Assembly: GCF_005434975.1 (NCBI RefSeq)
Contig: NZ_SKCJ01000001.1
Span: 1,312,001-1,376,000, forward strand
From: Parerythrobacter lutipelagi
GTDB taxonomy: Bacteria > Pseudomonadota > Alphaproteobacteria > Sphingomonadales > Sphingomonadaceae
Reading direction: 5' to 3'
Length of the DNA stretch: 64,000 nt
Shown: piece by piece, positions 1 through 64,000 of the stretch
Layout: every line of letters starts with the position of its first letter
Numbering within the stretch: position 1 is the first letter of the stretch
Notes under the pieces: generated by a model
What the model was told of the DNA's origin: nothing
Database searches by the model: none
What the model saw: only the letters and a program-made list of their open reading frames with translations
Program-made: the position numbers and the translations under genes

Positions 1-293
1 TACTGAATGGCGGGGTCTTCGATACCCGTGCTGAAGTCGAGCAGCACGCTGTAAGGTCCGAAATCGTTCAGTTCGGCCGGCTCTAGGTCCTCGATCGACG
101 GGAATGAACGGTCGGCGAGCAGGCTCGCCCAATGGTTGTAGGCGCGCACTTGCATGCGACGTTCGTCGGTCCCGATCGAGGCCGGCGGCAGTTCACGGCC
201 GGTCTCGTCCTCACCGCTATCCCATTCGCGTTCGTCGTCGTCCCCAATATCATTGGCATCGGGCACTCCGAAATTTCCGCGCAGCGTGTCCAT
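1..293 (-). CDS. PAS_5-like domain protein, 3' part cut by window edge
   Basis: The reading frame begins with ATG at 293 and runs off the left edge, so only the first 97 residues are visible. The N-terminus (residues 1-48) is acidic and probably disordered. From residue 49 the pattern RAYNHWASLLADRSFPS followed by an acidic 'EDLEP' and 'VLLDF' resembles the start of the PAS_5 family, where a tryptophan, an 'R..PS..D..P' motif and a hydrophobic strand are typical. Members are presumed sensory or regulatory, with no known ligand. The family call is recognition from a partial sequence and is only moderately sure; the frame itself is convincing because codon use matches its neighbours. Confidence 0.6.
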   Translation of the reverse strand, partial: MDTLRGNFGVPDANDIGDDDEREWDSGEDETGRELPPASIGTDERRMQVRAYNHWASLLADRSFPSIEDLEPAELNDFGPYSVLLDFSTGIEDPAIQ

Positions 294-407
294 GAGCTTT
301 TCAGGCCCCCTTCGTAATACCTCGAAGGAACCTTGTGGCCGCCCGTAGTAAACATAGCGTTAAGTGCGTTTACATTTGTCGCGGCCAGGGTGGCCGCAGG
401 CTGGCGC

Positions 408-911
408 CTATAACATGTACCGCATACGGATGGTCTGGCGCGAATTGCCCTGCTCGACCTTGAAAGAAGCTGATTTGAATTTTGGCGGCCCCATACGCAC
501 CTTGGCGTCGCGCGAAAAGCCGAACCCTTCGGTCGGCATCATCATCAAGGCGCGGTCTGCCTTGTTGTTGTTGTTCTCGTCATGCAGCAGCGCGATGGCA
601 TAGTTGCCCGGCTTGACGCCTTCAAAGCGCAAGGTCACCGACTTGCCGGCCGGAACCACGACGCTGTTCGCGCTTGCCTTTTTGCATTTCGGGAAATCGT
701 CGGGATCAGGCGTCAGGCAGGCCCGCACGACACCTTTGGTGTTGCGCAGGTCGGTTACTGTCACATTGATCGTCGAAGTCTCCACTTCGGTGAAAGCTTG
801 CAGCATGAAGCCGCCCGCAACGAGGCCGGTCAGCGCAAATACGCGTCCGACAGACCTTTGTCGGTGCCGCAGAGGCGATCCCAGAAACGAAAATACAGGC
901 CGTAGTTGCAT
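408..911 (-). CDS. DUF2141 family exported protein
   Basis: A DUF2141-type secreted beta-sandwich protein of unknown function. The N-terminus has a basic stretch then a hydrophobic segment (about residues 22-40), consistent with a signal peptide or anchor. The body holds 'VVRACLTPDPDDFPKC', an 'HDENNNNKADR' calcium-loop-like motif and a C-terminal 'IRMRYML'. The long start at 911 lies inside the end of the hydroxylase gene (82-base overlap); an alternative ATG at 806 would avoid it but truncate the signal segment. It is the last gene of a minus-strand run. A paralogue with the same 'IRMRYM' end lies at 22789-23280. Confidence 0.75.
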   Translation of the reverse strand: MQLRPVFSFLGSPLRHRQRSVGRVFALTGLVAGGFMLQAFTEVETSTINVTVTDLRNTKGVVRACLTPDPDDFPKCKKASANSVVVPAGKSVTLRFEGVKPGNYAIALLHDENNNNKADRALMMMPTEGFGFSRDAKVRMGPPKFKSASFKVEQGNSRQTIRMRYML

Positions 912-1558
912 TGATAGCTCTCGTGATGACGCTGGTGGTGGCTAGCCGTTATCAGCCAGTTACCCAACCTCGAATGAACAACCGCGCGAGGAAACATCTC
1001 CCACCCCATATGATTGGTCACGCCCATCACTGTCATCACGGTCAGAACGAGGCCGAGCATGGCGACATGGATCGGGATGAGGAAAACCAGCAGCGGGATA
1101 ACCACCGCTCCGGTCAGTGCCTCGATCGGGTGGAAACTCATCGCAGCCCATGCTGTTGGCGGACGGCTGGCATGGTGAACGGCATGGGCGATGCGAAACG
1201 GCTTTGGCCGGTGCATGTAGCGGTGGGTCCAGTAAAACCAGGTATCATGCGCGAACAGATAGGCCAACACCGACAGCGGCGCATACCACAGGGGCAGAGC
1301 GTTCCAGTCGGTGTAGATCCGGGTCCAGCCAAGGTTCTGCCAGCCCCATGCGACGACACCTGCCGGGATGCCGTAGATTCCCGCCGAAGCGAGTGACCAG
1401 GCGATCTCTTTGCGGATTTGCGGGCCGAGCGTGGCATAAAAGCCTGGCTTCACCCGCGAAGTCGCCCAAGCGAAAACGCCGCTCGCCGCGAGATAGCGCA
1501 GTGCAACGATCAATGTCATCGCAAGTGCGGAAAGTATGATCGCAAGCGTCATGGGCAT
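830..1558 (-). CDS. fatty acid hydroxylase / sterol desaturase family membrane enzyme
   Basis: Integral-membrane di-iron oxygenase of the fatty acid hydroxylase superfamily, 242 residues. The histidine clusters that bind the two irons are visible: HDTWFYWTHRYMH at residues 104-116, HAVHH at 125-129 and HHQRHH at 207-212. Hydrophobic segments lie near residues 5-20, 55-75, 90-105 and 150-182. The substrate cannot be told from sequence: lipid hydroxylation, or carotenoid-ring hydroxylation in the wider CrtZ-like sense, are both possible, though the length exceeds classical CrtZ. The end overlaps the start of the DUF2141 gene, suggesting cotranscription. Confidence 0.85.
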   Translation of the reverse strand: MPMTLAIILSALAMTLIVALRYLAASGVFAWATSRVKPGFYATLGPQIRKEIAWSLASAGIYGIPAGVVAWGWQNLGWTRIYTDWNALPLWYAPLSVLAYLFAHDTWFYWTHRYMHRPKPFRIAHAVHHASRPPTAWAAMSFHPIEALTGAVVIPLLVFLIPIHVAMLGLVLTVMTVMGVTNHMGWEMFPRAVVHSRLGNWLITASHHQRHHESYQCNYGLYFRFWDRLCGTDKGLSDAYLR

Positions 1559-1599
1559 AGCCTATGCCCGAGATTGCCGCATGCTGTCAGCCCTCAATG

Positions 1600-2097
1600 T
1601 CAGCCTGCGACCTGTCCCCATGCGGAGCATTCCGGATCCGAGGCAACCACCGACCTGCGCAGCGCGGCGCGGGCCAGCCGTTCAACCTCGACTTTGCGGC
1701 GGGCAGCAGCAAGCGGGCGGCTGGGCGCAGGACGGACAATTTCAGCATCGTAGCCATCGGCAACGATCAGGCCGCAACACTCAGGCATGAAGCCGGCATT
1801 TTCCAGCGGAGCCCGATCAATTTGAGGCGGCAGGCCCCAGTAAAACCGGTCACAAAAATCGAGATAGTCGGGCCATTTCGCGTCACTCAACAGGTCCGCC
1901 CGACTGACCTTGATTTCGACGATAATTATTCTGCCCTTGGCATCTACGCCCATCAGGTCGGCCCGACGCCCGTTGCGCAAGGGCATCTCGGGGAGGACCC
2001 AAATATCGTTGCGGGCAAACAGTCGCGTGATCCCGCGACAGACGGAAAGCGCATCAGGCCCATCCAATTGGGGTTTTAAATCCGGTTTCGTAGCCAT
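1600..2097 (-). CDS. mmcB: MmcB family DNA repair protein
   Basis: MmcB is a PD-(D/E)XK nuclease-fold protein linked to DNA damage responses in Caulobacter and relatives. The sequence shows the hallmark order: a helix 'ARGLTRL'-like segment (here CRGITRLFAR), 'LRNGRRADLMGVD', then the strand 'IIIVEIKVS' carrying the E-x-K of the nuclease fold, then 'DAKWPDYLDFCDRFYW'. The C-terminus is Arg/Ala-rich. ATG at 2097 is preferred to the TTG two codons upstream. It sits on the minus strand, 41 bases before the hydroxylase. Confidence 0.9.
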   Translation of the reverse strand: MATKPDLKPQLDGPDALSVCRGITRLFARNDIWVLPEMPLRNGRRADLMGVDAKGRIIIVEIKVSRADLLSDAKWPDYLDFCDRFYWGLPPQIDRAPLENAGFMPECCGLIVADGYDAEIVRPAPSRPLAAARRKVEVERLARAALRRSVVASDPECSAWGQVAG

Positions 2098-2178
2098 GCC
2101 CAACTTTGGAACATAGCAGGAACCCGGTCAAGCTTCTTCGCGGCAAATGGTCTGAACTGGCTCCGCGCCGCTCGGGAT

Positions 2179-2592
2179 CTATGCGCTCCGGCGGGGGCCC
2201 ATGGAGCCGCTTTCGGGGGCTAGCGCGAGCAACGCCTCGCGGGCAGAATAATATTCACGCCACAGCGCGAGCGCGGGAGCAGTTGCATCCTGACCGCGGG
2301 CATTCACCGCCAGCAAGGCGGCGAGGCCGGGCTGCATGACAGCGGCCATGTCGGTCAGGTGGTTCTCCGCCAGCTTGAGGCGTGCACCACCAAGCGACAG
2401 TAACTGAGCGACAAAATTGCGTTGACTCGGCCCTGGTTTTTCCGCCGCAAGACCAGCCAACATGGCAATTGCCGCAGCTGCATCCTCCACAGCGGCAAAC
2501 TGCTTCGCAAGCTGGCTGCTCGCTGCGCGCGCGTTTGCGCCTTCCGGCGGTTGCGCGAATTTGGTTCCTTCACTGCCCATTTTGCCAGCCAT
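2179..2592 (-). CDS. small hypothetical protein, Ala-rich helical
   Basis: A 137-residue protein rich in Ala, Leu and Glu with predicted long helices and no signal peptide. I do not recognise a family. It starts 24 bases after the sulfotransferase stop on the same strand, so the two are probably cotranscribed and it may serve that enzyme. ATG at 2592 was taken; a second ATG at 2580 is possible. No catalytic motif is visible. It could be a helical accessory protein, but that is only inference from composition. Confidence 0.65.
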   Translation of the reverse strand: MAGKMGSEGTKFAQPPEGANARAASSQLAKQFAAVEDAAAAIAMLAGLAAEKPGPSQRNFVAQLLSLGGARLKLAENHLTDMAAVMQPGLAALLAVNARGQDATAPALALWREYYSAREALLALAPESGSMGPRRSA

Positions 2593-2616
2593 AGCGCCAG
2601 CCGCCCTACCAAATCG

Positions 2617-3573
2617 CTAATGTTCCCAGCTCGACCTATCGTAGCCATAGCGCTCGGCCAGATCGCCCGTGGCCGCACGAAGGTGAGCAATGTCATCAGC
2701 CGATAGCCGCGATTTCCATTTCCCAAGAATGCCCGACGGGTTGCGCGTTATGTAGGAGCCCGTGCCGGCAAAGTCGCGCCCGGTACCCCCGAACGCTTTG
2801 GCGACGAGCTTTGCGGTCGACGAATTCTGCCGAGCGCCAGCAAACTCGAACAGGCGGCTCAGAGTGCCGGGTATGTCAGCTATCAATTCGTCCTGCACCA
2901 GAACCAGCGTTCGCGGATCGTCGCGCAGATACGCATCGGCAAAGCCGTATACCGCACGCCATAGCAATCCGGCCTGCACGATGATTGGCGGCGGCGACGC
3001 AGCTGCTTGGCGCAAATCGCAGGCAAGTTCGGGGACGGCCGCGAGCAATGGTGGCTGGACCAAGTCGGTGAAGTCGAAACCGTTGCCGGCGCGCATGAAG
3101 CTTTCCGCAAATGCTGCCGGGTGGCGAACGGTGAGGATGACTTTCAACCCGTCCTGACGCTGAAGATTCCGGGCTGAGAAGAGAAGAAAAGGGTCTTTGA
3201 AAACCGCGCGCTTGCGCGACAGGCGCATTGGCAGTTTGCGCTGCAGATAACGCGCGACCTGCAAACATTCTTTCGAAGTCCGAGCCTCCGAAATCCGGCG
3301 CGCGGCAGAACCGGCAATGCCCTCGCCCCGCATTATCCGGATCAGGAAACCGCGCAGTTCCTCGTACTCTGCGCCATCGTAGAACCTGTACCAGCCATCA
3401 GGCCGGATCGAATCGTAGCTCAATGTCGGGCTAGCATTGGTCGGCTCATGCACCAGGTGGAAATCGGGTGACGCGCCAAGGATGCGGCCGACAAGTGTCG
3501 TCATCGAGTAGTGCGTACCGGTAACGACAACACTGGATCGGAAAAGTTCATCGCGGTCGCTGACACTGGCCAT
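2617..3573 (-). CDS. sulfotransferase family protein
   Basis: A 318-residue PAPS-dependent sulfotransferase-fold protein. The 5'-phosphosulfate loop appears near the N-terminus (TGTHYSMTTLVGR, residues 18-30), in the style of bacterial and carbohydrate sulfotransferases where the usual GxxRSGTT is replaced by G-x-x-x-S-x-T-T. The 3'-phosphate loop appears as 'LTVRHPAAFAESF' (residues 147-159). No signal peptide or membrane helix is visible, so it is probably cytoplasmic. Substrate unknown. It is the first gene of a minus-strand pair with the small unknown gene and lies about 75 bases from the divergently read tRNA-Arg. Confidence 0.85.
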   Translation of the reverse strand: MASVSDRDELFRSSVVVTGTHYSMTTLVGRILGASPDFHLVHEPTNASPTLSYDSIRPDGWYRFYDGAEYEELRGFLIRIMRGEGIAGSAARRISEARTSKECLQVARYLQRKLPMRLSRKRAVFKDPFLLFSARNLQRQDGLKVILTVRHPAAFAESFMRAGNGFDFTDLVQPPLLAAVPELACDLRQAAASPPPIIVQAGLLWRAVYGFADAYLRDDPRTLVLVQDELIADIPGTLSRLFEFAGARQNSSTAKLVAKAFGGTGRDFAGTGSYITRNPSGILGKWKSRLSADDIAHLRAATGDLAERYGYDRSSWEH

Positions 3574-3647
3574 TGGCTGTAACTCTACGCGGTAAGACTT
3601 TGCGCTGGCAAGGCGTGAAGGCCTTTGCTAAGCGCGCCCTCGCTTCG

Positions 3648-3724
<77 letters not shown>

Positions 3725-3750
3725 TATTCGCGGCGCGGGTTTTGGCTTGA

Positions 3751-3766
3751 AGCAGTGAAAACTGCT
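3751..3766 (+). terminator. hairpin after tRNA-Arg (GAAA tetraloop)
   Basis: AGCAGT (3751-3756) pairs perfectly with ACTGCT (3761-3766) around a GAAA tetraloop, 27 bases after the tRNA CCA end. There is no clear T-tract. It is likely a processing or termination structure of the tRNA transcript. Confidence 0.45.
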
Positions 3767-3770
3767 CGCC

Positions 3771-3829
3771 TTGCCGTGCTTAAGCGTTTCCACTTGCTTT
3801 CGCTTGCCACGCCTCCGTTATCACGGCAA
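3771..3829. promoter_or_regulatory. spaced perfect inverted repeat upstream of TIR operon
   Basis: TTGCCGTG at 3771-3778 is repeated in inverse as CACGGCAA at 3822-3829, with centres about 51 bases apart, 39 bases upstream of the TIR gene start. The arms are perfect. The spacing suits a looped operator pair or a long-range RNA stem in the leader of the operon. No recognised regulator motif was identified. Confidence 0.35.
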
Positions 3830-3867
3830 CTTGGGCACTGGGTCGCAGCGATTTCGATGGGAACGCA

Positions 3868-5838
3868 ATGAGCGGCGGTGAGGACGACACAGGCATGGCC
3901 AGCGAAGTATCGGGCGGCACGCGCCGAACCGCCTTCCTCAGCTACACCCGCGACGAGCGCCCGCGCGCGCTCGAGATCATCACTGTACTTGAGCGACAAG
4001 GCATCGACGTGTGGTGGGATGGCTTGCTTGCGGGTGGCGACCGATTTGCCGAAACCACCGAACATGCGCTGGAAACATGCGATGCGGTGGTGGTGCTGTG
4101 GAGCGAAAAGTCGCTCCAGTCGCACTGGGTGCGGGACGAAGCTACCCGTGGGCGCGATCGCGGGTGCATGGTGTCGATCTCGCTTGATGGATCGGAGCCG
4201 CCGCTGGGCTTTCGCCAGATTCAGTATATCGATCTTTCCGGCTGGAGCGGGAAGCCGGACGCGCCGGAAGTCAGCGCTGTCCTGCAAGCGATTGACCATG
4301 TCGCTGACCATCCCGGCACGGAGCTGACCTTCGGACAGCGCGCCGTTGAACCCGCCAGACAGGGAGCCACCCGGCGGGGAGTATTGCTGGCGGGCGGCGC
4401 CGCCATCCTTGTGGCAGGCGGTGGATTGGCGGTCTGGCGCGGCGGCTTTTTCGAGCGCGCGGCCAGTGCCAACAGCATCGCTGTGATGCCGTTTGAGAAT
4501 TTGAGCGGGGACGCCGAGCAGGCCTATTTCTCCGATGGCCTGTCAGAAGAGCTGCGCACGACGCTCAGCCTCAACCCGCAGATCGCGGTGGCTGCGCAGA
4601 CATCTTCCAACAGTTTTCGCGAGAAGGAAGCTACTGCCGACGAAATCGCGACCGCGCTTGGTGTCGCATTCATTCTTGAAGGGAGCGTCCGGCGCTCGAC
4701 CGATGCGGTCCGGATCACGACCCGGATGATCGATGGAACGAGCGGCTTTCAGACCTGGTCCGAAGCATTCGAGCGCCCGCTGGAAAATGTCCTCCAGGTT
4801 CAGCGCGAGATTGCCAGCAAAGTGGTGGATTCGCTGGTGGCGACGATGGCGGATGGAGAGGCCGCCGGCACAGTCCGTATCGGCGGCACCTCCGATGCAG
4901 ACGCGCTCGATGCGTTTTTGAAAGGCGCAGCGCTGTATGATCTGGCGGCGAGCGAGCAGACTGACCGCCAGGCACTGGCCGAGTTTGAGCGAGCAATCGA
5001 GCGCGACCCGGAATATGCTGCCGCTCACGCCGCCCGGTCGCGCGCTCTCACGGTCATCGGCAGTGCCTACACGACCGGGGCCGAGCTCGAAGAGTATTTC
5101 GAGCGGTCGATGAAGGCCGCGCAGCGTGCGGTCGAACTCGCCCCGGAACTGGCGGAAGGCCATTCGGCATTGGGGTTTGTCCTGACCAACGGGCAGCTAG
5201 ACATTGCCGCCGCGCGCGAGCCGTATCAGAAAAGCTTTGAACTGGGTTTTGGCAACGCTGCGATCCTGTCCAGCTTTGCGATCTTCGCTGGCGTAACGGC
5301 CAGTTTCGACGATGCACGTGATGCGCTGGCCCGGGCCGAGCGGCTCGACCCGCTCAATCCCTCGATCTACCGGACAGAGGCGATCGTCGAATTTGCCGCA
5401 CGCAATTACCCTGCCGCGGGTGTCGCGGCTGAGCGGGCGCTGTCGATGAATGACAGGATCAGCAATGCGCATCGCATTCTGGGTGATATTGCCCTGCTCG
5501 AAGGTCAGATCGAAGCCGCGCGGGAGCATTACGAGGCCGAGACCACAGAGATTTCCGCACTTCCAGGGCTGATAATTACCACTGCCAAGCTGGACGGAGC
5601 CGAAGCGGGCGAGCGCGCGTTTTCGGCGATGGTCGAACGGTTTGGAGACAACAGCCTCTATCAACAGGCGCAGGTGCTCGCGCAGTGGGGCCGGACCGAC
5701 GACGCGCTCGAAGCGCTGGAGCGGGGCTATGCCGGGGGCGATGCGGGAATGCCGTTGATGTATACAAATCCGTTGCTTGACCCGATTCGACAGACCCCGC
5801 GTTTTGCGGCACTCTCTCGCACGTTGGGTTTCGAGTAG
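3868..5838 (+). CDS. TIR domain - transmembrane - TolB-like/TPR protein
   Basis: A 656-residue three-part protein. Residues 20-140 are a TIR domain of the bacterial TIR_2 type: 'AFLSYTRDE', 'GIDVWWD', then 'SHWVRDE' whose Glu91 matches the catalytic glutamate of TIR NAD hydrolases. A single membrane helix lies at about 171-190. Residues 203-325 resemble the TolB/FlgO-like module ('IAVMPFENLSGD', 'FSDGLSEELRTTL', 'GVAFILEGSVRR') often joined to cyclases and TPRs. The rest is TPR repeats. Topology should place TIR in the cytoplasm and TolB-TPR in the periplasm, so it may pass an envelope signal inward. It leads a tight plus-strand operon (gaps 31, 46 and 18 bases). Enzyme activity is inferred, not shown. 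Confidence 0.9.
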   Translation: MSGGEDDTGMASEVSGGTRRTAFLSYTRDERPRALEIITVLERQGIDVWWDGLLAGGDRFAETTEHALETCDAVVVLWSEKSLQSHWVRDEATRGRDRGCMVSISLDGSEPPLGFRQIQYIDLSGWSGKPDAPEVSAVLQAIDHVADHPGTELTFGQRAVEPARQGATRRGVLLAGGAAILVAGGGLAVWRGGFFERAASANSIAVMPFENLSGDAEQAYFSDGLSEELRTTLSLNPQIAVAAQTSSNSFREKEATADEIATALGVAFILEGSVRRSTDAVRITTRMIDGTSGFQTWSEAFERPLENVLQVQREIASKVVDSLVATMADGEAAGTVRIGGTSDADALDAFLKGAALYDLAASEQTDRQALAEFERAIERDPEYAAAHAARSRALTVIGSAYTTGAELEEYFERSMKAAQRAVELAPELAEGHSALGFVLTNGQLDIAAAREPYQKSFELGFGNAAILSSFAIFAGVTASFDDARDALARAERLDPLNPSIYRTEAIVEFAARNYPAAGVAAERALSMNDRISNAHRILGDIALLEGQIEAAREHYEAETTEISALPGLIITTAKLDGAEAGERAFSAMVERFGDNSLYQQAQVLAQWGRTDDALEALERGYAGGDAGMPLMYTNPLLDPIRQTPRFAALSRTLGFE

Positions 5839-5869
5839 GCTCGACAGTTTCTTGATGGGGGAATTTCTG

Positions 5870-6151
5870 ATGAAAAAACTTATATTTGCTGCCGCTGCTC
5901 CGGCCCTCGCACTGGCTGCGTGTGCCGAACCGGTTGACGAGTCGACCGAAGAAGTGGTGGCCGAAGAAGTAGCAGAAGAGCCTGCTGCCGACGCCATGGC
6001 TGAGGGTGACGCGATGGCTGAAGGCGGAGAAGAAATGGCCGCTGACGACAGCACTGCTGAAGAAGGTGCCGCTGAAGAAGGCGGGGCCGAAGAAGGTGGC
6101 GAGGGCGACGGCCAAGGCGGCGGCGTGATCCGCACTCCGTCCGGCGAATAA
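5870..6151 (+). CDS. small acidic lipoprotein
   Basis: A 93-residue lipoprotein. The start ATG at 5870 follows a GGGGGA ribosome site; an upstream in-frame ATG would put the signal peptide too deep. MKKLIFAAAAPALALAAC gives a clear signal with lipobox cysteine at about residue 18. The mature part is a low-complexity Glu/Ala/Gly chain ('AEEG', 'AEEGG' repeats) with almost no aromatic residues, so it is probably disordered. It lies between the TIR protein and the protease in the same operon, 31 bases after the TIR stop. Function unknown; it may be a tether or a sacrificial substrate in the periplasm. Confidence 0.8.
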   Translation: MKKLIFAAAAPALALAACAEPVDESTEEVVAEEVAEEPAADAMAEGDAMAEGGEEMAADDSTAEEGAAEEGGAEEGGEGDGQGGGVIRTPSGE

Positions 6152-6159
6152 GAAAGGCA

Positions 6160-6185
6160 GGACCGGGCGTGGGTGCGCCCGGTCC
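6160..6185 (+). terminator. strong GC hairpin between lipoprotein and protease genes
   Basis: GGACCGGGCG (6160-6169) pairs perfectly with CGCCCGGTCC (6176-6185) around a 6-base loop. There is no following T-tract, and it ends 12 bases before the protease ATG at 6198, which has no obvious Shine-Dalgarno. It may act as a partial terminator or attenuator that lowers protease expression relative to the first two genes, or as an RNA stability element. Confidence 0.5.
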
Positions 6186-6197
6186 ACCTAGTCCCCT

Positions 6198-7664
6198 ATG
6201 ACCTCGCCACGCCACTCCACGAGGCGGCGCTTGCTGCGCGCCGGCATGGCGTCGCTCACCGGATTATTCCTGATTGGCGCTCAGGGCCAATCAGGCACGC
6301 CATATTCTCCTGCCACTGCATCGACCCGGCAAGTGCCGTCGACCGGGATTATCGATGCCGAGCTGCAGGCTGAAACGAGGCCGGCCTTCGCAGATTTCTA
6401 CGAATCGCTCAGCGAGCACCAGCAACAGACAGTCGTGCAGTTCGCACAAACACAGGAACGCGGCGAGCGCGGGCCGCTGGTCGAGGAAGTACTTCGATTG
6501 CCTGCGCAAGAGCAGGCGCGCTTTGTCTATTTTGTCGGCTTGCTATCGCGCGACGAGAAGGCGCTGGTGGCGAATATGTTGCAAGCGCGCTCGACTGATC
6601 GGTGGCAGGGTCTGTTCGAGTTCTTGCGCGCTGCGCCGCCCGAAGAGGTGCGCAAGACGGTACTTTTCAGCGGCAATGCCCGGTACTGCCCCGACACATA
6701 TGTCGTCGATGGCCACGCGACAGGGGCGGTCTTTCAATGCACGACACCTTCGAAGGACTTCTTGGGGGTTTGGAACACTTCGGTCCAACGGGTAGTGCGC
6801 GGCTCCAGAGCCGATCCGGGGGTCGAAAAATGGCAGGCACAGATCCTGCTGACCGAGCGAGGCTACAACGACCGGGTTAGCGCAGACGTGCTCGCAGACA
6901 TCCGCCGCGTGACCGGTTTCACCGCCAACAAATGGGAAAACTCCCACATCTGCGGCGCGGTTGATATTGGCGGCGGGTGGGTGCTGACCGCCGCTCATTG
7001 CCTGACCAATCATTTTTCACCCGATGCGCGTGTTTTCAGAGAGCTTCAGGTCAGGCTCGGCGCGCGACAGCTGGCAAGGGGCGGGAAGCTTTATGCGATT
7101 GATGCTGTGGTCATCCACGCTGCCTATAGAAGCGTTCAGGGCGGCAAAGATATCGCGCTGCTGCGTCTGAAAAATGCCGCCGGCCTCCCGCGGCCGGTCA
7201 GTGTTTTCAGCAGCGCGCCCAGCACTGCTTCCGGCAACAAGGCGCTGGTCAGCGGTTGGGGCTATACCAGCCCATCGACGCGAGGCAGCAATCTGCTGGA
7301 TATCAACAAGAATCCGCAACGCCTGTCGGACCTGCTGCAGCAAGCGGAATTGTCTCTCTGGCCGCGCAGCGCATGCAACAACAACGCGAAGTTCAAGCAG
7401 AGAAGATATTCGATCACGACGGGTCAGCTGTGCGTCGGCTCGGACGATGGACAGGCCAGTTGCCGTGGCGACAGTGGCGGCCCGTTGGTGGATCGGACCC
7501 GTCGCGGCGCACCGCGCCTGCTCGGGGTGGTTTCCTATGCTCCGGGCTGCGCCCTGGAAGGCGTGCCAACCGTATACACCGATGTCAGCCATTATTCGCA
7601 GTGGATCGCCAACGCGAAAATCGCCGCAGCCAGCGGCCGAGTTGTCCGGATGAATGATCCATAG
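6198..7664 (+). CDS. exported trypsin-fold serine protease with long N-terminal region
   Basis: A 488-residue S1-family protease. The N-terminus has TRRRLLR then a hydrophobic run (residues 17-28), a Tat-like signal. Residues 30-235 form an unassigned helical pro-region. The protease domain starts near R237/V238 (VTGF in place of IVGG) and holds the full triad: His267 in 'WVLTAAHC', Asp318 in 'KDIALLRL', Ser426 in 'GDSGGPL'. In chymotrypsin numbering position 189 is Ala, 216 Ala and 226 Thr, which resembles elastase more than trypsin, so small P1 residues are expected rather than Arg/Lys. It sits in the TIR/SLOG operon, 18 bases before the SLOG gene. Confidence 0.9.
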   Translation: MTSPRHSTRRRLLRAGMASLTGLFLIGAQGQSGTPYSPATASTRQVPSTGIIDAELQAETRPAFADFYESLSEHQQQTVVQFAQTQERGERGPLVEEVLRLPAQEQARFVYFVGLLSRDEKALVANMLQARSTDRWQGLFEFLRAAPPEEVRKTVLFSGNARYCPDTYVVDGHATGAVFQCTTPSKDFLGVWNTSVQRVVRGSRADPGVEKWQAQILLTERGYNDRVSADVLADIRRVTGFTANKWENSHICGAVDIGGGWVLTAAHCLTNHFSPDARVFRELQVRLGARQLARGGKLYAIDAVVIHAAYRSVQGGKDIALLRLKNAAGLPRPVSVFSSAPSTASGNKALVSGWGYTSPSTRGSNLLDINKNPQRLSDLLQQAELSLWPRSACNNNAKFKQRRYSITTGQLCVGSDDGQASCRGDSGGPLVDRTRRGAPRLLGVVSYAPGCALEGVPTVYTDVSHYSQWIANAKIAAASGRVVRMNDP

Positions 7665-7682
7665 GATCAATGCCTTCAATGC

Positions 7683-9740
7683 GTGATTGCCACCACGCTC
7701 CGTGATGCTACACCGCTATGCATGGGAACTGAGGGGGCTTCGGACGGCACAGCGCCGCGCATCCTGCATCTGGGGGTAACCGGCCATCGGGAAGGCAATG
7801 CCGCGTATGATGCCCATGCGGCTGAGATAGAATCGGCGATTTCGCGCTTGTTCGCGGCGCTGGAGCAAAGGCTGGCAGGCCAAAAATCAGGCGGGCAATC
7901 GGGCGGCCAATCGGGTAGCCAATCGGACGGGGAGCCGCGCGAGGCGCCGACTTTCCGCTTGCTGACCAATCTGGCGCATGGCTTCGACTTGATGGCCGCC
8001 GAGAACGCGCTGAAGCGCGGATGGGACCTGTTGGCGCCGCTTCCGTTCGGCAAACAGATCAACCTGGCACTCAACACACCCGGACTTTCGAACGATGAAA
8101 TCGTGGCGGTGGCAAACGGGGGAATTCCGCAGGACCAGAACGCGCACCGTGAATACGAACGCCTGCATGCCGTCAGCGAACGTGCGCGCTGCCTCGAGCT
8201 GGCAGATCAGGACAGCTTCGTGCGCGAAGGTTTGCAGATCCTGACCCGGGTTGCACCAGGATCACGCGCAGCACAGGATGTCTGGCTTCTGGTGGCCGAG
8301 CGCACGCGCGCGGCAAGCATGGTGACGATCGAGCAGTCGGATGTGTTGGTTGCCGTGTGGGACGGCCTGTCGCCCAGCGCATCGGGCGGCACACGCGATA
8401 CCATGACCAAAGCGCTGGCGGCAGAAGTGCCGGTGGTGTGGATCGACGCGCGCAATCCGGCAATGATGCGGATGCTCGCCGATCCGGCGGACCTTGTGGC
8501 TGCGTTGGAGAATCCACGGCCCGACGGGCTCGACCTGATCGTCGAGGCGCTGTCTCAGGCGGCGGAAAGCGCGTGGGAAGAAATGGAGCAGGCGCGTGAC
8601 CATATCGACCCGCTCCACTGGCGCGAGAAATCCTCCTCGCATCTTCATGCCTACCGCCGGATCGAAGCCATGTTCGGCGGCGGCGGGAAAGCGTTCGGAT
8701 CAATCGTCCAGCAGTACGAAAATCCAGACCGGCCGGATGAAACAAGCCTCGGGCCGGTGCTGCGCGAAATGGAGGCACTGCCCGGGGCGGACCGCGATTT
8801 CGTCGATAGAGTGCGGCAGTCGGTGGTGCCCCGCTTTGCCATGGCAGACGGGATCGCCACCTACCTCTCCGATGCCTATCGCGGGGGCATGACCGCAAGC
8901 TTCCTGCTATCGGCGGCTGCGATCATAGGCGGCATTGCCTATCTGCCGCTGGTCGGTCCGGAGCTCAAATGGCCTTTCGCGCTGCTCGAATTCCTGATTC
9001 TGTGCGCCATTGTGGGCATTACCATTGCAGGGACGCGGGGCAATTGGCACCGGCGTTGGTTCGGCACGCGCCGGGTGGCGGAGTATCTGCGGCACACGCC
9101 GATCATGCTGACGCTCGGCTGTGCGCGGCCGATCGGGCGCTGGCCCAAATCGCGCGATGCCAGCTGGCCTGAACTCGATGCGCGGGCCAGAACGATGGTG
9201 CCGGGCCTGCCGGCCATGACCATTACCCACGAATATCTCAAAGAGCATGCGCGGCGCGTGCTGCGGCCCTATCTTGTCGGTCAGCGCGATTACCATCGCG
9301 GCAAGGCGGAACGACTGGAAAAAGTGCACGCCAATCTGGACCATGTATCCGAATGGCTGTTTGTCGCCGCGATCATTTCGGTCGGCGGTTACCTTGTGCT
9401 CAAGTTGCTGGCGGCGTTGTCGTTGATCGATCCTTCGATCCCCGACGGGCTGAGCAAGCTGCTGACTTTCTTCGGCGTTGCCTTTCCGACGCTGGGTGCC
9501 GCATTGGCGGGCATTCGGTATTTCGGCGATTTCGAACGTTTTGCGGCCATCTCCGATGTCACTGCGACCAAGCTGGACCGGTTGCGCCGCAGGGCTGACC
9601 TGCTGATCGAAGGCGACGAGCGTGACGTGAATTATCATGATTTCGTCGATCTTGCCCATGCGATGAGCGACGTAGTGATCGAGGAAATTGAAAGTTGGCA
9701 ATCGATTTTCGGCACGAAAAAAATGGCGGTGCCCGTCTGA
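7683..9740 (+). CDS. SLOG-domain membrane protein (SLATT-like C-terminus)
   Basis: A 685-residue protein. Residues 26-260 look like a SLOG (DprA/LOG-like, Rossmannoid) nucleotide-sensing domain: 'GVTGHR' at 31-36, 'NLAHGFDLMAAENAL' at 96-110, 'LAPLPFG' at 118-123 and 'VLVAVWDG..SASGGT' at 221-237. Two pairs of membrane helices follow (about 403-421/431-450 and 558-578/592-612), separated by a basic, helical linker, as in SLATT/DUF4231-type effectors thought to disrupt membranes on ligand binding. Start is GTG at 7683; an ATG at 7722 is possible. A four-unit 12-bp repeat lies inside the SLOG region. In the operon it would be the likely nucleotide-responsive effector; this role is inference from known SLOG/SLATT systems. 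Confidence 0.85.
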   Translation: MIATTLRDATPLCMGTEGASDGTAPRILHLGVTGHREGNAAYDAHAAEIESAISRLFAALEQRLAGQKSGGQSGGQSGSQSDGEPREAPTFRLLTNLAHGFDLMAAENALKRGWDLLAPLPFGKQINLALNTPGLSNDEIVAVANGGIPQDQNAHREYERLHAVSERARCLELADQDSFVREGLQILTRVAPGSRAAQDVWLLVAERTRAASMVTIEQSDVLVAVWDGLSPSASGGTRDTMTKALAAEVPVVWIDARNPAMMRMLADPADLVAALENPRPDGLDLIVEALSQAAESAWEEMEQARDHIDPLHWREKSSSHLHAYRRIEAMFGGGGKAFGSIVQQYENPDRPDETSLGPVLREMEALPGADRDFVDRVRQSVVPRFAMADGIATYLSDAYRGGMTASFLLSAAAIIGGIAYLPLVGPELKWPFALLEFLILCAIVGITIAGTRGNWHRRWFGTRRVAEYLRHTPIMLTLGCARPIGRWPKSRDASWPELDARARTMVPGLPAMTITHEYLKEHARRVLRPYLVGQRDYHRGKAERLEKVHANLDHVSEWLFVAAIISVGGYLVLKLLAALSLIDPSIPDGLSKLLTFFGVAFPTLGAALAGIRYFGDFERFAAISDVTATKLDRLRRRADLLIEGDERDVNYHDFVDLAHAMSDVVIEEIESWQSIFGTKKMAVPV
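7884..7931 (+). repeat. 12-bp in-frame tandem repeat, four units
   Basis: Four consecutive 12-base units related to CAATCGGGCGGC encode KSGG-QSGG-QSGS-QSDG (residues 68-83 of the SLOG protein), a flexible loop insertion. Such repeats can change copy number without breaking the frame. Confidence 0.85.
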
Positions 9741-9858
9741 AGCGGGCAAATCTCCGCTCTTCCACCGGCATTTGAAATCCCGGCTTTCCAAGCCCGCTCA
9801 GGCTGTTAAGTAATTTTACAGGGAATCGCAGACTGCGGATGGGGGCTTAGCAGAACAG

Positions 9859-11358
9859 ATGGCGCGCACGCAGCGGATCGACGCAATTGTAGTGGGCGGT
9901 GGTCCGGCCGGATCAGCAATGGGCTGGTCGCTCGCCAAACGCGGGATCAATGTCGCAATTGTCGAACGCGCGGTCTTCCCGCGCGAAAAAGTGTGCGGCG
10001 ACTTCGTCGAGCCGGCAGGCTTGCGCATCATCGAGACCATGGGCTGCACGCAAGCGCTCGATTTGGGCAAGCGGCTGCCGATCACACGCAACCGGGTCTA
10101 TTACGAAGCGCGCCTGCCATATCACGGCGAAATTCCGTATTACGACGGTGCGCATGGTATGCCGCCTCATGGCTACATCATCCCGCGTGATCAGCTGGAT
10201 ACGGTGCTGTTGCAGAACGCGGAGGACGCCGGTGCAACGGTGTTTCGCGGCACCTCGGCCAAAGCGCTCGAGCGTGAGGGTGGCGCGAACATCCTCACCG
10301 CGAAGCAGGGCAAGGAAGAACTGAGGATCGAAGCGCCCGTAGTCGTCGGGGCTGACGGGGTGCAATCGATGGTCGCCAAGGCCAAAGACCTGCGGCGCAC
10401 CGACCGGCGGCACATTGGCGCGTCGCAGCGGGTTTATCTCGACAACCTCGACATCGAGGAGGGCGAGGCGACGATCTGGTTCGACGAGGACCAGATCCCC
10501 GGTTACGGCTGGATGTTCCCGATGAACGGCGGGCGCGCCAATATGGGCATCGGCCTGCTGACCGAAACCTGCGACCGGTTCGACATGTCCGTTCAACAGT
10601 GTTTTCGCGACGCTGTCGAGCGGCTGCGCTTTCGCCATCCCGGCTGCCGCAACGCGCGCGTGGCATCCAAGCCGCTGGGCGGTGCGGTGCACATGTACGG
10701 CGGGGTGACGCGCAACCATTTTGCAGGCGGGATACTGGTCGGCGATGCAGGCAGTTTTGTCGACCCGATGACCGGAGAGGGCATTACGCAGGGGATGGAA
10801 AGCTCGATCCTCGGTGCGCGCAGCGTGGCGGCGGCGCTCGAGGCCGGGCAATTCGGCCAAGACCAGTTTGCCAGCTTCGAACACGATTTCCGCGCCTATT
10901 TCGATCCGGCAATGCGTTATCTCGTGCTGCTGGCGCAACTGCTGCGCAACCGGCATTTTCATGAAAGCGTATTCACCGCGACCCGCAAGGGTTTCGAAAA
11001 GGCGCAGGTGGAAAGCAGCTTCGGCGAAATCTCCGGAACCAGCTTCGGCGGGCTTAATGTTCAGCCGCTGGCGATGACGGGCCAGCTGCTGTGGAGTCTG
11101 GCCGACCATTTCCTGCGCGGCGGTGCGGCGGCATTGACCGATGCGCTGCGCGGCCGCGGGTTTACCGCCAACGGGGCGGTTGAGGACCTTCTCGCCTGGC
11201 AGCGCGGTTGGCGCGCCTCGACGGCAGATGACTTGCCGTGGCATATGTCCTGGCTGGGGGACATCGCGAAGGCCGCCGGCGAGCTTGGCCCGTCGTTCCT
11301 GATGGACGAGAATCCCCGGCTGCGCGGACCATTCGCTTTTGTGGAGGGCACATCATGA
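9859..11358 (+). CDS. geranylgeranyl reductase family flavoprotein
   Basis: A 499-residue FAD-dependent oxidoreductase of the geranylgeranyl reductase / p-hydroxybenzoate hydroxylase group. The N-terminal Rossmann motif 'AIVVGGGPAGSAMGWSLAKRG' (residues about 9-29) binds FAD, 'REKVCGDFV' is the family's cysteine-glycine motif, and 'ILVGDAGSFVDPMTGEGI' is the second FAD motif. Enzymes of this family reduce isoprenoid double bonds or oxidise squalene-type lipids. It overlaps the next gene by ATGA and is followed by a prenyl synthase, so an isoprenoid substrate is likely. It could also act as an epoxidase/monooxygenase; sequence alone does not decide. Confidence 0.8.
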   Translation: MARTQRIDAIVVGGGPAGSAMGWSLAKRGINVAIVERAVFPREKVCGDFVEPAGLRIIETMGCTQALDLGKRLPITRNRVYYEARLPYHGEIPYYDGAHGMPPHGYIIPRDQLDTVLLQNAEDAGATVFRGTSAKALEREGGANILTAKQGKEELRIEAPVVVGADGVQSMVAKAKDLRRTDRRHIGASQRVYLDNLDIEEGEATIWFDEDQIPGYGWMFPMNGGRANMGIGLLTETCDRFDMSVQQCFRDAVERLRFRHPGCRNARVASKPLGGAVHMYGGVTRNHFAGGILVGDAGSFVDPMTGEGITQGMESSILGARSVAAALEAGQFGQDQFASFEHDFRAYFDPAMRYLVLLAQLLRNRHFHESVFTATRKGFEKAQVESSFGEISGTSFGGLNVQPLAMTGQLLWSLADHFLRGGAAALTDALRGRGFTANGAVEDLLAWQRGWRASTADDLPWHMSWLGDIAKAAGELGPSFLMDENPRLRGPFAFVEGTS

Positions 11359-13457
11359 GCACGAAGACCAAGGTCAAACCGAAGAAAGCCGCCTCGAAGG
11401 CGAAAAGGCCCGCTGCAAAGAAATCCGCGCCGAAGAGCAAGCCGAAGACAGCCAAGTCGGGTGCGGCAACAGCGCGTAATGCGCTCGCCGCGCCGGAAGT
11501 GGCCGTGGTTGGCGGCGGGCTCGCCGGGATGACCGCGGCGCTCAAACTGTTGCAGGCCGGTTTCAAGGTTACTCTGTTCGAGCGCTACGACCGGCTTGGC
11601 GGCAACACGTCGTCGCAGGCGGTGAACGGGGTCGAACACGATGTATATCCGCACATGTTCTGCGACTGGTATGCCAATTTCTGGAGCCTCTTCGAGCAAG
11701 ATCTCGGCCTGAAGCGCGAAGATCATTTTGTCGCGCACCCCGGTAGCATGATGCTGGCGCCGGGATCGGATGACTATGTGAACATGCTCAACCCGACTTC
11801 GCTTGAAGCAGTGGTTGCGAACATGAAGTCGGGTTCGATGTCCCCGGCCGAGCTGGTGCTGCTGGGCTACTCGGGGGTCGATCTGGCGGCGCAGGGATTC
11901 GATTCCGACGGGCTTAACCAGATGGAAAAGCTCGACGTAAACGGCTTCCTCTATTCGCGCGGCTACGCGACCGAAGCCGTGGCAGAGATGCAGAACTATC
12001 TCCTGACACTGGTTTGGTCGATCGACAGTGCGAAGACTTCGGCCCGGACCTACGGAAATTTCCTCCAGCACTCGCTGCGCTTTCCCGACCATTCACCGTT
12101 CGACTGGCTGCTGAAGAACAGCCTGAACGCCGGGCTCGTGGAACCCTTGCGGGCGAAGCTGGAAGAACTGGGTTGCTCGATCCGCACCAACGCGGATGTG
12201 CAGTCGGTCCGCCTCGATGACGACCAGCGCCCGATGCTGCGCTGGCAGGCGGATGGGGCTAAACGAACCAGCGCAAAGACCTTTGACTTTGGTGTGCTTG
12301 CCGTCCCTTCGGCTGTGCTGGCGGACATCGTGATGTGCCGCAAGGCCGGTATCGGCGGCAAACGGATCATCGATTGCGAGCCCGAGCTGGCGAATCTGCG
12401 CCGCCTGTCGAGCGCGGCCATCCCGGTGCTCGACCTGTATCTGAAGGAAAAGCTGGACGATTTCCCGATCGACAGTATCGGTCTCGCCGGATCGAATTAT
12501 GGTCTCACCGCGCTCGATATCTCGCAGTTGTGGCCAGCAGAATTGTTCGACGGCAAGTCCGCACTGATCATCGCTGCGTCCGATGGCGATGCGATCCCGT
12601 CCGAAAATCCGCACGAAGCCGCGATGCTGATGCTGGCCGAGCTCGCACGTTTCTATCCGCAGTTCGAAGGGGTGAAGCATTGGGGTGATCCCGACAGCAT
12701 CATCGACTGGGACAAGTCGCATATGCGGCTGAACCTCGACTACAAGCTGTTCCTCGATGATACCGGCAGCTGGAGCTGGCGGCCCAGGGCGAGCTACCCG
12801 GAAGGTCTGCCACGGCTCACCTTTGCCGGCGATCTGTGCCGCACTGATGTCGAGATGGCGACAATGGAAGGCGCAGTTCAGAGCGGCACGCTGGCCGCAG
12901 CGGCAGTCCAGGCGCAGGATGCCGCGCAGACCGGCAAGGCACGCGGCAACCCGATAGAAGATGTCCCGCACAGGCTCTATTCCCCGACCACGTTTCGCGC
13001 GGCGAAGCTGCTCCTGCTGCCGGCCGCTTACGCCGCCTATTCGCTCGTGGCGCTCAAACGGTATCGCGCTGCAAAGGCTTCGGGCGGCGACCATGCGGGT
13101 GAAGCGCTGGCGACCCTAATCGAGGATCTGGCGCTTGTTCCGCCCAAAGCGGCGACCGAGCTGGGGCAGGGCGCCTACTCGTTTTATCGCAGTCTCGTCG
13201 ATCGGGACGAAGAAGATCCAGGCGATGAGAAGATCGGCCTGAGTGCCGCTGCGCTCATGGTGCTGGGCGAGATCGCGGATTATGCCGCATCGCAAGTCGG
13301 CGGCGAGAAACGCGCTGCGCCCGAGACCGCAGCGGGGCAGGCCTTTGAGGGCGTGCTCGGCCAGATCGCCGGTATCGCGGGCAGGGCCTATGGCACCATG
13401 CGCGCTGCGGCCGATCAATCCTGTTCGACCAAGCGCCGCTGGCGTGTGAAGCGCTGA
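11355..13457 (+). CDS. CrtI/HpnE-like FAD-dependent oxidoreductase with basic Lys/Ala/Pro N-terminal tail
   Basis: A 700-residue flavoprotein. Residues 1-37 are a Lys/Ala/Pro-rich tail like a histone H1 or HU tail, which is odd on such an enzyme. From residue about 49 'EVAVVGGGLAGMTAALKLL' and 'FERYDRLGGNTSSQ' form the amine-oxidase/phytoene-desaturase-type FAD site, and 'LTFAGDLCRTDVEMATMEGAVQSG' is the C-terminal FAD motif. Residues about 540-700 are an extra helical domain not typical of CrtI. The ATG overlaps the previous stop (ATGA), and a polyprenyl synthetase follows after 13 bases. It probably desaturates or dehydroxylates an isoprenoid; the substrate is unknown. Confidence 0.8.
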   Translation: MSTKTKVKPKKAASKAKRPAAKKSAPKSKPKTAKSGAATARNALAAPEVAVVGGGLAGMTAALKLLQAGFKVTLFERYDRLGGNTSSQAVNGVEHDVYPHMFCDWYANFWSLFEQDLGLKREDHFVAHPGSMMLAPGSDDYVNMLNPTSLEAVVANMKSGSMSPAELVLLGYSGVDLAAQGFDSDGLNQMEKLDVNGFLYSRGYATEAVAEMQNYLLTLVWSIDSAKTSARTYGNFLQHSLRFPDHSPFDWLLKNSLNAGLVEPLRAKLEELGCSIRTNADVQSVRLDDDQRPMLRWQADGAKRTSAKTFDFGVLAVPSAVLADIVMCRKAGIGGKRIIDCEPELANLRRLSSAAIPVLDLYLKEKLDDFPIDSIGLAGSNYGLTALDISQLWPAELFDGKSALIIAASDGDAIPSENPHEAAMLMLAELARFYPQFEGVKHWGDPDSIIDWDKSHMRLNLDYKLFLDDTGSWSWRPRASYPEGLPRLTFAGDLCRTDVEMATMEGAVQSGTLAAAAVQAQDAAQTGKARGNPIEDVPHRLYSPTTFRAAKLLLLPAAYAAYSLVALKRYRAAKASGGDHAGEALATLIEDLALVPPKAATELGQGAYSFYRSLVDRDEEDPGDEKIGLSAAALMVLGEIADYAASQVGGEKRAAPETAAGQAFEGVLGQIAGIAGRAYGTMRAAADQSCSTKRRWRVKR

Positions 13458-13470
13458 AGGAGCTCTGGAC

Positions 13471-14400
13471 TTGGACACAGTCACCAAAGGCATCGTTGCA
13501 GACCTCGGCTTCGTCCCGGAGATGGACCGGCTGCGCGAACGGTTATTCGCGTGGATCGCGGATTCCAGCGAGGAAATGCGGCCGCTGCTCGAATGGCAGT
13601 TCAACGCCGGATCAAAATACTTCCGGCCGTTGACGATTTTTGGCTGCTACCGCGCGCAACAGGGGGGGGAGATTCCGGACAGCATCATCCGCTCAGCCGC
13701 AGTGCTCGAGATGATGCATAACATGACGCTGGTGATCGACGATATCCTCGACCTGTCGGACGAGCGGCGCGGCAAGCCGACCATGCATGCGAAATTCGGC
13801 AATCTGCCCGCGCTGATGGCGTCTGGATTTATCGCGGCAGACGGTTTTGCGCTGGTGGCGGATGACGCGCACGATATCCGCCTGATTGCCGATCTCGTCA
13901 AACGGTTGGGTGTCGCCGAATGCGCGCAGTGGCGCTTGCGCCGACAACCGCTCGGCGTGAAGGACTGGGAGATGATCGCAGGCGAGGACACTGGCTCGAT
14001 GTTCGAGACCTGCGCTTGCCTCGCGACGCGTGACGAGAGCATGCGCAAGTTCGGCCGACTGATCGGGATGCTCTATCACGGGTGTGACGACGTGGGCGAC
14101 GTGAAGGGGCTTGAATCGCTTGGCGGCGGGGGCGAGGAGGATTTGCGCGATGGCATCCTTACGCTTCCCGCTGCTCTGGCGATCGAGGACGAGGATATCT
14201 GCGAACTCTTCTGCCGGGAGAATCCCTCCGACGCGGACCTCCAGCGTATTTCGAAAGAGATGCTTGATCGCTTGCCCGACGCCGAAGCGCATCTCGATCA
14301 GATCGCGACCGATGCCAAATGGGAAGCACAAGTGAACACCGGCGACCCGGGCGTGCTGCTTGAACTGGTCGATTACACGCGCGAGCTATCGCGCCGGTAG
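13471..14400 (+). CDS. polyprenyl synthetase family protein (isoprenyl diphosphate synthase)
   Basis: A 309-residue trans-isoprenyl diphosphate synthase. The first Asp-rich motif is DDILD (residues 90-94) followed by 'ERRGKP', and the second is DDVGD (206-210), so both magnesium-binding sites are intact. The positions 4-5 residues before the first motif are Thr86 and Met85, not aromatic, which fits a product longer than FPP; that is inference. Start is TTG at 13471 behind a strong GAAGGAG site. It ends the isoprenoid operon and runs tail-to-tail into the TIR-ATPase gene 8 bases away. Confidence 0.9.
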   Translation: MDTVTKGIVADLGFVPEMDRLRERLFAWIADSSEEMRPLLEWQFNAGSKYFRPLTIFGCYRAQQGGEIPDSIIRSAAVLEMMHNMTLVIDDILDLSDERRGKPTMHAKFGNLPALMASGFIAADGFALVADDAHDIRLIADLVKRLGVAECAQWRLRRQPLGVKDWEMIAGEDTGSMFETCACLATRDESMRKFGRLIGMLYHGCDDVGDVKGLESLGGGGEEDLRDGILTLPAALAIEDEDICELFCRENPSDADLQRISKEMLDRLPDAEAHLDQIATDAKWEAQVNTGDPGVLLELVDYTRELSRR

Positions 14401-14408
14401 GCTGTGGG

Positions 14409-17400
14409 TCACGTTGACAGGCGAGCGAGTGCCGCCCGGACCTCGGGCAGCGCAGGGCAATTGCTTGAACTGTCGCATTTGGCGAGCGTTAGCTCGATGG
14501 CACGGCGCGCTTCCTCCATCCGGCCCGATTGCTCGAGCAATCCGCCTAGCTGCGTTGCCGCTTCGAGCTCGATCGCCAAAGCTCCCATTTCGGCCGCGAG
14601 ATCGTGCGCTGAAAGGAGGTCGTCTTCCGCAGCCTCGATATCGCCTTGGGCAACCCGCAGCCCGGCACGAATGATCAGGCTCTGCGGCCGGACGATCCGT
14701 TCCTGCGGGTTGGCGACCAGAGCTTGTTCAATTGCCTCGTTCGCCTCATCGAGCCGCCCCAGTCTGGAGAGTATCTCAGCCAGCCGGTTGAGATAAAAAA
14801 TCATCCCGACGCGCCCATTCGACGCTACCATTTCTTCAATCGACTGGCGGATCACCTCGGCGGCCTCTTCGGTTGGCCTGTCTTCGGCAGATGCCCAGGC
14901 CAGCTTGCCGCGCACGAGATGACCGATATAGGCCAGGCCATGCTCCTGCGTGAGATCCAGCGCCGTCTGCGCATGGAACCGGGTTCCGGCATAGTCACGC
15001 TGCAACCACGCGAGTGTACTCGCAAAGTGATGTCCAACCGCCGCGGCGTAGGGCTGACCGCTCGCTTCACCGCGGGCGACAGCATCGTCCATTCGTTGCT
15101 GAGCCACGTCTTGCCGGGCCCGCATCCATGCCCCTAGCGCACCGATGCCCATGCCAACGATATCGTCCATCACATGCCGTCCGGCACCGGACTGCGCCAC
15201 GATTTCCTCAAACCGGGCATAGTGGCCGGGCAAATCATGCAGCCTCCCGCTGTAGAAATCGGTCTGCAGCACCGCATTGGCGGCAAAATAATCGAGCCAG
15301 GCGGGTCTATCATCATTCTGGATTTCAGAACCCAGCGTGATGACCCGCTCGGCAATCGCATCAGCCTCGCGATAGTCGCCCGAAGTGATTACAGCGCGCC
15401 AGAGCTGGGCTTCTTCGATCATCGTCTTGACCAGCAAGCCACCTTCCTTGGCCAGGGCGAGCGCGCGGTTGGCAGCATCCACAGTCTGCGGGTCGGAATA
15501 GCCGCGGGTCTGTTGCAACGCGCGGTTGAGAGCGCTCCACAGCCGCAATTCTGCGTCGTAACGCTCCGGCCCCTCGGACAGCATCGTGGCAGCATCGATC
15601 CCGCGCTGGAAATGCACCACGGCTTCCTTACAGGCACCGCGCCGATACGCTTCGTCGCCTGCCGCCTGCCACTCTGTCAGCGCTCGTGTGTGATCGCCGG
15701 CCTGCATCCAGTGCGAGGCGAGCACCTCGCGCGCAATCTGCGCACCATCCTCTGGCCGCCGGGCAAGCGTTTCCGCGGCAAGCCGGTGTAGAACCTTCTG
15801 GCGACGTTTCGGCAAGGTCTCATATGCCGCGTCGCGCACCAAGGCGTGTTTGAACCGATAACTCGCCATCGGCGGTACACCGCGCATGATGAGAAACCGC
15901 TCCCTGACGAGATGCGCCAGTGGCGTTTCGAGGCCGGACGGATCATCGGGTGCCAAGGCTGCGAGCAGCGCCTGATCGAATTCCAGCCCCAGAACCGCGG
16001 CGACCTGCAGCGTCTCGCGCGTTTCCCCCAGCCGTGCAAGCCGTGCAGCAAGCAGGTCCCGCAAAGTCGGCGGCATCGCATCGGCTGCCTGATCGGGCTC
16101 ATCGGCCATCAGCCGCGCCAGTTCTTCTGCAAAGAGCGGGACGCCGTTGGCGCGTTCCAGCACGCGGGTGAGGACTGCGTCATCGACCACACGCTCACCC
16201 GCCATCTCCGCGACTAGCGCGCGCATTTCCTTCCGGCCAAGCGGGCCGAGCGTCACTCTGAGATGATGCTCGCCTTCGCCCCACGGCGGCTCGAATTCTG
16301 GCCGTGCGGTTGCCAGCACCATGATCCGGTCGTCCTGCGCCTGGTCGACCAGCATCTGCACCAGCTCGAGTGTCGAGGGATCAATCCACTGGATATCGTC
16401 CACCAGCAGCAGCAATGGCTTGCGCCGCGCCAGCGCAAACGCTGTTTCCACCAGAGCCGACAGCAGCTGGACCCGCTGCTGGTCCTGCGCCGCGCTGGTC
16501 GGTTGCACGCCATCGGGCAGCGAGATGCCGATGACCGGCGCAAGCAGCGGCAACAGTCGTGCAGGCAGGTCGCGTTCAGCCGTCTTGCTGCGCAGCCATT
16601 CGCCGGCGTCTGCGCTGCGCCCTTCCGCCTGCTGCGCCACGAACTGTCCAATCGCGTGATAGGGCGTGTTGGCGAACAGCGATGCGCCTTGCAGCGTAAT
16701 CCAGTGGTGCTCGCGGCCCCCCAACCATGCGTGGAATTCCTCGACCAGTCGGGTCTTGCCGATCCCCGGCTCGCCGCGAACCAGCACATGTTGCCCCTCG
16801 CCGCTCTCGGTTCGCTCCCACCTTGTCCTGAGCGCTGCAATTTCATCTGTCCGACCGACGAAACCGTGGTTCGCCCCGGCGGCCCAGCCGCGTACGAGTT
16901 CGACCCTTTTTCTTGCGTCACCGACCCGAAAGACATCCGATCCGGCGACCGGCTCAAGCTCGAATGCTCCACCGGCGAGCTGGCGCACGGGCTGCGTCAC
17001 ATGCACTGCATTGCCGCTTGCGGACTGCGCTGCGGCTTCGGCACCGGTGGCGCCGTCACCGAACATTTCCGCTTCGCCGCCGGAATCGGCCGTCACCAGC
17101 ACTGTTGCAGTGTGAACTCCGACCTGCAGCGCAAGATCATCAGGCGTGACCCCGGCAATGCCGCGCGACATGCTGGCGGTTTCCGCAACCAGCGCCAGCG
17201 CTGCCCGGATTGCGCGTTCGGCAGCGTGTTCCTGCACCAGCGGGTATCCGAAGGTCGCCGAAAGCCTGTGGCCTGAATATGTCACCCCGCCGCCGAACTG
17301 GTCGATTATCGGTGTTGCCAGATCGTGAAAACTGGCGAGCAGATCGCGCCAATCCTCCGGGTCGAGCGACGATGCGAGACTTTCTCCGCCCGCTAGCGAG

Positions 17401-17888
17401 GCCGCAAGGAAAGTGACCTGGCGTCGTTCGTCGATTGGTGCGGCTGCGGCTTTGTTCTTTTGCGGAAGCCGGGCATCGTCTGTCTCCGCCCGGTCGCCCG
17501 ATCCCGTGAATTCGCGGACATGCTCGAGAAACGCGCACCATGCAGGATCCGCTTGATCGCCTTGCCAATGCGATAGATCGGGGGTCTGGGTGAGCTCGAA
17601 CATGATCGGACGCTCACACGGTTCGATCATGCACGGGACAAAAGTTTCGGCGCGCTGAGCCAGGGTGGCTTCCGCTCTGACCCACCGCGAGACGGCCGAG
17701 CGAGGCGACCACAGCACGATTACGGCTCGCGCGCTCCGCAGGGCGTTCTCAGTGACCTCGTCATAGACCTGTCCCGCCTTGAGCGACACGTCCCACCACA
17801 CATCGAGGCCGGCGGCCTTGAATGCGTGCGCGAATAGCGCGGCCTTTTCCTGATCCTCCCGATTGTAGGAGATGAATATGTCGCTCAA
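14409..17888 (-). CDS. TIR - degenerate cyclase - AAA/STAND ATPase - TPR protein
   Basis: A 1159-residue multidomain protein. Residues 1-125 are a TIR domain ('DIFISYNRED', 'LDVWWD', 'SRWVRAE' with Glu73 at the catalytic position). Residues 153-325 match a class III nucleotide cyclase, but both metal aspartates are replaced (Ser164 and His207), so it should be inactive as a cyclase. An AAA/STAND ATPase follows with Walker A GEPGIGKT (372-379) and Walker B 'LLLLVDDIQWID'. The last 450 residues are TPR-like helices. TTG start at 17888 behind GGAGGGG. This is STAND-type sensor architecture: TPRs or the dead cyclase may sense a ligand and the TIR act as output. No signal peptide; cytoplasmic. Confidence 0.88.
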   Translation of the reverse strand: MSDIFISYNREDQEKAALFAHAFKAAGLDVWWDVSLKAGQVYDEVTENALRSARAVIVLWSPRSAVSRWVRAEATLAQRAETFVPCMIEPCERPIMFELTQTPDLSHWQGDQADPAWCAFLEHVREFTGSGDRAETDDARLPQKNKAAAAPIDERRQVTFLAASLAGGESLASSLDPEDWRDLLASFHDLATPIIDQFGGGVTYSGHRLSATFGYPLVQEHAAERAIRAALALVAETASMSRGIAGVTPDDLALQVGVHTATVLVTADSGGEAEMFGDGATGAEAAAQSASGNAVHVTQPVRQLAGGAFELEPVAGSDVFRVGDARKRVELVRGWAAGANHGFVGRTDEIAALRTRWERTESGEGQHVLVRGEPGIGKTRLVEEFHAWLGGREHHWITLQGASLFANTPYHAIGQFVAQQAEGRSADAGEWLRSKTAERDLPARLLPLLAPVIGISLPDGVQPTSAAQDQQRVQLLSALVETAFALARRKPLLLLVDDIQWIDPSTLELVQMLVDQAQDDRIMVLATARPEFEPPWGEGEHHLRVTLGPLGRKEMRALVAEMAGERVVDDAVLTRVLERANGVPLFAEELARLMADEPDQAADAMPPTLRDLLAARLARLGETRETLQVAAVLGLEFDQALLAALAPDDPSGLETPLAHLVRERFLIMRGVPPMASYRFKHALVRDAAYETLPKRRQKVLHRLAAETLARRPEDGAQIAREVLASHWMQAGDHTRALTEWQAAGDEAYRRGACKEAVVHFQRGIDAATMLSEGPERYDAELRLWSALNRALQQTRGYSDPQTVDAANRALALAKEGGLLVKTMIEEAQLWRAVITSGDYREADAIAERVITLGSEIQNDDRPAWLDYFAANAVLQTDFYSGRLHDLPGHYARFEEIVAQSGAGRHVMDDIVGMGIGALGAWMRARQDVAQQRMDDAVARGEASGQPYAAAVGHHFASTLAWLQRDYAGTRFHAQTALDLTQEHGLAYIGHLVRGKLAWASAEDRPTEEAAEVIRQSIEEMVASNGRVGMIFYLNRLAEILSRLGRLDEANEAIEQALVANPQERIVRPQSLIIRAGLRVAQGDIEAAEDDLLSAHDLAAEMGALAIELEAATQLGGLLEQSGRMEEARRAIELTLAKCDSSSNCPALPEVRAALARLST

Positions 17889-17969
17889 ACCCCGTGTCCC
17901 CTCCAGGGTGGTTGGCGCAACCCTACTACATTTGGGTTGAGGCGCAAATCATGGCGTAGCCCACTCCGG

Positions 17970-19532
17970 TCAGCCGACTTGCCTCTCCTGCCCTTCCCAA
18001 TAGGGTGCGCGCAGTTCGCGCCGCAGGATTTTTCCTGAGGGGTTGCGGGGCAGCGCTTCGATGAAATCGACCGATTTGGGGCATTTGAACCCGGCAATCC
18101 TCTCCTTGGCATAGGCGATGACGCTTGCTTCATCGAGGTCGCATCCGTCACGCGGTACGATGACAGCTTTTACCGCTTCGCCCCATTTCTCGTCGGGAAT
18201 ACCGATGATTGCGATATCGGAGATATCGGGATGGCCGAACAGCGCGCTTTCGACCTCAGCCGGGTAGACGTTCTCGCCCCCGGTGATGATCATATCCTTG
18301 ATCCGGTCCTGGATGAACAGATAGCCCTCGTCGTCGAGGATGCCTGCATCGCCTGTCCGGAACCAGCCGTCACCGATCAGTGCTTTTTCATTTTCCTCCG
18401 GCCGGTTCCAGTAGCCAAGCATCACGGCATCGCTGCGGATTGCGACTTCGCCGATCGTGTTGGCAGGCAGCGGTTTCAGGTTTTCGTCGAGGATCGCGAT
18501 ATCGGTTCCGGGCAAAGGCTTTCCGGCAGATTTCATCACATGCTCGCGCCCTTTGACGTTCTCAGGCTTGTGGTCATCGGGCGAGAGGGTCACGACGGTG
18601 CCGAAGGTTTCCGTCAGGCCATACAGTTGCGCGAAATCGCACTTGAGCCGTTCGACCCCTTCCTTGAGAAGATCAAGCGGAATCGGACTCGCGCCATAGG
18701 TCAGCCCTTTGACGCTCGAGAAGTCGGCGTTTTGCGCATCGGGATGCGCCAGCAGCAGCCGGATTGCAGCGGGGACGAGAAACATCCACTTGACCCCGTA
18801 TTGCTGCACATCCTTGATCAGCAATGCCGGATCAAACTCGCGGTGGACGATCAGTTCCTGCGCGCCCAGCGTCGCACCCAGAGCGCTGCCGACGCCGGCA
18901 ATATGGCCATAGGGCATGGCAAAGACCATGCTGTCCCCCGGATCTGCGGCATACCAGTATATTCCGTGCTTCTTCATCAGCGGCCTGGTGTTGGTGCCGT
19001 TGTGATGGCTCAGCACCACACCTTTGGGCAGACCGGTCGTGCCTGAGGTATAAAGCTGGATCAGCGGGTCTTGCGGGCCGACTTCGGTGAAGACCGGCTC
19101 GTCCGACTGCGCATCACGCCAGGCTGCGAATTCCTGTTCCATCGAAACAATGCGGCCGTCAAAAGTGACTTGGGAGAATTCGTCTTCGCGAAACAGCACT
19201 GCCGCGCCGGCATCCTGCATGATGAATTCGACTTCGGCTGGTGCCAGCCGCCAGATAATCGGGATGAAGACAATTCCGGCACGCGCAGCTCCGAGGCAAA
19301 GCTCGACTGCGTGATCGGTGTTCTTGCCGAAATAGGCGATGCGGTCTCCCTTGGAGAGGCCCATCGAAGCCAACCCGTTGGCAATTTGCGTCACATGGCG
19401 ATCGTACTCGCGATAAGTGGTTGTCCGCTCTCCATGGCGCAGAGCGACCTGATCCGGGCGCTCCGCTGCATGGGCGGCCAAGGCTTCGCCATAGGTAGGG
19501 AAATAGCGCTCATCATAGGTGTCGTCGCTCAT
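17970..19532 (-). CDS. AMP-dependent acyl-CoA synthetase/ligase
   Basis: A 520-residue ANL-superfamily enzyme that activates a carboxylic acid with ATP and CoA. Motifs seen: P-loop 'LYTSGTTGLPKGVVLSHHN', 'YGLTETFGTV', 'GWFRTGDAG', the hinge 'DRIKDMIITGGENVYPAEVE' and C-terminal 'PRNPSGKILRRELR' with the catalytic lysine. Size and motifs fit a medium or long-chain fatty acyl-CoA or aromatic-acid ligase. Start ATG at 19532 follows GGAGAGG. It lies 81 bases upstream of the TIR-ATPase on the same strand, but no functional link is evident. Confidence 0.92.
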   Translation of the reverse strand: MSDDTYDERYFPTYGEALAAHAAERPDQVALRHGERTTTYREYDRHVTQIANGLASMGLSKGDRIAYFGKNTDHAVELCLGAARAGIVFIPIIWRLAPAEVEFIMQDAGAAVLFREDEFSQVTFDGRIVSMEQEFAAWRDAQSDEPVFTEVGPQDPLIQLYTSGTTGLPKGVVLSHHNGTNTRPLMKKHGIYWYAADPGDSMVFAMPYGHIAGVGSALGATLGAQELIVHREFDPALLIKDVQQYGVKWMFLVPAAIRLLLAHPDAQNADFSSVKGLTYGASPIPLDLLKEGVERLKCDFAQLYGLTETFGTVVTLSPDDHKPENVKGREHVMKSAGKPLPGTDIAILDENLKPLPANTIGEVAIRSDAVMLGYWNRPEENEKALIGDGWFRTGDAGILDDEGYLFIQDRIKDMIITGGENVYPAEVESALFGHPDISDIAIIGIPDEKWGEAVKAVIVPRDGCDLDEASVIAYAKERIAGFKCPKSVDFIEALPRNPSGKILRRELRAPYWEGQERQVG

Positions 19533-19628
19533 CCGGCATCCTCTCCGTCTTCACGGGCCGATTCGGTCGGCCCTGTTTGACGCAGACTGTGTCGGTTTTG
19601 TTTTGCGACGTAAAGCTGCTGCGTGCTT

Positions 19629-20825
19629 TCAGGCGAAGCCGCATTCGAGGAACTGAAGCGCACAGCCAGCCAGAGTAGCCGTGCCGTGAGGCAGCGCGCT
19701 CTCGTCGACCATCATGCGCGAGGAATGGATCCCGCAGCACTGATGCCAGTCATCGCCTTCCTGCGCGACGCCAAGGAAGAACATGGCGCCGGGCACTTTC
19801 TCCAGCAAATAGGCAAAATCTTCTGCGCCCATGATCGGAGCCGGCAAATCGCGCCACTTCGCTTCGCCGAGTGCCGTTTCCGCAACTGTACGCCCAAGCG
19901 CAACCGCGCGTTCGTCGCAGATGGTGACCGGGAAACCTTCGGTCACTGTCACTTCGGCCTCCATTCCGTGGGCCTGCGCTATGCCGCTCGCGATCTGGCG
20001 GACCAGCTGTTGCAATCTCAGCCGGTTTTGCGGCGACAGGGTTCGCATCGTGCCGCGCATGGTCGCATGATTGGGAATGATATTGTGTGCTGTGCCGGCT
20101 TCAAGCTGAGTGATCGTAAGGACCACAGCATCAGCTGCGTTGAACCGGCGTGTGACCGCGGATTGCAGTGCGGTGATGATCTGCGCGGCAGCGGGAATGG
20201 GGTCGAGCGTATCGTGCGGCATCGATGCGTGGCCGCCCTTGCCCGTTACGGTGATATCGATCTGGTCCGCCGCCGCCATAAGCGCGCCGGCACGTCCGGC
20301 GATGACGCCATGCGGGGCGTTGGGCATGATATGGAGCGCAAAGGCGGCATCAGGCAGCGGATCGATCAGCCCGTCATCGAGCATGTATCGCGCGCCATGG
20401 AAGCCCTCCTCGCCGGGCTGAAACATGAATTGCACCTCTCCCGCAAATTCGGCGGATTTCTGCGCCAGGAGCTCGGCCGCGCCCGCCAGCATCGCGGTGT
20501 GCGTGTCGTGGCCGCAAGCGTGCATTCGGCCAGCAATGGTTGAAGCAAATTCGAGCCCCGTTTCCTCCGGCATCGGCAATGCGTCCATATCGCCGCGCAG
20601 CAGGACCCGTCTCCCTGGTTTGGCCCCTTTCAGCGTTGCGACCATGCCGGTCGTCGATCCGCCTTCTTTCCACTCGAGCGGCAAATGCTCGAGCGCCTGA
20701 CGCACTTTCGCGCTCGTCTTCGGCGTCTGCAGGCCCAGCTCCGGCTCGGCATGAATGGCGCGGCGCAGCGCCACGATGCGGTCTGACAGATGACGGGCTG
20801 ATTCGAGCAGGTCTGGATGCAACAT
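19629..20825 (-). CDS. M20 family metallopeptidase / amidohydrolase
   Basis: A 398-residue M20D-type zinc amidohydrolase, the family of hippurate hydrolase and IAA-amino-acid hydrolase. Metal ligands are visible in 'MHACGHDTHTAML', 'PGEEGFHGAR' and 'HIMPN', plus a C-terminal histidine. No signal peptide, so cytoplasmic; it likely releases amino acids from N-acyl conjugates. ATG at 20825 behind GGGCGGGAA. It is transcribed divergently from the lipid kinase gene; the 83-base gap must hold both promoters. Confidence 0.92.
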   Translation of the reverse strand: MLHPDLLESARHLSDRIVALRRAIHAEPELGLQTPKTSAKVRQALEHLPLEWKEGGSTTGMVATLKGAKPGRRVLLRGDMDALPMPEETGLEFASTIAGRMHACGHDTHTAMLAGAAELLAQKSAEFAGEVQFMFQPGEEGFHGARYMLDDGLIDPLPDAAFALHIMPNAPHGVIAGRAGALMAAADQIDITVTGKGGHASMPHDTLDPIPAAAQIITALQSAVTRRFNAADAVVLTITQLEAGTAHNIIPNHATMRGTMRTLSPQNRLRLQQLVRQIASGIAQAHGMEAEVTVTEGFPVTICDERAVALGRTVAETALGEAKWRDLPAPIMGAEDFAYLLEKVPGAMFFLGVAQEGDDWHQCCGIHSSRMMVDESALPHGTATLAGCALQFLECGFA

Positions 20826-20908
20826 GTTCCCGCCCTATCCCAAACCGTGTGCCCAGTCGGCAGAAAAAAGTGGTTTTCGCAGCTGCAAAACGTCTAAAGC
20901 GGCGCTCG

Positions 20909-21892
20909 ATGGCTCGACCCGACCCTCCCCGATTGCAGGAATCACACGCGAATTCGCCTGTCGTGGGCGTGATTTACAATCCGCGCAGCCATCGCAACCA
21001 AGGCAAGGACCTCGACTTCGCTTCGCGAGAAAATGTCCACTTCGCACAACCGCGCGATCATGCAGAGATCCGGTCGACCTTGGAAGATTTTGTCGAGCGC
21101 GGCATCGAGTATCTGATCATCAATGGCGGTGACGGCACGGTGCGTGACGTGCTGACCTGCGGAATGGGCGTATTTGGCGACAACTGGCCCGCAATCGCCG
21201 TGCTTCCCAAAGGCAAGACCAATGCGCTGAACGTCGATTTGGGGGCGCCCAATGGCTACAATCTGATCGACGCGATCGATGCCTACGAGCGCGGCAGTCG
21301 AGTGCTTCGCCGCCCTCTTGTGGTGACGCCGCTTGACGGTGGCGGCACGCCGCTGGCTGGCTTTATCCTTGGCACCGGGGGCTTTACATTGGGGATTCAG
21401 GCTGGACAGGACGCGCACCGCATGGGCGCTTTCAACAGTCTGGCGGTCGGCGTTACAGCAGCCTGGGGCGTGATTCAGGCGCTGTTCGGAAGCGATGCCA
21501 ACAAATGGCGCCGCGGGTCCAGGATGGAACTGTTGATTGGCCCCGGTCGCACGCCGTTGCCGCATACCGGGCATGGATATGAAGGACGGCGCGCGGTGAT
21601 GTTGGCGTCGACGCTTGAACGTTTCCCGGTCGGCCTGAAGCTGTTCGGCAAGCACAAAACCGGGCTCAAGATCACTGCGATGGACCGGCCGCGCCGCGCT
21701 TTGCTGGCCGCGCTGCCCAAAATCCTGTTTGCCGGTCCGGGCGAGAAAGCTGCAGCGCGCGGCCTTCATCAGCATGCGGTCGAGACATTCGAATTTGCCA
21801 TCGAAGACGATTTCATTCTCGATGGCGAAGCGTTTGCAGGCGGGCATTACCGGGTTGATCCCGGACCAGCGCTGCGCTTCGTCGTACCGTGA
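20909..21892 (+). CDS. diacylglycerol kinase family lipid kinase
   Basis: A 327-residue lipid kinase of the DAGK/ceramide/sphingosine kinase catalytic family. 'GVIYNPRSHRNQGK' opens the domain and 'INGGDGTVRDVL' is the ATP-binding GGDGT motif. The start ATG at 20909 was chosen because upstream in-frame residues overlap the divergent peptidase gene and lack family similarity. The stop overlaps the next GTG start (GTGA), so the two are translationally coupled. It probably phosphorylates diacylglycerol or, as Sphingomonadales make sphingolipids, ceramide; the choice is open. Confidence 0.85.
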   Translation: MARPDPPRLQESHANSPVVGVIYNPRSHRNQGKDLDFASRENVHFAQPRDHAEIRSTLEDFVERGIEYLIINGGDGTVRDVLTCGMGVFGDNWPAIAVLPKGKTNALNVDLGAPNGYNLIDAIDAYERGSRVLRRPLVVTPLDGGGTPLAGFILGTGGFTLGIQAGQDAHRMGAFNSLAVGVTAAWGVIQALFGSDANKWRRGSRMELLIGPGRTPLPHTGHGYEGRRAVMLASTLERFPVGLKLFGKHKTGLKITAMDRPRRALLAALPKILFAGPGEKAAARGLHQHAVETFEFAIEDDFILDGEAFAGGHYRVDPGPALRFVVP

Positions 21893-22782
21893 ACGAGACG
21901 CTCGGAAGCCGAATAGCCGCGCGGCTGGATGCGCCTGTCAGGCCCGAGGTCGCGCAATTTGCGGAGAATCTGGCTGCAGCAGCGGGTGCGGATGCGGCGC
22001 TGTTTTATGGTTCCAACTTGCGCACCGGCGAACTTGAAGGCGTGCTTGATTTCTACCTGCTCCAGCCAGGCCCGCAGCGCGAGCGGATCTGGCCGCGGGT
22101 CAGCTATCACGAATGGGAGACCGGCGGGACCGTGCTACGCGCCAAAGTGGCTGCGATGTCGCTCGAGCAGTTCAGGCGAGCTGCTGCCGGCGATTCCCGG
22201 GATACGACGATTTGGGCCCGGTTCGTGCAACCCAGCGCGCTGGTCTGGGCGCGAAGTGCTGATTTTCGCTCGCAAGTCATCGATGCGCTGGCCGAGGCGG
22301 CCAGAACGGCCGCCCGGCTGGCTGCCGCGCTGGGCCCGGAAAGCGGATTGGCGGCCGACTATTGGCGTGCGCTGTTCCGCGCCACATACCAGGCTGAATT
22401 CCGGGTTGAGAAATCGGGCCGTGAAGACTCGATCCTGTCAGTCAACCAAGCGCATTTCGATGGCCTTTTGCCGCTCGCATGGGGAGCGGATGGAGTGGCG
22501 TTTTCGCAGGAAAGCGGCGTTCTTACCCCGCAGATCGAGGCGGCCCGGCGCCGCCAGATCAAGCGGTGGTGGGGGTCACGGAGGCGGTGGGGCAAGCCGC
22601 TCAACCTGATACGGCTGGCAAAGGCCAGCACCACCTTCGACGGCGCCGCGCGCTACGCCGCATGGAAGATCGAACGTCATACGGGCATTGCCATGGAAGT
22701 GACGCCTTGGCGCGAAAAGCATCCGTTGCTTGCCGCTCCCGGCGTGCTGTTCAAACTGTGGCGGGCACAGCGCAAGCAGTGA
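21889..22782 (+). CDS. unknown protein, possible Tam41-like nucleotidyltransferase
   Basis: A 297-residue protein with no signal peptide. Residues about 33-60 read 'ADAALFYGSNLRTGELEGVLDFYLL', with G-S ... D spacing like nucleotidyltransferase folds and reminiscent of Tam41/Mmp37 CDP-DAG synthases ('YGSG' then 'D.I'). Start is GTG overlapping the lipid kinase stop. A kinase making a phospholipid head (phosphatidate or ceramide phosphate) coupled to a cytidylyltransferase would make biochemical sense. The family assignment is by eye and weak; the operon link is firm. Confidence 0.6.
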   Translation: MNETLGSRIAARLDAPVRPEVAQFAENLAAAAGADAALFYGSNLRTGELEGVLDFYLLQPGPQRERIWPRVSYHEWETGGTVLRAKVAAMSLEQFRRAAAGDSRDTTIWARFVQPSALVWARSADFRSQVIDALAEAARTAARLAAALGPESGLAADYWRALFRATYQAEFRVEKSGREDSILSVNQAHFDGLLPLAWGADGVAFSQESGVLTPQIEAARRRQIKRWWGSRRRWGKPLNLIRLAKASTTFDGAARYAAWKIERHTGIAMEVTPWREKHPLLAAPGVLFKLWRAQRKQ

Positions 22783-22788
22783 TGCCGA

Positions 22789-23280
22789 TCACATATAGCG
22801 CATCCGGATGGTGATCGAGCTCGGGCTGTCGCCAACCGAAAACTGCGTCTTCTTGTAACTTGGTTTGCCCAGATTGAAGATGTTGATCGACGGATTGTTC
22901 GACATGCCCCCGCCGTCCTGCGACAGGTCGGTCTTGCCATTGCCGTTGGTGTCGTGGCGTACGGCGATGCCGTACACGCCCGGCCCCGGCAGCGGCATGC
23001 ACACCGTCATCGATCCCTTGCTTGCTGGCAGTTCGATGCGATTGATCCAACGGCCCTTTTCCAGCCAGTCGGCCTTCGTGCCGCGATAGCTCTGGACGCG
23101 AATGTTTCCGGACGAGGTCTCGATGCCGGTGATATTCACTTTAACGGACGAGCCCGAGCGGCATTTGCCGGGATCGTGGGCAATCTTCTGGCGATATTGT
23201 GCGGCTGCCGGACCAGCGAGCACGAGGCCTGCTGCGGCAAGCGCCATGGTCCCGAATTTTAAGGTCTGCTTGATGCTCAT
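22789..23280 (-). CDS. DUF2141 family exported protein (second copy)
   Basis: A 163-residue secreted DUF2141 protein. The start ATG at 23280 follows CAGGGAC and gives a clean signal peptide (MSIKQTLKFGTMALAAAG..., cleavage near AQYRQ). The mature part has 'NIRVQSYRG', 'VRHDTNGNGKTDLSQDG', a calcium-loop-like motif, and ends in 'ITIRMRYM', as in the 408-911 paralogue. It runs convergently to the lipid kinase pair with only a 6-base gap and is downstream of the RiPP exporter gene, 147 bases away, so it may have its own promoter. Confidence 0.85.
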   Translation of the reverse strand: MSIKQTLKFGTMALAAAGLVLAGPAAAQYRQKIAHDPGKCRSGSSVKVNITGIETSSGNIRVQSYRGTKADWLEKGRWINRIELPASKGSMTVCMPLPGPGVYGIAVRHDTNGNGKTDLSQDGGGMSNNPSINIFNLGKPSYKKTQFSVGDSPSSITIRMRYM

Positions 23281-23427
23281 GCTCGAAAGTCCCTGGAAAT
23301 ATCTGGCTATGCGGCGCAGTCGCGGCGCCTGAAGAATCTGTGTCGGGATACCCCTGTGTTGCAAACCGGGTAAGCCGCAGCCCCTGAATTGCGCCTGAAT
23401 TCGAAGGTTAAGCTGCGTTCAAGCTGG

Positions 23428-25104
23428 TCACGAAACAACGCGCCCCGCGTCCATCGCCACCGTCCGGTCGGCGAGTTCGGACAGGACCCCGCGATGGGTG
23501 ATGACGAGGATCGTACAGCTTCCCCGCATGGCCTCGATCGCGTCTGCCACTTCCCGTTCTGCCGCGGCATCGAGCGCGCTGGTGGCTTCATCGAGGATCA
23601 GCAGGGACGGATCGCGCAGTAAGCCGCGCGCCAGGACGATGCGCTGACGCTCGCCGCCTGAAAGGTGCCGTCCGGAATCGCCAACGGGTGTATCGAGGCC
23701 CTGGGGCAGGTCGAGGACGAACGCCGCGTGGGCCCGGCGCAGTGCTGCGTGCAATGCGGCGTCATCTGCGTCCTGATCAGCCCAGAGCAGATTGTCCCGC
23801 ACCGAGCCATGGAACAGCACCGCTTCCTGCTGGACATAGGCGACACGGCTGCGCCAGCCATGGCGGTCGCCCGGTTGCATCACTTTCCCGTCGAGCAGGA
23901 TTTCGCCACTGTCCGGCGCGATCAGTCCTCCTAGCACATCGGCCAGGGTGCTTTTGCCGCAGCCAGACGGGCCGGTCAGAGCGATGATGGAATTGGCTGC
24001 CCCTTCGAGAGAGACGCGGTCGACTGCGGGCAAGCCTGCGCGGTGCTGGACTGTAATGTTCCGCACTTCAAACGCTTGTTCGAGTGTGTGGGCTTGCGCA
24101 GGCCCCGCTCCCTGCTGCTCCCTTGCAGCCTCTGCGGTTTCGATCAGCGCCCTGACTTCGTGCAGGGCTGGTGCAGCGTGCGACCAGTCCTGCCATTGCT
24201 CTTGCAAGCCAGCGAGTTGCGGTACGGCCCGCGCGAAAATCGCAATCAGCGGCAACAGCATGGCGCTGTCGAAGCTCCAGCGTGTCACAGCGAACCAAAC
24301 TATCGCGGCGAGCACGATTGCCCCTGCGATCTGGAGCATCAGCCGGGCGAGGCTCGACTGCGCAATATAGCGGCGCTGCACCTTGCGCATATCGGTAAAG
24401 CCGCTTCGGGCTTCCTCGACCATGCGATCTTCGGCTCCGAAGCTCTTGATGATCCGCAACCCGTCGAGTGTTTTCTCCAGATTGCCGAACACGGCCTTGT
24501 TGCGCCCCGTCAGCGCCTCGCCAAGCTTGCCGGCATTGCGGCGAAGTCCGCGATAGAGCAGCAGCACAAGGCCGCCAGCAAGCACGCCCGCCAAGGCGAA
24601 GAGCGGCGAGATCACCAGCGCGGCCAGGGCAACTGCAACAAGATTGAGCCCTGTCGTGACCAGCGAGAAGAGGCTTGCCGACGCCAGCCCGGCCCGTTCC
24701 ACCGCAGTCAGCAAAAGCGCGCGATTATCGCTCTGACGCTGTCGCGCGAGGAAACGCCAGTCAGCGGCGACCAGAGCTGCAATCGCCCGGTGACGCAACC
24801 CGTCAACGATGCCCATCCGGATGTCGAAAGCGATCAGCTTGCGCAGGAATTCGGCGCAAGCCCGCAGCGCGAGCAGGCCGACGAATATGCCGAGCAGAGT
24901 CCCGAGAGAGGGCAGAGGGCCAAGCCATTCCATCGCCCCCGCCAGCTGACCGGTCGCCCGGCCTCCCAGCGTGGCATCGACCAGCGGGACGAGCATGACG
25001 AAACCGGCCCCTTCGAGCGCTGCACCCAGAACACTCAACGCGCCCAGCGCCCACAGGCGCGGTCCTCGTGCGAGGCGGATCAGGTCGGAGAGAGTTGCGC
25101 GCAT
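23428..25104 (-). CDS. ABC transporter, fused membrane and ATPase domains (RiPP exporter, D)
   Basis: A half-transporter of about 558 residues with six membrane helices and a C-terminal ATPase: Walker A GPSGCGKST (about residues 378-386 from this start), signature LSGGERQR, Walker B LLILDEATSALD, and the switch histidine in ITHRG. No N-terminal C39 peptidase domain, so it does not itself cleave a leader. ATG 25104 is preferred; a TTG at 25128 is in frame. It starts just after the cyclase stop, so it is the last gene of the RiPP unit and should export the mature peptide and confer self-protection, as McjD-type D proteins do. Confidence 0.88.
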   Translation of the reverse strand: MRATLSDLIRLARGPRLWALGALSVLGAALEGAGFVMLVPLVDATLGGRATGQLAGAMEWLGPLPSLGTLLGIFVGLLALRACAEFLRKLIAFDIRMGIVDGLRHRAIAALVAADWRFLARQRQSDNRALLLTAVERAGLASASLFSLVTTGLNLVAVALAALVISPLFALAGVLAGGLVLLLYRGLRRNAGKLGEALTGRNKAVFGNLEKTLDGLRIIKSFGAEDRMVEEARSGFTDMRKVQRRYIAQSSLARLMLQIAGAIVLAAIVWFAVTRWSFDSAMLLPLIAIFARAVPQLAGLQEQWQDWSHAAPALHEVRALIETAEAAREQQGAGPAQAHTLEQAFEVRNITVQHRAGLPAVDRVSLEGAANSIIALTGPSGCGKSTLADVLGGLIAPDSGEILLDGKVMQPGDRHGWRSRVAYVQQEAVLFHGSVRDNLLWADQDADDAALHAALRRAHAAFVLDLPQGLDTPVGDSGRHLSGGERQRIVLARGLLRDPSLLILDEATSALDAAAEREVADAIEAMRGSCTILVITHRGVLSELADRTVAMDAGRVVS

Positions 25105-25141
25105 GGTCGGTGCAAGGCTTGCCCGCAATTCGACCGCGCTG

Positions 25142-26992
25142 TCAAAGGTCGTTTCGCCCTTCGATCACGGCAACGAATTGTGCGGCGAGTATCGCGCGCG
25201 GTATCGCGAGCATGCGCGGCCAGTCCTGCTCGATGTCATGCCCGCCTTGTTCGGGCCATTCGCGCAGCATCCGGTCAAGCCGGTCAATATCGAGAACTTG
25301 GCTCAGAAAATCATGGCTCCGCATGGTGTTCAGGGCGGTGCGATATTCTTCCCGCTTACACCCTATTGCTTGGTGCCAGTCCGCATTGTGGCGACCGTAG
25401 TCCGTGTTGAGCCGCTGCGCGTCCGGCATGCGGCCTTTGCCCAAGCCCCGAGCTAGCTTTCTTTCCATACCCTCGCTTGCAAAACTCTCTGTCGGCAAGC
25501 CGATGCAATATTCGATCAGCGGGCGATAGGCTGTCACGTCGCGCCGGTTCACCCGATACAATTGTTCAAATGCCAGCATGACATCGGCTTTCTCGCTATC
25601 GGCAGCAAAATGATCGTGCCTCAACGCCGCCACGCGGTCTGGGGAGAATGTCTGATCCGCCCAATCGGAGCCACTGCCGCGCTCACGTGCGCGCTCAGCC
25701 TGCGTCGCCGCCGCCTGCTTCGAAAGCGGAGTCAGCAAAGCAACCATATCGCGCCGTTTCGGGTGAACCAGCGACCTGAGCCCCGATCGTACCGGATGCG
25801 GCAGTTGAGGCAGGATGCTGAGTGCGAGCAGTTTGCGGGCCAGAGAACGACTGTCACCAGGGCGGTTGTCCAGAAGTCTGGCAAGTTCGGCCCATCGCCC
25901 GCTGCGCGCATATTCAACATAGGCCCACCGTCCATCCTGGCTAAAGCTCTGGTTGGCGAGGTCTGCGACCATCAGCGTATCGCGCCCAAGCCCCTTCGCT
26001 TTGGCAAAGACTGCGTGGAAGGCTTCGACATTGGCCAAGCCCGGAGCAAACACTTGCATGGCGCGCAGCATTTCCCGGTTGGTCTCGCCGGTGCGTGCGG
26101 TGTCGCGGACAACGAAGTGCGGTTCGATGCGCGTATGCAGTCTGGCGAATGATCGGACATAGCCGGATTCGTCGCTCATCGTGCCCGGCGCGTCCGCCCC
26201 TTGCCAATCTGGGCTGGGGGTGAAGGTGATCGATGGCAGCGAAGCGCCCGGTACCATTGCGTCAAGCAGAGCGCAGGCTGCCAGCGGCGAGTCCAGCCCG
26301 CCGGACAGTGCGATTGCCGGTCTCTGCGAGATGCGGAGCGCCTTGCCTGCCGCTTCGCACAGCAAGGCATAGGTCTGGTCGGCCGCATCGGGCGGAGCTT
26401 CAGTGTGGTCTGAGAGGAACTGAGCCGGATCGTACCAGCGACCGACCGACCATTTGCCCGGCGCGCAGTGTACGACGCTGCCCAACGGCACGGAGTGTAT
26501 GCCGCGGTACCAGCTGTGTGCCTCGCCATCGCGAAAGTCGTAAGCCAGCTGATCGACGATTTTGTCGTAGTCGAGGACTTTTTCGACCCCAGCAGCAAAC
26601 AACAAGCGCAGCAGAGGCGAAGCAGCAAAATGCCGATCATTGCTCGCAAAATGCAGCGGTGGCGCATCCCAGGGCGAACGCGACAAGCGCCAACTGCCGT
26701 CAACCAGTCGCGCAATGGCTGCGTAGTTTCCTAGCAGATGTGCGTCTGCCTGATCGCCCCACCGGTTCAGAGCCAGTGCATAGGCTTGCCGCGGGTTGTC
26801 GTTCGCCTGTTCGATCAGCCAATCCGGGCCGTCGATTGTCCCCAGAATTGCAATATCGAGAGCAGCGCCGGGCACCGCCATACCGTGATCTACGGTCATG
26901 AGCGAGGGATCTGCAAATCCTCGCATCTGGCGCTTCAGTTCGGCAGGAGGCTTGCGGTCAGGCCTGCCCCATTGCTGCCATGCGGCGATCAA
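25142..26992 (-). CDS. asparagine-synthetase-like lasso peptide cyclase (C)
   Basis: A 616-residue asparagine synthetase B homologue. The PP-loop ATP pyrophosphatase motif SGGLDS lies at residues 230-235. The N-terminal glutaminase-like half has no catalytic Cys2 and is degenerate, as expected for lasso cyclases that adenylate an Asp/Glu side chain of the precursor and close a macrolactam ring. A TGA lies two codons upstream, so TTG at 26992 is the first possible start. Its neighbours are a precursor with a WxxPxLxxxG leader, an RRE protein and an exporter. A true asparagine synthetase is less likely because of the lost cysteine and the context. Confidence 0.87.
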   Translation of the reverse strand: MIAAWQQWGRPDRKPPAELKRQMRGFADPSLMTVDHGMAVPGAALDIAILGTIDGPDWLIEQANDNPRQAYALALNRWGDQADAHLLGNYAAIARLVDGSWRLSRSPWDAPPLHFASNDRHFAASPLLRLLFAAGVEKVLDYDKIVDQLAYDFRDGEAHSWYRGIHSVPLGSVVHCAPGKWSVGRWYDPAQFLSDHTEAPPDAADQTYALLCEAAGKALRISQRPAIALSGGLDSPLAACALLDAMVPGASLPSITFTPSPDWQGADAPGTMSDESGYVRSFARLHTRIEPHFVVRDTARTGETNREMLRAMQVFAPGLANVEAFHAVFAKAKGLGRDTLMVADLANQSFSQDGRWAYVEYARSGRWAELARLLDNRPGDSRSLARKLLALSILPQLPHPVRSGLRSLVHPKRRDMVALLTPLSKQAAATQAERARERGSGSDWADQTFSPDRVAALRHDHFAADSEKADVMLAFEQLYRVNRRDVTAYRPLIEYCIGLPTESFASEGMERKLARGLGKGRMPDAQRLNTDYGRHNADWHQAIGCKREEYRTALNTMRSHDFLSQVLDIDRLDRMLREWPEQGGHDIEQDWPRMLAIPRAILAAQFVAVIEGRNDL

Positions 26993-27026
26993 CGCTCAAT
27001 CCCAATTCCCGCCAGATCGGCGGCTG

Positions 27027-27173
27027 TCAGGATTTTCGATTGCCGGCATCTTGATCGACCGGAACTGGTCTGCCCGCCACATCGGCGATCGACCCGACGT
27101 GCTTGAGCTCGGGTGTAGACCAAGGTTCGGCCTGTGGCATCCTGCCGGTTTTCGAGGCACTTTTCTTGCGCAT
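27027..27173 (-). CDS. lasso-type RiPP precursor peptide (A), 48 aa
   Basis: ATG at 27173 opens a 48-codon frame ending in TGA at 27027, lying between B1 and C on the same strand. Residues 18-27 read W-S-T-P-E-L-K-H-V-G, an exact W version of the YxxPxLxxxG motif that lasso leaders use to bind the RRE protein, followed by S-I-A-D-V. The likely core is the end: starting at Ala33 or Gly34, R-P-V-P-V-D-Q-D-A-G-N-R-K-S. From Ala33 an 8-residue ring would close at Asp40; from Gly34, rings of 7 (Asp40) or 9 (Asp42). The usual Thr at leader position -2 is missing in every register. The C-terminal Ser recalls paeninodin-type precursors. The gene call is fairly firm, the core boundaries are inference. 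Confidence 0.75.
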   Translation of the reverse strand: MRKKSASKTGRMPQAEPWSTPELKHVGSIADVAGRPVPVDQDAGNRKS

Positions 27174-27216
27174 TGTGTTACTCTACGCCTTCGACCCATT
27201 TCGCGCAATGCGCAGC

Positions 27217-27480
27217 TTAAGATGTTACAATACCCGCGCTTCTTGCATCGTGAAGAAATCGATCAACGTCAGGTTCCAGGGCCGCTCGCTCCATATCGAA
27301 TTGCTCTGCCAGGGCTGAGATAAGTGTGTCGCGCGTCGGACCTGCGTCCAGCTCACGCCAGATCGCTCGTGCTGTGCCTTCGACCGAATACATCTGTCCA
27401 TTATCGAGCTGGACGATGATCGTCTCGTCATCGACATCCGTCTCGATGAGGTCGCTGCAGGCCTTGCGGATCTTCTTCAT
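27217..27480 (-). CDS. PqqD/RRE-family leader-binding protein (B1)
   Basis: An 87-residue PqqD-like protein. The typical pattern is visible: 'DETIIVQLDNGQMYSVEGTARAIWREL' and a C-terminal 'LISALAEQF....LEPDVDRFLHDARSAGIV', i.e. three beta strands followed by winged-helix helices. Such proteins bind the leader of a RiPP precursor and present it to the peptidase and cyclase. It is the first gene of the minus-strand RiPP unit, 43 bases before the precursor, and shares a 144-base divergent upstream region with rpe. Confidence 0.88.
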   Translation of the reverse strand: MKKIRKACSDLIETDVDDETIIVQLDNGQMYSVEGTARAIWRELDAGPTRDTLISALAEQFDMERAALEPDVDRFLHDARSAGIVTS

Positions 27481-27624
27481 TCGCCAGTTCTAATCGCAAA
27501 ACCGCTTGGGGGCCATGGGCCGAATTGCGGGGACAGTGTGGAAAAACGCCCGCCACCAGCTTGTGGCAGCGATTCGCGCGCTCTACGCCGGACTGTGACC
27601 CGAGACACGTAACCAAAGTTGGCC

Positions 27625-28287
27625 ATGGCCCGTCCGCTAATATCTCCTTCGATCCTGTCTGCCGATTTCGCTCGGCTGGGCGAAGAAGTGCGGGCGATCG
27701 ACGAGGCCGGGGCGGACTGGATCCATGTCGATGTGATGGACGGGCATTATGTGCCCAATATCACTATCGGCCCGGCGGTGGTTAAAGCCTTGCGGCCGCA
27801 CACATCGAAGCCGTTCGATGTCCATCTGATGATTGCGCCGGTTGATCCCTATCTCGAAGAATTCGCCGAGGCCGGGGCGGATATCATCACGATCCATCCC
27901 GAAGCGGGGCCGCACGCGCATCGCACGCTGCAGGCTATCGGCAAGCTGGGCAAGAAAGCCGGGGTCGTGCTCAACCCGGGAACGCCGGTCGAAGCGCTCG
28001 ATTACTTGCTCGACCTGACCGATCTGGTGCTGGTGATGAGCGTCAATCCGGGTTTCGGCGGGCAGAGCTTCATCGACAGCCAGCTGCGCAAGGTCGAGGC
28101 CATTCGTGAGCGTATCGGGCGCATCGGGAAGCCCATCCACCTTGAGGTCGATGGCGGGGTCAATTCCGAAACTGCGCGGCAATGCGTCGACGCAGGGGCC
28201 GATGTGCTGGTTGCCGGCAGCGCCACTTTCAAAGGCGGTCCGAGCCAATATGCCGCCAATATCGCGGCATTGAAGGGGGGCAATTGA
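27625..28287 (+). CDS. rpe: ribulose-phosphate 3-epimerase
   Basis: A 220-residue TIM-barrel enzyme interconverting ribulose 5-phosphate and xylulose 5-phosphate in the pentose phosphate pathway. '[17 protein letters not shown]', '[19 protein letters not shown]', 'DVHLMI', '[14 protein letters not shown]' and '[10 protein letters not shown]' are family signatures including the metal-binding His/Asp residues. ATG at 27625 is preferred to a TTG two codons earlier. Its stop overlaps the heparinase-like gene start (TGATG). Confidence 0.97.
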
Positions 28288-30182
28288 TGGTTGATGCGAC
28301 AACGCGGCAACCCGAGCGCGCCTCAGCATCGGTGGTTGAAGCGGAATCGCCAGAGCTCGAATTCGATGATCAGGCCAGCGCCGTTCCGCTAAACGCGGGC
28401 GGTGAGGAGGCGCTCGTCGCAGGTGAAAGCGCAGCCCATTTCGCCAAGCGTGAAACGCTGGAGCCGGGCCGATCGCTGGTCGTAAGCGATTTTTCCAACC
28501 CGGCGCACAATGCGGTCGAGCGGCTGATCCGCGTGGCATATCGTCTTGGCGTCCCGCCATCGACATTGGCGTCGCCGTTCAGCAAGCCAACCCGACCCCG
28601 TCTGTTGGCCGCAGTTGAAACGCCGCTGACAGGGGATCGCGCGGGAGGCGTCGCGCTCAGGGCGGGGCATTTTCTGGTGCACGGTGTGAAAGCGCCGATT
28701 GCGCAGATGGATTTCGCGCCCGCCGCACATTTGACGGCACCGTTCGAGCGGGCACTACATGGTTTCACCTGGCTGCGTGATATCGCGGCCTCCGGGCCGA
28801 AAGAGCAAGGCGCTCCGACCGCGAGCCGGATTGTGCAGGCGTGGCTCGATGCAAACCCGAAGCCGGCGAAGGGGCCGGCGTGGCGGGTCGAGAATGTCGG
28901 CCTGCGGCTTTTGAACTGGCTGGTGCACGCGCCTCTGGTTCTGTCTGCGGCCGACAAGCGTCAACGCAAGGACCGGCTCGAAGCGATCGCGACGACTGCG
29001 CGCTGGCTCGACCGAAATGTGAAGAATTCGTCCGATCGTTTGGGCGAGATCGCCGGCTGGTGCGGGATTATTGCTGCCGGTCTGCTCATGCCTGAGGGCC
29101 GGCCGCGCCGGCTGTTCGGCGAAGCGGGCCTGTCGCGTGCGCTGGGCGAACTGGTGGCGGACGATGGCGGCACTTTGTCGCGCAGTCCGCTTGCGCAAAT
29201 GGACGCGATAATGCTGCTGGTCGATCTGTCAGCATGCTATCGCGCGGTCGAGCGTGACCCGCCCGAACTGATCGAACATATGCTGGAGCTGCTGGTTCCG
29301 CCGCTGTTGACGCTGGTTCATTCGGACGGCGCGCTGGGTAGCTGGCAGGGCGCGGGCGCAGTGCGGCATGACCGGCTCGCCGCGCTGATCGATGCGAGCG
29401 GCGTGCGCACACGCCCGCTCGCCAACGTGCGCCAATGGGGATACCAGCGCGTGCTCGCCAGCAAATCGACGCTGATCTTCGATGCAGCACCGCCGCCACT
29501 GTCTCGTCATGCCCGGTTTGGTTGTGCATCCACACTGGCGTTCGAGTTCTGCGCGAAAGGGCAGCGTCTGATCGTCAATTGCGGCGGCGCTGCATTTGCC
29601 GGCGGTCAGGTGCCAGCGCGCATCGAGCAGGGGCTCCGCGCAACCGCGGCGCATTCGACGCTGGTGCTCGACGACGCCAATTCGACGGCGGTCCATATCA
29701 ACGGACGGCTTGGTGCAGGGGTGAACGAAGTCGAGGTCGATCGCCGGACGCTCAAGAATGCGCAGGGCACGGCCACCCGGATCGAAGCGAGCCACGACGG
29801 CTACGCCGCGCGCTACGGTCTTGTGCATCGCCGCGTGCTGATCCTGCGGGACAACGGATCCGAGCTGCGCGGCGAAGACCTGCTGGTGCCATCTGGCAAG
29901 CGCGGCAAACGCGGCAAGATCGGTTTTGCCATCCGCTTCCACATCGGGCCGGGCGTCGAGCTGCGTCTTTCGGAAGACAAGCGAGGGGCGGGCTTGGCGG
30001 CATCGGACGGCAGCTATTGGCAGTTCCGCATCTCGGGTGACGACGGCGGCGAGGTTTCGATCGAGGAAAGCATGTGGGTCGACGGAAACGGTCGTCCGCA
30101 GCCGATCCAGCAACTGGTAATCCAGGGCATGACATCGCGCAGCGGGGGAAGCTTTTCCTGGTTGCTCAAACAAATGGGATAG
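28287..30182 (+). CDS. heparinase II/III family protein
   Basis: A 631-residue protein with the heparinase II/III layout: a long alpha-helical toroid (about residues 60-370) and a C-terminal beta-sandwich ('TLAFEFCAKGQRLIVNCGG', 'AHSTLVLDDANS', 'HDGYAARYGLVHRRVL'). These proteins cleave acidic polysaccharides by beta-elimination. No signal peptide is seen, so a cytoplasmic role on imported or nascent glycan is possible. It overlaps rpe by one base and is followed 263 bases later by purH. Substrate unknown. Confidence 0.85.
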   Translation: MVDATTRQPERASASVVEAESPELEFDDQASAVPLNAGGEEALVAGESAAHFAKRETLEPGRSLVVSDFSNPAHNAVERLIRVAYRLGVPPSTLASPFSKPTRPRLLAAVETPLTGDRAGGVALRAGHFLVHGVKAPIAQMDFAPAAHLTAPFERALHGFTWLRDIAASGPKEQGAPTASRIVQAWLDANPKPAKGPAWRVENVGLRLLNWLVHAPLVLSAADKRQRKDRLEAIATTARWLDRNVKNSSDRLGEIAGWCGIIAAGLLMPEGRPRRLFGEAGLSRALGELVADDGGTLSRSPLAQMDAIMLLVDLSACYRAVERDPPELIEHMLELLVPPLLTLVHSDGALGSWQGAGAVRHDRLAALIDASGVRTRPLANVRQWGYQRVLASKSTLIFDAAPPPLSRHARFGCASTLAFEFCAKGQRLIVNCGGAAFAGGQVPARIEQGLRATAAHSTLVLDDANSTAVHINGRLGAGVNEVEVDRRTLKNAQGTATRIEASHDGYAARYGLVHRRVLILRDNGSELRGEDLLVPSGKRGKRGKIGFAIRFHIGPGVELRLSEDKRGAGLAASDGSYWQFRISGDDGGEVSIEESMWVDGNGRPQPIQQLVIQGMTSRSGGSFSWLLKQMG

Positions 30183-30241
30183 GGTCATCCCCAAATGCCT
30201 TTGGGCCAGCCGTGACGGAGCAGAATTTGTTCGCTTGCGAG

Positions 30242-30313
30242 GCGCGGGAAACGCGCGATACAGGGTTTAGCGAAAGAGACGGGCAACGCGGTGAGCGGGC
30301 AAGACCTGCCCGC
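30242..30313 (+). promoter_or_regulatory. two hairpins in the 263-base purH leader region
   Basis: GCGCG-GGAAA-CGCGC (30242-30256) and GCGGGCA-AGACC-TGCCCGC (30295-30313) are perfect stems of 5 and 7 bp. They lie after the heparinase-like stop and before a TTGACA box at 30329. The second could end the upstream transcript, though the T-run after it is 10 bases away. A ZTP riboswitch was looked for and its 3' conserved core was not seen. Confidence 0.4.
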
Positions 30314-30445
30314 CGCTTCGAGGTTTTCTTGACAAGCCCGTTGAACGCAGTTGCGGTACTTGTGCGGAGCGATCAATGGCCCGTGTGCCCCGCTCAATCG
30401 ACAGACTTTTCAAGGCAATCACTGCAAGCCCGAAGGCATTAGAGG

Positions 30446-32044
30446 ATGGCAAACGTGACGGATGTGACGATTAAACGGGCGCTGCTCTCAGTGTCAGACA
30501 AGAGCGGATTGGTCGAGCTGGGGCAGGCGCTCGGCGCGCGCGGAGTTGAACTGGTGTCGACCGGCGGAACGGCGAAGGCATTGCGCGAGGCCGGGCTGGA
30601 AGTGAAGGACGTGTCCGATCTGACCGGCTTTCCCGAGATGATGGATGGCAGGGTCAAGACACTCCACCCGATGGTCCATGGCGGCCTGCTCGCCGTGCGC
30701 GACAATCCCGAACACTCCGGAGCGATGGAGGAACACGGGATCGGCGCGATCGATCTCGTGGTGGTGAACCTTTATCCATTCGAAGCGACCGTCATGCGCG
30801 GCGCCGAGCGGCCCGAAATTATCGAGAATATCGATATCGGCGGTCCCAGCATGGTTCGTTCGGCAGCAAAAAATCACCAATTCGTCACCATCGTGACCGA
30901 TCCGAGCGATTACGCCGAGCTTTTGAGCGAATTGGAAGGCGCTGATGGTTCGACCTCGCTCGACTTCCGCAAGCGGTGCGCAGCCAAGGCTTTCGCGGCG
31001 ACGGCTGCCTATGATTCGATGATCAGCCAATGGTTCGGTTTCGCCGACCAGCAGCAGCTTTTTCCTGATTTCCTCGCGGTCAACGGCAAGGCGCCGGTCG
31101 AACTGCGCTATGGTGAAAACCCGCATCAGAAGGCCGCGCTTTACCTGCCGGTGGGGCCGCACGGGCGCGGTATCGCGCAGGCCGAGCAACTGCAGGGCAA
31201 GGCGCTCAGCTACAACAATTACAACGATGCTGACGCCGCGCTCGAACTGTGTGCCGAGTTCGCCGGTGGCGATCCCGCCGTGGTGATCGTCAAACATGCC
31301 AACCCTTGCGGAGTGGCCCAGCGCGGCACCTTGGCTGAAGCGTGGGAAGAGGCGTTGACCTGCGACAGCGTATCGGCGTTCGGCGGCATCGTTGCGGTCA
31401 ACACCGAACTGGACGGAGCAACCGCAGAAGCCATCGCCAAGATTTTCACTGAAGTGGTCATCGCCCCGTCGGTCTCGGACGAAGCGCGTGAAGTGTTTGC
31501 GAAGAAAAAGAACCTGCGCCTGCTGGTCACCGGGGACCTGCCCGATCCCCGCCGCGGCGGGCTGGCGGTCAAGCCGATCACAGGCGGTCTGCTGGTCCAG
31601 AGCCGGGACAGCGCGACCATCACGGAAGACGCGCTGAAAGTGGTTACCGAGCGTGCGCCCACGTCGCAGGAATTGAAAGATTGCCTGTTTGCCTGGACTG
31701 TCGCGCGTCACGTCAAATCCAACGCTATCGTCTATGCCAAGGACGGCGCCACCGCCGGCATCGGTGCGGGGCAGATGAATCGCCGCGACAGCTCTCGCAT
31801 CGCCGCGATGAAGGCCGCAGAGGCTGCTGAAACCTATGGCTGGGATGCCCCGCGCACGCAGGGCAGCGCAGTTGCCTCGGACGCGTTCTTCCCCTTTGCC
31901 GACGGCTTGCTCGCGGCAGCAGAGGCGGGCGCAACGGCGATTATCCAGCCGGGCGGATCGATCCGCGACGACGAAGTGATCGCCGCTGCGAACGAGCAGG
32001 GTCTGGCGATGGTCTTCACGGGAATGCGCCACTTCCGCCACTGA
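30446..32044 (+). CDS. purH: bifunctional AICAR formyltransferase / IMP cyclohydrolase
   Basis: A 532-residue PurH catalysing the last two steps of IMP synthesis. The N-terminal IMP cyclohydrolase domain has '[18 protein letters not shown]' and '[14 protein letters not shown]', with '[12 protein letters not shown]'. The transformylase domain has '[14 protein letters not shown]', '[12 protein letters not shown]' (catalytic Lys-His) and ends in '[15 protein letters not shown]...[11 protein letters not shown]'. ATG at 30446 follows AGAGG. Length is the family norm. Confidence 0.98.
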
Positions 32045-32205
32045 TCCGCACCGGATTGCATCCGAAATGGCCGGTTGCACGTATCTTCGTGTGTAACCGG
32101 AGGCGGCGCTTGTGCGAATGAACTCGCGACAACGCCGCCATTCACCCGATTGCAAGCGGGCCCGCGCTAAGCCCGACTGCAACGCAGACAAATCGAAGAA
32201 GAACC

Positions 32206-32343
32206 ATGAATTTTCTCAAATCGGACCTCACCCGCAATTTCGCGATCGGCTTTCTCGCCGGGGCGCTGATCATGCTCGCGCAGATCGGGCCAGACCTGAT
32301 CGGTTCGCCGATTCCAGCGGCCGCAGCGGAGACAGTCCAGTGA
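32206..32343 (+). CDS. 45-aa single-span membrane protein coupled to msrA
   Basis: ATG at 32206 behind GAAGAAGAA opens a 45-codon frame: MNFLKSDLTRNFAIGF followed by a hydrophobic run (residues 13-33) and a short Ala-rich tail ending ETVQ. The stop TGA overlaps the GTG start of msrA (GTGA), implying coupled translation. It has one membrane helix and a probable periplasmic tail ending near 'AAAAE', which could also be a cleaved signal. It resembles nothing I can name. The good ribosome site and the overlap support a real gene. Confidence 0.65.
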   Translation: MNFLKSDLTRNFAIGFLAGALIMLAQIGPDLIGSPIPAAAAETVQ

Positions 32344-33017
32344 AGCGTTTCCTCGGTGCGATCCTCCCGTTGACGCTGATGGCTGCCGGTTGCAGCCAGC
32401 CCGCTTCAGCGCTCGACAAGCCTGTTGCTGCACCTGCGGCCAAGCGCTTTGCCAATGAAGGCATGGGGCTCAAGACAGCCGTGTTTGCGGGCGGATGCTT
32501 CTGGGGTGTGGAGGCTGTGTTCAGCCATGTGAAGGGCGTGAAAAGCGCGGTGTCGGGGTATCACGGCGGCAAATCCTCCACTGCGAAATACGATCTCGTG
32601 AGCAGCGGGATGACCAACCACACGGAAGCGGTGAAGATCACCTACGACCCCAAGATCGTGCGTTATGACGAACTGCTGCGGATTTTCTTCTCGGTAGTTG
32701 CCGATCCCACTTTGAAGAACCGTCAGGGCCCGGATCGCGGCGCACATTACAACGCTGAATTGATCCCCGTGAACGCCGAACAGCGCAAGGTTGCTTCGGC
32801 CTATCTCAGCCAGATGCAGGCATCGGGCAAATGGTCAGGCCGCATCGTGACCGATATCACCCCTTACCGCGCGTTCTACAAAGCAGAAGCCTATCATCAG
32901 GACTTTGCGCTCAAGAACCCGCGCCACCGCTACATCGTGCGGTGGGATGCGCCCAAGATCGCCGCGCTCGAACGCATGTACCCGAAGAATTACCGCTCGA
33001 GCTTCATCCGCAACTGA
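32340..33017 (+). CDS. msrA: peptide-methionine (S)-S-oxide reductase, lipoprotein form
   Basis: A 225-residue MsrA that repairs methionine-S-sulfoxide. GTG at 32340 gives an N-terminal signal with lipobox 'LMAAGC' (Cys18), so it should be anchored in the cell envelope. The catalytic motif GGCFWG carries Cys53. 'YDPKIVRYDELL', 'QGPDRGAHY' and 'YHQDF' are further family signatures. A partner lipoprotein MsrB is at 53250-53747, far away in this window. Start was set by the GTGA overlap with the small membrane protein gene. Confidence 0.95.
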   Translation: MKRFLGAILPLTLMAAGCSQPASALDKPVAAPAAKRFANEGMGLKTAVFAGGCFWGVEAVFSHVKGVKSAVSGYHGGKSSTAKYDLVSSGMTNHTEAVKITYDPKIVRYDELLRIFFSVVADPTLKNRQGPDRGAHYNAELIPVNAEQRKVASAYLSQMQASGKWSGRIVTDITPYRAFYKAEAYHQDFALKNPRHRYIVRWDAPKIAALERMYPKNYRSSFIRN

Positions 33018-33071
33018 GCGCAAAATCGCGCGGCGATTGGCGTTCGCCCGCAGGCTCGCTATATCGAGCCC

Positions 33072-33536
33072 ATGGCAAGCCACGAACACACCCACAAAGA
33101 ACATTCGGGCGCAACGCTCATCGATGCTGCGCGCGAGGCGTTGACCACGGCCGGCGAGCAATGGACCGGCTTGCGCGCCGATGTGTTCGAGGAGCTGGCG
33201 CGCCATGAAAAACCCGCCTCGGCCTATGATATCGCTGACAATCTCTCGGCCAAGCGGGGCAAACGCGTGGCCCCCAACAGCGTGTATCGCATTCTCGACC
33301 TGTTTGTGGCCAACAACCTTGCGTTGAGGGTCGAGAGCGCGAACGCCTTCCTCGCAAACAGCCATCCGGGCTGCCTGCACGATTGCATCTTCCTGGTGTG
33401 CGATGATTGCGGGGAAGCGACGCATGTCGATGATGATGCCATTGCAAACTCGGTGCGCAACGTTGCCCAGGGTCAGGGCTTCATGCCCGAGCGACCGATA
33501 ATCGAAATCAGGGGTCTCTGCGCCGCGTGCAGCTGA
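33072..33536 (+). CDS. Fur family metalloregulator (Zur-like)
   Basis: A 154-residue Fur-family repressor. The N-terminus is His-rich (HEHTHKEH), the winged helix includes 'EKPASAYDIADNLS' and 'VAPNSVYRILDLFVANNL', and the C-terminal domain has 'HDCIFLVCDDCGEATHVDDD' and a final 'CAAC', i.e. the two CxxC pairs of the structural zinc site. His richness and the missing classic HHDH Fur motif favour Zur. It precedes the cyclase gene with a 10-base overlap. Target genes are not evident here. Confidence 0.87.
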   Translation: MASHEHTHKEHSGATLIDAAREALTTAGEQWTGLRADVFEELARHEKPASAYDIADNLSAKRGKRVAPNSVYRILDLFVANNLALRVESANAFLANSHPGCLHDCIFLVCDDCGEATHVDDDAIANSVRNVAQGQGFMPERPIIEIRGLCAACS

Positions 33537-35539
33537 GCTGGCTTCAGCCGGGCGGAACCGGTAGTTCGCGCAAGCCGCGGCTGCTCGGCCTGGCAGCAAC
33601 TGCCCTGGTTCTGCTGGCAAGCCTGATACCGCCGCTTGTCTCGCACCATACGCCGATCACGGACGATGTGGAACGCCTGCTCCACGATTTCTACGCCACG
33701 ACACTCGCTGACAGGGTCGGTCAGGACCCCGATATCCGGATTCTGTATTACAACGATCAGGTTGCGCTGGAGACCGGCAAGACCAGCCCGATAGACCGGG
33801 CCATACTGGCCAAGGCCATCGCGGCGGTGGATGCGGCCGGTGCAAAGGCCATCGGGATCGATTTCTTCTTCGCTCAGACAACCGACGATCAGGCACAATT
33901 GACCGATGTCCTGTCTTCGATCTCAGCGCCAACGACGATTGTCTATGCCGATCCGGATCGCGATGGGGGGCAATTTTGGGACCCGGCGATCGCAGACGAT
34001 TCGATCCGGGCGCAGGATGGTTTCTGGAATGCAATCGGCAATCCACGGGTCAGGCGCTCGGCAGCGAAGATCGGCGTTGGCAGCGACCGGGTCGCACGGA
34101 GCTGGCCGGTTCGGGATGACAAGGCGCAACTGCCTTTCGCCGCAGCGGTTGCGGGTTTCGAAGAAGGCAGCGGGTTTGGCTATGAAGGATCGATCGCTTT
34201 CACGCGCTTGGCGCAAATCCGCGATCGATCGAACGACACCAACACGCGCGGCATGTTTCCCGCGTTCGCAATTTCTTCTCTGGCCGATCCCCGGTTTGCG
34301 GAAGCGCGTGCTGAACAGATGCGCGGCAAATATGTGCTGATCGGTCTGAATATGTTTCGCGCCGACCGCCTTGCCACCCCGATTACGCGGATGGTGGGCG
34401 AAGAATCGCTCCCGGGGGTTGAAGTCCATGCCCATATGCTGCGCCAATTGCTCGATCAGGACTATCGCAAACCGGTTCCGATCTGGCTGATAGTCCTGGT
34501 CGCTCTGGTTCTGGCCTTGGCCGCTGCGGCGTCGGCCCAGCTGGATCGGCGTTATGTTGTCCAAGGCACAGCGATCATAGCCCAGATAGCGATTCTGGCT
34601 CTGCTGCCGATCGCGCTGCATTATGCCGGTTACGACCTGCTCGAAGTGCCGGTTGCGGGATGGGCCATCGGCTGGCTGCTGGTGATTTTCGGCTCCGGTT
34701 ATCTTGCCCGCCAGCGAACATCCAGAGAGCGCGCCTTTGCCCAAGGCGCCCTCGGCAAATACCTGCCTGAAACCGTGGCGCGAGAAATTCTCGCTGATCC
34801 GGACAAGCTCTCGCTCGAAGGCGAGGAACGCGTGCTGACCATGCTGTTCACCGACCTGGAAGGCTTCACCCGGATCAGCCACAGCCAGCCGCCGCGAACG
34901 ACGGCGCGAATTCTCAATCATTATCTCGACGAGATGAGCGAAATCATCCTCGCGCATCAGGGTACGATCGACAAATATGTCGGCGATGCGATTGTTGCGT
35001 TCTGGGGTGCGCCGTTTGCCAGCGACAAGGACAGCGTGAATGCCGTGGCCTGCGCGCTGGCGCTGGATGAATGTGCCGAACGCCTGCGCGGCGAACTCGC
35101 AGACCAAGGGGAACAGCTCGGCCGGACCCGCATTGGCCTGCATCGCGGCGCGGTTATCGTAGGCAATTTCGGCGGCCGCCAACGCATCCAGTACACAGCC
35201 CTTGGCGATGCGATGAACACTGCGGCACGGCTGGAAGGCGCAAACAAATATCTCGGCAGCAGCATATTGGTCAGCGAGGCCGTGCGCGAGGCGGCGGGGG
35301 ATTTCGACTATCTGCCGCTCGGCGAGATCGTGCTGTCGGGGGTCGACACGCCTATCCCCGTGTTCGAACCGGTGCGCGACGGAATTCTCGCTGACCTCGT
35401 CCGAAAGGCGCTGTCCGGTGATGCCCAATCGCGTGCAAAGCTCGATGAAATTTCCGATCCGCCAGGAGCCATTGAAAAATTGCTTGAACGGTGGGACATT
35501 GTCGCCGGGGAGAAGCCGTATGTTCTCGGATCCAAATAA
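33527..35539 (+). CDS. CHASE2 domain adenylate cyclase
   Basis: A 670-residue receptor cyclase. An N-terminal membrane helix (about 19-38) is followed by a periplasmic CHASE2 sensor ('IRILYYNDQ...', 'KAIGIDFFF'), three membrane helices (about 320-405) and a class III cyclase domain. Both metal aspartates are kept ('FTDLEGFT' and 'KYVGDAIVAFWGAP'), with 'YTALGDAMNTAARLEG', so it should be active and is most likely an adenylate cyclase. GTG start at 33527 overlaps the Fur-family stop. It is followed by three exported proteins sharing a domain. Confidence 0.9.
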   Translation: MQLSWLQPGGTGSSRKPRLLGLAATALVLLASLIPPLVSHHTPITDDVERLLHDFYATTLADRVGQDPDIRILYYNDQVALETGKTSPIDRAILAKAIAAVDAAGAKAIGIDFFFAQTTDDQAQLTDVLSSISAPTTIVYADPDRDGGQFWDPAIADDSIRAQDGFWNAIGNPRVRRSAAKIGVGSDRVARSWPVRDDKAQLPFAAAVAGFEEGSGFGYEGSIAFTRLAQIRDRSNDTNTRGMFPAFAISSLADPRFAEARAEQMRGKYVLIGLNMFRADRLATPITRMVGEESLPGVEVHAHMLRQLLDQDYRKPVPIWLIVLVALVLALAAAASAQLDRRYVVQGTAIIAQIAILALLPIALHYAGYDLLEVPVAGWAIGWLLVIFGSGYLARQRTSRERAFAQGALGKYLPETVAREILADPDKLSLEGEERVLTMLFTDLEGFTRISHSQPPRTTARILNHYLDEMSEIILAHQGTIDKYVGDAIVAFWGAPFASDKDSVNAVACALALDECAERLRGELADQGEQLGRTRIGLHRGAVIVGNFGGRQRIQYTALGDAMNTAARLEGANKYLGSSILVSEAVREAAGDFDYLPLGEIVLSGVDTPIPVFEPVRDGILADLVRKALSGDAQSRAKLDEISDPPGAIEKLLERWDIVAGEKPYVLGSK

Positions 35540-36302
35540 TCTCGCCAAGGGCGGTCGAAGCGCGTCATTTTTGGGGCTTTTGCTGATGCTGTGTCTCAGC
35601 GCTTGCACCACAGCCGGCGACGAGGAGATTCAAGCCTCGACCGCTGTGGCAACAGAAGGTGCTGGCCCGTCTCCGGGCAAGGAAGAAGTCGTCTCAGTCG
35701 CCTCAGCATCGGGCGATACATCCAATGCCGACGCTGATTGCGAGAATCCCGACGACGGGTTTGGCTGCTACGCAGTGCCCACGATAGGGGGTTCCGGCGC
35801 GGTGATCGTCAAATCAACCGGGCCTAGCGCGGCACAGTTTCCTATCGGGCGCAGCCTCAATCCGGCAGGGCGGATCACGCTGGCGGCAGGCGATCGCGTA
35901 ACCGTTCTCGATAAATCGGGTACGCGAGTGCTGACCGGCCCCGGAACTTTCAGCATCGCTGCACGGGGCGCCTCTCGACGCTCGGCCTATGCGGCACTGA
36001 CCAGCAGTCGGCCCAGAGCGCGTGTCCGGACAGGCGCGGTGAGGGGCGCTTCGCCCGGCCCGCCACCCGCGCCGCGAATGCAGGTGGTGCGCGGCGATCC
36101 GGGCGCGCTTGCATGGTATGGCATCGGGCGCACGGTGCCGGTCGATGCGCGAGTTTGCCTGCCCGAGACAGCGCGGTTCATCACTTTCGAGCGGCTCGAT
36201 GGCGGCGGACAAATCACTTATGGCGGCGGCGACTGCAACAAGGTTGCGACGCCGCCGGCCAAAGGCGACGACGAAGAAGATGGTGTGTGGCGCGGTCCGT
36301 GA
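35520..36302 (+). CDS. exported protein: FecR-like segment plus FERLDGGG domain (copy A)
   Basis: A 260-residue protein. ATG at 35520 overlaps the cyclase end by 20 bases. The signal ends in 'LCLSACTTAG', a probable lipobox. A middle part ('ITLAAGDRVTVLDKSGTRVLTGPGTFSI') looks like a FecR-type strand motif. The C-terminal 74 residues (coded 36078-36302) are the first copy of a repeated domain: MQVVRG, a 'GIGRTVPV' segment, cysteine in 'VCLPE', '[18 protein letters not shown]', a second cysteine 'DCN', then a proline-rich acidic tail ending DGVWRGP. Coupling to the cyclase suggests a shared envelope-sensing role. Confidence 0.75.
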   Translation: MFSDPNNLAKGGRSASFLGLLLMLCLSACTTAGDEEIQASTAVATEGAGPSPGKEEVVSVASASGDTSNADADCENPDDGFGCYAVPTIGGSGAVIVKSTGPSAAQFPIGRSLNPAGRITLAAGDRVTVLDKSGTRVLTGPGTFSIAARGASRRSAYAALTSSRPRARVRTGAVRGASPGPPPAPRMQVVRGDPGALAWYGIGRTVPVDARVCLPETARFITFERLDGGGQITYGGGDCNKVATPPAKGDDEEDGVWRGP

Positions 36303-36336
36303 CCCTGCTTCAGCAATCGGACAAAGGGATGCAAAC

Positions 36337-36951
36337 GTGAACAGGCGCAAGAACGAGAGCCGGCCAGCGCTAGTGATGGCACTTTTGGCCGCGATCGGAG
36401 CACTTGCAGTCACGGGCTGCGCGACTGAGTCGGCACCGCTTCCGCCGATTGCAGAGGCGCCCCCAAACCCAGCTGTATCAATGCAGGTGGTCCGCGGCTC
36501 TGATTTTGCGCTGACGTTTTATCCTATTGGCAGAGTCGTAGACTCATCAGCTCAAGTTTGCCTCCCGGAAGCTGCACGATTCATTACCTTCGAGCGGCTC
36601 GATGGGGGTGGCCAGATCACTTACGGAGGCGGCGGCTGCAACAAGCGGGTTGCCCCTCCACCGACCAACGATGAGCTACTTGGTTACATGGGAGAGAGGG
36701 CTGGCGGCAAGAGCACACGGCCCGAAATGCAGGTAATTCGCGGCTCTGCCGATGCGATTAAATGGTACCCGATCGGCCGGATCGTGCCGGTATCAGGCGA
36801 GATATGCTTCCCCAGCGAGGTCCGGTTCATTACCTTTGAACGGCTCGATGGAGCTGGCTTTGTCACTTACGGTGGGATGGGCTGCAACAATCAAGTTATT
36901 GCGCCCCCGCCAAGTCCCAATGAAGCGGACGGTGTGTGGAAGGGTCCATGA
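36337..36951 (+). CDS. lipoprotein with two FERLDGGG domains (copies B and C)
   Basis: A 204-residue lipoprotein. GTG at 36337 follows AAAGGGA; the signal ends in 'GALAVTGC'. The mature part is two tandem copies of the same about 70-residue domain (coded 36481-36680 and 36727-36951). Each has MQV[VI]RG, a 'YPIGR' segment, a cysteine in '[LF]P', the '[15 protein letters not shown]' block and a second cysteine before Asn. The two cysteines could form a disulfide in the periplasm. The final DGVWKGP matches its neighbours. Family unknown to me. Confidence 0.8.
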   Translation: MNRRKNESRPALVMALLAAIGALAVTGCATESAPLPPIAEAPPNPAVSMQVVRGSDFALTFYPIGRVVDSSAQVCLPEAARFITFERLDGGGQITYGGGGCNKRVAPPPTNDELLGYMGERAGGKSTRPEMQVIRGSADAIKWYPIGRIVPVSGEICFPSEVRFITFERLDGAGFVTYGGMGCNNQVIAPPPSPNEADGVWKGP

Positions 36952-36988
36952 TGCCAACGAAGCAATGGACGAAAAGGAAAATGCGTCG

Positions 36989-37369
36989 ATGAGCATGTGC
37001 AAAAGAGCGATCAGTGCAAAAACGACGATGGGTCTGTTGACCGCAGTCGGAGGGCTCGCACTCGCTGGCTGCGCCACGAGACCACCGCCGCCTCCCCCAC
37101 CACCGCCCCCGATGGCGGAGATGCCCCCGCCCCAAGCGCCGCAAATGCAGGTCGTCCGCGGATCCGCCGATGCGGTCAGATGGTACCCGATTGGCCGTAT
37201 CGTGCCGGTATCGGGCCGAATCTGTTTTCCGACCAACGTGCGCTTCATCACGTTCGAAAGGCTCGATGGCGGCGGCTTGATCACTTACGGGGGCGAAGGA
37301 TGCAACCAGCGGGTATCCGCACCGCCCAAGGGCCCGGACGAAGAGGATGGTGTCTGGAAGGGGCCATGA
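36989..37369 (+). CDS. lipoprotein with one FERLDGGG domain (copy D)
   Basis: A 126-residue lipoprotein. ATG at 36989 is set by an AAGGAAAA site about 9 bases upstream. The signal ends in 'GGLALAGC', followed by a run of ten prolines and then one copy of the domain (coded 37145-37369). It is very close to copy C: '[22 protein letters not shown]' is shared almost letter for letter, which points to a recent duplication. It ends [10 protein letters not shown], like copy A. dxs follows after 94 bases. Confidence 0.8.
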
Positions 37370-37463
37370 CGCCGCACCGGCAGCAGCCGAGGTAAGGACG
37401 CCAGGCGAAGGTCCTGCTGCAACGGAATCGACAAGCCTCTGTGCTGCGGCTACAGCCGGAGCC

Positions 37464-39386
37464 ATGAATTCTACGCCTGAAACGCCGCTGCTCGACACGG
37501 TCACCTATCCCGCCGACCTGCGCAAGCTGGACAAGTCGCAATTGCGGCAATTTGCCGACGAATTGCGCGCTGAGATGATCGATGCGGTCAGCATTTCCGG
37601 TGGCCATCTTGGCTCCGGTCTCGGCGTGGTCGAGCTGACCACTGCCATCCATTACGTGTTCAACACACCGGACGACAAACTGATCTGGGATGTTGGCCAC
37701 CAGTGCTACCCGCACAAGATCATCACCGGGCGGCGTGACCGCATCCGCACTCTGCGTCAGGGCGGCGGCCTGAGCGGCTTCACCAAGCGCGCGGAGAGCG
37801 AATACGACCCGTTTGGTGCGGCGCACAGCTCGACCTCGATCTCGGCCGCGCTCGGTTTCGCCGTGGCAAACAAGCTCAACGACAAGCCGGGCCGCGGAAT
37901 TGCCGTGATCGGCGATGGCGCGATGAGCGCCGGCATGGCCTACGAAGCGATGAACAATGCCGAGCAGGCGGGCAACCGGCTGGTGGTCATTCTGAACGAC
38001 AACGACATGTCGATCGCCCCGCCGGTGGGCGGCCTTTCGGCATATCTCGCGCGGATGGTATCGAGCAGCGAATATCTCGGCCTGCGCAGCCTCGCGTCGA
38101 AGGCGGTCGCCAAGATCTCGCGCCGTGTCCACAAGGCGCTCGACAAGGCGGAGGAATACACCCGCGGCATGGTGACCGGCGGGACCTTGTTCGAAGAGCT
38201 GGGGTTCTACTATGTCGGACCGATCGACGGGCACAATCTGGAACATCTGATACCCGTGCTGGAAAATGTGCGTGACAGCGAACAGGGCCCGGTCCTGATC
38301 CATGTCGTCACGAAAAAGGGCAAGGGTTACGAGCCGGCTGAAAGCAGTGCCGACAAATATCATGGCGTCGCCAAGTTCGACGTGATTACCGGCGAGCAGA
38401 AGAAGTCGAAGGGCGGCCCGCCCGCTTATCAGAACGTGTTCGGCGAAACACTCGCCAAGCTGGCAGAGACCGACAAGCGCATCTGCGCGATCACCGCGGC
38501 CATGCCGAGCGGGACCGGCGTCGACAAGTTCGCCCAGGCCCATCCCGAACGCAGCTTCGACGTCGGCATTGCGGAACAGCACGGCGTCACCTTTGCAGCG
38601 GGTCTTGCCGCGCAGGGTATGCGCCCGTTTGCCGCGATTTATTCGACCTTCCTGCAGCGCGCCTATGACCAGGTGGTGCATGACGTCGCGATCCAGAACC
38701 TGCCGGTCCGCTTCGCGATTGATCGCGCCGGGCTGGTCGGTGCTGACGGCTGCACCCATGCGGGCGCGTTCGACGTCACTTACCTCGCGACATTGCCCAA
38801 TTTCGTGGTCATGGCCGCCGCTGACGAAGCGGAACTGGCGCATATGACCTACACGGCGGTGGAATATGACGATGGCCCGATCGCCTTCCGCTATCCGCGC
38901 GGCGCGGGCACCGGCGTGGCCATCCCGGAAAAACTGGAGAAGCTCGAAATCGGCAAGGGCCGGGTCGTGCGTGAAGGCACCAAGGTTGCGATCCTGTCAT
39001 TGGGTGCGCGGCTGGAAGAGGCGAAGAAAGCCGCCGACCAGCTGGAGGCGAAAGGCCTTTCCACCACCGTCGCCGATATGCGCTTCGCCAAGCCGCTCGA
39101 TGAAGAACTGATCGAACGCCTGATGCGCACGCATGAAATTGTGGTGACGGTCGAGGAAGGCGCGATTGGCGGCCTTGGCGCGCATGTGCTGACCTATGCG
39201 TCGGACGAGGGCCTGACGGACAGCGGGCTGAAGGTGCGCACCATGCGCCTGCCCGATGTGTTCCAGGACCACGACGATCCGATGAAGCAGTATGACGAAG
39301 CCGGCCTCAACGCGCCGCAGATCGTCGAGACAGTGCTGAAAGCACTGCGGCACAATTCGGCGGGCGTGGAAGAAGCGCGGGCCTGA
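37464..39386 (+). CDS. dxs: 1-deoxy-D-xylulose-5-phosphate synthase
   Basis: A 640-residue thiamine-diphosphate enzyme joining pyruvate and glyceraldehyde 3-phosphate, the first step of the MEP isoprenoid pathway. '[17 protein letters not shown]', '[17 protein letters not shown]', '[17 protein letters not shown]' (ThDP motif GDG) and '[18 protein letters not shown]' (catalytic Glu) are intact. ATG at 37464 sits behind CCGGAG. It supplies precursors to the prenyl synthase at 13471 and to quinones and carotenoids. Confidence 0.98.
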
Positions 39387-39557
39387 GCATTCACCCGTGA
39401 ACACGGCGTGCCGATGGTGTCATACGATTGGCTGCAAGGATTGGCGGTAGAAACTGGTGCAGGTCCAGGGGCCTTGGCCCCGGTGTTCAATGCCGCGCCC
39501 CTCGCGGAATTTTCCATCGGTTCTGTCGTCAATGCAAAGCAGGTCGAACCGGCAGAA

Positions 39558-39575
39558 CCCCACTAGCGAGTGGGG
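39558..39575. terminator. hairpin between dxs and a convergent gene
   Basis: CCCCACT (39558-39564) pairs perfectly with AGTGGGG (39569-39575) around AGCG, lying between the convergent dxs and small membrane protein genes. A second palindrome GGGGCC-TT-GGCCCC lies at 39468-39481. Neither has a clear T-tract, so they may work as weak bidirectional terminators. The rest of the 215-base gap shows nothing else. Confidence 0.45.
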
Positions 39576-39601
39576 TCAGGTGGCGGATCTGCGGACTTCG
39601 A

Positions 39602-39847
39602 TCATTCTGGAGAGTAACCTTGCGGTACTACCGAGGCGGCTCTGCGCGGTTTCGCTTCACCGTTGTCGGGCGTATTCTTGATGTAGGTCAGCAGTTGCAG
39701 CTCGCGCCGTGCCACCCAATAGGCATAGACCAGTCCGGCCACGAATAGCAGGCCGCTACCGTTTGCAGCAAACGGCAATTCCAAGAGTGTAGCCAGGACT
39801 ATCAGTCCAATCGTGATCGACAGAAGACCTAGGCTGACTTTCGACAT
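39602..39847 (-). CDS. small two-helix membrane protein
   Basis: An 81-residue protein with two hydrophobic segments (about residues 5-24 and 30-45) and a basic, polar C-terminus. ATG at 39847 has no strong ribosome site. I recognise no family. It is bounded by dxs (convergent) and by a 239-base gap before the crotonase gene in which I saw no other gene. The hydrophobic pattern and codon use make it plausible, but it is the least certain protein call in this part. Confidence 0.5.
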   Translation of the reverse strand: MSKVSLGLLSITIGLIVLATLLELPFAANGSGLLFVAGLVYAYWVARRELQLLTYIKNTPDNGEAKPRRAASVVPQGYSPE

Positions 39848-40086
39848 AGTGGTTCAAGCTGCATTGCAATGATTTGGCCGGAACCTTGCGATAGCTATCC
39901 GACTGTCATCAATCGGTTCTTCAGAACGATTAATTTGGGCTTATCGCGGTTCACTGGCATTCGCTGCGTCGGGCCCGGCAGAGCTAGGGCGTCGAACAAC
40001 TCCCTTCCTATTTCGGGCCGCCTGACGAGTTAAGGGTGACGCGGTAATGCGCTGATGGCAAAGCGGCCCGAAAGGACCATTCGCCC

Positions 40087-40884
40087 ATGACCCTCCTCAC
40101 CACCGAAACCGCCGACCATATCACCACTCTCACGCTCAACCGGCCCGACACGATGAACCCGCTCGGCGCCGCTGGTGACGGCGATGCCTTCACCGCTGCC
40201 TGCGATGCGATCAATGCGGATATGGACGTCCGCTGTGTCATCCTGACCGGGGCGGGTCGGGCGTTTTCCGCGGGCGGCGACGTCAAGGCGATGAAAGAGC
40301 GGACGGGCAATTTCGGTGGCACGCCGCCTGCCATCGCGGACGGCTATCGCAATAATATTCATAAGATTCTGCGCGCGCTTTACGGGCTGCGCGTGCCGCT
40401 GATCGCGGCGGTCAATGGCCCGGCGATCGGGCTGGGCTGCGATCTCGCATGCTTGGCCGACATGCGCATCGCGAGCGAGAAAGCGAAGTTTGGCGTCACC
40501 TTCCTCAAGCTCGGCATTATTCCGGGTGACGGCGGCACATGGATCCTGCCGCGCATCATCGGCGAAGCGCGTGCGGCAGAACTGTTCTACACCGGCGACG
40601 TTATCGACGCGGTGACAGCACTCGAATGGGGCCTCGTCAGCCGCGCGGTCGAGGCCGACGCACTGATGGACGAAGCCCGCGCGCTCGCCGCCAAGGTCGC
40701 CGCCATGCCGCCGCACGCATTGCGGCAGGCGAAGAACCTGATGCGGCAGGGGCGGCGCACCAGCTATGACACCGCGCTGGAGATGGCGGCCAATGCGCAG
40801 GCGCTGATGCATGTCACCGCAGACCATATGGAGGGCGTCGACGCGCTGCTCGAAAAGCGCGTGCCAAACTTTACGGGCGAGTGA
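40087..40884 (+). CDS. enoyl-CoA hydratase / crotonase family protein
   Basis: A 265-residue crotonase-fold enzyme. The oxyanion-hole segments are visible as 'GAGRAFSAGGDVKAM' and 'IAAVNGPAIGLGCDLACLADMRIAS', and 'LGIIPGDGGTWILPRIIG' carries the catalytic-position glutamate replaced by Asp (PGDGG for PG.GG), so it may hydrate or isomerise a different acyl-CoA than the classical enzyme. ATG at 40087 behind AAAGGA. It overlaps no gene but is 2 bases from the hydrolase start, suggesting an operon. Confidence 0.92.
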   Translation: MTLLTTETADHITTLTLNRPDTMNPLGAAGDGDAFTAACDAINADMDVRCVILTGAGRAFSAGGDVKAMKERTGNFGGTPPAIADGYRNNIHKILRALYGLRVPLIAAVNGPAIGLGCDLACLADMRIASEKAKFGVTFLKLGIIPGDGGTWILPRIIGEARAAELFYTGDVIDAVTALEWGLVSRAVEADALMDEARALAAKVAAMPPHALRQAKNLMRQGRRTSYDTALEMAANAQALMHVTADHMEGVDALLEKRVPNFTGE

Positions 40885-40885
40885 C

Positions 40886-41683
40886 GTGACTCGCCTGCTG
40901 GTTATCGTGCCGTTGGTCTTCCTCGGGCTTTATGGACTCGTCGCGCTGATGGCCTGGGCGATGCAGGACCGGCTGATCTATCCGGCCACGCAAGATCGGG
41001 TGGAGCCGGCGCCCGGCTATCGCGCTGTCTCGCTGCAATCCTCTGACGGGCTCGCTTTGCGTGCCTTTGCCCGCGCAGCTGATCCGGGGGAGCCAACTCT
41101 GGTCTATTTTCACGGCAATGGCGGCACGCTGGCAGGCAGCATGGCTGCGAACAAGGCGTTTGCCGAAGCGGGATACGGTCTGCTGCTGGTCAATTATCGC
41201 GGTTATGGCGGCAATCCGGGGGCGCCTTCGGAGGCGGGCTTCTACCGAGACGGGCGCGCGGCGATGGAGTGGCTCTCCGCACAGGGTATTGCACCTGACG
41301 ACACGATTATCGCGGCCAATTCGATCGGTGGCGGCACGGCGGTGCAGATGGCGAGCGAATATCCCGTCCGAGCGCTGATCCTGGTTGCGCCTTTCACCAG
41401 CCTTGCGAACCGCGCGCGCGAGATCGCGCCATGGCTGCCGGTGCGCTGGCTGCTGCGCGACAGCTATGACAATGCGGCGAAAGTCCCGGAGCTCGCTATG
41501 CCGGTGCTGATTCAGCATGGCACGGCAGACCCGGTCGTACCCTTCGCTCATGGTCAAGAGTTGGCAGTCTTGGTCAGGGATGTGACCTTCCAGCCGTTTG
41601 AGGGGGAGGGCCATGAGCTGACCTTTGCACCGCAATCGCAGGCTGCACGGCTGGCGTGGGTCCAAGCGCTACCGACCCGTTAA
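40886..41683 (+). CDS. alpha/beta hydrolase, membrane-anchored
   Basis: A 265-residue alpha/beta-hydrolase fold protein of the ABHD/serine-aminopeptidase-like type. An N-terminal membrane helix (about 3-24) precedes the domain. 'VYFHGNGGTL' is the oxyanion motif, 'AANSIGGGTA' the nucleophile elbow with Ser in N-S-I-G-G, and 'IQHGTADPVVPF' plus 'GEGHE' supply Asp and His. GTG at 40886 follows the crotonase stop directly. Lipid, ester or peptide substrate unknown. Confidence 0.87.
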   Translation: MTRLLVIVPLVFLGLYGLVALMAWAMQDRLIYPATQDRVEPAPGYRAVSLQSSDGLALRAFARAADPGEPTLVYFHGNGGTLAGSMAANKAFAEAGYGLLLVNYRGYGGNPGAPSEAGFYRDGRAAMEWLSAQGIAPDDTIIAANSIGGGTAVQMASEYPVRALILVAPFTSLANRAREIAPWLPVRWLLRDSYDNAAKVPELAMPVLIQHGTADPVVPFAHGQELAVLVRDVTFQPFEGEGHELTFAPQSQAARLAWVQALPTR

Positions 41684-41804
41684 AGCTGTCCTACAGGCGG
41701 CGCGGCATGGTAGTTTCGCCGCGCTCTTTCCCATTGTCGATGCGCGCCGAGAATTCGTCCGGGCCGATCGGATTTCAGCCTTTGGACTGTGTTCCATGTG
41801 TTCC

Positions 41805-41840
41805 ACTTGCTCAGCTTTCGGCCTGCAAAGCTGAACAAGT
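41805..41840. terminator. long inverted repeat between convergent genes
   Basis: ACTTGCTCAGCTTT (41805-41818) pairs with AAAGCTGAACAAGT (41827-41840) with a single C/A mismatch and an 8-base loop, placed between the convergent hydrolase (stop 41683) and NnrU (stop 41846) genes. It is the best shared terminator candidate here, though neither side has a T-run. The rest of the 162-base gap looks empty. Confidence 0.55.
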
Positions 41841-41845
41841 GCGAA

Positions 41846-42526
41846 TCACAGCCAGCGCCAGATCCCGGCTTCCCACCCGCCGAGCGGGATATGCGCCCAG
41901 GTTGTAGCCAGCCAGATCGCGCTGCCGCCGATTAGCGGGAACAGCCCGACCGTCAGCAGCTTGCCCCAGCGCGGCCAATAGCTCGTCTTGCTTTCCCATT
42001 CGCGCCATGCCTCGCCCATCAGTACCGCCTTCTTGCGGTCCTGCAGATGCGCGCCCACCAGTGCGAGGACGAGAACCGCCAGCGCCACCACCAGGGTACG
42101 CGGTGTCGGGGCGGCTATCATATGGCTCAGCGCCCACAGTGCGAAGCCCCACATCATCGGATGGCGGGTCACCTTGAACACGCCGCCCGGTTCGGCGCGG
42201 GCAGCAGCTTCAGCGCCGGGTGCAGGCAGCGCCGGATTGCCGATGAGCGATCCGGCAAACAGGATCATCGCCAAGAGCGTCAGGATCGAGGCGACGATCC
42301 ATACAGCATCGCCGAAGCCTCCCCACAGCGCCAGACCTGCGTCGACCGCGTCAAAGGCAAAGTACATCCACGCCATGCAGCCCGCGCTGACCAGCGAGTA
42401 AACTCCCAAGAAGCCGCTAATTCCGAAGGCCCGAACCATCGGTGCGCGCAGCGGGTGCGACATTGCGAAATGCGTGCCGACGAAAGCAATGCTGGCGGCA
42501 ATCAGCGATGTCATTGCAGATTCCAT
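41846..42526 (-). CDS. NnrU family membrane protein
   Basis: A 226-residue polytopic protein of the NnrU family, named for a nitric-oxide-reduction-linked gene but widespread without denitrification. 'HFAMSHPLRAPMVRAFG' near the N-terminus and 'FKVTRHPMMWGFALWALSH' are the family's conserved segments; five to six membrane helices are visible. ATG at 42526 follows GGAGGGTGAC, better than the upstream in-frame start. No denitrification gene is seen in the window. Confidence 0.88.
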   Translation of the reverse strand: MESAMTSLIAASIAFVGTHFAMSHPLRAPMVRAFGISGFLGVYSLVSAGCMAWMYFAFDAVDAGLALWGGFGDAVWIVASILTLLAMILFAGSLIGNPALPAPGAEAAARAEPGGVFKVTRHPMMWGFALWALSHMIAAPTPRTLVVALAVLVLALVGAHLQDRKKAVLMGEAWREWESKTSYWPRWGKLLTVGLFPLIGGSAIWLATTWAHIPLGGWEAGIWRWL

Positions 42527-42582
42527 GTCACCCTCCCACAGGTCAGGTCGCAATGAGTATCAAATCAAAACCTAATTGGCGA

Positions 42583-43077
42583 TCATGTGCCGTTTGCTAT
42601 CGAAATCAGCTCGATCTTGAACAACAGTGTCGCGCCGCCCGGGATCGGGCCCTTGCCTTGCGGGCCATATCCCTGGTCGGCTGGAACGGCGATCTCGATC
42701 GTATCACCCACGCCCATTTGCGGGATGGCCAGCTGCCAGGCTTTGATCAGCCGGCCAAGCGGGAAAGTGGCGGGCTCGCCGCGATCATATGAGCTGTCGA
42801 AAGTCGTCCCGTCGACAAAAGTGCCGGCATAGTGCACCGTCACGGTGTCGCTGACTTTCGGATGCTTGCCGGTCCCGTCCCCATCGATACGCCGCCACAT
42901 GACGCCGCCCTCAAGCCCGAACCACTCGTCGCTCGCGGCCCGCTCCGCCAAGGCGATCTGCTGCGCGCTCTGCCAAGCATAGTCCTGCGAATAGTCAGGT
43001 GTTCCATCCTGCGCGAAGGCAGCAAATCCGGCAATGGCGAGGCCCGCTGCACCCAGGGCCAGCAATGTACCCTTCAT
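42583..43077 (-). CDS. FKBP-type peptidyl-prolyl isomerase, exported
   Basis: A 164-residue periplasmic FKBP. The N-terminus is a signal peptide (MKGTLLALGAAGLAIAG, cleavage near AFAQ). The domain shows 'VTVHYAGTFVDGTTFDSSYDRGEPATFPLGRLIKAW', 'GDTIEIAVPADQGYG' and 'GATLLFKIELISI', with the usual aromatic pocket residues. ATG 43077 was taken; GTG at 43095 overlapping the previous stop is possible. It is the last gene of the peptide-use operon and would help fold exported proteins. Confidence 0.9.
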   Translation of the reverse strand: MKGTLLALGAAGLAIAGFAAFAQDGTPDYSQDYAWQSAQQIALAERAASDEWFGLEGGVMWRRIDGDGTGKHPKVSDTVTVHYAGTFVDGTTFDSSYDRGEPATFPLGRLIKAWQLAIPQMGVGDTIEIAVPADQGYGPQGKGPIPGGATLLFKIELISIANGT

Positions 43078-43091
43078 CTCCGACCGGGCAC

Positions 43092-44402
43092 TCACCAATC
43101 ATAAGCCTTGGGCAAGTCGCTCTCGTCAAGGTCGAGATAGCGGTCACGCAAACGCGTCTGGTGGTTGGTAAGCGGTTGCTCGATCCCGTCGATAAAGACT
43201 TTGACTGCCGCTGAGGAGACTTCGAGCGGGTCGCCGTCCCAGATCACCACGTCGGCAGTCGCCCCCGGGGCAAGCACACCGAGCAGACCGCCGAACCCGG
43301 CGATCTCAGCGGGGACTGAAGAGATCGCGGCAAAAGCCTCGCCCCAGGTCAGCCCGTTGGCGCGCGGCACGCGCTGCAGCGACACGAGATTACCCGCAAA
43401 CTGCGCGGCGTTGCGCGGCTGTTCGCCGGTTCCGCCGTCAAGCGTGCCGATTGCAACCTTGACCCCGGCATCAACCATGCGGCCGACATTGCTTTGCGTT
43501 GCCGCCAGCGATTCAAAACTGCCGGGAAGATCCTGCATCGGATCGGTGATCACCGGCACATCTGCAGCGGCGATGGTCTCCGCGACCATCCAGCCTTCAG
43601 CGGCGCCGACCAGCACCATCCGAATACGCGGATAGTCCGAGCGAAGCGCGAGCACCTGCCGGATGTCAGAGGCACGGTTGACCACGATGTAAAGCGACTG
43701 CTCACCTGAAAGTACAGCTGCAAGCGCTTCGGCATCCTGACGTGTCAACCGCGAGTCTTCCGGGACCCGGCGGCCACCAGCGATTTCGCGCGCTTCGCGC
43801 AATGCATTCGCCAGTTCGACATAGGTGGCGGTCCGGCTGCCACCTGCGATACGCGCGCCATATTCACCGAGTGCCACCATCTGGAATGCGCGCGGCTTGC
43901 TGACCATGTTCGCATCGGCGCCGAGGTCAACGACCGCGCCTTGTCCGCCGAAAATCGAGCCGGTCGGGCGCGAATAGACGCTCGCGCGGGTGACCCCGCT
44001 GGCCCGGCTTACCGCGACATGCTGAGACGATGGATTGAGAGCAGGGGCCACATCGAGAGCCGCGCCAAAGTCCGAGCTGCTCGCAGCGGCATCGTTGCTG
44101 TCGCTGACTGCGCCCACGTCCCACAGGCCAAGCGTCGTTGCCGAAGCGAAAATACCCGGTGTGACCCACTGGCCAGCGACATCGATGACAGTATCGGTCT
44201 CGAACGAGCCGACGCCGGATTGCGGCCCCGCATAGACCACCTTGCCATCGTCTATCACAACCGCGCCCTGATCGATCGGCGCGCTGCCGTCGCCTGTGGC
44301 GAGTTTGGCGTTGACGATCACCATGTCCTGCGCAGTGGCCGGACCCGCGAGAGCGGAGAGGGTGGCAATCGCAGTTGCGGCAAGCATTGTGAGACGGATC
44401 AT
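43092..44402 (-). CDS. exported amidohydrolase-like protein lacking the metal HxH motif
   Basis: A 436-residue imidazolonepropionase-type amidohydrolase with a signal peptide (cleavage near ATAQD). The layout is right ('VIVNAKLATGDG', 'VIDVAGQWVTPG', C-terminal 'GATADVVIWDGDPLE') but the metal motif after PG(I/F) reads A-x-T (about residues 88-90) where its neighbour has H-S-H, so metal binding should be crippled. It overlaps the active-looking paralogue by ATGA. It may be a regulatory or structural partner in a heteromer. Confidence 0.85.
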   Translation of the reverse strand: MIRLTMLAATAIATLSALAGPATAQDMVIVNAKLATGDGSAPIDQGAVVIDDGKVVYAGPQSGVGSFETDTVIDVAGQWVTPGIFASATTLGLWDVGAVSDSNDAAASSSDFGAALDVAPALNPSSQHVAVSRASGVTRASVYSRPTGSIFGGQGAVVDLGADANMVSKPRAFQMVALGEYGARIAGGSRTATYVELANALREAREIAGGRRVPEDSRLTRQDAEALAAVLSGEQSLYIVVNRASDIRQVLALRSDYPRIRMVLVGAAEGWMVAETIAAADVPVITDPMQDLPGSFESLAATQSNVGRMVDAGVKVAIGTLDGGTGEQPRNAAQFAGNLVSLQRVPRANGLTWGEAFAAISSVPAEIAGFGGLLGVLAPGATADVVIWDGDPLEVSSAAVKVFIDGIEQPLTNHQTRLRDRYLDLDESDLPKAYDW

Positions 44403-45775
44403 TTCACATCTCCTTCACCGGGCTGACCAAGCTCGAAATCACTCACCGCCCTGCGTTTGGGATCGTTCGCATCATAAAGCAGAGCGCCGTCGACCCACAC
44501 CTTCTCTGGCCGCGAATAAACGCTCAGAGGGTCACCGTTCCACAGCACGACATCGGCCATCTTGCCGGTTTCCAGGCTACCGGTCTGCTCGTCGATGCCC
44601 ATGGCTTTTGCCGGGTTGAGCGTAATCCAGCGGATCACTTCGGCATCGGGAATGTCCATGCCGACCCGCTTGCCTGCCGCCTGTGCCTTGGCCGCTTCCT
44701 GATTGAGTCTTTGAATGCCGTTGGCATCGTCCGAATGGATGACCACGCAGGCGCCCGCCTTCCACAGGAAGGCCCCGTTCTCGGGTATGCCGTCATAGCT
44801 TTCCATCTTGAAGCCGTACCAATCGGCCCAGATGGCGCTGCAGACGTCATTCTCGCGCAGCAAGTCGCCGATCTTGTAGCTTTCGACCGCGTGGTGAAAT
44901 GCGCTAACCTTGTAGCCCATCTCCTTGGCCATATCCATGACCAGCGCCATTTCGTCGGCGCGGTAGCAATGGTTGTGGACGAGGATGTCGCCGTCGAGCA
45001 CACCGGCCAGAGTCTCTTTAGCCAGATCACGTTTCTCCCGGTCGCCCTCGGCATAGACCTTGGCATCGAGCCAGGTCTGCCGGTTGACCGCGAAATTGCC
45101 CATACGCGTGGAAGGCATGCGTCCGCGACCGCCATAGACGCGCTTGGGATTCTCACCGCAGGCCATCTTGAAGCCGTACGGCGCGCCGGGGAACTTCATG
45201 CCCTGGACCGTACGGCTGGGTACGTTCTTGAGCGTGGCCGAACGTCCGCCCATCAGATTGGCAGAGCCGGGAAGAATTTGCAGCGACGTAACCCCGCCAT
45301 TGGCCATGGCGCGGCTGAAGCCGGGATCCTGCGGCCAGACGGAATGCTCCGCCCATACTTCGGGAGTGGTCGGGCTGGTCGCTTCATTGCCGTCCGAATG
45401 CGCATCGACCGAAGGCGAAGGATAGTCGCCCAGATGGCTATGAATGTCGATAATCCCGGGCGTGACGAATTTGCCGCTGCCGTCGACCACAGCGTAGCCA
45501 TCGGTTGCAAGATTCAGCCCGACCGCTTCGACCTTGCCACCGGAGAACAACACTGTGCCCCCGGGAATGACATTGCCAGCCCCGTCGTAGACCGTCGCAC
45601 CGACCAATGCAGTCGGCGTGCCGGGGTAGGCCGAATAGGTCGAGGGGAACGGCGCATCCGCTTCGGCGGCGGCATCCGCAGAACTGGCAGATTTGACCGC
45701 GCCATTTCCGCCGTCAGTAGAACAGGCGGCAAGCGCTATCGCGCCTCCCAGAATGGCAAAGGCACGATAGCGCAT
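44399..45775 (-). CDS. amidohydrolase, lipoprotein, intact metal site
   Basis: A 458-residue amidohydrolase. ATG at 45775 behind AGGGGAC gives a signal with lipobox 'IALAAC'. His112 and His114 form the HxH motif in 'IIDIHSH'; 'VHNHCYRADEM', 'AFHHAVE' and 'VIHSDDAN' supply further metal and catalytic residues. Secreted members of this group hydrolyse dipeptides such as Xaa-Pro or Xaa-Lys/Arg. The POT transporter gene ends 13 bases upstream, so peptides may be cleaved in the envelope and imported. Confidence 0.9.
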   Translation of the reverse strand: MRYRAFAILGGAIALAACSTDGGNGAVKSASSADAAAEADAPFPSTYSAYPGTPTALVGATVYDGAGNVIPGGTVLFSGGKVEAVGLNLATDGYAVVDGSGKFVTPGIIDIHSHLGDYPSPSVDAHSDGNEATSPTTPEVWAEHSVWPQDPGFSRAMANGGVTSLQILPGSANLMGGRSATLKNVPSRTVQGMKFPGAPYGFKMACGENPKRVYGGRGRMPSTRMGNFAVNRQTWLDAKVYAEGDREKRDLAKETLAGVLDGDILVHNHCYRADEMALVMDMAKEMGYKVSAFHHAVESYKIGDLLRENDVCSAIWADWYGFKMESYDGIPENGAFLWKAGACVVIHSDDANGIQRLNQEAAKAQAAGKRVGMDIPDAEVIRWITLNPAKAMGIDEQTGSLETGKMADVVLWNGDPLSVYSRPEKVWVDGALLYDANDPKRRAVSDFELGQPGEGDVK

Positions 45776-45788
45776 TGTCGGTGTCCCC

Positions 45789-47420
45789 TTAATCGTTCTT
45801 GGTCGCCGGATGGATGCCCGCGGCCTGTGGCTCGCCGACTTCGCTTCCACCCAACAGATCATCTCCGACATTGTCGTCGTTGAGCGTGTCGAGGTGCATG
45901 TACTTGGCTACGAACCGCGCGATCAGTACGACAAATACGCCGACTCCGATCGCGATTAGGCCAATAGTCCAGTAAACATTCAAAGCGGCTTCTCGTCCCA
46001 TTTCACCGTCTTCACCGCCTGTGGCAGCACCGATGATTCCGGCAACAAAACCACCGCCAGCCGTCGCAAAGAACCAAGCCCCCATAATCAAGCTGGCAAG
46101 ATGCTTGGGCGAGAGCCGGTTCATGGCAGACAATCCGACTGGGCTGAGGCACAATTCGCCAGTCGTGTGAAAGAGATAAATTCCGAACAGGAAGATGACC
46201 GGGATTTTCGCATCGATCCCGACAGTTGCTGCACCCCAAACGAGTACCAGAAATCCAAAGCCGAGCTGGACTAGCCCAAGTCCGAATTTTGCCGGAGTAG
46301 AAGGCTCAAGACCCTTTCTTCCTAGCCAAGTCCAAAGGCCAGCAAAGACAGGAGCGAGCAAGATAATGTAGATTGGATTGATTGACTGGAAGATCGGGGC
46401 GGGAACGCCTTGGAGATCGATAAACTCATTCGTGAAGAGATTCAGCGAGCCGCCTCCCTGTTCGAACAGGCCCCAGAACAGCGGTTGCAATGCGATCAAG
46501 AAGAGAGCCGCAAAAATGCGTTCGCGGGGATGCTTGTCGAGTTTAAAGGCCTCGAACAGAACATAACCGAGCAGGATCGCACCCGCGATCAACATCAGGC
46601 CGCCAACCAGCGATTGGTATTGAATCAAGACCCACATCACGGCAACGCCAACGATGCCTACGCCATATACGGTCAATTCGATGTTTTTTGCCAAGGGTTT
46701 GGCTGGCTCGCCCTTGCCCATAAGCAGCGGCTTGCCGAGTACGAAGACAATCAGTCCTGCCAGCATACCAAGCCCGGCGGCACCAAAGCCGTATTCCCAG
46801 CCTTTAACGATACCGAGATAGCCTGCGAGGATCGCGCCCACGGCGGCGCCCACGTTGATGCCCATGTAGAAAATCGTGTACGCGCCGTCGCGACGTATAT
46901 CGGTCTTCGGATAAAGCTGACCGACCATCACCGAAATATTGGCTTTCAGAAAACCCGAGCCAACAATAATGAAGGCCAGCGCCAGCCAGAAGATGTTGAT
47001 GGTTGGATCGCTCTGGCCGCCGGTGCCTTCGAACGCCATCAGGAAATGCCCGAAAGTCAGGAGAATGGCGCCGAACAGCACGGCCTTTCTCTGCCCAAGG
47101 TAATTGTCGGCAAGCCACCCGCCGAGCACGGGAGTGATGTACACAAGACTGATGTAAGCGCCGTAAATTACATTCGAGGAACCATTATCGAACAGCCAAT
47201 GCTGCGTCAGATAGAAGATCAGCAACGCGCGCATGCCGTAGTAGGAGAACCGCTCCCACATTTCGGCAAAGAAAAGCATATAAAGGCCTTTGGGGTGGCC
47301 TCCAAATTCCGGTTCCTTGCGAGTGACCGCATAGGCCCCTCCAAGTAGGAAAAGTCCCAGAACCGCAGCCGCTATCGCGGCAATCCAGTCCGCCTCTGCC
47401 CAAAGCGCGAAATCCTTCAT
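45789..47420 (-). CDS. POT family proton-dependent oligopeptide transporter
   Basis: A 543-residue MFS transporter of the POT/PTR2 family importing di- and tripeptides with protons. The proton-coupling motif 'EMWERFSYYGM' lies in helix 1, and 'GGWLADNYLGQRKAVLFGA' and 'FYMGINVGA' are family signatures. About fourteen membrane helices are visible. It is the first gene of the operon with the two amidohydrolases and the FKBP isomerase. gntR is divergent upstream across a 215-base gap and may regulate it. Confidence 0.95.
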   Translation of the reverse strand: MKDFALWAEADWIAAIAAAVLGLFLLGGAYAVTRKEPEFGGHPKGLYMLFFAEMWERFSYYGMRALLIFYLTQHWLFDNGSSNVIYGAYISLVYITPVLGGWLADNYLGQRKAVLFGAILLTFGHFLMAFEGTGGQSDPTINIFWLALAFIIVGSGFLKANISVMVGQLYPKTDIRRDGAYTIFYMGINVGAAVGAILAGYLGIVKGWEYGFGAAGLGMLAGLIVFVLGKPLLMGKGEPAKPLAKNIELTVYGVGIVGVAVMWVLIQYQSLVGGLMLIAGAILLGYVLFEAFKLDKHPRERIFAALFLIALQPLFWGLFEQGGGSLNLFTNEFIDLQGVPAPIFQSINPIYIILLAPVFAGLWTWLGRKGLEPSTPAKFGLGLVQLGFGFLVLVWGAATVGIDAKIPVIFLFGIYLFHTTGELCLSPVGLSAMNRLSPKHLASLIMGAWFFATAGGGFVAGIIGAATGGEDGEMGREAALNVYWTIGLIAIGVGVFVVLIARFVAKYMHLDTLNDDNVGDDLLGGSEVGEPQAAGIHPATKND

Positions 47421-47608
47421 ATGGTATCGATCCCCGAATTCTTGTCTTAAACGCCCGCATTGTAGGAGCTGTGAACGCGCGCACCCTAGCGCCTGTTTTC
47501 TTCATGTGAAGCGCTAGTTTCAGGCGAAACCAGCTTGTCGGTCAGAAAATGATCAAATGCGGGAACCTTGACGCGCCCCGCTGTATTATGGCACTGAAGC
47601 ACCTCTAA

Positions 47609-47639
47609 GAGGACAAATGCCATGAGCAAGCCGCTATGA
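47609..47639 (+). promoter_or_regulatory. five-codon leader peptide coupled to gntR
   Basis: The only good Shine-Dalgarno (AGAGGA, ending 47613) is placed 8 bases before an ATG at 47622 that encodes M-S-K-P-L and stops with TGA at 47637-47639, overlapping the gntR ATG at 47636 (ATGA). gntR itself has no near ribosome site, so its translation probably depends on reinitiation after this leader. Confidence 0.5.
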
Positions 47640-47977
47640 CCCAGCAAAGCCGCCCCGTTTATCTCAAATTGCGCGATCATATCGCTGCGGCAATTATCGA
47701 GGGCGAGTATGCCGAGGGTGAAATGTTGCCGTCGGTCAGGGCTTTCGCCGCACAGCAGGGGGCAAACCCGCTGACGGTTGCCAAGGCCTATCAGCAATTC
47801 CAGACCGATGGGCTGGTGGAGGTTCTGCGCGGCGTCGGAATGTTTGTTGTACGCGGAGCAGCCGAAAAGCTGCGCCGGGCGGAACGGCTCCAGTTCGTCG
47901 AGGAGGAATGGCCGGAGATTCGCTCCCGTATGGATCGCCTCGGCATCGATCCGGCGGAACTCCTTCAGTCCGCCTAA
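47636..47977 (+). CDS. GntR family regulator, YtrA-like, short
   Basis: A 113-residue GntR-type regulator. The N-terminal winged helix shows 'PVYLKLRDHIAAAIIEGEYAEGEMLPSVRAFAAQQGANPLTVAKAYQQFQ' in family order. The short C-terminal part is helical, with no FadR/HutC/MocR ligand domain, as in YtrA-type regulators that often sit by ABC or membrane genes. Divergent from the POT operon, which is a plausible target. Small ligand, if any, unknown. Confidence 0.88.
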   Translation: MTQQSRPVYLKLRDHIAAAIIEGEYAEGEMLPSVRAFAAQQGANPLTVAKAYQQFQTDGLVEVLRGVGMFVVRGAAEKLRRAERLQFVEEEWPEIRSRMDRLGIDPAELLQSA

Positions 47978-48168
47978 TCCTTTCACGCAACGAGCCTGAT
48001 CGACACTGCGGCGAAAGATTCCCTCTTTCAAAGATTGCGTGAGACGCTGGCATCTGGCACGTAAGCAACAAGGGTCGCGTAGAAAGCTGCGTCGCAAGCA
48101 GCAGGGATCGGACGGGGTTAGAGTTTGGCCAATCGAATTGCAGCCAGCCATCCCGTGAGGAGAGGCAA

Positions 48169-48450
48169 ATGATCAGGTCGGAACTGTTGCAGGCGCTTGC
48201 CAAGGACAACCCGGACTTGCGTGCGGACGAGATCGAACAGGTTGTCGACATATTCTTCGAGGAAATCTCTCAGCGACTGACTGAGGGCGGCCGGGTCGAA
48301 TTGCGTGGCTTCGGCGCCTTTTCCACGCGGGAAAGAGATGCGCGCAAGGGGCGCAATCCGCGCACCGGAGAAACGGTCGACGTGCCGGCAAAGCGCGTGC
48401 CATATTTCAAGCCGGGCAAGGAAATGCGCGAGCGGCTGAACGAGAGCTAA
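48169..48450 (+). CDS. ihfB: integration host factor beta subunit
   Basis: A 93-residue HU/IHF-family DNA-bending protein. '[34 protein letters not shown]' and '[49 protein letters not shown]' match IhfB, with the proline-bearing arm that kinks DNA at 'RNPRTG'. GGAGAGG precedes ATG at 48169. The 191-base gap before it holds no other gene; an 8-bp inverted repeat (TCACGCAA at 47983, TTGCGTGA at 48035) lies right after gntR. Confidence 0.94.
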
Positions 48451-48522
48451 CGCGCTTCCCGGTTTAATTCCACCGCAGACACTTGACCGCGCACGCGCTT
48501 TGCGCTGCGAGGTCTTGCGCGT

Positions 48523-48607
48523 GCGGGTGTGGCGGAATGGTAGACGCCGGGGACTTAAAATCCCCTGATCCTTGATCGTGTGGGTTCGAGTCCCACCACC
48601 CGCACCA
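48523..48607 (+). tRNA. tRNA-Leu (anticodon TAA), CCA encoded
   Basis: An 85-base class II tRNA. The acceptor GCGGGTG pairs with CACCCGC at 48597-48603, then A and encoded CCA. The anticodon arm GGGGA-CTTAAAA-TCCCC gives anticodon TAA (reads TTA). A variable arm precedes the T-arm GTGGGTTCGAGTCCCAC. ATCCCTA/TAGGGAT (48634-48656) forms a possible terminator hairpin just downstream. Confidence 0.97.
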
Positions 48608-48633
48608 TCAACATTCTCCAGTCCTGCGTACAA

Positions 48634-48656
48634 ATCCCTAATGCGGCGGTAGGGAT
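48634..48656 (+). terminator. hairpin after tRNA-Leu
   Basis: ATCCCTA (48634-48640) pairs perfectly with TAGGGAT (48650-48656), 9-base loop, 27 bases after the tRNA. No T-run follows. Confidence 0.4.
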
Positions 48657-48711
48657 GTCCTGACCAAGGCTTGCTAACCCTTTGCGCCTAGTCAGCGAGG
48701 TGAGCCGGGGA

Positions 48712-49398
48712 ATGGCAAAGGGGTCCGATGAAATGAATTTTCCGCTGCCGGAGACGGAAGGCGAAGGCATGCAGCCGGTTGATATCGAGGACCGCGCGGC
48801 ACCGCGCTTCACATTGCTTATCCGTCCAGCAAAGCTGCATGTCGGCGAGTCGCAGTTCGTCTGCATCATCCGCGATATTTCCGCGACAGGTGTCAGCCTG
48901 CGCCTGTTTCACGATATCGAATGGAAGGGACCGATCACGCTCGAGCTGCAGACCGGCGACAGGCATTCGCTGGAATTCGTATGGAATCGCGCGACCGAAG
49001 TCGGGCTCCAGTTCATGGACCAGGTCGAAGTCGATAACATCATCGGACATTGCAGCCTTTACCCCAAGCGTGACCTCCGCTTCGATATCGCAATGCCGAT
49101 CACATTCCAGAGCGGCGGGGTCGCGTACACTGCAAGTATCGCCAATCTTTCGCGGCAGGGCGCCTTGCTGGAATGTGACAGCAAGCTCGCAGTGAGCCAG
49201 CCCATAATGCTCGAAGCCAGAGGCTTTCCGACGATCGAGGCGCGTGTACGCTGGCGGCGCGGCAACCAGTTTGGTCTTGTGTTCGACACGACCTTTTCGT
49301 TGGCCGAACTGGCAGTGCTCATTGAACGGCTCCAGGCCGAGGGGTTTCGCACTTCGCCGGGCCAGGTATCGACGCCCGCCGGTCCGACCCCGTCTTAA
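48712..49398 (+). CDS. tandem PilZ domain protein
   Basis: A 228-residue cytoplasmic protein with two PilZ-like domains (about residues 30-125 and 128-215). The pattern 'R...R' then 'D.S..G' is visible: 'APRFTLLIRPAKL...IRDISATGVSLRL' in the first and 'KRDLRFDIAMPITF...IANLSRQGALLEC' in the second. The RxxxR that binds cyclic di-GMP is only partly kept (one Arg pair in the second domain), so ligand binding is uncertain. ATG at 48712 behind GCCGGGGA. It lies alone before the flavoprotein gene. Confidence 0.85.
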   Translation: MAKGSDEMNFPLPETEGEGMQPVDIEDRAAPRFTLLIRPAKLHVGESQFVCIIRDISATGVSLRLFHDIEWKGPITLELQTGDRHSLEFVWNRATEVGLQFMDQVEVDNIIGHCSLYPKRDLRFDIAMPITFQSGGVAYTASIANLSRQGALLECDSKLAVSQPIMLEARGFPTIEARVRWRRGNQFGLVFDTTFSLAELAVLIERLQAEGFRTSPGQVSTPAGPTPS

Positions 49399-49454
49399 CC
49401 TTCTCCTAACCATTTTCCTTCACTTCCGGTTGGAGAATCTAATCGGGGGCACGG

Positions 49455-51044
49455 ATGAGCGTTTCGCAAGCCAATGAACTGAATGTCGACGTCGCGATTG
49501 TCGGGGCGGGGCCGGCCGGCCTTACCGCCGGATACCTGCTGACCAAGCAAGGCAAATCGGTCGCGATTATCGAGAAAGACGCCACCTATGTTGGCGGCAT
49601 CAGCCGGACGGTCCAGCACGAAGGCTATCGCTTCGATATCGGTGGCCATCGCTTCTTCTCGAAGAGCGCTGCCGTGGTCGATCTCTGGAACGAGATCCTG
49701 CCGGACGACTTTATCCAGCGCCCGCGAATGAGCCGCATCTATTACGAAGGCAAATTCTACAGCTATCCACTGCGGGCTTTCGAAGCCTTGTGGAACCTCG
49801 GCATCTGGCGCTCGACCGCGTGCATGGCGAGTTACCTGCGTTACAAGGCTTTCCCGCGCCGTAATGTGAAGAGCTTCGAGGACTGGACCACCAACCAGTT
49901 CGGCGAGAAACTCTATTCTATCTTCTTCAAGACCTACACTGAGAAAGTGTGGGGCATGCCATGCAATGAAATGAGCTCGGACTGGGCGGCCCAGCGGATC
50001 AAGGGCCTGAGCCTGTGGAACGCGGTGATCGACGGTCTCAAACGTTCGCTCGGATTGAACAAGCGGCCGAATGACGGGCAAGCGGTGAAGACGCTGCTCG
50101 AAACCTTCCGCTATCCGCGTCTCGGCCCGGGCATGATGTGGGAGGCCGCGCGCGACAAGATTCTTGCCAGCGGCAATGGTCAGGTTTTCATGGGCCACGG
50201 CCTCGAACAGCTTTCGGCGGACGGACAGGGCGGCTGGCGGATGACCGCCACCGGGCCCGAAGGCAAGCTGGTGGTGAAAGCGAAGCATGCGATCAGCTCG
50301 GCGCCGATGCGTGAGCTCGCCGCGCGTCTGCATCCGCTGCCCGACACGACATGGAACGCGTCGAAGCTCAAATATCGCGACTTCCTGACGGTGGCGCTGA
50401 TGGTCGAAGGCGAAGACCTGTTCCCGGACAACTGGATCTACATCCATGACAGCAAAGTGAAGGTTGGCCGCGTGCAAAACTTCCGCAGCTGGTCGCCGGA
50501 AATGATCCCCGATGAGAACATGGCCTGCGTTGGTCTGGAATACTTCTGCTTCGAAGGTGACGGCCTTTGGTCAATGTCCGACGAGGACCTGGTCAAGCTG
50601 GCAACCGACGAGATGGAAATTCTCGGCCTGGTCGACCGCAAGAAGGTCAGGAGCGGGGCGGTGGTCCGGCAGGAAAAGGCTTATCCGGTCTATGACGAGG
50701 ATTACGCCGCCAATGTCGAAGCAATGCGCCGCGAGCTGGAGGAAAAGCATCCGGCGCTGCATCTTGTCGGCCGCAACGGGATGCACCGCTACAACAATCA
50801 GGACCACGCGATGATGACCGCCATGTTGACGGTCGAGAATATCATCGCCGACAAACGGATCTACGACACTTGGTGCGTCAATGAGGACGCCGAGTATCAC
50901 GAAACCGGTGATGAAGGGGCTGAGAAAGCCCTGCCGGCCCGCGAAACGCTGACCGAAGACCAGGCGGCTGCGCTGAGTTCGCTGCGCGAGGTTCCGGAAC
51001 GTATTGCATCAGAAACCGGGGATGATGATCGCAAGGTCGCATAA
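49455..51044 (+). CDS. FAD-dependent oxidoreductase, UDP-galactopyranose-mutase-like
   Basis: A 529-residue flavoprotein of the amine oxidase / UDP-galactopyranose mutase group. 'DVAIVGAGPAGLTAGYLLTKQGK' and 'YVGGISRTVQHEGYRFDIGGHRFFSK' form the FAD site, and 'LHLVGRNGMHRYNNQDHAMMTAM' the second. Proteins of this type occur beside GtrA and glycosyltransferases and may remodel or isomerise a nucleotide sugar or lipid-linked sugar. Followed by GtrA and a GT-C-like protein 19 and 1 bases apart. Confidence 0.85.
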   Translation: MSVSQANELNVDVAIVGAGPAGLTAGYLLTKQGKSVAIIEKDATYVGGISRTVQHEGYRFDIGGHRFFSKSAAVVDLWNEILPDDFIQRPRMSRIYYEGKFYSYPLRAFEALWNLGIWRSTACMASYLRYKAFPRRNVKSFEDWTTNQFGEKLYSIFFKTYTEKVWGMPCNEMSSDWAAQRIKGLSLWNAVIDGLKRSLGLNKRPNDGQAVKTLLETFRYPRLGPGMMWEAARDKILASGNGQVFMGHGLEQLSADGQGGWRMTATGPEGKLVVKAKHAISSAPMRELAARLHPLPDTTWNASKLKYRDFLTVALMVEGEDLFPDNWIYIHDSKVKVGRVQNFRSWSPEMIPDENMACVGLEYFCFEGDGLWSMSDEDLVKLATDEMEILGLVDRKKVRSGAVVRQEKAYPVYDEDYAANVEAMRRELEEKHPALHLVGRNGMHRYNNQDHAMMTAMLTVENIIADKRIYDTWCVNEDAEYHETGDEGAEKALPARETLTEDQAAALSSLREVPERIASETGDDDRKVA

Positions 51045-51063
51045 TCGCAGAAAGGGGCAGGCG

Positions 51064-51486
51064 GTGATCAATGCACTGCGCACATTGCAGGACATTCGTT
51101 TCGCGCGCTACCTCGTAGCGAGCGTCGGCGCGCTTGCGATCGATGTCGGTTGCTTTCTCCTGCTGCTGGCGGGCGGGACGCTGCCTGCACTGGCCTCGGC
51201 CATCGGCTACAGTGCCGGTATCGTGGCGCACTGGTTGCTGTCGAGCCGTACGGTGTTCACAGAAGGCGTGGCCGCTCGCGGAATGAAGCGGACTCAGCAG
51301 AAAGCCCTGTTTGTCGTCTCGGCCTTGCTCGGTCTGGGCGTGACGATTGCGATCGTCGGAGCTGCAGACTGGCTCGCCATTGACCCGCGTCCGGCAAAAC
51401 TGGTCGCCATTGCAATCAGCTTTGCGCTGACCTGGCTCCTCCGCAGCAAGATTGTTTTTCGTACATCTGTCATCGGTCAGGCCTGA
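51064..51486 (+). CDS. GtrA family membrane protein
   Basis: A 140-residue four-helix membrane protein of the GtrA family, thought to flip lipid-linked sugars for surface glycan modification. 'FARYLVASVGALAIDVGCFLLLL' begins the family pattern and 'ALTWLLRSKIVF' ends it. GTG at 51064 behind AAAGGGGCAGG was taken over an upstream in-frame start. Its stop is 1 base from the next start. Substrate not known. Confidence 0.88.
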   Translation: MINALRTLQDIRFARYLVASVGALAIDVGCFLLLLAGGTLPALASAIGYSAGIVAHWLLSSRTVFTEGVAARGMKRTQQKALFVVSALLGLGVTIAIVGAADWLAIDPRPAKLVAIAISFALTWLLRSKIVFRTSVIGQA

Positions 51487-51487
51487 G

Positions 51488-53263
51488 ATGCCAACCGACC
51501 GGCGCCTCCGCCGCTTCGAGAAGCCAAATCTGCGCATTGCGATTGTGTGGGCAGCGCTTTCAGTGCTGTTCCTTATTCTGGGATACCAGCGGATCGTGGC
51601 GGGTGAATTTCCCGACCCGGACGACGCCTTGCGGCTGGTGCAGGTGCGCGATTTGATAGCCGGGCAGGGCTGGTTTGATCTCCACCAATACCGGATCGCC
51701 CCTCCTGACGGCACCTTGATGCACTGGTCACGCCTGGTCGATATTCCGCTGGCCGCACTGATCGTGCTCCTGTCTCCGATCTTCGGGCAAGCAGCCGCTG
51801 AAGTCATCGCTTCCGTGGCGGTTCCGCTGCTGACGCTCGGCGTAGTGCTCTTGGCAATCGGCCGCCTTGCTTGGCGGCTATTCGATATTCGCGTGGCGAC
51901 TTTTGCCTGCCTCGCGTGCGGGTTGCTCGGCCCGCTGGTGTTTCAGTTGCAACCCATGCGGATCGACCATCACGGCTGGCAGATCGCCTCGACCGCCTTG
52001 GCGCTATGGGCTCTCGCCGGTCGCAACGCGGTGCTGGGCGGGGCGCTGGCGGGTCTTGCACTTGCCGCAGGGGCAACGATTTCGCTCGAAATCCTGCCGG
52101 TTGCGGCTGCCTTCGGCGGCGTATTGCTGCTGCGGTGGATTCGCGACTATCACCAACGCTGGTGGCTGGTCGCCTTCATGCAGGCGTTCGCGCTGGGGCA
52201 GGTTGGCTTGTTCCTCCTGACTCGCGGCGTCACCGATCTGGCGCAACATTGCGATGCATTGTCGCCTGCACATCTCGGTTTTTTCGTCGTCACAGCGCTG
52301 GCCACAGGATTCATCGCTGTGCTTCCGCGTTTGCCGGCATTGGTGCTGCTTGGTTTCTTTTCAGCCGCCGCCCTGGCCGCAGCGGGCTTCTTCGCGGTGA
52401 GCTCACCCGACTGCCTGCAGACACCGTTCGGCGCGCTCGATCCGGTGGTGTATGATTTCTGGTATCGCAACATCGCTGAAGGCCGGCCGCTGTGGGAACA
52501 GGATCTTTTCGCCGCGCTCCCGGTCCTGTTCCAGCTGCTCGTCGGGCTCATCGCCACGCTGATGATCCGCGCCCGCTCGCGCGACTGGCTGGCTGGCTGG
52601 TGGAGCGATTATGCCGTGCTGCTGATAGCCATGATTGCGCTGTCAATTTTCGTCTGGCGCTCCGCCGCTTTCACAGCTGTGATCGCTACTGTTCCGCTGG
52701 GCTGGTTGATTGCGCAATGGCTCGACCGGCTGCGCAAGACAGAGAGCCTGCGGGACAAATTGGTATTGGCGTCGGGCATCTTCATTGTTCTGCTGCCGTC
52801 AGCCCCGCTGCGCGCCGTGCAGTCCGTATTGCCGCGCACTGAAATGCCCGTACCCGTTCGGCAGTCGCAATGTGATGTGACAACTCAGACAGCCAAGCTG
52901 GCAGGTTTGCCAAAGGGAGTCATTTTCGCGCCGTTCGACATTGGCCCTGCCATCCTGCTCGAAAGCCGGCATGCAGTCGTCGCGACCAGTCACCACCGTG
53001 CGCAGAATGCCATGCGCGACGTGATCCTTGCCTTTACAGCGCCCTCTGCCGAAGCCCGCCAGATCGTCACCGATCATGGCGCAGATTATGTCGTGCTGTG
53101 CACCGATCTCGCCGAGCCGCGCATTCTTGCTGCCGCCAATTCTGACGGCCTGATGGCGCAGTTGATGCAAGGGAAGCCGCCGGAATGGCTCGTTCCGGTC
53201 GATATGGACGGCCCTGAAAGTTTCAGGGTGTGGCGGTTGAGTCCAGTGCCTAAGCCGGAATGA
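51488..53263 (+). CDS. GT-C-like polytopic membrane glycosyltransferase (putative)
   Basis: A 591-residue protein with about 12 membrane helices. The first periplasmic loop has 'DPDDALRLVQVRDLIAGQGWF' and 'LMHWSRLVD', i.e. the D-D acidic loop and 'H.S' seen in GT-C/ArnT/STT3-like enzymes that use polyprenyl-phosphate sugars. A small soluble domain ends the protein. It is the last gene of the glycan unit. Its 3' end overlaps the convergent msrB gene by 14 bases. Confidence 0.75.
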   Translation: MPTDRRLRRFEKPNLRIAIVWAALSVLFLILGYQRIVAGEFPDPDDALRLVQVRDLIAGQGWFDLHQYRIAPPDGTLMHWSRLVDIPLAALIVLLSPIFGQAAAEVIASVAVPLLTLGVVLLAIGRLAWRLFDIRVATFACLACGLLGPLVFQLQPMRIDHHGWQIASTALALWALAGRNAVLGGALAGLALAAGATISLEILPVAAAFGGVLLLRWIRDYHQRWWLVAFMQAFALGQVGLFLLTRGVTDLAQHCDALSPAHLGFFVVTALATGFIAVLPRLPALVLLGFFSAAALAAAGFFAVSSPDCLQTPFGALDPVVYDFWYRNIAEGRPLWEQDLFAALPVLFQLLVGLIATLMIRARSRDWLAGWWSDYAVLLIAMIALSIFVWRSAAFTAVIATVPLGWLIAQWLDRLRKTESLRDKLVLASGIFIVLLPSAPLRAVQSVLPRTEMPVPVRQSQCDVTTQTAKLAGLPKGVIFAPFDIGPAILLESRHAVVATSHHRAQNAMRDVILAFTAPSAEARQIVTDHGADYVVLCTDLAEPRILAAANSDGLMAQLMQGKPPEWLVPVDMDGPESFRVWRLSPVPKPE

Positions 53264-53747
53264 AGTCCATCGCCGCACCGTTCATGCAATAGCGTTTGCC
53301 GGTGGGGCGAGGGCCGTCGTTGAACACGTGGCCGAGATGCCCGCCGCAGTCTGCGCACAGCACTTCCGTCCGCGGATATCCCAGCTTGTAATCGGTGTCG
53401 GTCGCGATCCCGCTGGCTAGTGGTTTCCAGAAGCTGGGCCAGCCGGTGCCGCTTTCGAACTTGGTGCTCGATGAGTAGAGCCGGTTTTGGCAGCCAGCGC
53501 AGACATATGTGCCCGTGCGCTTTTCCTTGTTGAGCGGCGAACTGTAAGGCCGCTCGGTCCCGGCCTGGCGCAGAATACGGTACTCGGCGCCCGTCAGACG
53601 GCGCTTCCATTCTGCATCGCTACGCGAAACCGGCCAGCTTTTCGCTTCGGCAGGCGAACTGCCGCACGCGGCAAGAACCGGCAGTGCGCAGCCAGCACCA
53701 AGCCAGCCCAGAATGGAACGGCGGTCTTGCGGGTTGAAATGGCTCAT
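53250..53747 (-). CDS. msrB: peptide-methionine (R)-S-oxide reductase, lipoprotein form
   Basis: A 165-residue MsrB for methionine-R-sulfoxide. The N-terminal signal has an Arg pair and lipobox 'VLAAC' (Cys28). Zinc cysteines are C83/C86 and C131/C134, and the catalytic Cys154 is in 'RYCMNG', where the usual Ser after Asn is Gly. It complements the lipoprotein MsrA at 32340. It is convergent with, and overlaps, the GT-C-like gene. Confidence 0.95.
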   Translation of the reverse strand: MSHFNPQDRRSILGWLGAGCALPVLAACGSSPAEAKSWPVSRSDAEWKRRLTGAEYRILRQAGTERPYSSPLNKEKRTGTYVCAGCQNRLYSSSTKFESGTGWPSFWKPLASGIATDTDYKLGYPRTEVLCADCGGHLGHVFNDGPRPTGKRYCMNGAAMDFIPA

Positions 53748-53823
53748 GATCGGGTCCTTTCGCGCTGCGCTTCTCTACCCGTATATACGGATGCGCGGCG
53801 CAAAAGGTTTCACTCAGGCCAGA

Positions 53824-55161
53824 TCAGAACTCGGTGACTTCGACCTCGAGTTTGCGGAAGCCATGGACAAAATTCGCCCGCACTCTTTCTATGTCGCCCG
53901 CGACATGCACGCGCATCCGGCGCTTGTGCAGTTCCTCGAGCAAGACGCGCAGCTGCAATTCGGCTAGCCGCGCACCGACACACCGGTGAATCCCATAGCC
54001 GAAAGCGATGTGCCGCCGCGCATTCTCGCGCGTGATATCGAGCTTGTCGGGATTCTCGAAGACCTCTTCGTCCCGATTGGCCGAGAGATACCACAGGACG
54101 ACCTTGTCGCCTTTCTTGATCTGCTGGCCGAAAACCTCTGTGTCTTCCGTGCAGGTGCGGCGCATATGGGCCAGCGGGGTCTGCATGCGCAGGATTTCCT
54201 GCACAGCATTGGGAATGAGCTCGGGCTGCTGTTCGAACAGCTTGCGCTGGTCGGGGTTCTTGTCGAGTTGGTAGATGATCCCGCTCATCGAATTGCGCGT
54301 GGTGTCGTTGCCGCCAACGATCAGCAGCACCAGATTGCCCATGAATTCCTCTGGCCGCATCTGGTTCATCGCTTCCGAGTGAAGCATCATGGAGATGAGA
54401 TCGTCACCCGGCTCCTTGTCGTGCGTCCGCTCGACCCACAGCGACTGGAAATAGGCGCCCATTTCGTGGAGAAAGCTCCAGCGCATCTCATCGAGTTCGC
54501 GCACGGTCGCAAGCTCGGTATCGCCCGACCAGTCGGACCAGAATGTCAACAGATGGCGGTCTTCCCAGGGGAAGCCGAACAGCAGGGCCAGCATCCCGGT
54601 GGTCAGTTCGATCGAGACCTTGTCGACCCAGTCGAACACTTCGCCGCGCGGCAGGCTGTCGAGCAATTCGCCGGTGCGCTGGCGAATGTCGCCTTCCATT
54701 TCCTTCATGCCGCTCGGTGTGAACTTGGGCGCGACCGTGCGGCGCTGACCGGTGTGCTGCGGCCGGTCCATGGCGATGAACATCGGTAGCTCGCGCCGGT
54801 CGACACCGCTTTCCGCAAGTTCTTCTTCCGTCAGGCGATTGAGGATTGTGATCCCGCCATATTCCCAGCTGGACGAGAATGTCTCTGGCAGGGCTTCGAT
54901 GTGCTGGATCGCCTTGTGTCCGACAACCGCCCAATAGGGGCCGAACGGGCTTTCCGGAATGTAATGGAGTGGGCCAGCCTGGCGCATTTCCCGGAAGATG
55001 GGATGCCACGTGTTGTCCGCATAGATATCGCTTCGGCTCACATCCCACTTGTGTGGATGGTCCAGCCGCTGCTCGGGATGCTCTTCAAAATGCTTTTTGA
55101 GCGCGTCGTAAGCACTCGGTTCGCTGCGGCATTCCGGGCGTTGCGGGGCGATCGTGGCCAT
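53824..55161 (-). CDS. cytochrome P450, CYP153-like
   Basis: A 445-residue bacterial P450. The heme-binding motif FGYGIHRCVG has Cys394 as ligand; the I-helix has 'VGGNDTTRN' (282-290); EILR is at 322-325. Overall pattern ('LIVGGNDTTRNSMSG', 'HIAFGYGIHRCVGARLAELQ') fits the CYP153 group of alkane and fatty-acid omega-hydroxylases. ATG at 55161 behind AAGGAGAGAG. No ferredoxin gene is adjacent; a ferredoxin reductase is at 58644-59870 on the same strand. Confidence 0.88.
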   Translation of the reverse strand: MATIAPQRPECRSEPSAYDALKKHFEEHPEQRLDHPHKWDVSRSDIYADNTWHPIFREMRQAGPLHYIPESPFGPYWAVVGHKAIQHIEALPETFSSSWEYGGITILNRLTEEELAESGVDRRELPMFIAMDRPQHTGQRRTVAPKFTPSGMKEMEGDIRQRTGELLDSLPRGEVFDWVDKVSIELTTGMLALLFGFPWEDRHLLTFWSDWSGDTELATVRELDEMRWSFLHEMGAYFQSLWVERTHDKEPGDDLISMMLHSEAMNQMRPEEFMGNLVLLIVGGNDTTRNSMSGIIYQLDKNPDQRKLFEQQPELIPNAVQEILRMQTPLAHMRRTCTEDTEVFGQQIKKGDKVVLWYLSANRDEEVFENPDKLDITRENARRHIAFGYGIHRCVGARLAELQLRVLLEELHKRRMRVHVAGDIERVRANFVHGFRKLEVEVTEF

Positions 55162-55296
55162 ACTTTCTCTCTCCTTGGTCGCTCCCGCTTGTGCCAGGGA
55201 GTCGACGGGCAACATCCTGCCCTTACTTACCACAATGTCAATAGTGGGTTGCTATTTGCGACTGATCTTTGCGTCGGGGCGAAAGGATGATGCGTC

Positions 55297-56529
55297 TCAG
55301 GCGTCCGCGGCGGCTTTGCGCCTCAACAGGCCGCGCCTCTTCTTTGCGCCGCGCGGCCCCGATTGCATGACCTTGCGGCGGAACAGAGATGCGCCTGCAC
55401 GGACGAAAATCGAAACCCACAGCACTTGCCAGCCAAGTGCGGCGGCATGCCACCAGAGCGTGCTCTCCTGCGCTGCCCTGGCCACCATCGCGAAGGGCGA
55501 GCTAAGAGGGAAGATAACCGCGAACAGTTCAACCGGTGAACCAATGTCCCGCATGGCGAAAGTGACGAGAAAGAATACCACCAGTTGCAGAATGGTGGCC
55601 GGCATGGACATTGTCTGCACATCGCGCACGGTGGGCGCCAGCGAGCCGACTGCAAGAAAGATCGATCCGATCAGCAAATAGGCCATAGAGAAATAGATCA
55701 GGAAGAGGGCGACGAAGAGCGGCCAGCCAACGCCCGGCTCAGGCATCGGCGGGAGCGATTCACCACCAGCCAGCAATATCGTCCCGATCACGCTGCCCCA
55801 GACCGTAATCCCGACAAAGCTGATGCCCAGCATCGCAAACAGCTTGCCGAGGAACACGGCGTCCATCGGAATGGCGGCGGCCAGCACTTCGATAATCTTG
55901 TTGCCCTTCTCCTCCACCAGATTGGAAAGCACCATGCCGGCCAACAGCATCGTCAGCAGGAACAGCAGAGTAATGGAAGCTGTTGCCACGGAGGCTTTGT
56001 TGCTGCGTTGGCTCGCGACGCTGCTGACTGTAGGGTCTAGCGCAACCTCCGGATAGACCGCGCCATTGTCAGCGAGCGCCCGTGCTGCGATCAGCGCAAC
56101 TTCTCCGCGCCAGTTCTCGATCCGCTCATCCGGTCCTGTGAGCTTTGGTGCGTTGAGCGACCCTGTCAGGACAGCGGCGATGTTGCTCTCGCTGCCGCTG
56201 AGCAGCTCTTCGGTAGGGGTGGTGAAAAAGTCTGGTCCGGTCACGAGATCCGGCAACCGGGTCAGCTCAGCCAGTTCTGCATGGGCCGCGATAAAGGCTT
56301 CGCTGTCGGGTCCGCTCATGGCGACCGCCAGTTTGGGCGGATCGGCATTCTCAACCGATGCAGCGCCAAGCATACCGCCCGCGCCGATCATGCCGATGAA
56401 GAACAGCGGGCCGAGTAGGAAAAAGAAGAAAGCCTTGCTGAACAAGACGGCGGTGAAATCCCGCCGCGCGACAACGAAAGCCGCCTGCCAGATGGAAAGG
56501 CGTGATTTTGCGCCGGCCGTCACCGTCAT
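55297..56529 (-). CDS. ABC transporter permease (NatB-like)
   Basis: A 410-residue ABC-2 type permease with an N-terminal helix, a long extracytoplasmic region (about 60-175) and five or six C-terminal helices. Layout and the 'LVEEKGNKIIEVLAA' motif match NatB/YhaP-like exporters of sodium or small compounds. It overlaps the ATPase gene by ATGA and thus forms a two-gene export system. Substrate unknown. Confidence 0.88.
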   Translation of the reverse strand: MTVTAGAKSRLSIWQAAFVVARRDFTAVLFSKAFFFFLLGPLFFIGMIGAGGMLGAASVENADPPKLAVAMSGPDSEAFIAAHAELAELTRLPDLVTGPDFFTTPTEELLSGSESNIAAVLTGSLNAPKLTGPDERIENWRGEVALIAARALADNGAVYPEVALDPTVSSVASQRSNKASVATASITLLFLLTMLLAGMVLSNLVEEKGNKIIEVLAAAIPMDAVFLGKLFAMLGISFVGITVWGSVIGTILLAGGESLPPMPEPGVGWPLFVALFLIYFSMAYLLIGSIFLAVGSLAPTVRDVQTMSMPATILQLVVFFLVTFAMRDIGSPVELFAVIFPLSSPFAMVARAAQESTLWWHAAALGWQVLWVSIFVRAGASLFRRKVMQSGPRGAKKRRGLLRRKAAADA

Positions 56530-57539
56530 TGTCCGTCCTCCATCGTTCCGTCTTCCAGCGCGCGCGCTGCGGCTTCACCTGCAATGTGGACAAACGCATC
56601 GTGCAGTCCGGCACGTTCGATCGACAGTGTCTGGATGCCGGCCTTCCCTTCGATCAACACCTTGAGCAGGCTTTCGATACCGGTTTCCGGCAGCGGGAAA
56701 TGAAAGAAGTCGCCTTCGCGCCGTGCATCTTCAGGTAATGCCTTGAGCCAAGCGCCTTCGCGCGAACGCGTTTCCAGCCGGACTTGTGCTGGGATGCGGT
56801 CCCGCGCTGCTTCGACAGACCCGGCATAGGGCACTTTGCCCCCGGCGATGATTGCCACGCCTTCGCACAATCGTTCGGCGTGATGGATCACGTGGGTCGA
56901 AAAAATCACCGTGGTGCCGGCGTCTGCGAGATCGCGGATCATGCGTTCTAGCTTGCCCTGGTTGATCGCGTCGAGACCGCTGAACGGTTCGTCGAGTACA
57001 ACCAGTTTTGGGCGGTGCACCAGCGTACCGAGCAATTGCACAGTCTGTGCCTGCCCCTTGGACATCTGACGGATTTGACGCTCGATGGCGAATTCCATGC
57101 CGTGGTTGATCAACAGCTCGCGCCCGCGTTCGCGCCCTTCGGCGAGCGTCAATCCGCGCAATGCGCCCATGAATGCAATCGCTTCGACGCCTTTCATGGC
57201 CGGATACAGCCCGCGCTCCTCCGGCAGGTAACCGATCAATTGAGCAATTTCGTGCGGATTGTCCTGGCCGAAGACGCGGCGCACGCCTTCATCCGGGTCG
57301 ATTATCCCGAGCAACATCCGCAGCGTGGTTGTCTTGCCCGCACCGTTGGGACCGAGAATGCCATAGATCGCGCCCTGCCGGACCGAGATATCGACTCCGT
57401 CGACCGCCAGCGTTCCGCTGAATCGCTTGACCAGCCCGCGCGCTTCGATTGCGAGCGGCTCGGTCGGGTCGCGATTGGGTACTGCGTTCTCTTGCGCAGC
57501 ATTGTTTTGCGAGGGGCTTTGGCTTAGCGGCATGTCCAT
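56526..57539 (-). CDS. ABC transporter ATP-binding protein (NatA-like)
   Basis: A 337-residue ATPase. Walker A GPNGAGKTTT, signature 'MSKGQAQTVQLLG' (unusual for LSGGQ) and Walker B 'LVVLDEPFSGLD' are all present. Residues 1-26 are a polar extension before the domain; residues 240-337 a C-terminal domain like NatA. First gene of the exporter pair. Divergent from queG across a 44-base gap. Confidence 0.92.
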   Translation of the reverse strand: MDMPLSQSPSQNNAAQENAVPNRDPTEPLAIEARGLVKRFSGTLAVDGVDISVRQGAIYGILGPNGAGKTTTLRMLLGIIDPDEGVRRVFGQDNPHEIAQLIGYLPEERGLYPAMKGVEAIAFMGALRGLTLAEGRERGRELLINHGMEFAIERQIRQMSKGQAQTVQLLGTLVHRPKLVVLDEPFSGLDAINQGKLERMIRDLADAGTTVIFSTHVIHHAERLCEGVAIIAGGKVPYAGSVEAARDRIPAQVRLETRSREGAWLKALPEDARREGDFFHFPLPETGIESLLKVLIEGKAGIQTLSIERAGLHDAFVHIAGEAAARALEDGTMEDGQ

Positions 57540-57583
57540 GCCTGCCGGTTAACCTTGGCATGTGAACGGGAGCAACCCCAAGC

Positions 57584-58660
57584 TTGGTTAATTTGTCGCT
57601 CATCGATGCGCTTAAGCAGGATTTGAAGGCCGAAGCCGCCCGGTTGGGCTTCGCTTCGATCGGCTTTGCTCCTGCCGCCGATGATCCGCAGCGCGCGGAA
57701 CGCCTGACGCAATGGCTGGAAGCCGGGCACCATGGTTCGATGCAATGGATGGAGGACCGCGCCGACGTGCGGCAGGGTCCGCAATCGATGTGGCCAGAGG
57801 CGCAGAGCGTGATCGCGCTGGGAATGAGCTACGCGCCGGAACACGATCCGCTGGCGCTTGAAGCGGAGCCGGAGAAAGCGCGCATCTCCGTTTATGCGCA
57901 AGGCCGTGATTATCATGATACGGTCAAGAAAGCGCTCAAAGCGCTTGCTCGCTGGCTGGTGGCGGAGGCTGGCAAGCGTGGGCTGGAAGAGCCCGCGTTG
58001 AAAGTTTTCGTCGACACCGCGCCGGTAATGGAAAAACCCCTCGGTGAGGCGGCGGGGCTCGGCTGGCAGGGCAAGCACTCGAACCTTGTCAGCCGCGATC
58101 ATGGCAGCTGGTTGTTCCTGGGGGCGATATACACCACGCTCACATTCAAGCCTGACGAGCCCCATGAAGATCGATGCGGGTCGTGCACCGCGTGCCAGAC
58201 CGCTTGCCCGACCGATGCCTTTCCGCAGCCCTATGTGGTCGATGCACGGCGATGTATTTCGTACCTGACCATCGAGCACAAGGGCCCGATCCCGGAGGAA
58301 TTTCGCGCGCCGATGGGTAACCGCATCTACGGTTGCGACGATTGTCTGGCGGTATGCCCATGGAACAAATTTGCCGAGACAGCCGCGCGCCACAAGGCGT
58401 TCGCACCGCGCGAAGACCTGGTCGCGCCCGACATTGCCGATCTCCTGACGCTCGACGATGCCGGCTTTCGGCAAAAATTCTCCGGTTCTCCGATCAAGCG
58501 GATCGGCCGCGACCGGTTCGTGCGCAACTGTCTGATTGCTGCTGGAAACAGCGATGCGCCGGAATTGCTCCCATCGGTGACACAGTTATGCGACGATCCC
58601 GACCCGGTTGTGGCGGAAGCTGCCCGGTGGGCACGCCGCAGGCTTACAACAGCTCTTTGA
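57584..58660 (+). CDS. queG: epoxyqueuosine reductase
   Basis: A 358-residue cobalamin/iron-sulfur enzyme for the last step of queuosine tRNA modification. '[20 protein letters not shown]' is the family hallmark, followed by two 4Fe-4S cysteine sets ([12 protein letters not shown] and [13 protein letters not shown]) and HEAT-like C-terminal helices. TTG start at 57584 was forced by an upstream TGA. Its end overlaps the convergent reductase by 17 bases. Confidence 0.95.
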
Positions 58661-59870
58661 GCGGTATCTCGGGATTGGCCAGGGCTTCGCGGTCGGGTGC
58701 CATCCTGGCTTCGACCAACTTGCGGCCCTGCACATAGTCCTTAGTGCTGTTGACACAGTCGAGCGCGATCACCCGCCCTTCCTTCAGGTAGATCACTGAA
58801 AATTTCCGCTCTGCCGGATCGCCGCGCAAGACGGTTTCGTCGTGATCGATGGAAAGTCCGGCGGTCTGAAGTCTGAGATCATACTGGTTCGACCAGAACC
58901 AGGGAAACGCGCGATAGGGCTGCTTGTCGCCGCAGATTGCCTTGGCAGCGGTGGCAGCCATATCGTGGGCGTTCTGAACCGACTCGACGCGAATGATCGC
59001 ACCATCGGCCCAATCATTGGCATGCGCTGCGCAGTCGCCAATGGCATAGATATCATCGAGCACGGTGCGGCAATACTGGTCGACATCCACCCCGTTCGAG
59101 CCGCTTGCTCCGGCAGCGATAAGCGGGCCGACCGACGGAATGATGCCTATGCCGACAACCACCATTTCGGCCTCGATCGCAGTGCCATCGGCCAGGACCA
59201 CGCGTTCAACCTTGCCATCGTCGCCCTCAAGGCGTTCGACCTGGGCCTCAAGACGAACATCTACCCCCTGCCGCCGGTGCTCGTCCAGATAGAACTGCGA
59301 AAGCTCGGGACCGGCCACGCGCGCAAGCAACCGCGGCAAAGCTTCCACCAGAACGACTTCACGCCCGAGTTTGCGCAGCACAGCCGCCGCTTCAAGCCCG
59401 ATATAGCCCCCGCCGACCACGACGATTTTCTGCACGCCGCCGTCGAGCTCGGCCTGTATCCGGTCGACGTCGGAGCGTGTCCGCACGGTATGGATTCCGC
59501 CGAGATCTGCACCGCTGCAGGAAAGCCGCCGCGCATCGCCACCGGTCGCCCAGATCAGCTTGCGATACGATATCTTGCTATCGTCACCCAGCGTCAGAAT
59601 GTGTCCCGCCGGGTCGATTTCGGCCACATTGGTCCCGGGCATCAGTGTGATGCCCTTGTCTGCCCAGAACTTTTCCGGGCGGATCTGGATGCGCTCAAAC
59701 GGCTTTTCGCCGGAGAGATATTCCTTCGACAGCGGCGGGCGCTCGTAAGGCAATTCGCGTTCACGGCCAATCAGCGCGATAGATCCGTCCAGGCCATTCT
59801 GCCTTAGCGCGATAGCTGCCTGTGCGCCGCCATGTCCCGCGCCCACGATGATGGTGTCGAAATGCTCCAT
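58644..59870 (-). CDS. FAD-dependent ferredoxin reductase
   Basis: A 408-residue NAD(P)H-dependent flavoprotein of the putidaredoxin/rubredoxin reductase type. '[19 protein letters not shown]' and '[21 protein letters not shown]' bind FAD and NAD(P)H, and 'VYAIGDCA'-like '[10 protein letters not shown]' is the second FAD motif. ATG at 59870 gives the family start. It could feed electrons to the CYP153-like P450 via a ferredoxin encoded elsewhere. Confidence 0.92.
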
Positions 59871-59931
59871 ACGCGTGCGAATTGGCGCAAATTCGCTTGC
59901 GGTCAAGCGGTGCGCGGCAAAACGCCTGCCG

Positions 59932-62900
59932 TCAGCGCCCCAACAGGTTGCGTGCCTGGCTGGCAATCTGCGCCAGCATGGCGGGGGTGACCGGTGTGCT
60001 GGCCTGCGCACGACCGATCATCCCGCGGAACTGGCGGATTGCCGCGGTGTGCTCTTCCGCCCAGTTGGCAACGGCACCCAGCGGATCCTGTTTCGCGCCC
60101 TTGCGGCGTGATATCCGGCGCAGGTAATCCAGCCGCATCTGCTGGAAATCGCGCGACAGGCCGGCGACGAGCAATCGCTCCCACACGTCCGACGGGTTCA
60201 TCATGGCCGCAGTGCTTTGAGCCCAGTCGAGGCCCAGCCGATCGCCCAGGTCAGTGAATGCTGCGGTCAGTTTGCGCGCATCGATTTCCGCCAGCTTGGA
60301 TAGCCATGCGAGGCCGATTGCGCCGTCCAGATCGTACAGATTTGCCACTTTGGCGGCGAGCTTTTCCGGTGCGCCGGTCGCGGTCAGTTCAGCAATCAAC
60401 TGATCGGATTGCTGGCGCGAAGCCATGGTCAGCAATTCATCCGTACCGGTCGAAAGCTGCGTGACGCGTTTCGAAAGACCGGCAATCATCTCGCTTGGCA
60501 GCGTTACGCTGGCTCCGACCCGGATCAGGTCGGACATCTGGCTGCGCAGCGCGCCAGCAGTATGGCGGAACAGCAGCAGACGTGCCTCTTCCGGCATTTT
60601 CGCTTTTTCCAGTTCAGCCCATAACTCACTCACATTGAACAGCTTTTCTGCCGCAACGAAAGATGCGCAAATGTCTGCGAGCCCGACGCCCTCTTCTTCC
60701 GAAAGTTCGAATGGATGGATCAGTCCCATGCGATTGATGAATAGATTGGCAAGCGAGGTGGCAATGATCTCGCGGCGAAGCTGGTGCCCTTCGATCTCTC
60801 GCTTGAATGTCTTGCGCATGTCCGACGGGAAATAGCGGACCAGCAGATCGGTCAGGCTCGGGTCGTCGGGCAGTGCGGTCTTCTCGATCGCTTCCTGCAG
60901 GACCAGCTTGGTCGAGGACAGCAGCACCGCGAGTTCCGGCCGGGTCAGGCCATACCCTTCGCCAGCGCGGCGGGAGAGATGATCGCCCGAGGCAAGACCC
61001 TCTGTCTGGCGGTCGAGTGCACCGCGCTCTTCCAAAGTGTCGATCAAGTGCAGTTGCGCCGCCACGGCAGGGGCACCGCCGGCCTCGGCAATCGACAGGG
61101 CGAGCGCTTGCAGCCGATTATCTTCCAGCACCAGATGCGCGACCTCGTCGGTCATCGATTCGAGCAGCGCGATGCGCTTCTTCTCGGAAAGTTTGCCACC
61201 GCGTTTCGCCGCCGCGAGCGCAATCTTGATGTTCACTTCGTTGTCCGAGCAATTCACACCGGCAGCGTTGTCGATGAAATCGGTGTTGATCCGCCCGCCC
61301 GAACCGTTGGCGCTGAGCGCAAACTCAATCCGTCCAGCCTGCGTTATGCCGAGGTTTGCGCCTTCACCGATTACTTTTGCCCGCACGTCGCAGCCATTGA
61401 TGCGCAGCGCGTCGTTTGCGGGATCGCCGACCTGAACGTTGTTCTCGTTCGCAGCTTTGATGTAAGTGCCGATACCGCCGAACCAGATAAGATCGACCGG
61501 TGCCTTGAGGATCGCCGCAATCAGCGCATCAGGCTCTAGCTCCTTGTCTTCGATGGCGAGCATCTTGCGTACCGCTGCAGAGACCGGAATGCTCTTCATG
61601 GTGCGGGAGAAAACACCGCCGCCGCGCGAGATCAGCTTCGGGTCGTAATCTTCCCAGCTTGAACGTGGCAGCTCGAACACGCGCTTGCGCTCTTTCCAGC
61701 TGGCGGCCGGATCGGGATCCGGGTCCAGAAAGATATGCCGGTGGTCGAATGCGGCCTTCAGGCGGATCGCCTTCGACAGCAGCATCCCATTGCCGAAGAC
61801 GTCGCCCGACATGTCGCCACAGCCCACGACATCGACCGGATCGCTCTGCACGTCGACGCCCATTTCGAGGAAATGCCGCTGGACGCAGACCCATGCGCCC
61901 TTGGCGGTGATTCCCATCGCCTTGTGGTCGTATCCGTTGGAGCCACCGCTTGCGAATGCGTCGTCGAGCCAGAAATCGCGGGTCTGCGCAATGCCATTGG
62001 CGACATCTGAAAACCGCGCTGTGCCCTTGTCGGCTGCAACCACGAAGTAAGGATCCTCGCCATCGCGAATGACCACCTTATCGGGGTGCACGACCTGATC
62101 ACCGACATAATTGTCTGTAATCGACAGCAGCGTGCGGATGAACACTTCGTAGCTTGCCTGCCCTTCGGCGGCCCAACCGTCGCGGTCGATCGCCGGATTG
62201 GGCAATTGCTTGGGATAAAACCCGCCCTTCGCGCCGGTCGGGACAATCACCGCGTTCTTGACCCGCTGGGCCTTCATCAGGCCAAGGATTTCCGTGCGGA
62301 AGTCGTCGCGCCGGTCGGACCAGCGCAAGCCGCCGCGAGCAACCGGGCCAGCGCGCAGATGGATGCCCTCGACCCGCCGCGAATAGACAAATATTTCACG
62401 CCATGGGATTGGCTTGGGCAGGTTGGGGACGAGTTTCGAATCGATCTTGAACGCCAAAGCCTCGGTCGCCGCCGGGGCAAATGCATTCGTGCGCAGGATG
62501 GCCCCGATTACCGCATGGTACAGACGCAGAAGCCGGTCGTCATTGATTGCTGTGACTTTTGCCAGGCCGGTTTTCACCTGAGCATTCGCTGACTTGGCAG
62601 CGGCGTCCCGGTCGCCTTCGAAATCCGGATCGTGCAGCGCATGAAACAGGTCGATCAATGCCGCGGTCACGACCGGTGCCCGGCTCAGCGCATCGACCAC
62701 CGTATAGATTGTAAAACCCATGCCGGTCTGACGCAGGTACCGATAAAATGCGCGGAGCCACTCCGCTTCGGAAGCTGCCAGGCCGGTGCCGAGGACAAGC
62801 CGGTTGAACGGATCATTCTCGGCTTCATGGTTGAGAACTGCGGCAATTGCCCTCTCAATCACATCCGCTCGTTCAAGCAGGGCGTCGGCATCGTCACCCG

Positions 62901-64000
62901 CAGGCAGGCCGACAGTAAAATCGTGGATCGTACCGAGACGCTGTTCGTCGAGCGGTGTCGGGAATTCCTGCATCACGGTAAAGCCGAAATTCTCCAGCGC
63001 AGGCACGGCATCGGACAGCGGCAACGCGCCTTCGTGTTCGTAGATTTTCAGGCGCAGCGTGCCTTCGCGGTCGCCAGCGCGACGGAACAGTCTTGCGTCG
63101 CGCTTGAGCGGCGGACGATCCATGCGGTCGGCGTCGATTGCCATGAGGTGCCGCATCCGGCCGATGTCTCTCGCGGCCTCATCCGCTCCGTATTCGGCGC
63201 GATAGGCGCTCGGGAATGCGTCGGCATAGCGGCTGGCAATGGCAGCGGCGCGGCCTGCGTCTTCGGTCTTGGCCAGCTCGTGCTCGACCTCTTCGGTCCA
63301 GCCGCGCAGCATCGACTGCAACTGGTGTTCGATTGCTTTCTCGTCATGCTTGCTGACGCCAAAGCGAAGATCGAGGACGAAGCGCAACATGGCCAGGTTG
63401 CCGCCTTCGACCGTAAGGCTCCAGTCCAGCAGGGCCGCGCTGGTCGAATCCTCCAGCAGCATCTGGATCTGAGTGCGCAGCTGAGTCGAAAGCGTGTCTC
63501 GCGGTAGCCAGACGAACGCGAACAGATGCCGAGCGAGCGGTGCTTCGACCAGCGACAGCCGGGGGCGCGGCCGATCGACCAGGCTCATCATGGTCGTTGC
63601 CACGCGCTCGATATCGCTCTTGCCAAAGCCAATGACGAGATCGTGCGGCAAAGTGGTCATGGCATGCACCAGGGCTTTTCCGGCATGCCCGCCGGCATCG
63701 AACCCGAACTTGTCCATCAGGCCGTCAAGGCTCTTGCGCAAGCCCGGAATGTCTGCCGGCGAGGCGGCCAGAGCGGCACTCGTCCAGACCCCGGCATGGA
63801 CCGATATGGCTGTCACCTTCCCCCCTTGCAGGACGGGTATGAGGAACAGGTCCAGCGGGACGCGGCGGTGCACATTCGAAACGATGTTTGCCTTGATCAC
63901 CAGCGGGACGCGGGTGTCGCGCAGCTTTGGATCGTCAAACCATGCAAAGGCTCGTTCGAACGATGCGTCAGCGAGAATTTGCTTGGCACTTTTACGGCAG
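59932..64000 (-). CDS. NAD-specific glutamate dehydrogenase, large type, 5' end cut
   Basis: The frame is open to the right edge, so at least 1355 residues of a protein normally near 1600 are seen. The large NAD-GDH family converts glutamate to 2-oxoglutarate and is common in alphaproteobacteria. '[21 protein letters not shown]' and 'GAKGGFY' are signature stretches, with '[14 protein letters not shown]' in the dinucleotide site. The visible start is a GTG inside the frame, not the true one; the start lies beyond 64000. Confidence 0.95.

Follow-up and report, generated by a model that had tools for sequence, protein, structure and literature searches.

A lasso-type RiPP locus of Parerythrobacter lutipelagi that is probably one part of a dispersed pathway with its leader peptidase in trans

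As a rule, lasso cyclases need an Asp or Glu residue. The closest described systems are phosphorylated lasso peptides of the paeninodin / BsfA type (A-B1-B2-C-D plus an HprK-like kinase), with which the pathway analyzed here shares discrete B1 and B2 proteins, a W/YxxPxL leader, an AsnB-like cyclase C, an ABC exporter, an HprK-like kinase and a conserved C-terminal serine. According to the available part of one report, this serine is the kinase target of paeninodin (PMC9266682), and the accessible text of another describes Val/Ile at leader position -2 together with Gly1 for BsfA and, in silico, for Sphingomonadales (PMC10368454), a combination also found in our family. Unlike in the paeninodin / BsfA type, the B2 and the kinase of our pathway map to two other loci, and the ring-acceptor column of its family is mostly Gln. 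The family of linear polyphosphorylated peptides (LPP), as portrayed in the accessible part of its report (PMC13381572), has a lasso-like RRE, a [Y/W]xxP leader, an HprK-like kinase and a transporter in common with our pathway, but relies on a SipW-like signal peptidase and lacks a cyclase, whereas cyclase C is retained here. Matches to the HPr-rel-A system stay below the curated cut-offs, both for the trans kinase described below (TIGR04352, 40.5 bits, cut-off 200) and for B1 (PqqD model TIGR04353, 27 bits, cut-off 35). One published lasso pathway reportedly has a split operon, a likeness that we take from the title of that paper alone.

The DNA analyzed here (the window, 64,000 nucleotides) contains the following features:

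22789..23364, minus strand: DUF2141 protein (PF09912), left flank, outside the pathway; beside many family loci
23428..25128, minus strand: D, ABC exporter (permease-ATPase), 566 aa; PF00664 (ABC_membrane) and PF00005 (ABC_tran)
25142..26992, minus strand: C, AsnB-like macrolactam cyclase, 616 aa; PF00733, 1.2e-6, 28.9 bits, cut-off 21
27027..27173, minus strand: A, precursor, 48 aa, WSTPELKHVG leader; ORF aligned with 41 other family precursors
27217..27480, minus strand: B1, stand-alone RRE (PqqD-like), 87 aa; PF05402, 6.6e-17, 62 bits, cut-off 23.4
27619..28287, plus strand: rpe, right flank of the insertion site, outside the pathway

The four pathway genes lie in the order B1-A-C-D on the minus strand (27480-23428), as an earlier sequence-only reading had proposed for a lasso-type set, and are separated by gaps of 43, 34 and 13 bp. 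That reading had also described C as an AsnB-like cyclase with SGGLDS and no Cys2; the PF00733 match, the SGGLDS motif at residues 230-235 and the N-terminus MIAAW bear this out. C scores far below the cut-off of the lasso cyclase model NF033535 (36 bits, cut-off 525), and no solved structure matches it at E <= 0.1. The closest solved chain to B1 is TbiB1 (5v1u, E 1.3e-6); in the profile search the lasso_PqqD models match B1 below their cut-offs (NF033536, 38 bits, cut-off 80). The B1 gene is 138 bp from the rpe ORF as called, and with the three short gaps this leaves room for a B2 gene nowhere in the locus, in line with the earlier statement that no frame there can hold one. Exporter D has no C39 peptidase domain among the 21 families listed, again as had been read. 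A genome-wide profile search found no PF13471 match inside the window, and together with the ORFs this rules out a missed or frameshifted B2 within the locus.

The same search located exactly one PF13471 match above cut-off in this genome (G000), outside the window:

G000:C2:274642-275085: B2 (NF033537, PF13471), flanked by acs and an acyl-CoA dehydrogenase gene ('gcdh'), on a contig other than the window's

The sequence-only reading had called for a whole-genome search for B2: its absence from the locus stands, while a single B2 exists on another contig. The gcdh-site B2 matches NF033537 with 58 bits (cut-off 33) and has a single weak match among solved structures (E 0.26). Cys85, His120 and Trp122 are present in all 70 B2 proteins aligned. 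A tree of these 70 sequences, collected by that point and not comprising every B2 match, places the first eight gcdh-site B2s in one clade (support 100/96), which also holds the B2s of G120, G037 and G016 and is separate from the C-adjacent B2s. The gcdh-site proteins are closer to the B2s of type-2 lasso clusters (G120, G037) than to the C-adjacent B2s of our family; this placement counts against a B2 acting in trans on the window precursor. The genome further contains a second lasso-type locus, itself without B2; neither it nor the B2, both on the other contig, had been mentioned in the earlier reading.

Of 397 family genomes, 57 contain relatives of C (E <= 1e-40), and the set recurs in many genera, which makes a chance arrangement of the four genes untenable. 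The window-locus family was counted as 42 genomes. The locus adjoins rpe in 40 of these (exceptions are G273 and G391), including G082, whose locus is cut by a contig end. B2 is adjacent to C in 18 of the 42; in G036, G026, G093 and G171, for example, kinase, B1, B2, A, C and D follow in a row at the same site. The other 24 have no C-adjacent B2, so that related genomes do encode a B2 at the locus, as the earlier reading had considered, but the lack of one here is no strain-specific deletion. On the cyclase tree, which omits G273 since the ORF chosen there was a genuine AsnB, the B2-less state requires at least four changes. All 24 genomes carry a B2 elsewhere. It is found at the gcdh site in 12; in the other 12 it is not, which counts against the trans-B2 reading. 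In a survey of 199 genomes, each of the 33 with a C homologue (E <= 1e-10) has a PF13471 gene above cut-off, but so do 50 of the 166 without one (Fisher 3e-15, relatedness not corrected); a further 28 C-positive genomes all have PF13471 above cut-off as well.

An HprK-like kinase is likewise encoded apart from the window locus:

G000:C1:236697-237587: HprK-like, lasso-type kinase, near purC

It matches Hpr_kinase_C with 34.9 bits (cut-off 33.3) and carries an H-GxxGxGKS-DD motif, read from its sequence. In the 199 genomes, the purC-type kinase (orthologues E <= 1.5e-58, next match 6e-33) is present in 16, exactly the 16 that have a family cluster but no cluster-adjacent kinase. purC lies 0.1-1.5 kb from the kinase in all 11 genomes looked at. 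Two observations count against a functional link: stop codons fall inside the matched stretch in 4 of 25 distant kinase matches (G060, G207, G332 and G353) in a profile search that left out G082, although the G060 match in the 199-genome search has no internal stop; and both the kinase and the B2 gene sit among housekeeping genes.

Precursors were gathered from small ORFs near a same-strand cyclase, filtered by [WYF]xxPx[LIVMAFY] with Gln not a criterion; for each family locus the ORF that lies between B1 and C and has the family leader was chosen by eye (two in G015, none obtained at the contig end in G082), and the core start was set by [DENA][VI][AK]. Two precursors, from G226 and G360, were treated separately as sisters. 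The sister G047, also outside the count, has its Asp one residue after the Gln column. A scan of named genomes found no loci with the window C alone and 24 with an alignment of nine C proteins; 21 of these were scanned for precursors, L213-L215 being left out, and yielded 10 already known, eight new and, in three cases (L206, L210 and L211), none. The W/YxxPxL RRE-binding leader is present in the window A, which ends ...WSTPELKHVGSIADVA and is followed by the predicted core GRPVPVDQDAGNRKS, with the cleavage site tentatively placed after Val-Ala. This core has Gln8 between Asp7 and Asp9 and a C-terminal Ser. In the 42 aligned family precursors the C-terminal residue is Ser in 41 and Thr in the remaining one, and the leader Asp of the D-V/I-A motif is present in 40, with a Glu in one more. 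An acid occurs at core positions 7-9 in 15 of the 42 if Ala is leader -1, and in 12 or 7 under the other two numberings. The ring-acceptor column is Gln in 43 of 50 precursors. That C has lost its GGDE motif was considered as the cause of this Gln and rejected, since sisters with an Asp acceptor share the (A/G)N form.

Taken together, we consider it probable that a phosphorylated-lasso-like RiPP pathway is dispersed over three places of this genome, the window locus being one of them, and that its B2, and probably also its kinase, act in trans. B1 would bind the WxxPxL leader of A, and the purC-site kinase would phosphorylate the C-terminal Ser; B1 would then recruit the single B2 of the genome to cut the leader after Val-Ala, and the freed core would be acted on by C and exported by D. 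The sequences themselves show the genes and where they lie, their co-occurrence across genomes, the conserved Cys and His residues of B2 and how far the leader, the acceptor column and the C-terminal Ser are conserved; each enzymatic step, the cleavage site and the action of B2 and kinase on the window precursor we infer. The reading of a lasso-type set without B2 at the locus is upheld, and among the options of the sequence-only reading an outside protease, putatively the genome's own B2, is now best supported; an uncleaved leader would also be compatible with the sequences, whereas a remnant or a deletion in this strain is disfavored.

A decaying locus that lost B2, its remaining genes on their way out, could account for relatives having B2 at a locus where the window has none, and for seven B2-less loci in which tblastn found no D either. 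We regard it as highly improbable: all four ORFs are intact, the B2-less state is common to 24 of 42 genomes, the set occurs in many genera and the trans kinase is kept in step with the locus. dN/dS is 0.10-0.27 for C (five pairs; dS 1.0-1.6, near saturation) and 0.10-0.29 for C, B2 and A (ten pairs), and a comparison of the window with G015 gives 0.27 (C) and 0.16-0.24 (A), with dS at 1.4-1.6. The gcdh-site B2 could alternatively serve type-2 clusters only, in which case the window precursor would stay unprocessed or depend on some unrelated protease. Three genomes (the window's, G015 and G104) have a type-2 cluster that lacks a B2 and is located 8-18 kb away from the gcdh-site B2, and in the first two this B2 may serve that second lasso locus instead; G104 has the gcdh-site B2 but no locus of the window's family, and a related B2 is located with the type-2 cluster in G120, G221, G258 and G342. 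There is also said to be a precedent, going by its title (Zyubko 2019): in vivo production of pseudomycoidin with neither a leader nor a leader peptidase. This alternative appears unlikely to us, as a B2 is found in each of the 42 family genomes and as nine genomes (G058, G078, G062, G086, G197, G238, G304, G332 and G392) have the window-family B1 as their only PqqD (E <= 0.001) and the gcdh-site protein as their only B2, which disfavors a B2 purely for the second lasso locus.

The product of the dispersed pathway is a separate matter. There is no Asp or Glu in 31 of the 50 predicted cores (24 of 42 in the first precursor alignment), that of Qipengyuania aquimaris among the acid-free ones, and canonical lasso closure therefore looks impossible in those, while Asp7 or Asp9 could serve as canonical acceptor in the window core. 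It is possible, if short of an even chance, that the product is no lasso and C closes no ring on residue 8, the peptide being linear as in LPP or C activating a different carboxylate, for instance at the C-terminus; such an outcome concerns the product only and is compatible with a B2 in trans. The acid-free cores speak for it, as does the LPP family, whose product is thought to be linear despite a lasso-like RRE and kinase (same source, accessible part). LPP clusters, however, have no cyclase, while C and its SGG-D-S signature are conserved in our family, and the presence of Gln at one column in 43 of 50 otherwise variable cores argues for its specific use. We tentatively suggest, as a somewhat less likely outcome, a lasso or lariat ring in which Gln8 is joined to the N-terminus left by leader removal, made by enzymes from three genome sites. 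Either C or B2, with its transglutaminase fold, might form this bond by direct transamidation; alternatively, Gln8 might first be deamidated enzymatically and the ring then be closed in an ATP-driven step. Such a ring loses ammonia net, and the previously suggested search for core peptides minus one water would therefore miss it. In the open-licence literature we found no paper joining lasso peptide, deamidation and macrolactam. Misplacement of the leader/core boundary, with the leader Asp of D-V/I-A as the true acceptor, would make use of the sole nearly invariant acid of the precursor, but seems very unlikely: with this Asp as residue 7 or 8 the core would start with a variable residue, often His, Arg or Lys, and with it as residue 9 the core would start with the Leu of the RRE-binding motif; moreover, the two sisters from G226 and G360 are missing it in register and have Asp in the Gln column.

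Cluster-based genome miners judge RiPP loci by their neighbors, and loci whose B2, and probably kinase, lie at remote though recurrent sites may thus be dropped as incomplete. The window pathway would offer a natural system for asking if B1 is sufficient to recruit a B2 encoded far away and if two pathways can share one B2. Gln at the acceptor column of cores that are often acid-free questions the Asp/Glu requirement of lasso cyclases, and closure on Gln8, if true, would give lasso-type RiPPs a new kind of ring chemistry.

The four genes of the locus are encoded on one strand and are flanked by rpe (named from its own sequence) on one side and by a DUF2141 gene (named from its Pfam domain match) on the other:

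27480-27217, minus strand: B1, RRE/PqqD protein (PqqD domain)
27173-27027, minus strand: A, precursor of 48 aa
26992-25142, minus strand: C, AsnB-like cyclase (Asn_synthase domain)
25128-23428, minus strand: D, ABC exporter (ABC_membrane and ABC_tran domains)

B1, A, C, and D are separated by gaps of 43, 34, and 13 bp, and the distance to the rpe ORF is 138 bp, which leaves no space for the transglutaminase-fold leader peptidase B2; the absence of B2 from this locus, claimed by the sequence-only reading, is thus borne out. A 297-aa protein (window positions 21889-22782), which adjoins a diacylglycerol-kinase-like gene and lies beside the locus in many relatives, returned no Pfam match.

When we searched the whole genome, a single PF13471 match exceeded the cut-off (positions 274669-274977 of contig C2, not the contig of the locus), with three further, weaker matches below it. 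B2 is therefore missing from the locus but not from the genome. The 147-aa ORF starts 12 bp past acs on the same strand and precedes an acyl-CoA dehydrogenase gene (the Pfam assignment; gcdh is our closer name). It scores 58 bits against NF033537, lasso_biosyn_B2 (cut-off 33), and its presumed catalytic residues, Cys85 and His120, are conserved in 70 of 70 aligned B2s.

C homologues (E <= 1e-10) are found in 33 of 199 family genomes, all 33 with PF13471 over the cut-off versus 50 of the other 166 (Fisher 3e-15, kinship ignored). When the sample was widened to 397 genomes, 57 contained C at E <= 1e-40, and the 28 newly added ones all have PF13471 and PqqD. Named records carrying this cyclase include Pontixanthobacter, Qipengyuania, Parapontixanthobacter, Actirhodobacter, and Erythrobacter. 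We define the locus family as 42 genomes: 41 are recognized by a precursor carrying the family leader, and the other is G082, whose locus is truncated at a contig end; the sampled genomes are related to one another, and counts are of genomes, not events. G082 (66%), G135 (77%), and G342 (77%) are incomplete. Because contexts come mostly from tblastn with queries taken from the same genome, D or kinase genes of weak similarity may have escaped notice; with the window D as query, tblastn found no D in family loci L079, L082, L087, L089, L151, L155, and L161 (B2 elsewhere) and L165 (B2 beside C).

The locus adjoins rpe in 40 of the 42 genomes (exceptions are G273 and G391). Of the scenario named earlier as a refutation, in which relatives carry a normal set and this strain a deletion, the first half holds, with B2 beside C (cis) in 18 genomes, whereas the B2-less state is shared by 24 (trans) and is not that of one strain. 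G082 is counted as cis, its B2 adjoining rpe on a separate contig. Some relatives, for example G036, G026, G093, and G171, have kinase-B1-B2-A-C-D in a row at the same site. On a cyclase tree of 41 family members and 4 sisters, the cis/trans label requires five changes, at least four of them forced by well supported branches, and hence B2 has moved out of the cluster repeatedly, or has moved back in. The dN/dS values are only rough, since dS is 1.0-1.6; they are 0.10-0.27 in five pairs for C, 0.13-0.29 in three pairs for B2, and 0.16-0.24 in two pairs for A.

Half of the trans genomes (12 of 24: G000, our genome, and G015, G058, G078, G062, G086, G197, G238, G304, G332, G353, G392) have B2 at the gcdh site, and nine gcdh-site genomes contain one PqqD and one B2, so that B2 there has no other PqqD-bearing partner. 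The eight gcdh-site B2s in our tree form one clade (support 100/96) together with those of G120, G037, and G016, separate from B2s adjoining C. G104 has a gcdh-site B2 and a type-2 (second lasso-type) cluster, yet no locus of this family. In the remaining trans genomes B2 accompanies a type-2 cluster (G221, G258, G342), adjoins Nuc- and D-like genes (G037) or the PqqD and cyclase of a different cluster (G002, G158, G096), lies at 6-9 kb, past the flank (G065, G135), or has no PqqD close by (G092, G207, G273). A third cluster type occurs in G002, G158, and G096 (L102, L103, L106); it comprises B2, PqqD, a sulfotransferase, a cyclase, and a kinase, and its precursors end ...FTQE[IV]L...TP(P)S. 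In G065, PqqD, B2, nucleotidyltransferase-like, and ABC exporter-like genes form a separate small cluster across the dgk flank (L081); the family locus there has A, C, and D, and tblastn found no B1 beside them.

The 42 precursors (41 genomes) have a leader ending D-[VI]-A, with Asp in 40, Ala in 40, and Val/Ile in 42, the last not independent as it belonged to the pattern setting the leader/core boundary; Gly follows in 32. Duan 2023 (PMC10368454) places Ile at -2 in BsfA, with a predicted Gly1-Asp8 ring, and Val/Ile at -2 also in Sphingomonadales (in silico), and we number from Gly = 1 after this arrangement. The acceptor column (residue 8, or 9 if Ala = 1) is Gln in 35 of 42 precursors, compared with 17 for the best column in 5000 rounds of shuffled cores; the others have Glu (G093, G217), Asp (G341), or another residue (4). 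Numbering from Ala would follow the paeninodin arrangement. There is no Asp/Glu in 24 of 42 cores, and 41 of 42 precursors end in Ser. Sister precursors have Asp in the same column (G226, G360) or one residue further on (G047). Eight held-out precursors, from records named Qipengyuania and Erythrobacter and from a Sphingomonadales MAG, have Gln in 8/8 and acid-free cores in 7/8, bringing the totals to 43/50 and 31/50. In the window core Gln8 is flanked by Asp7 and Asp9, so the pattern is not visible from this core alone. The G015 locus contains two precursor genes (L078:7200-7650), both with Gln in this column.

A profile built from seven HprK-like kinases matched in all 41 family genomes searched. 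The kinase is positioned beside B1 in 16 (G036, G026, G093, G171, G119, G177, G217, G220, G254, G257, G318, G341, G381, G391, G273, G092), and the remaining 25 have a long match away from the cluster. Four of these 25 contain stop codons within the matched stretch (G060, G207, G332, G353) and may be broken, or the match may overrun the gene; a separate orthologue search found no stops in the G060 match. In our genome the distant kinase is:

C1:236697-237587, divergent from purC: purC-type kinase (Hpr_kinase_C, 34.9 bits)

It contains the lasso-kinase residues, here H, GESGHGKS, and DD (the motif is H, GxxGxGKS, and DD in PMC10368454). Orthologues (E <= 1.5e-58; next match 6e-33) occur in 16 of 199 genomes, exactly the sample's family members without a kinase beside the cluster, and lie 0.1-1.5 kb from purC in 11 of 11 genomes inspected. 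Within genera, G104 (g1), G120 and G178 (g37), and G146 (g78) lack both family locus and purC-type kinase.

The SGG-D-S signature of C is kept across the family (SGG is GGG in G096, with a few further single changes), and C thus seems to be an active adenylating enzyme. Most cores lack a side-chain acid despite this signature. The ring may be closed on the conserved Gln; alternatively, the product may be a linear phosphopeptide, or the leader/core boundary may lie elsewhere than we set it. In how it would work, the locus resembles paeninodin/BsfA-type phosphorylated lasso peptides. It differs from lasso clusters in that B2 is outside the cluster and in that an Asp/Glu that could serve as acceptor, available in the window core, is absent from most relatives; we therefore call it lasso-like rather than a lasso peptide cluster. 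The open-licence literature searched yielded no description of the recurrent remote B2 site, the locus-tracking kinase site, or the Gln column. As the most likely order of events we infer that B1 would bind the leader of A, the kinase would mark its terminal Ser, the trans B2 would cut after Val-Ala, C would act on the core, and D would export the product.

The same contig as B2 contains a second lasso-type locus, about 17.5 kb away:

L017 (C2:285001-300000 of our genome), about 7600-14400: PqqD and AsnB pair

Alongside the pair lie an HprK-like kinase, recognized by alignment, an Asp/Asn hydroxylase, two sulfotransferases, a nucleotidyltransferase, and a putative glycosyltransferase (our assignment by eye). 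The precursor of this locus, MTDRKSSDASRSAWKKPSVRSITPVKRTAAGPVRRTIEDPFYNPS, seems canonical, with Glu as core residue 9 if Thr is leader -2, and a C-terminal Ser. Neither this locus nor the related ones of G015 and G104 have a B2 of their own, and thus a single B2 may be shared by two pathways.
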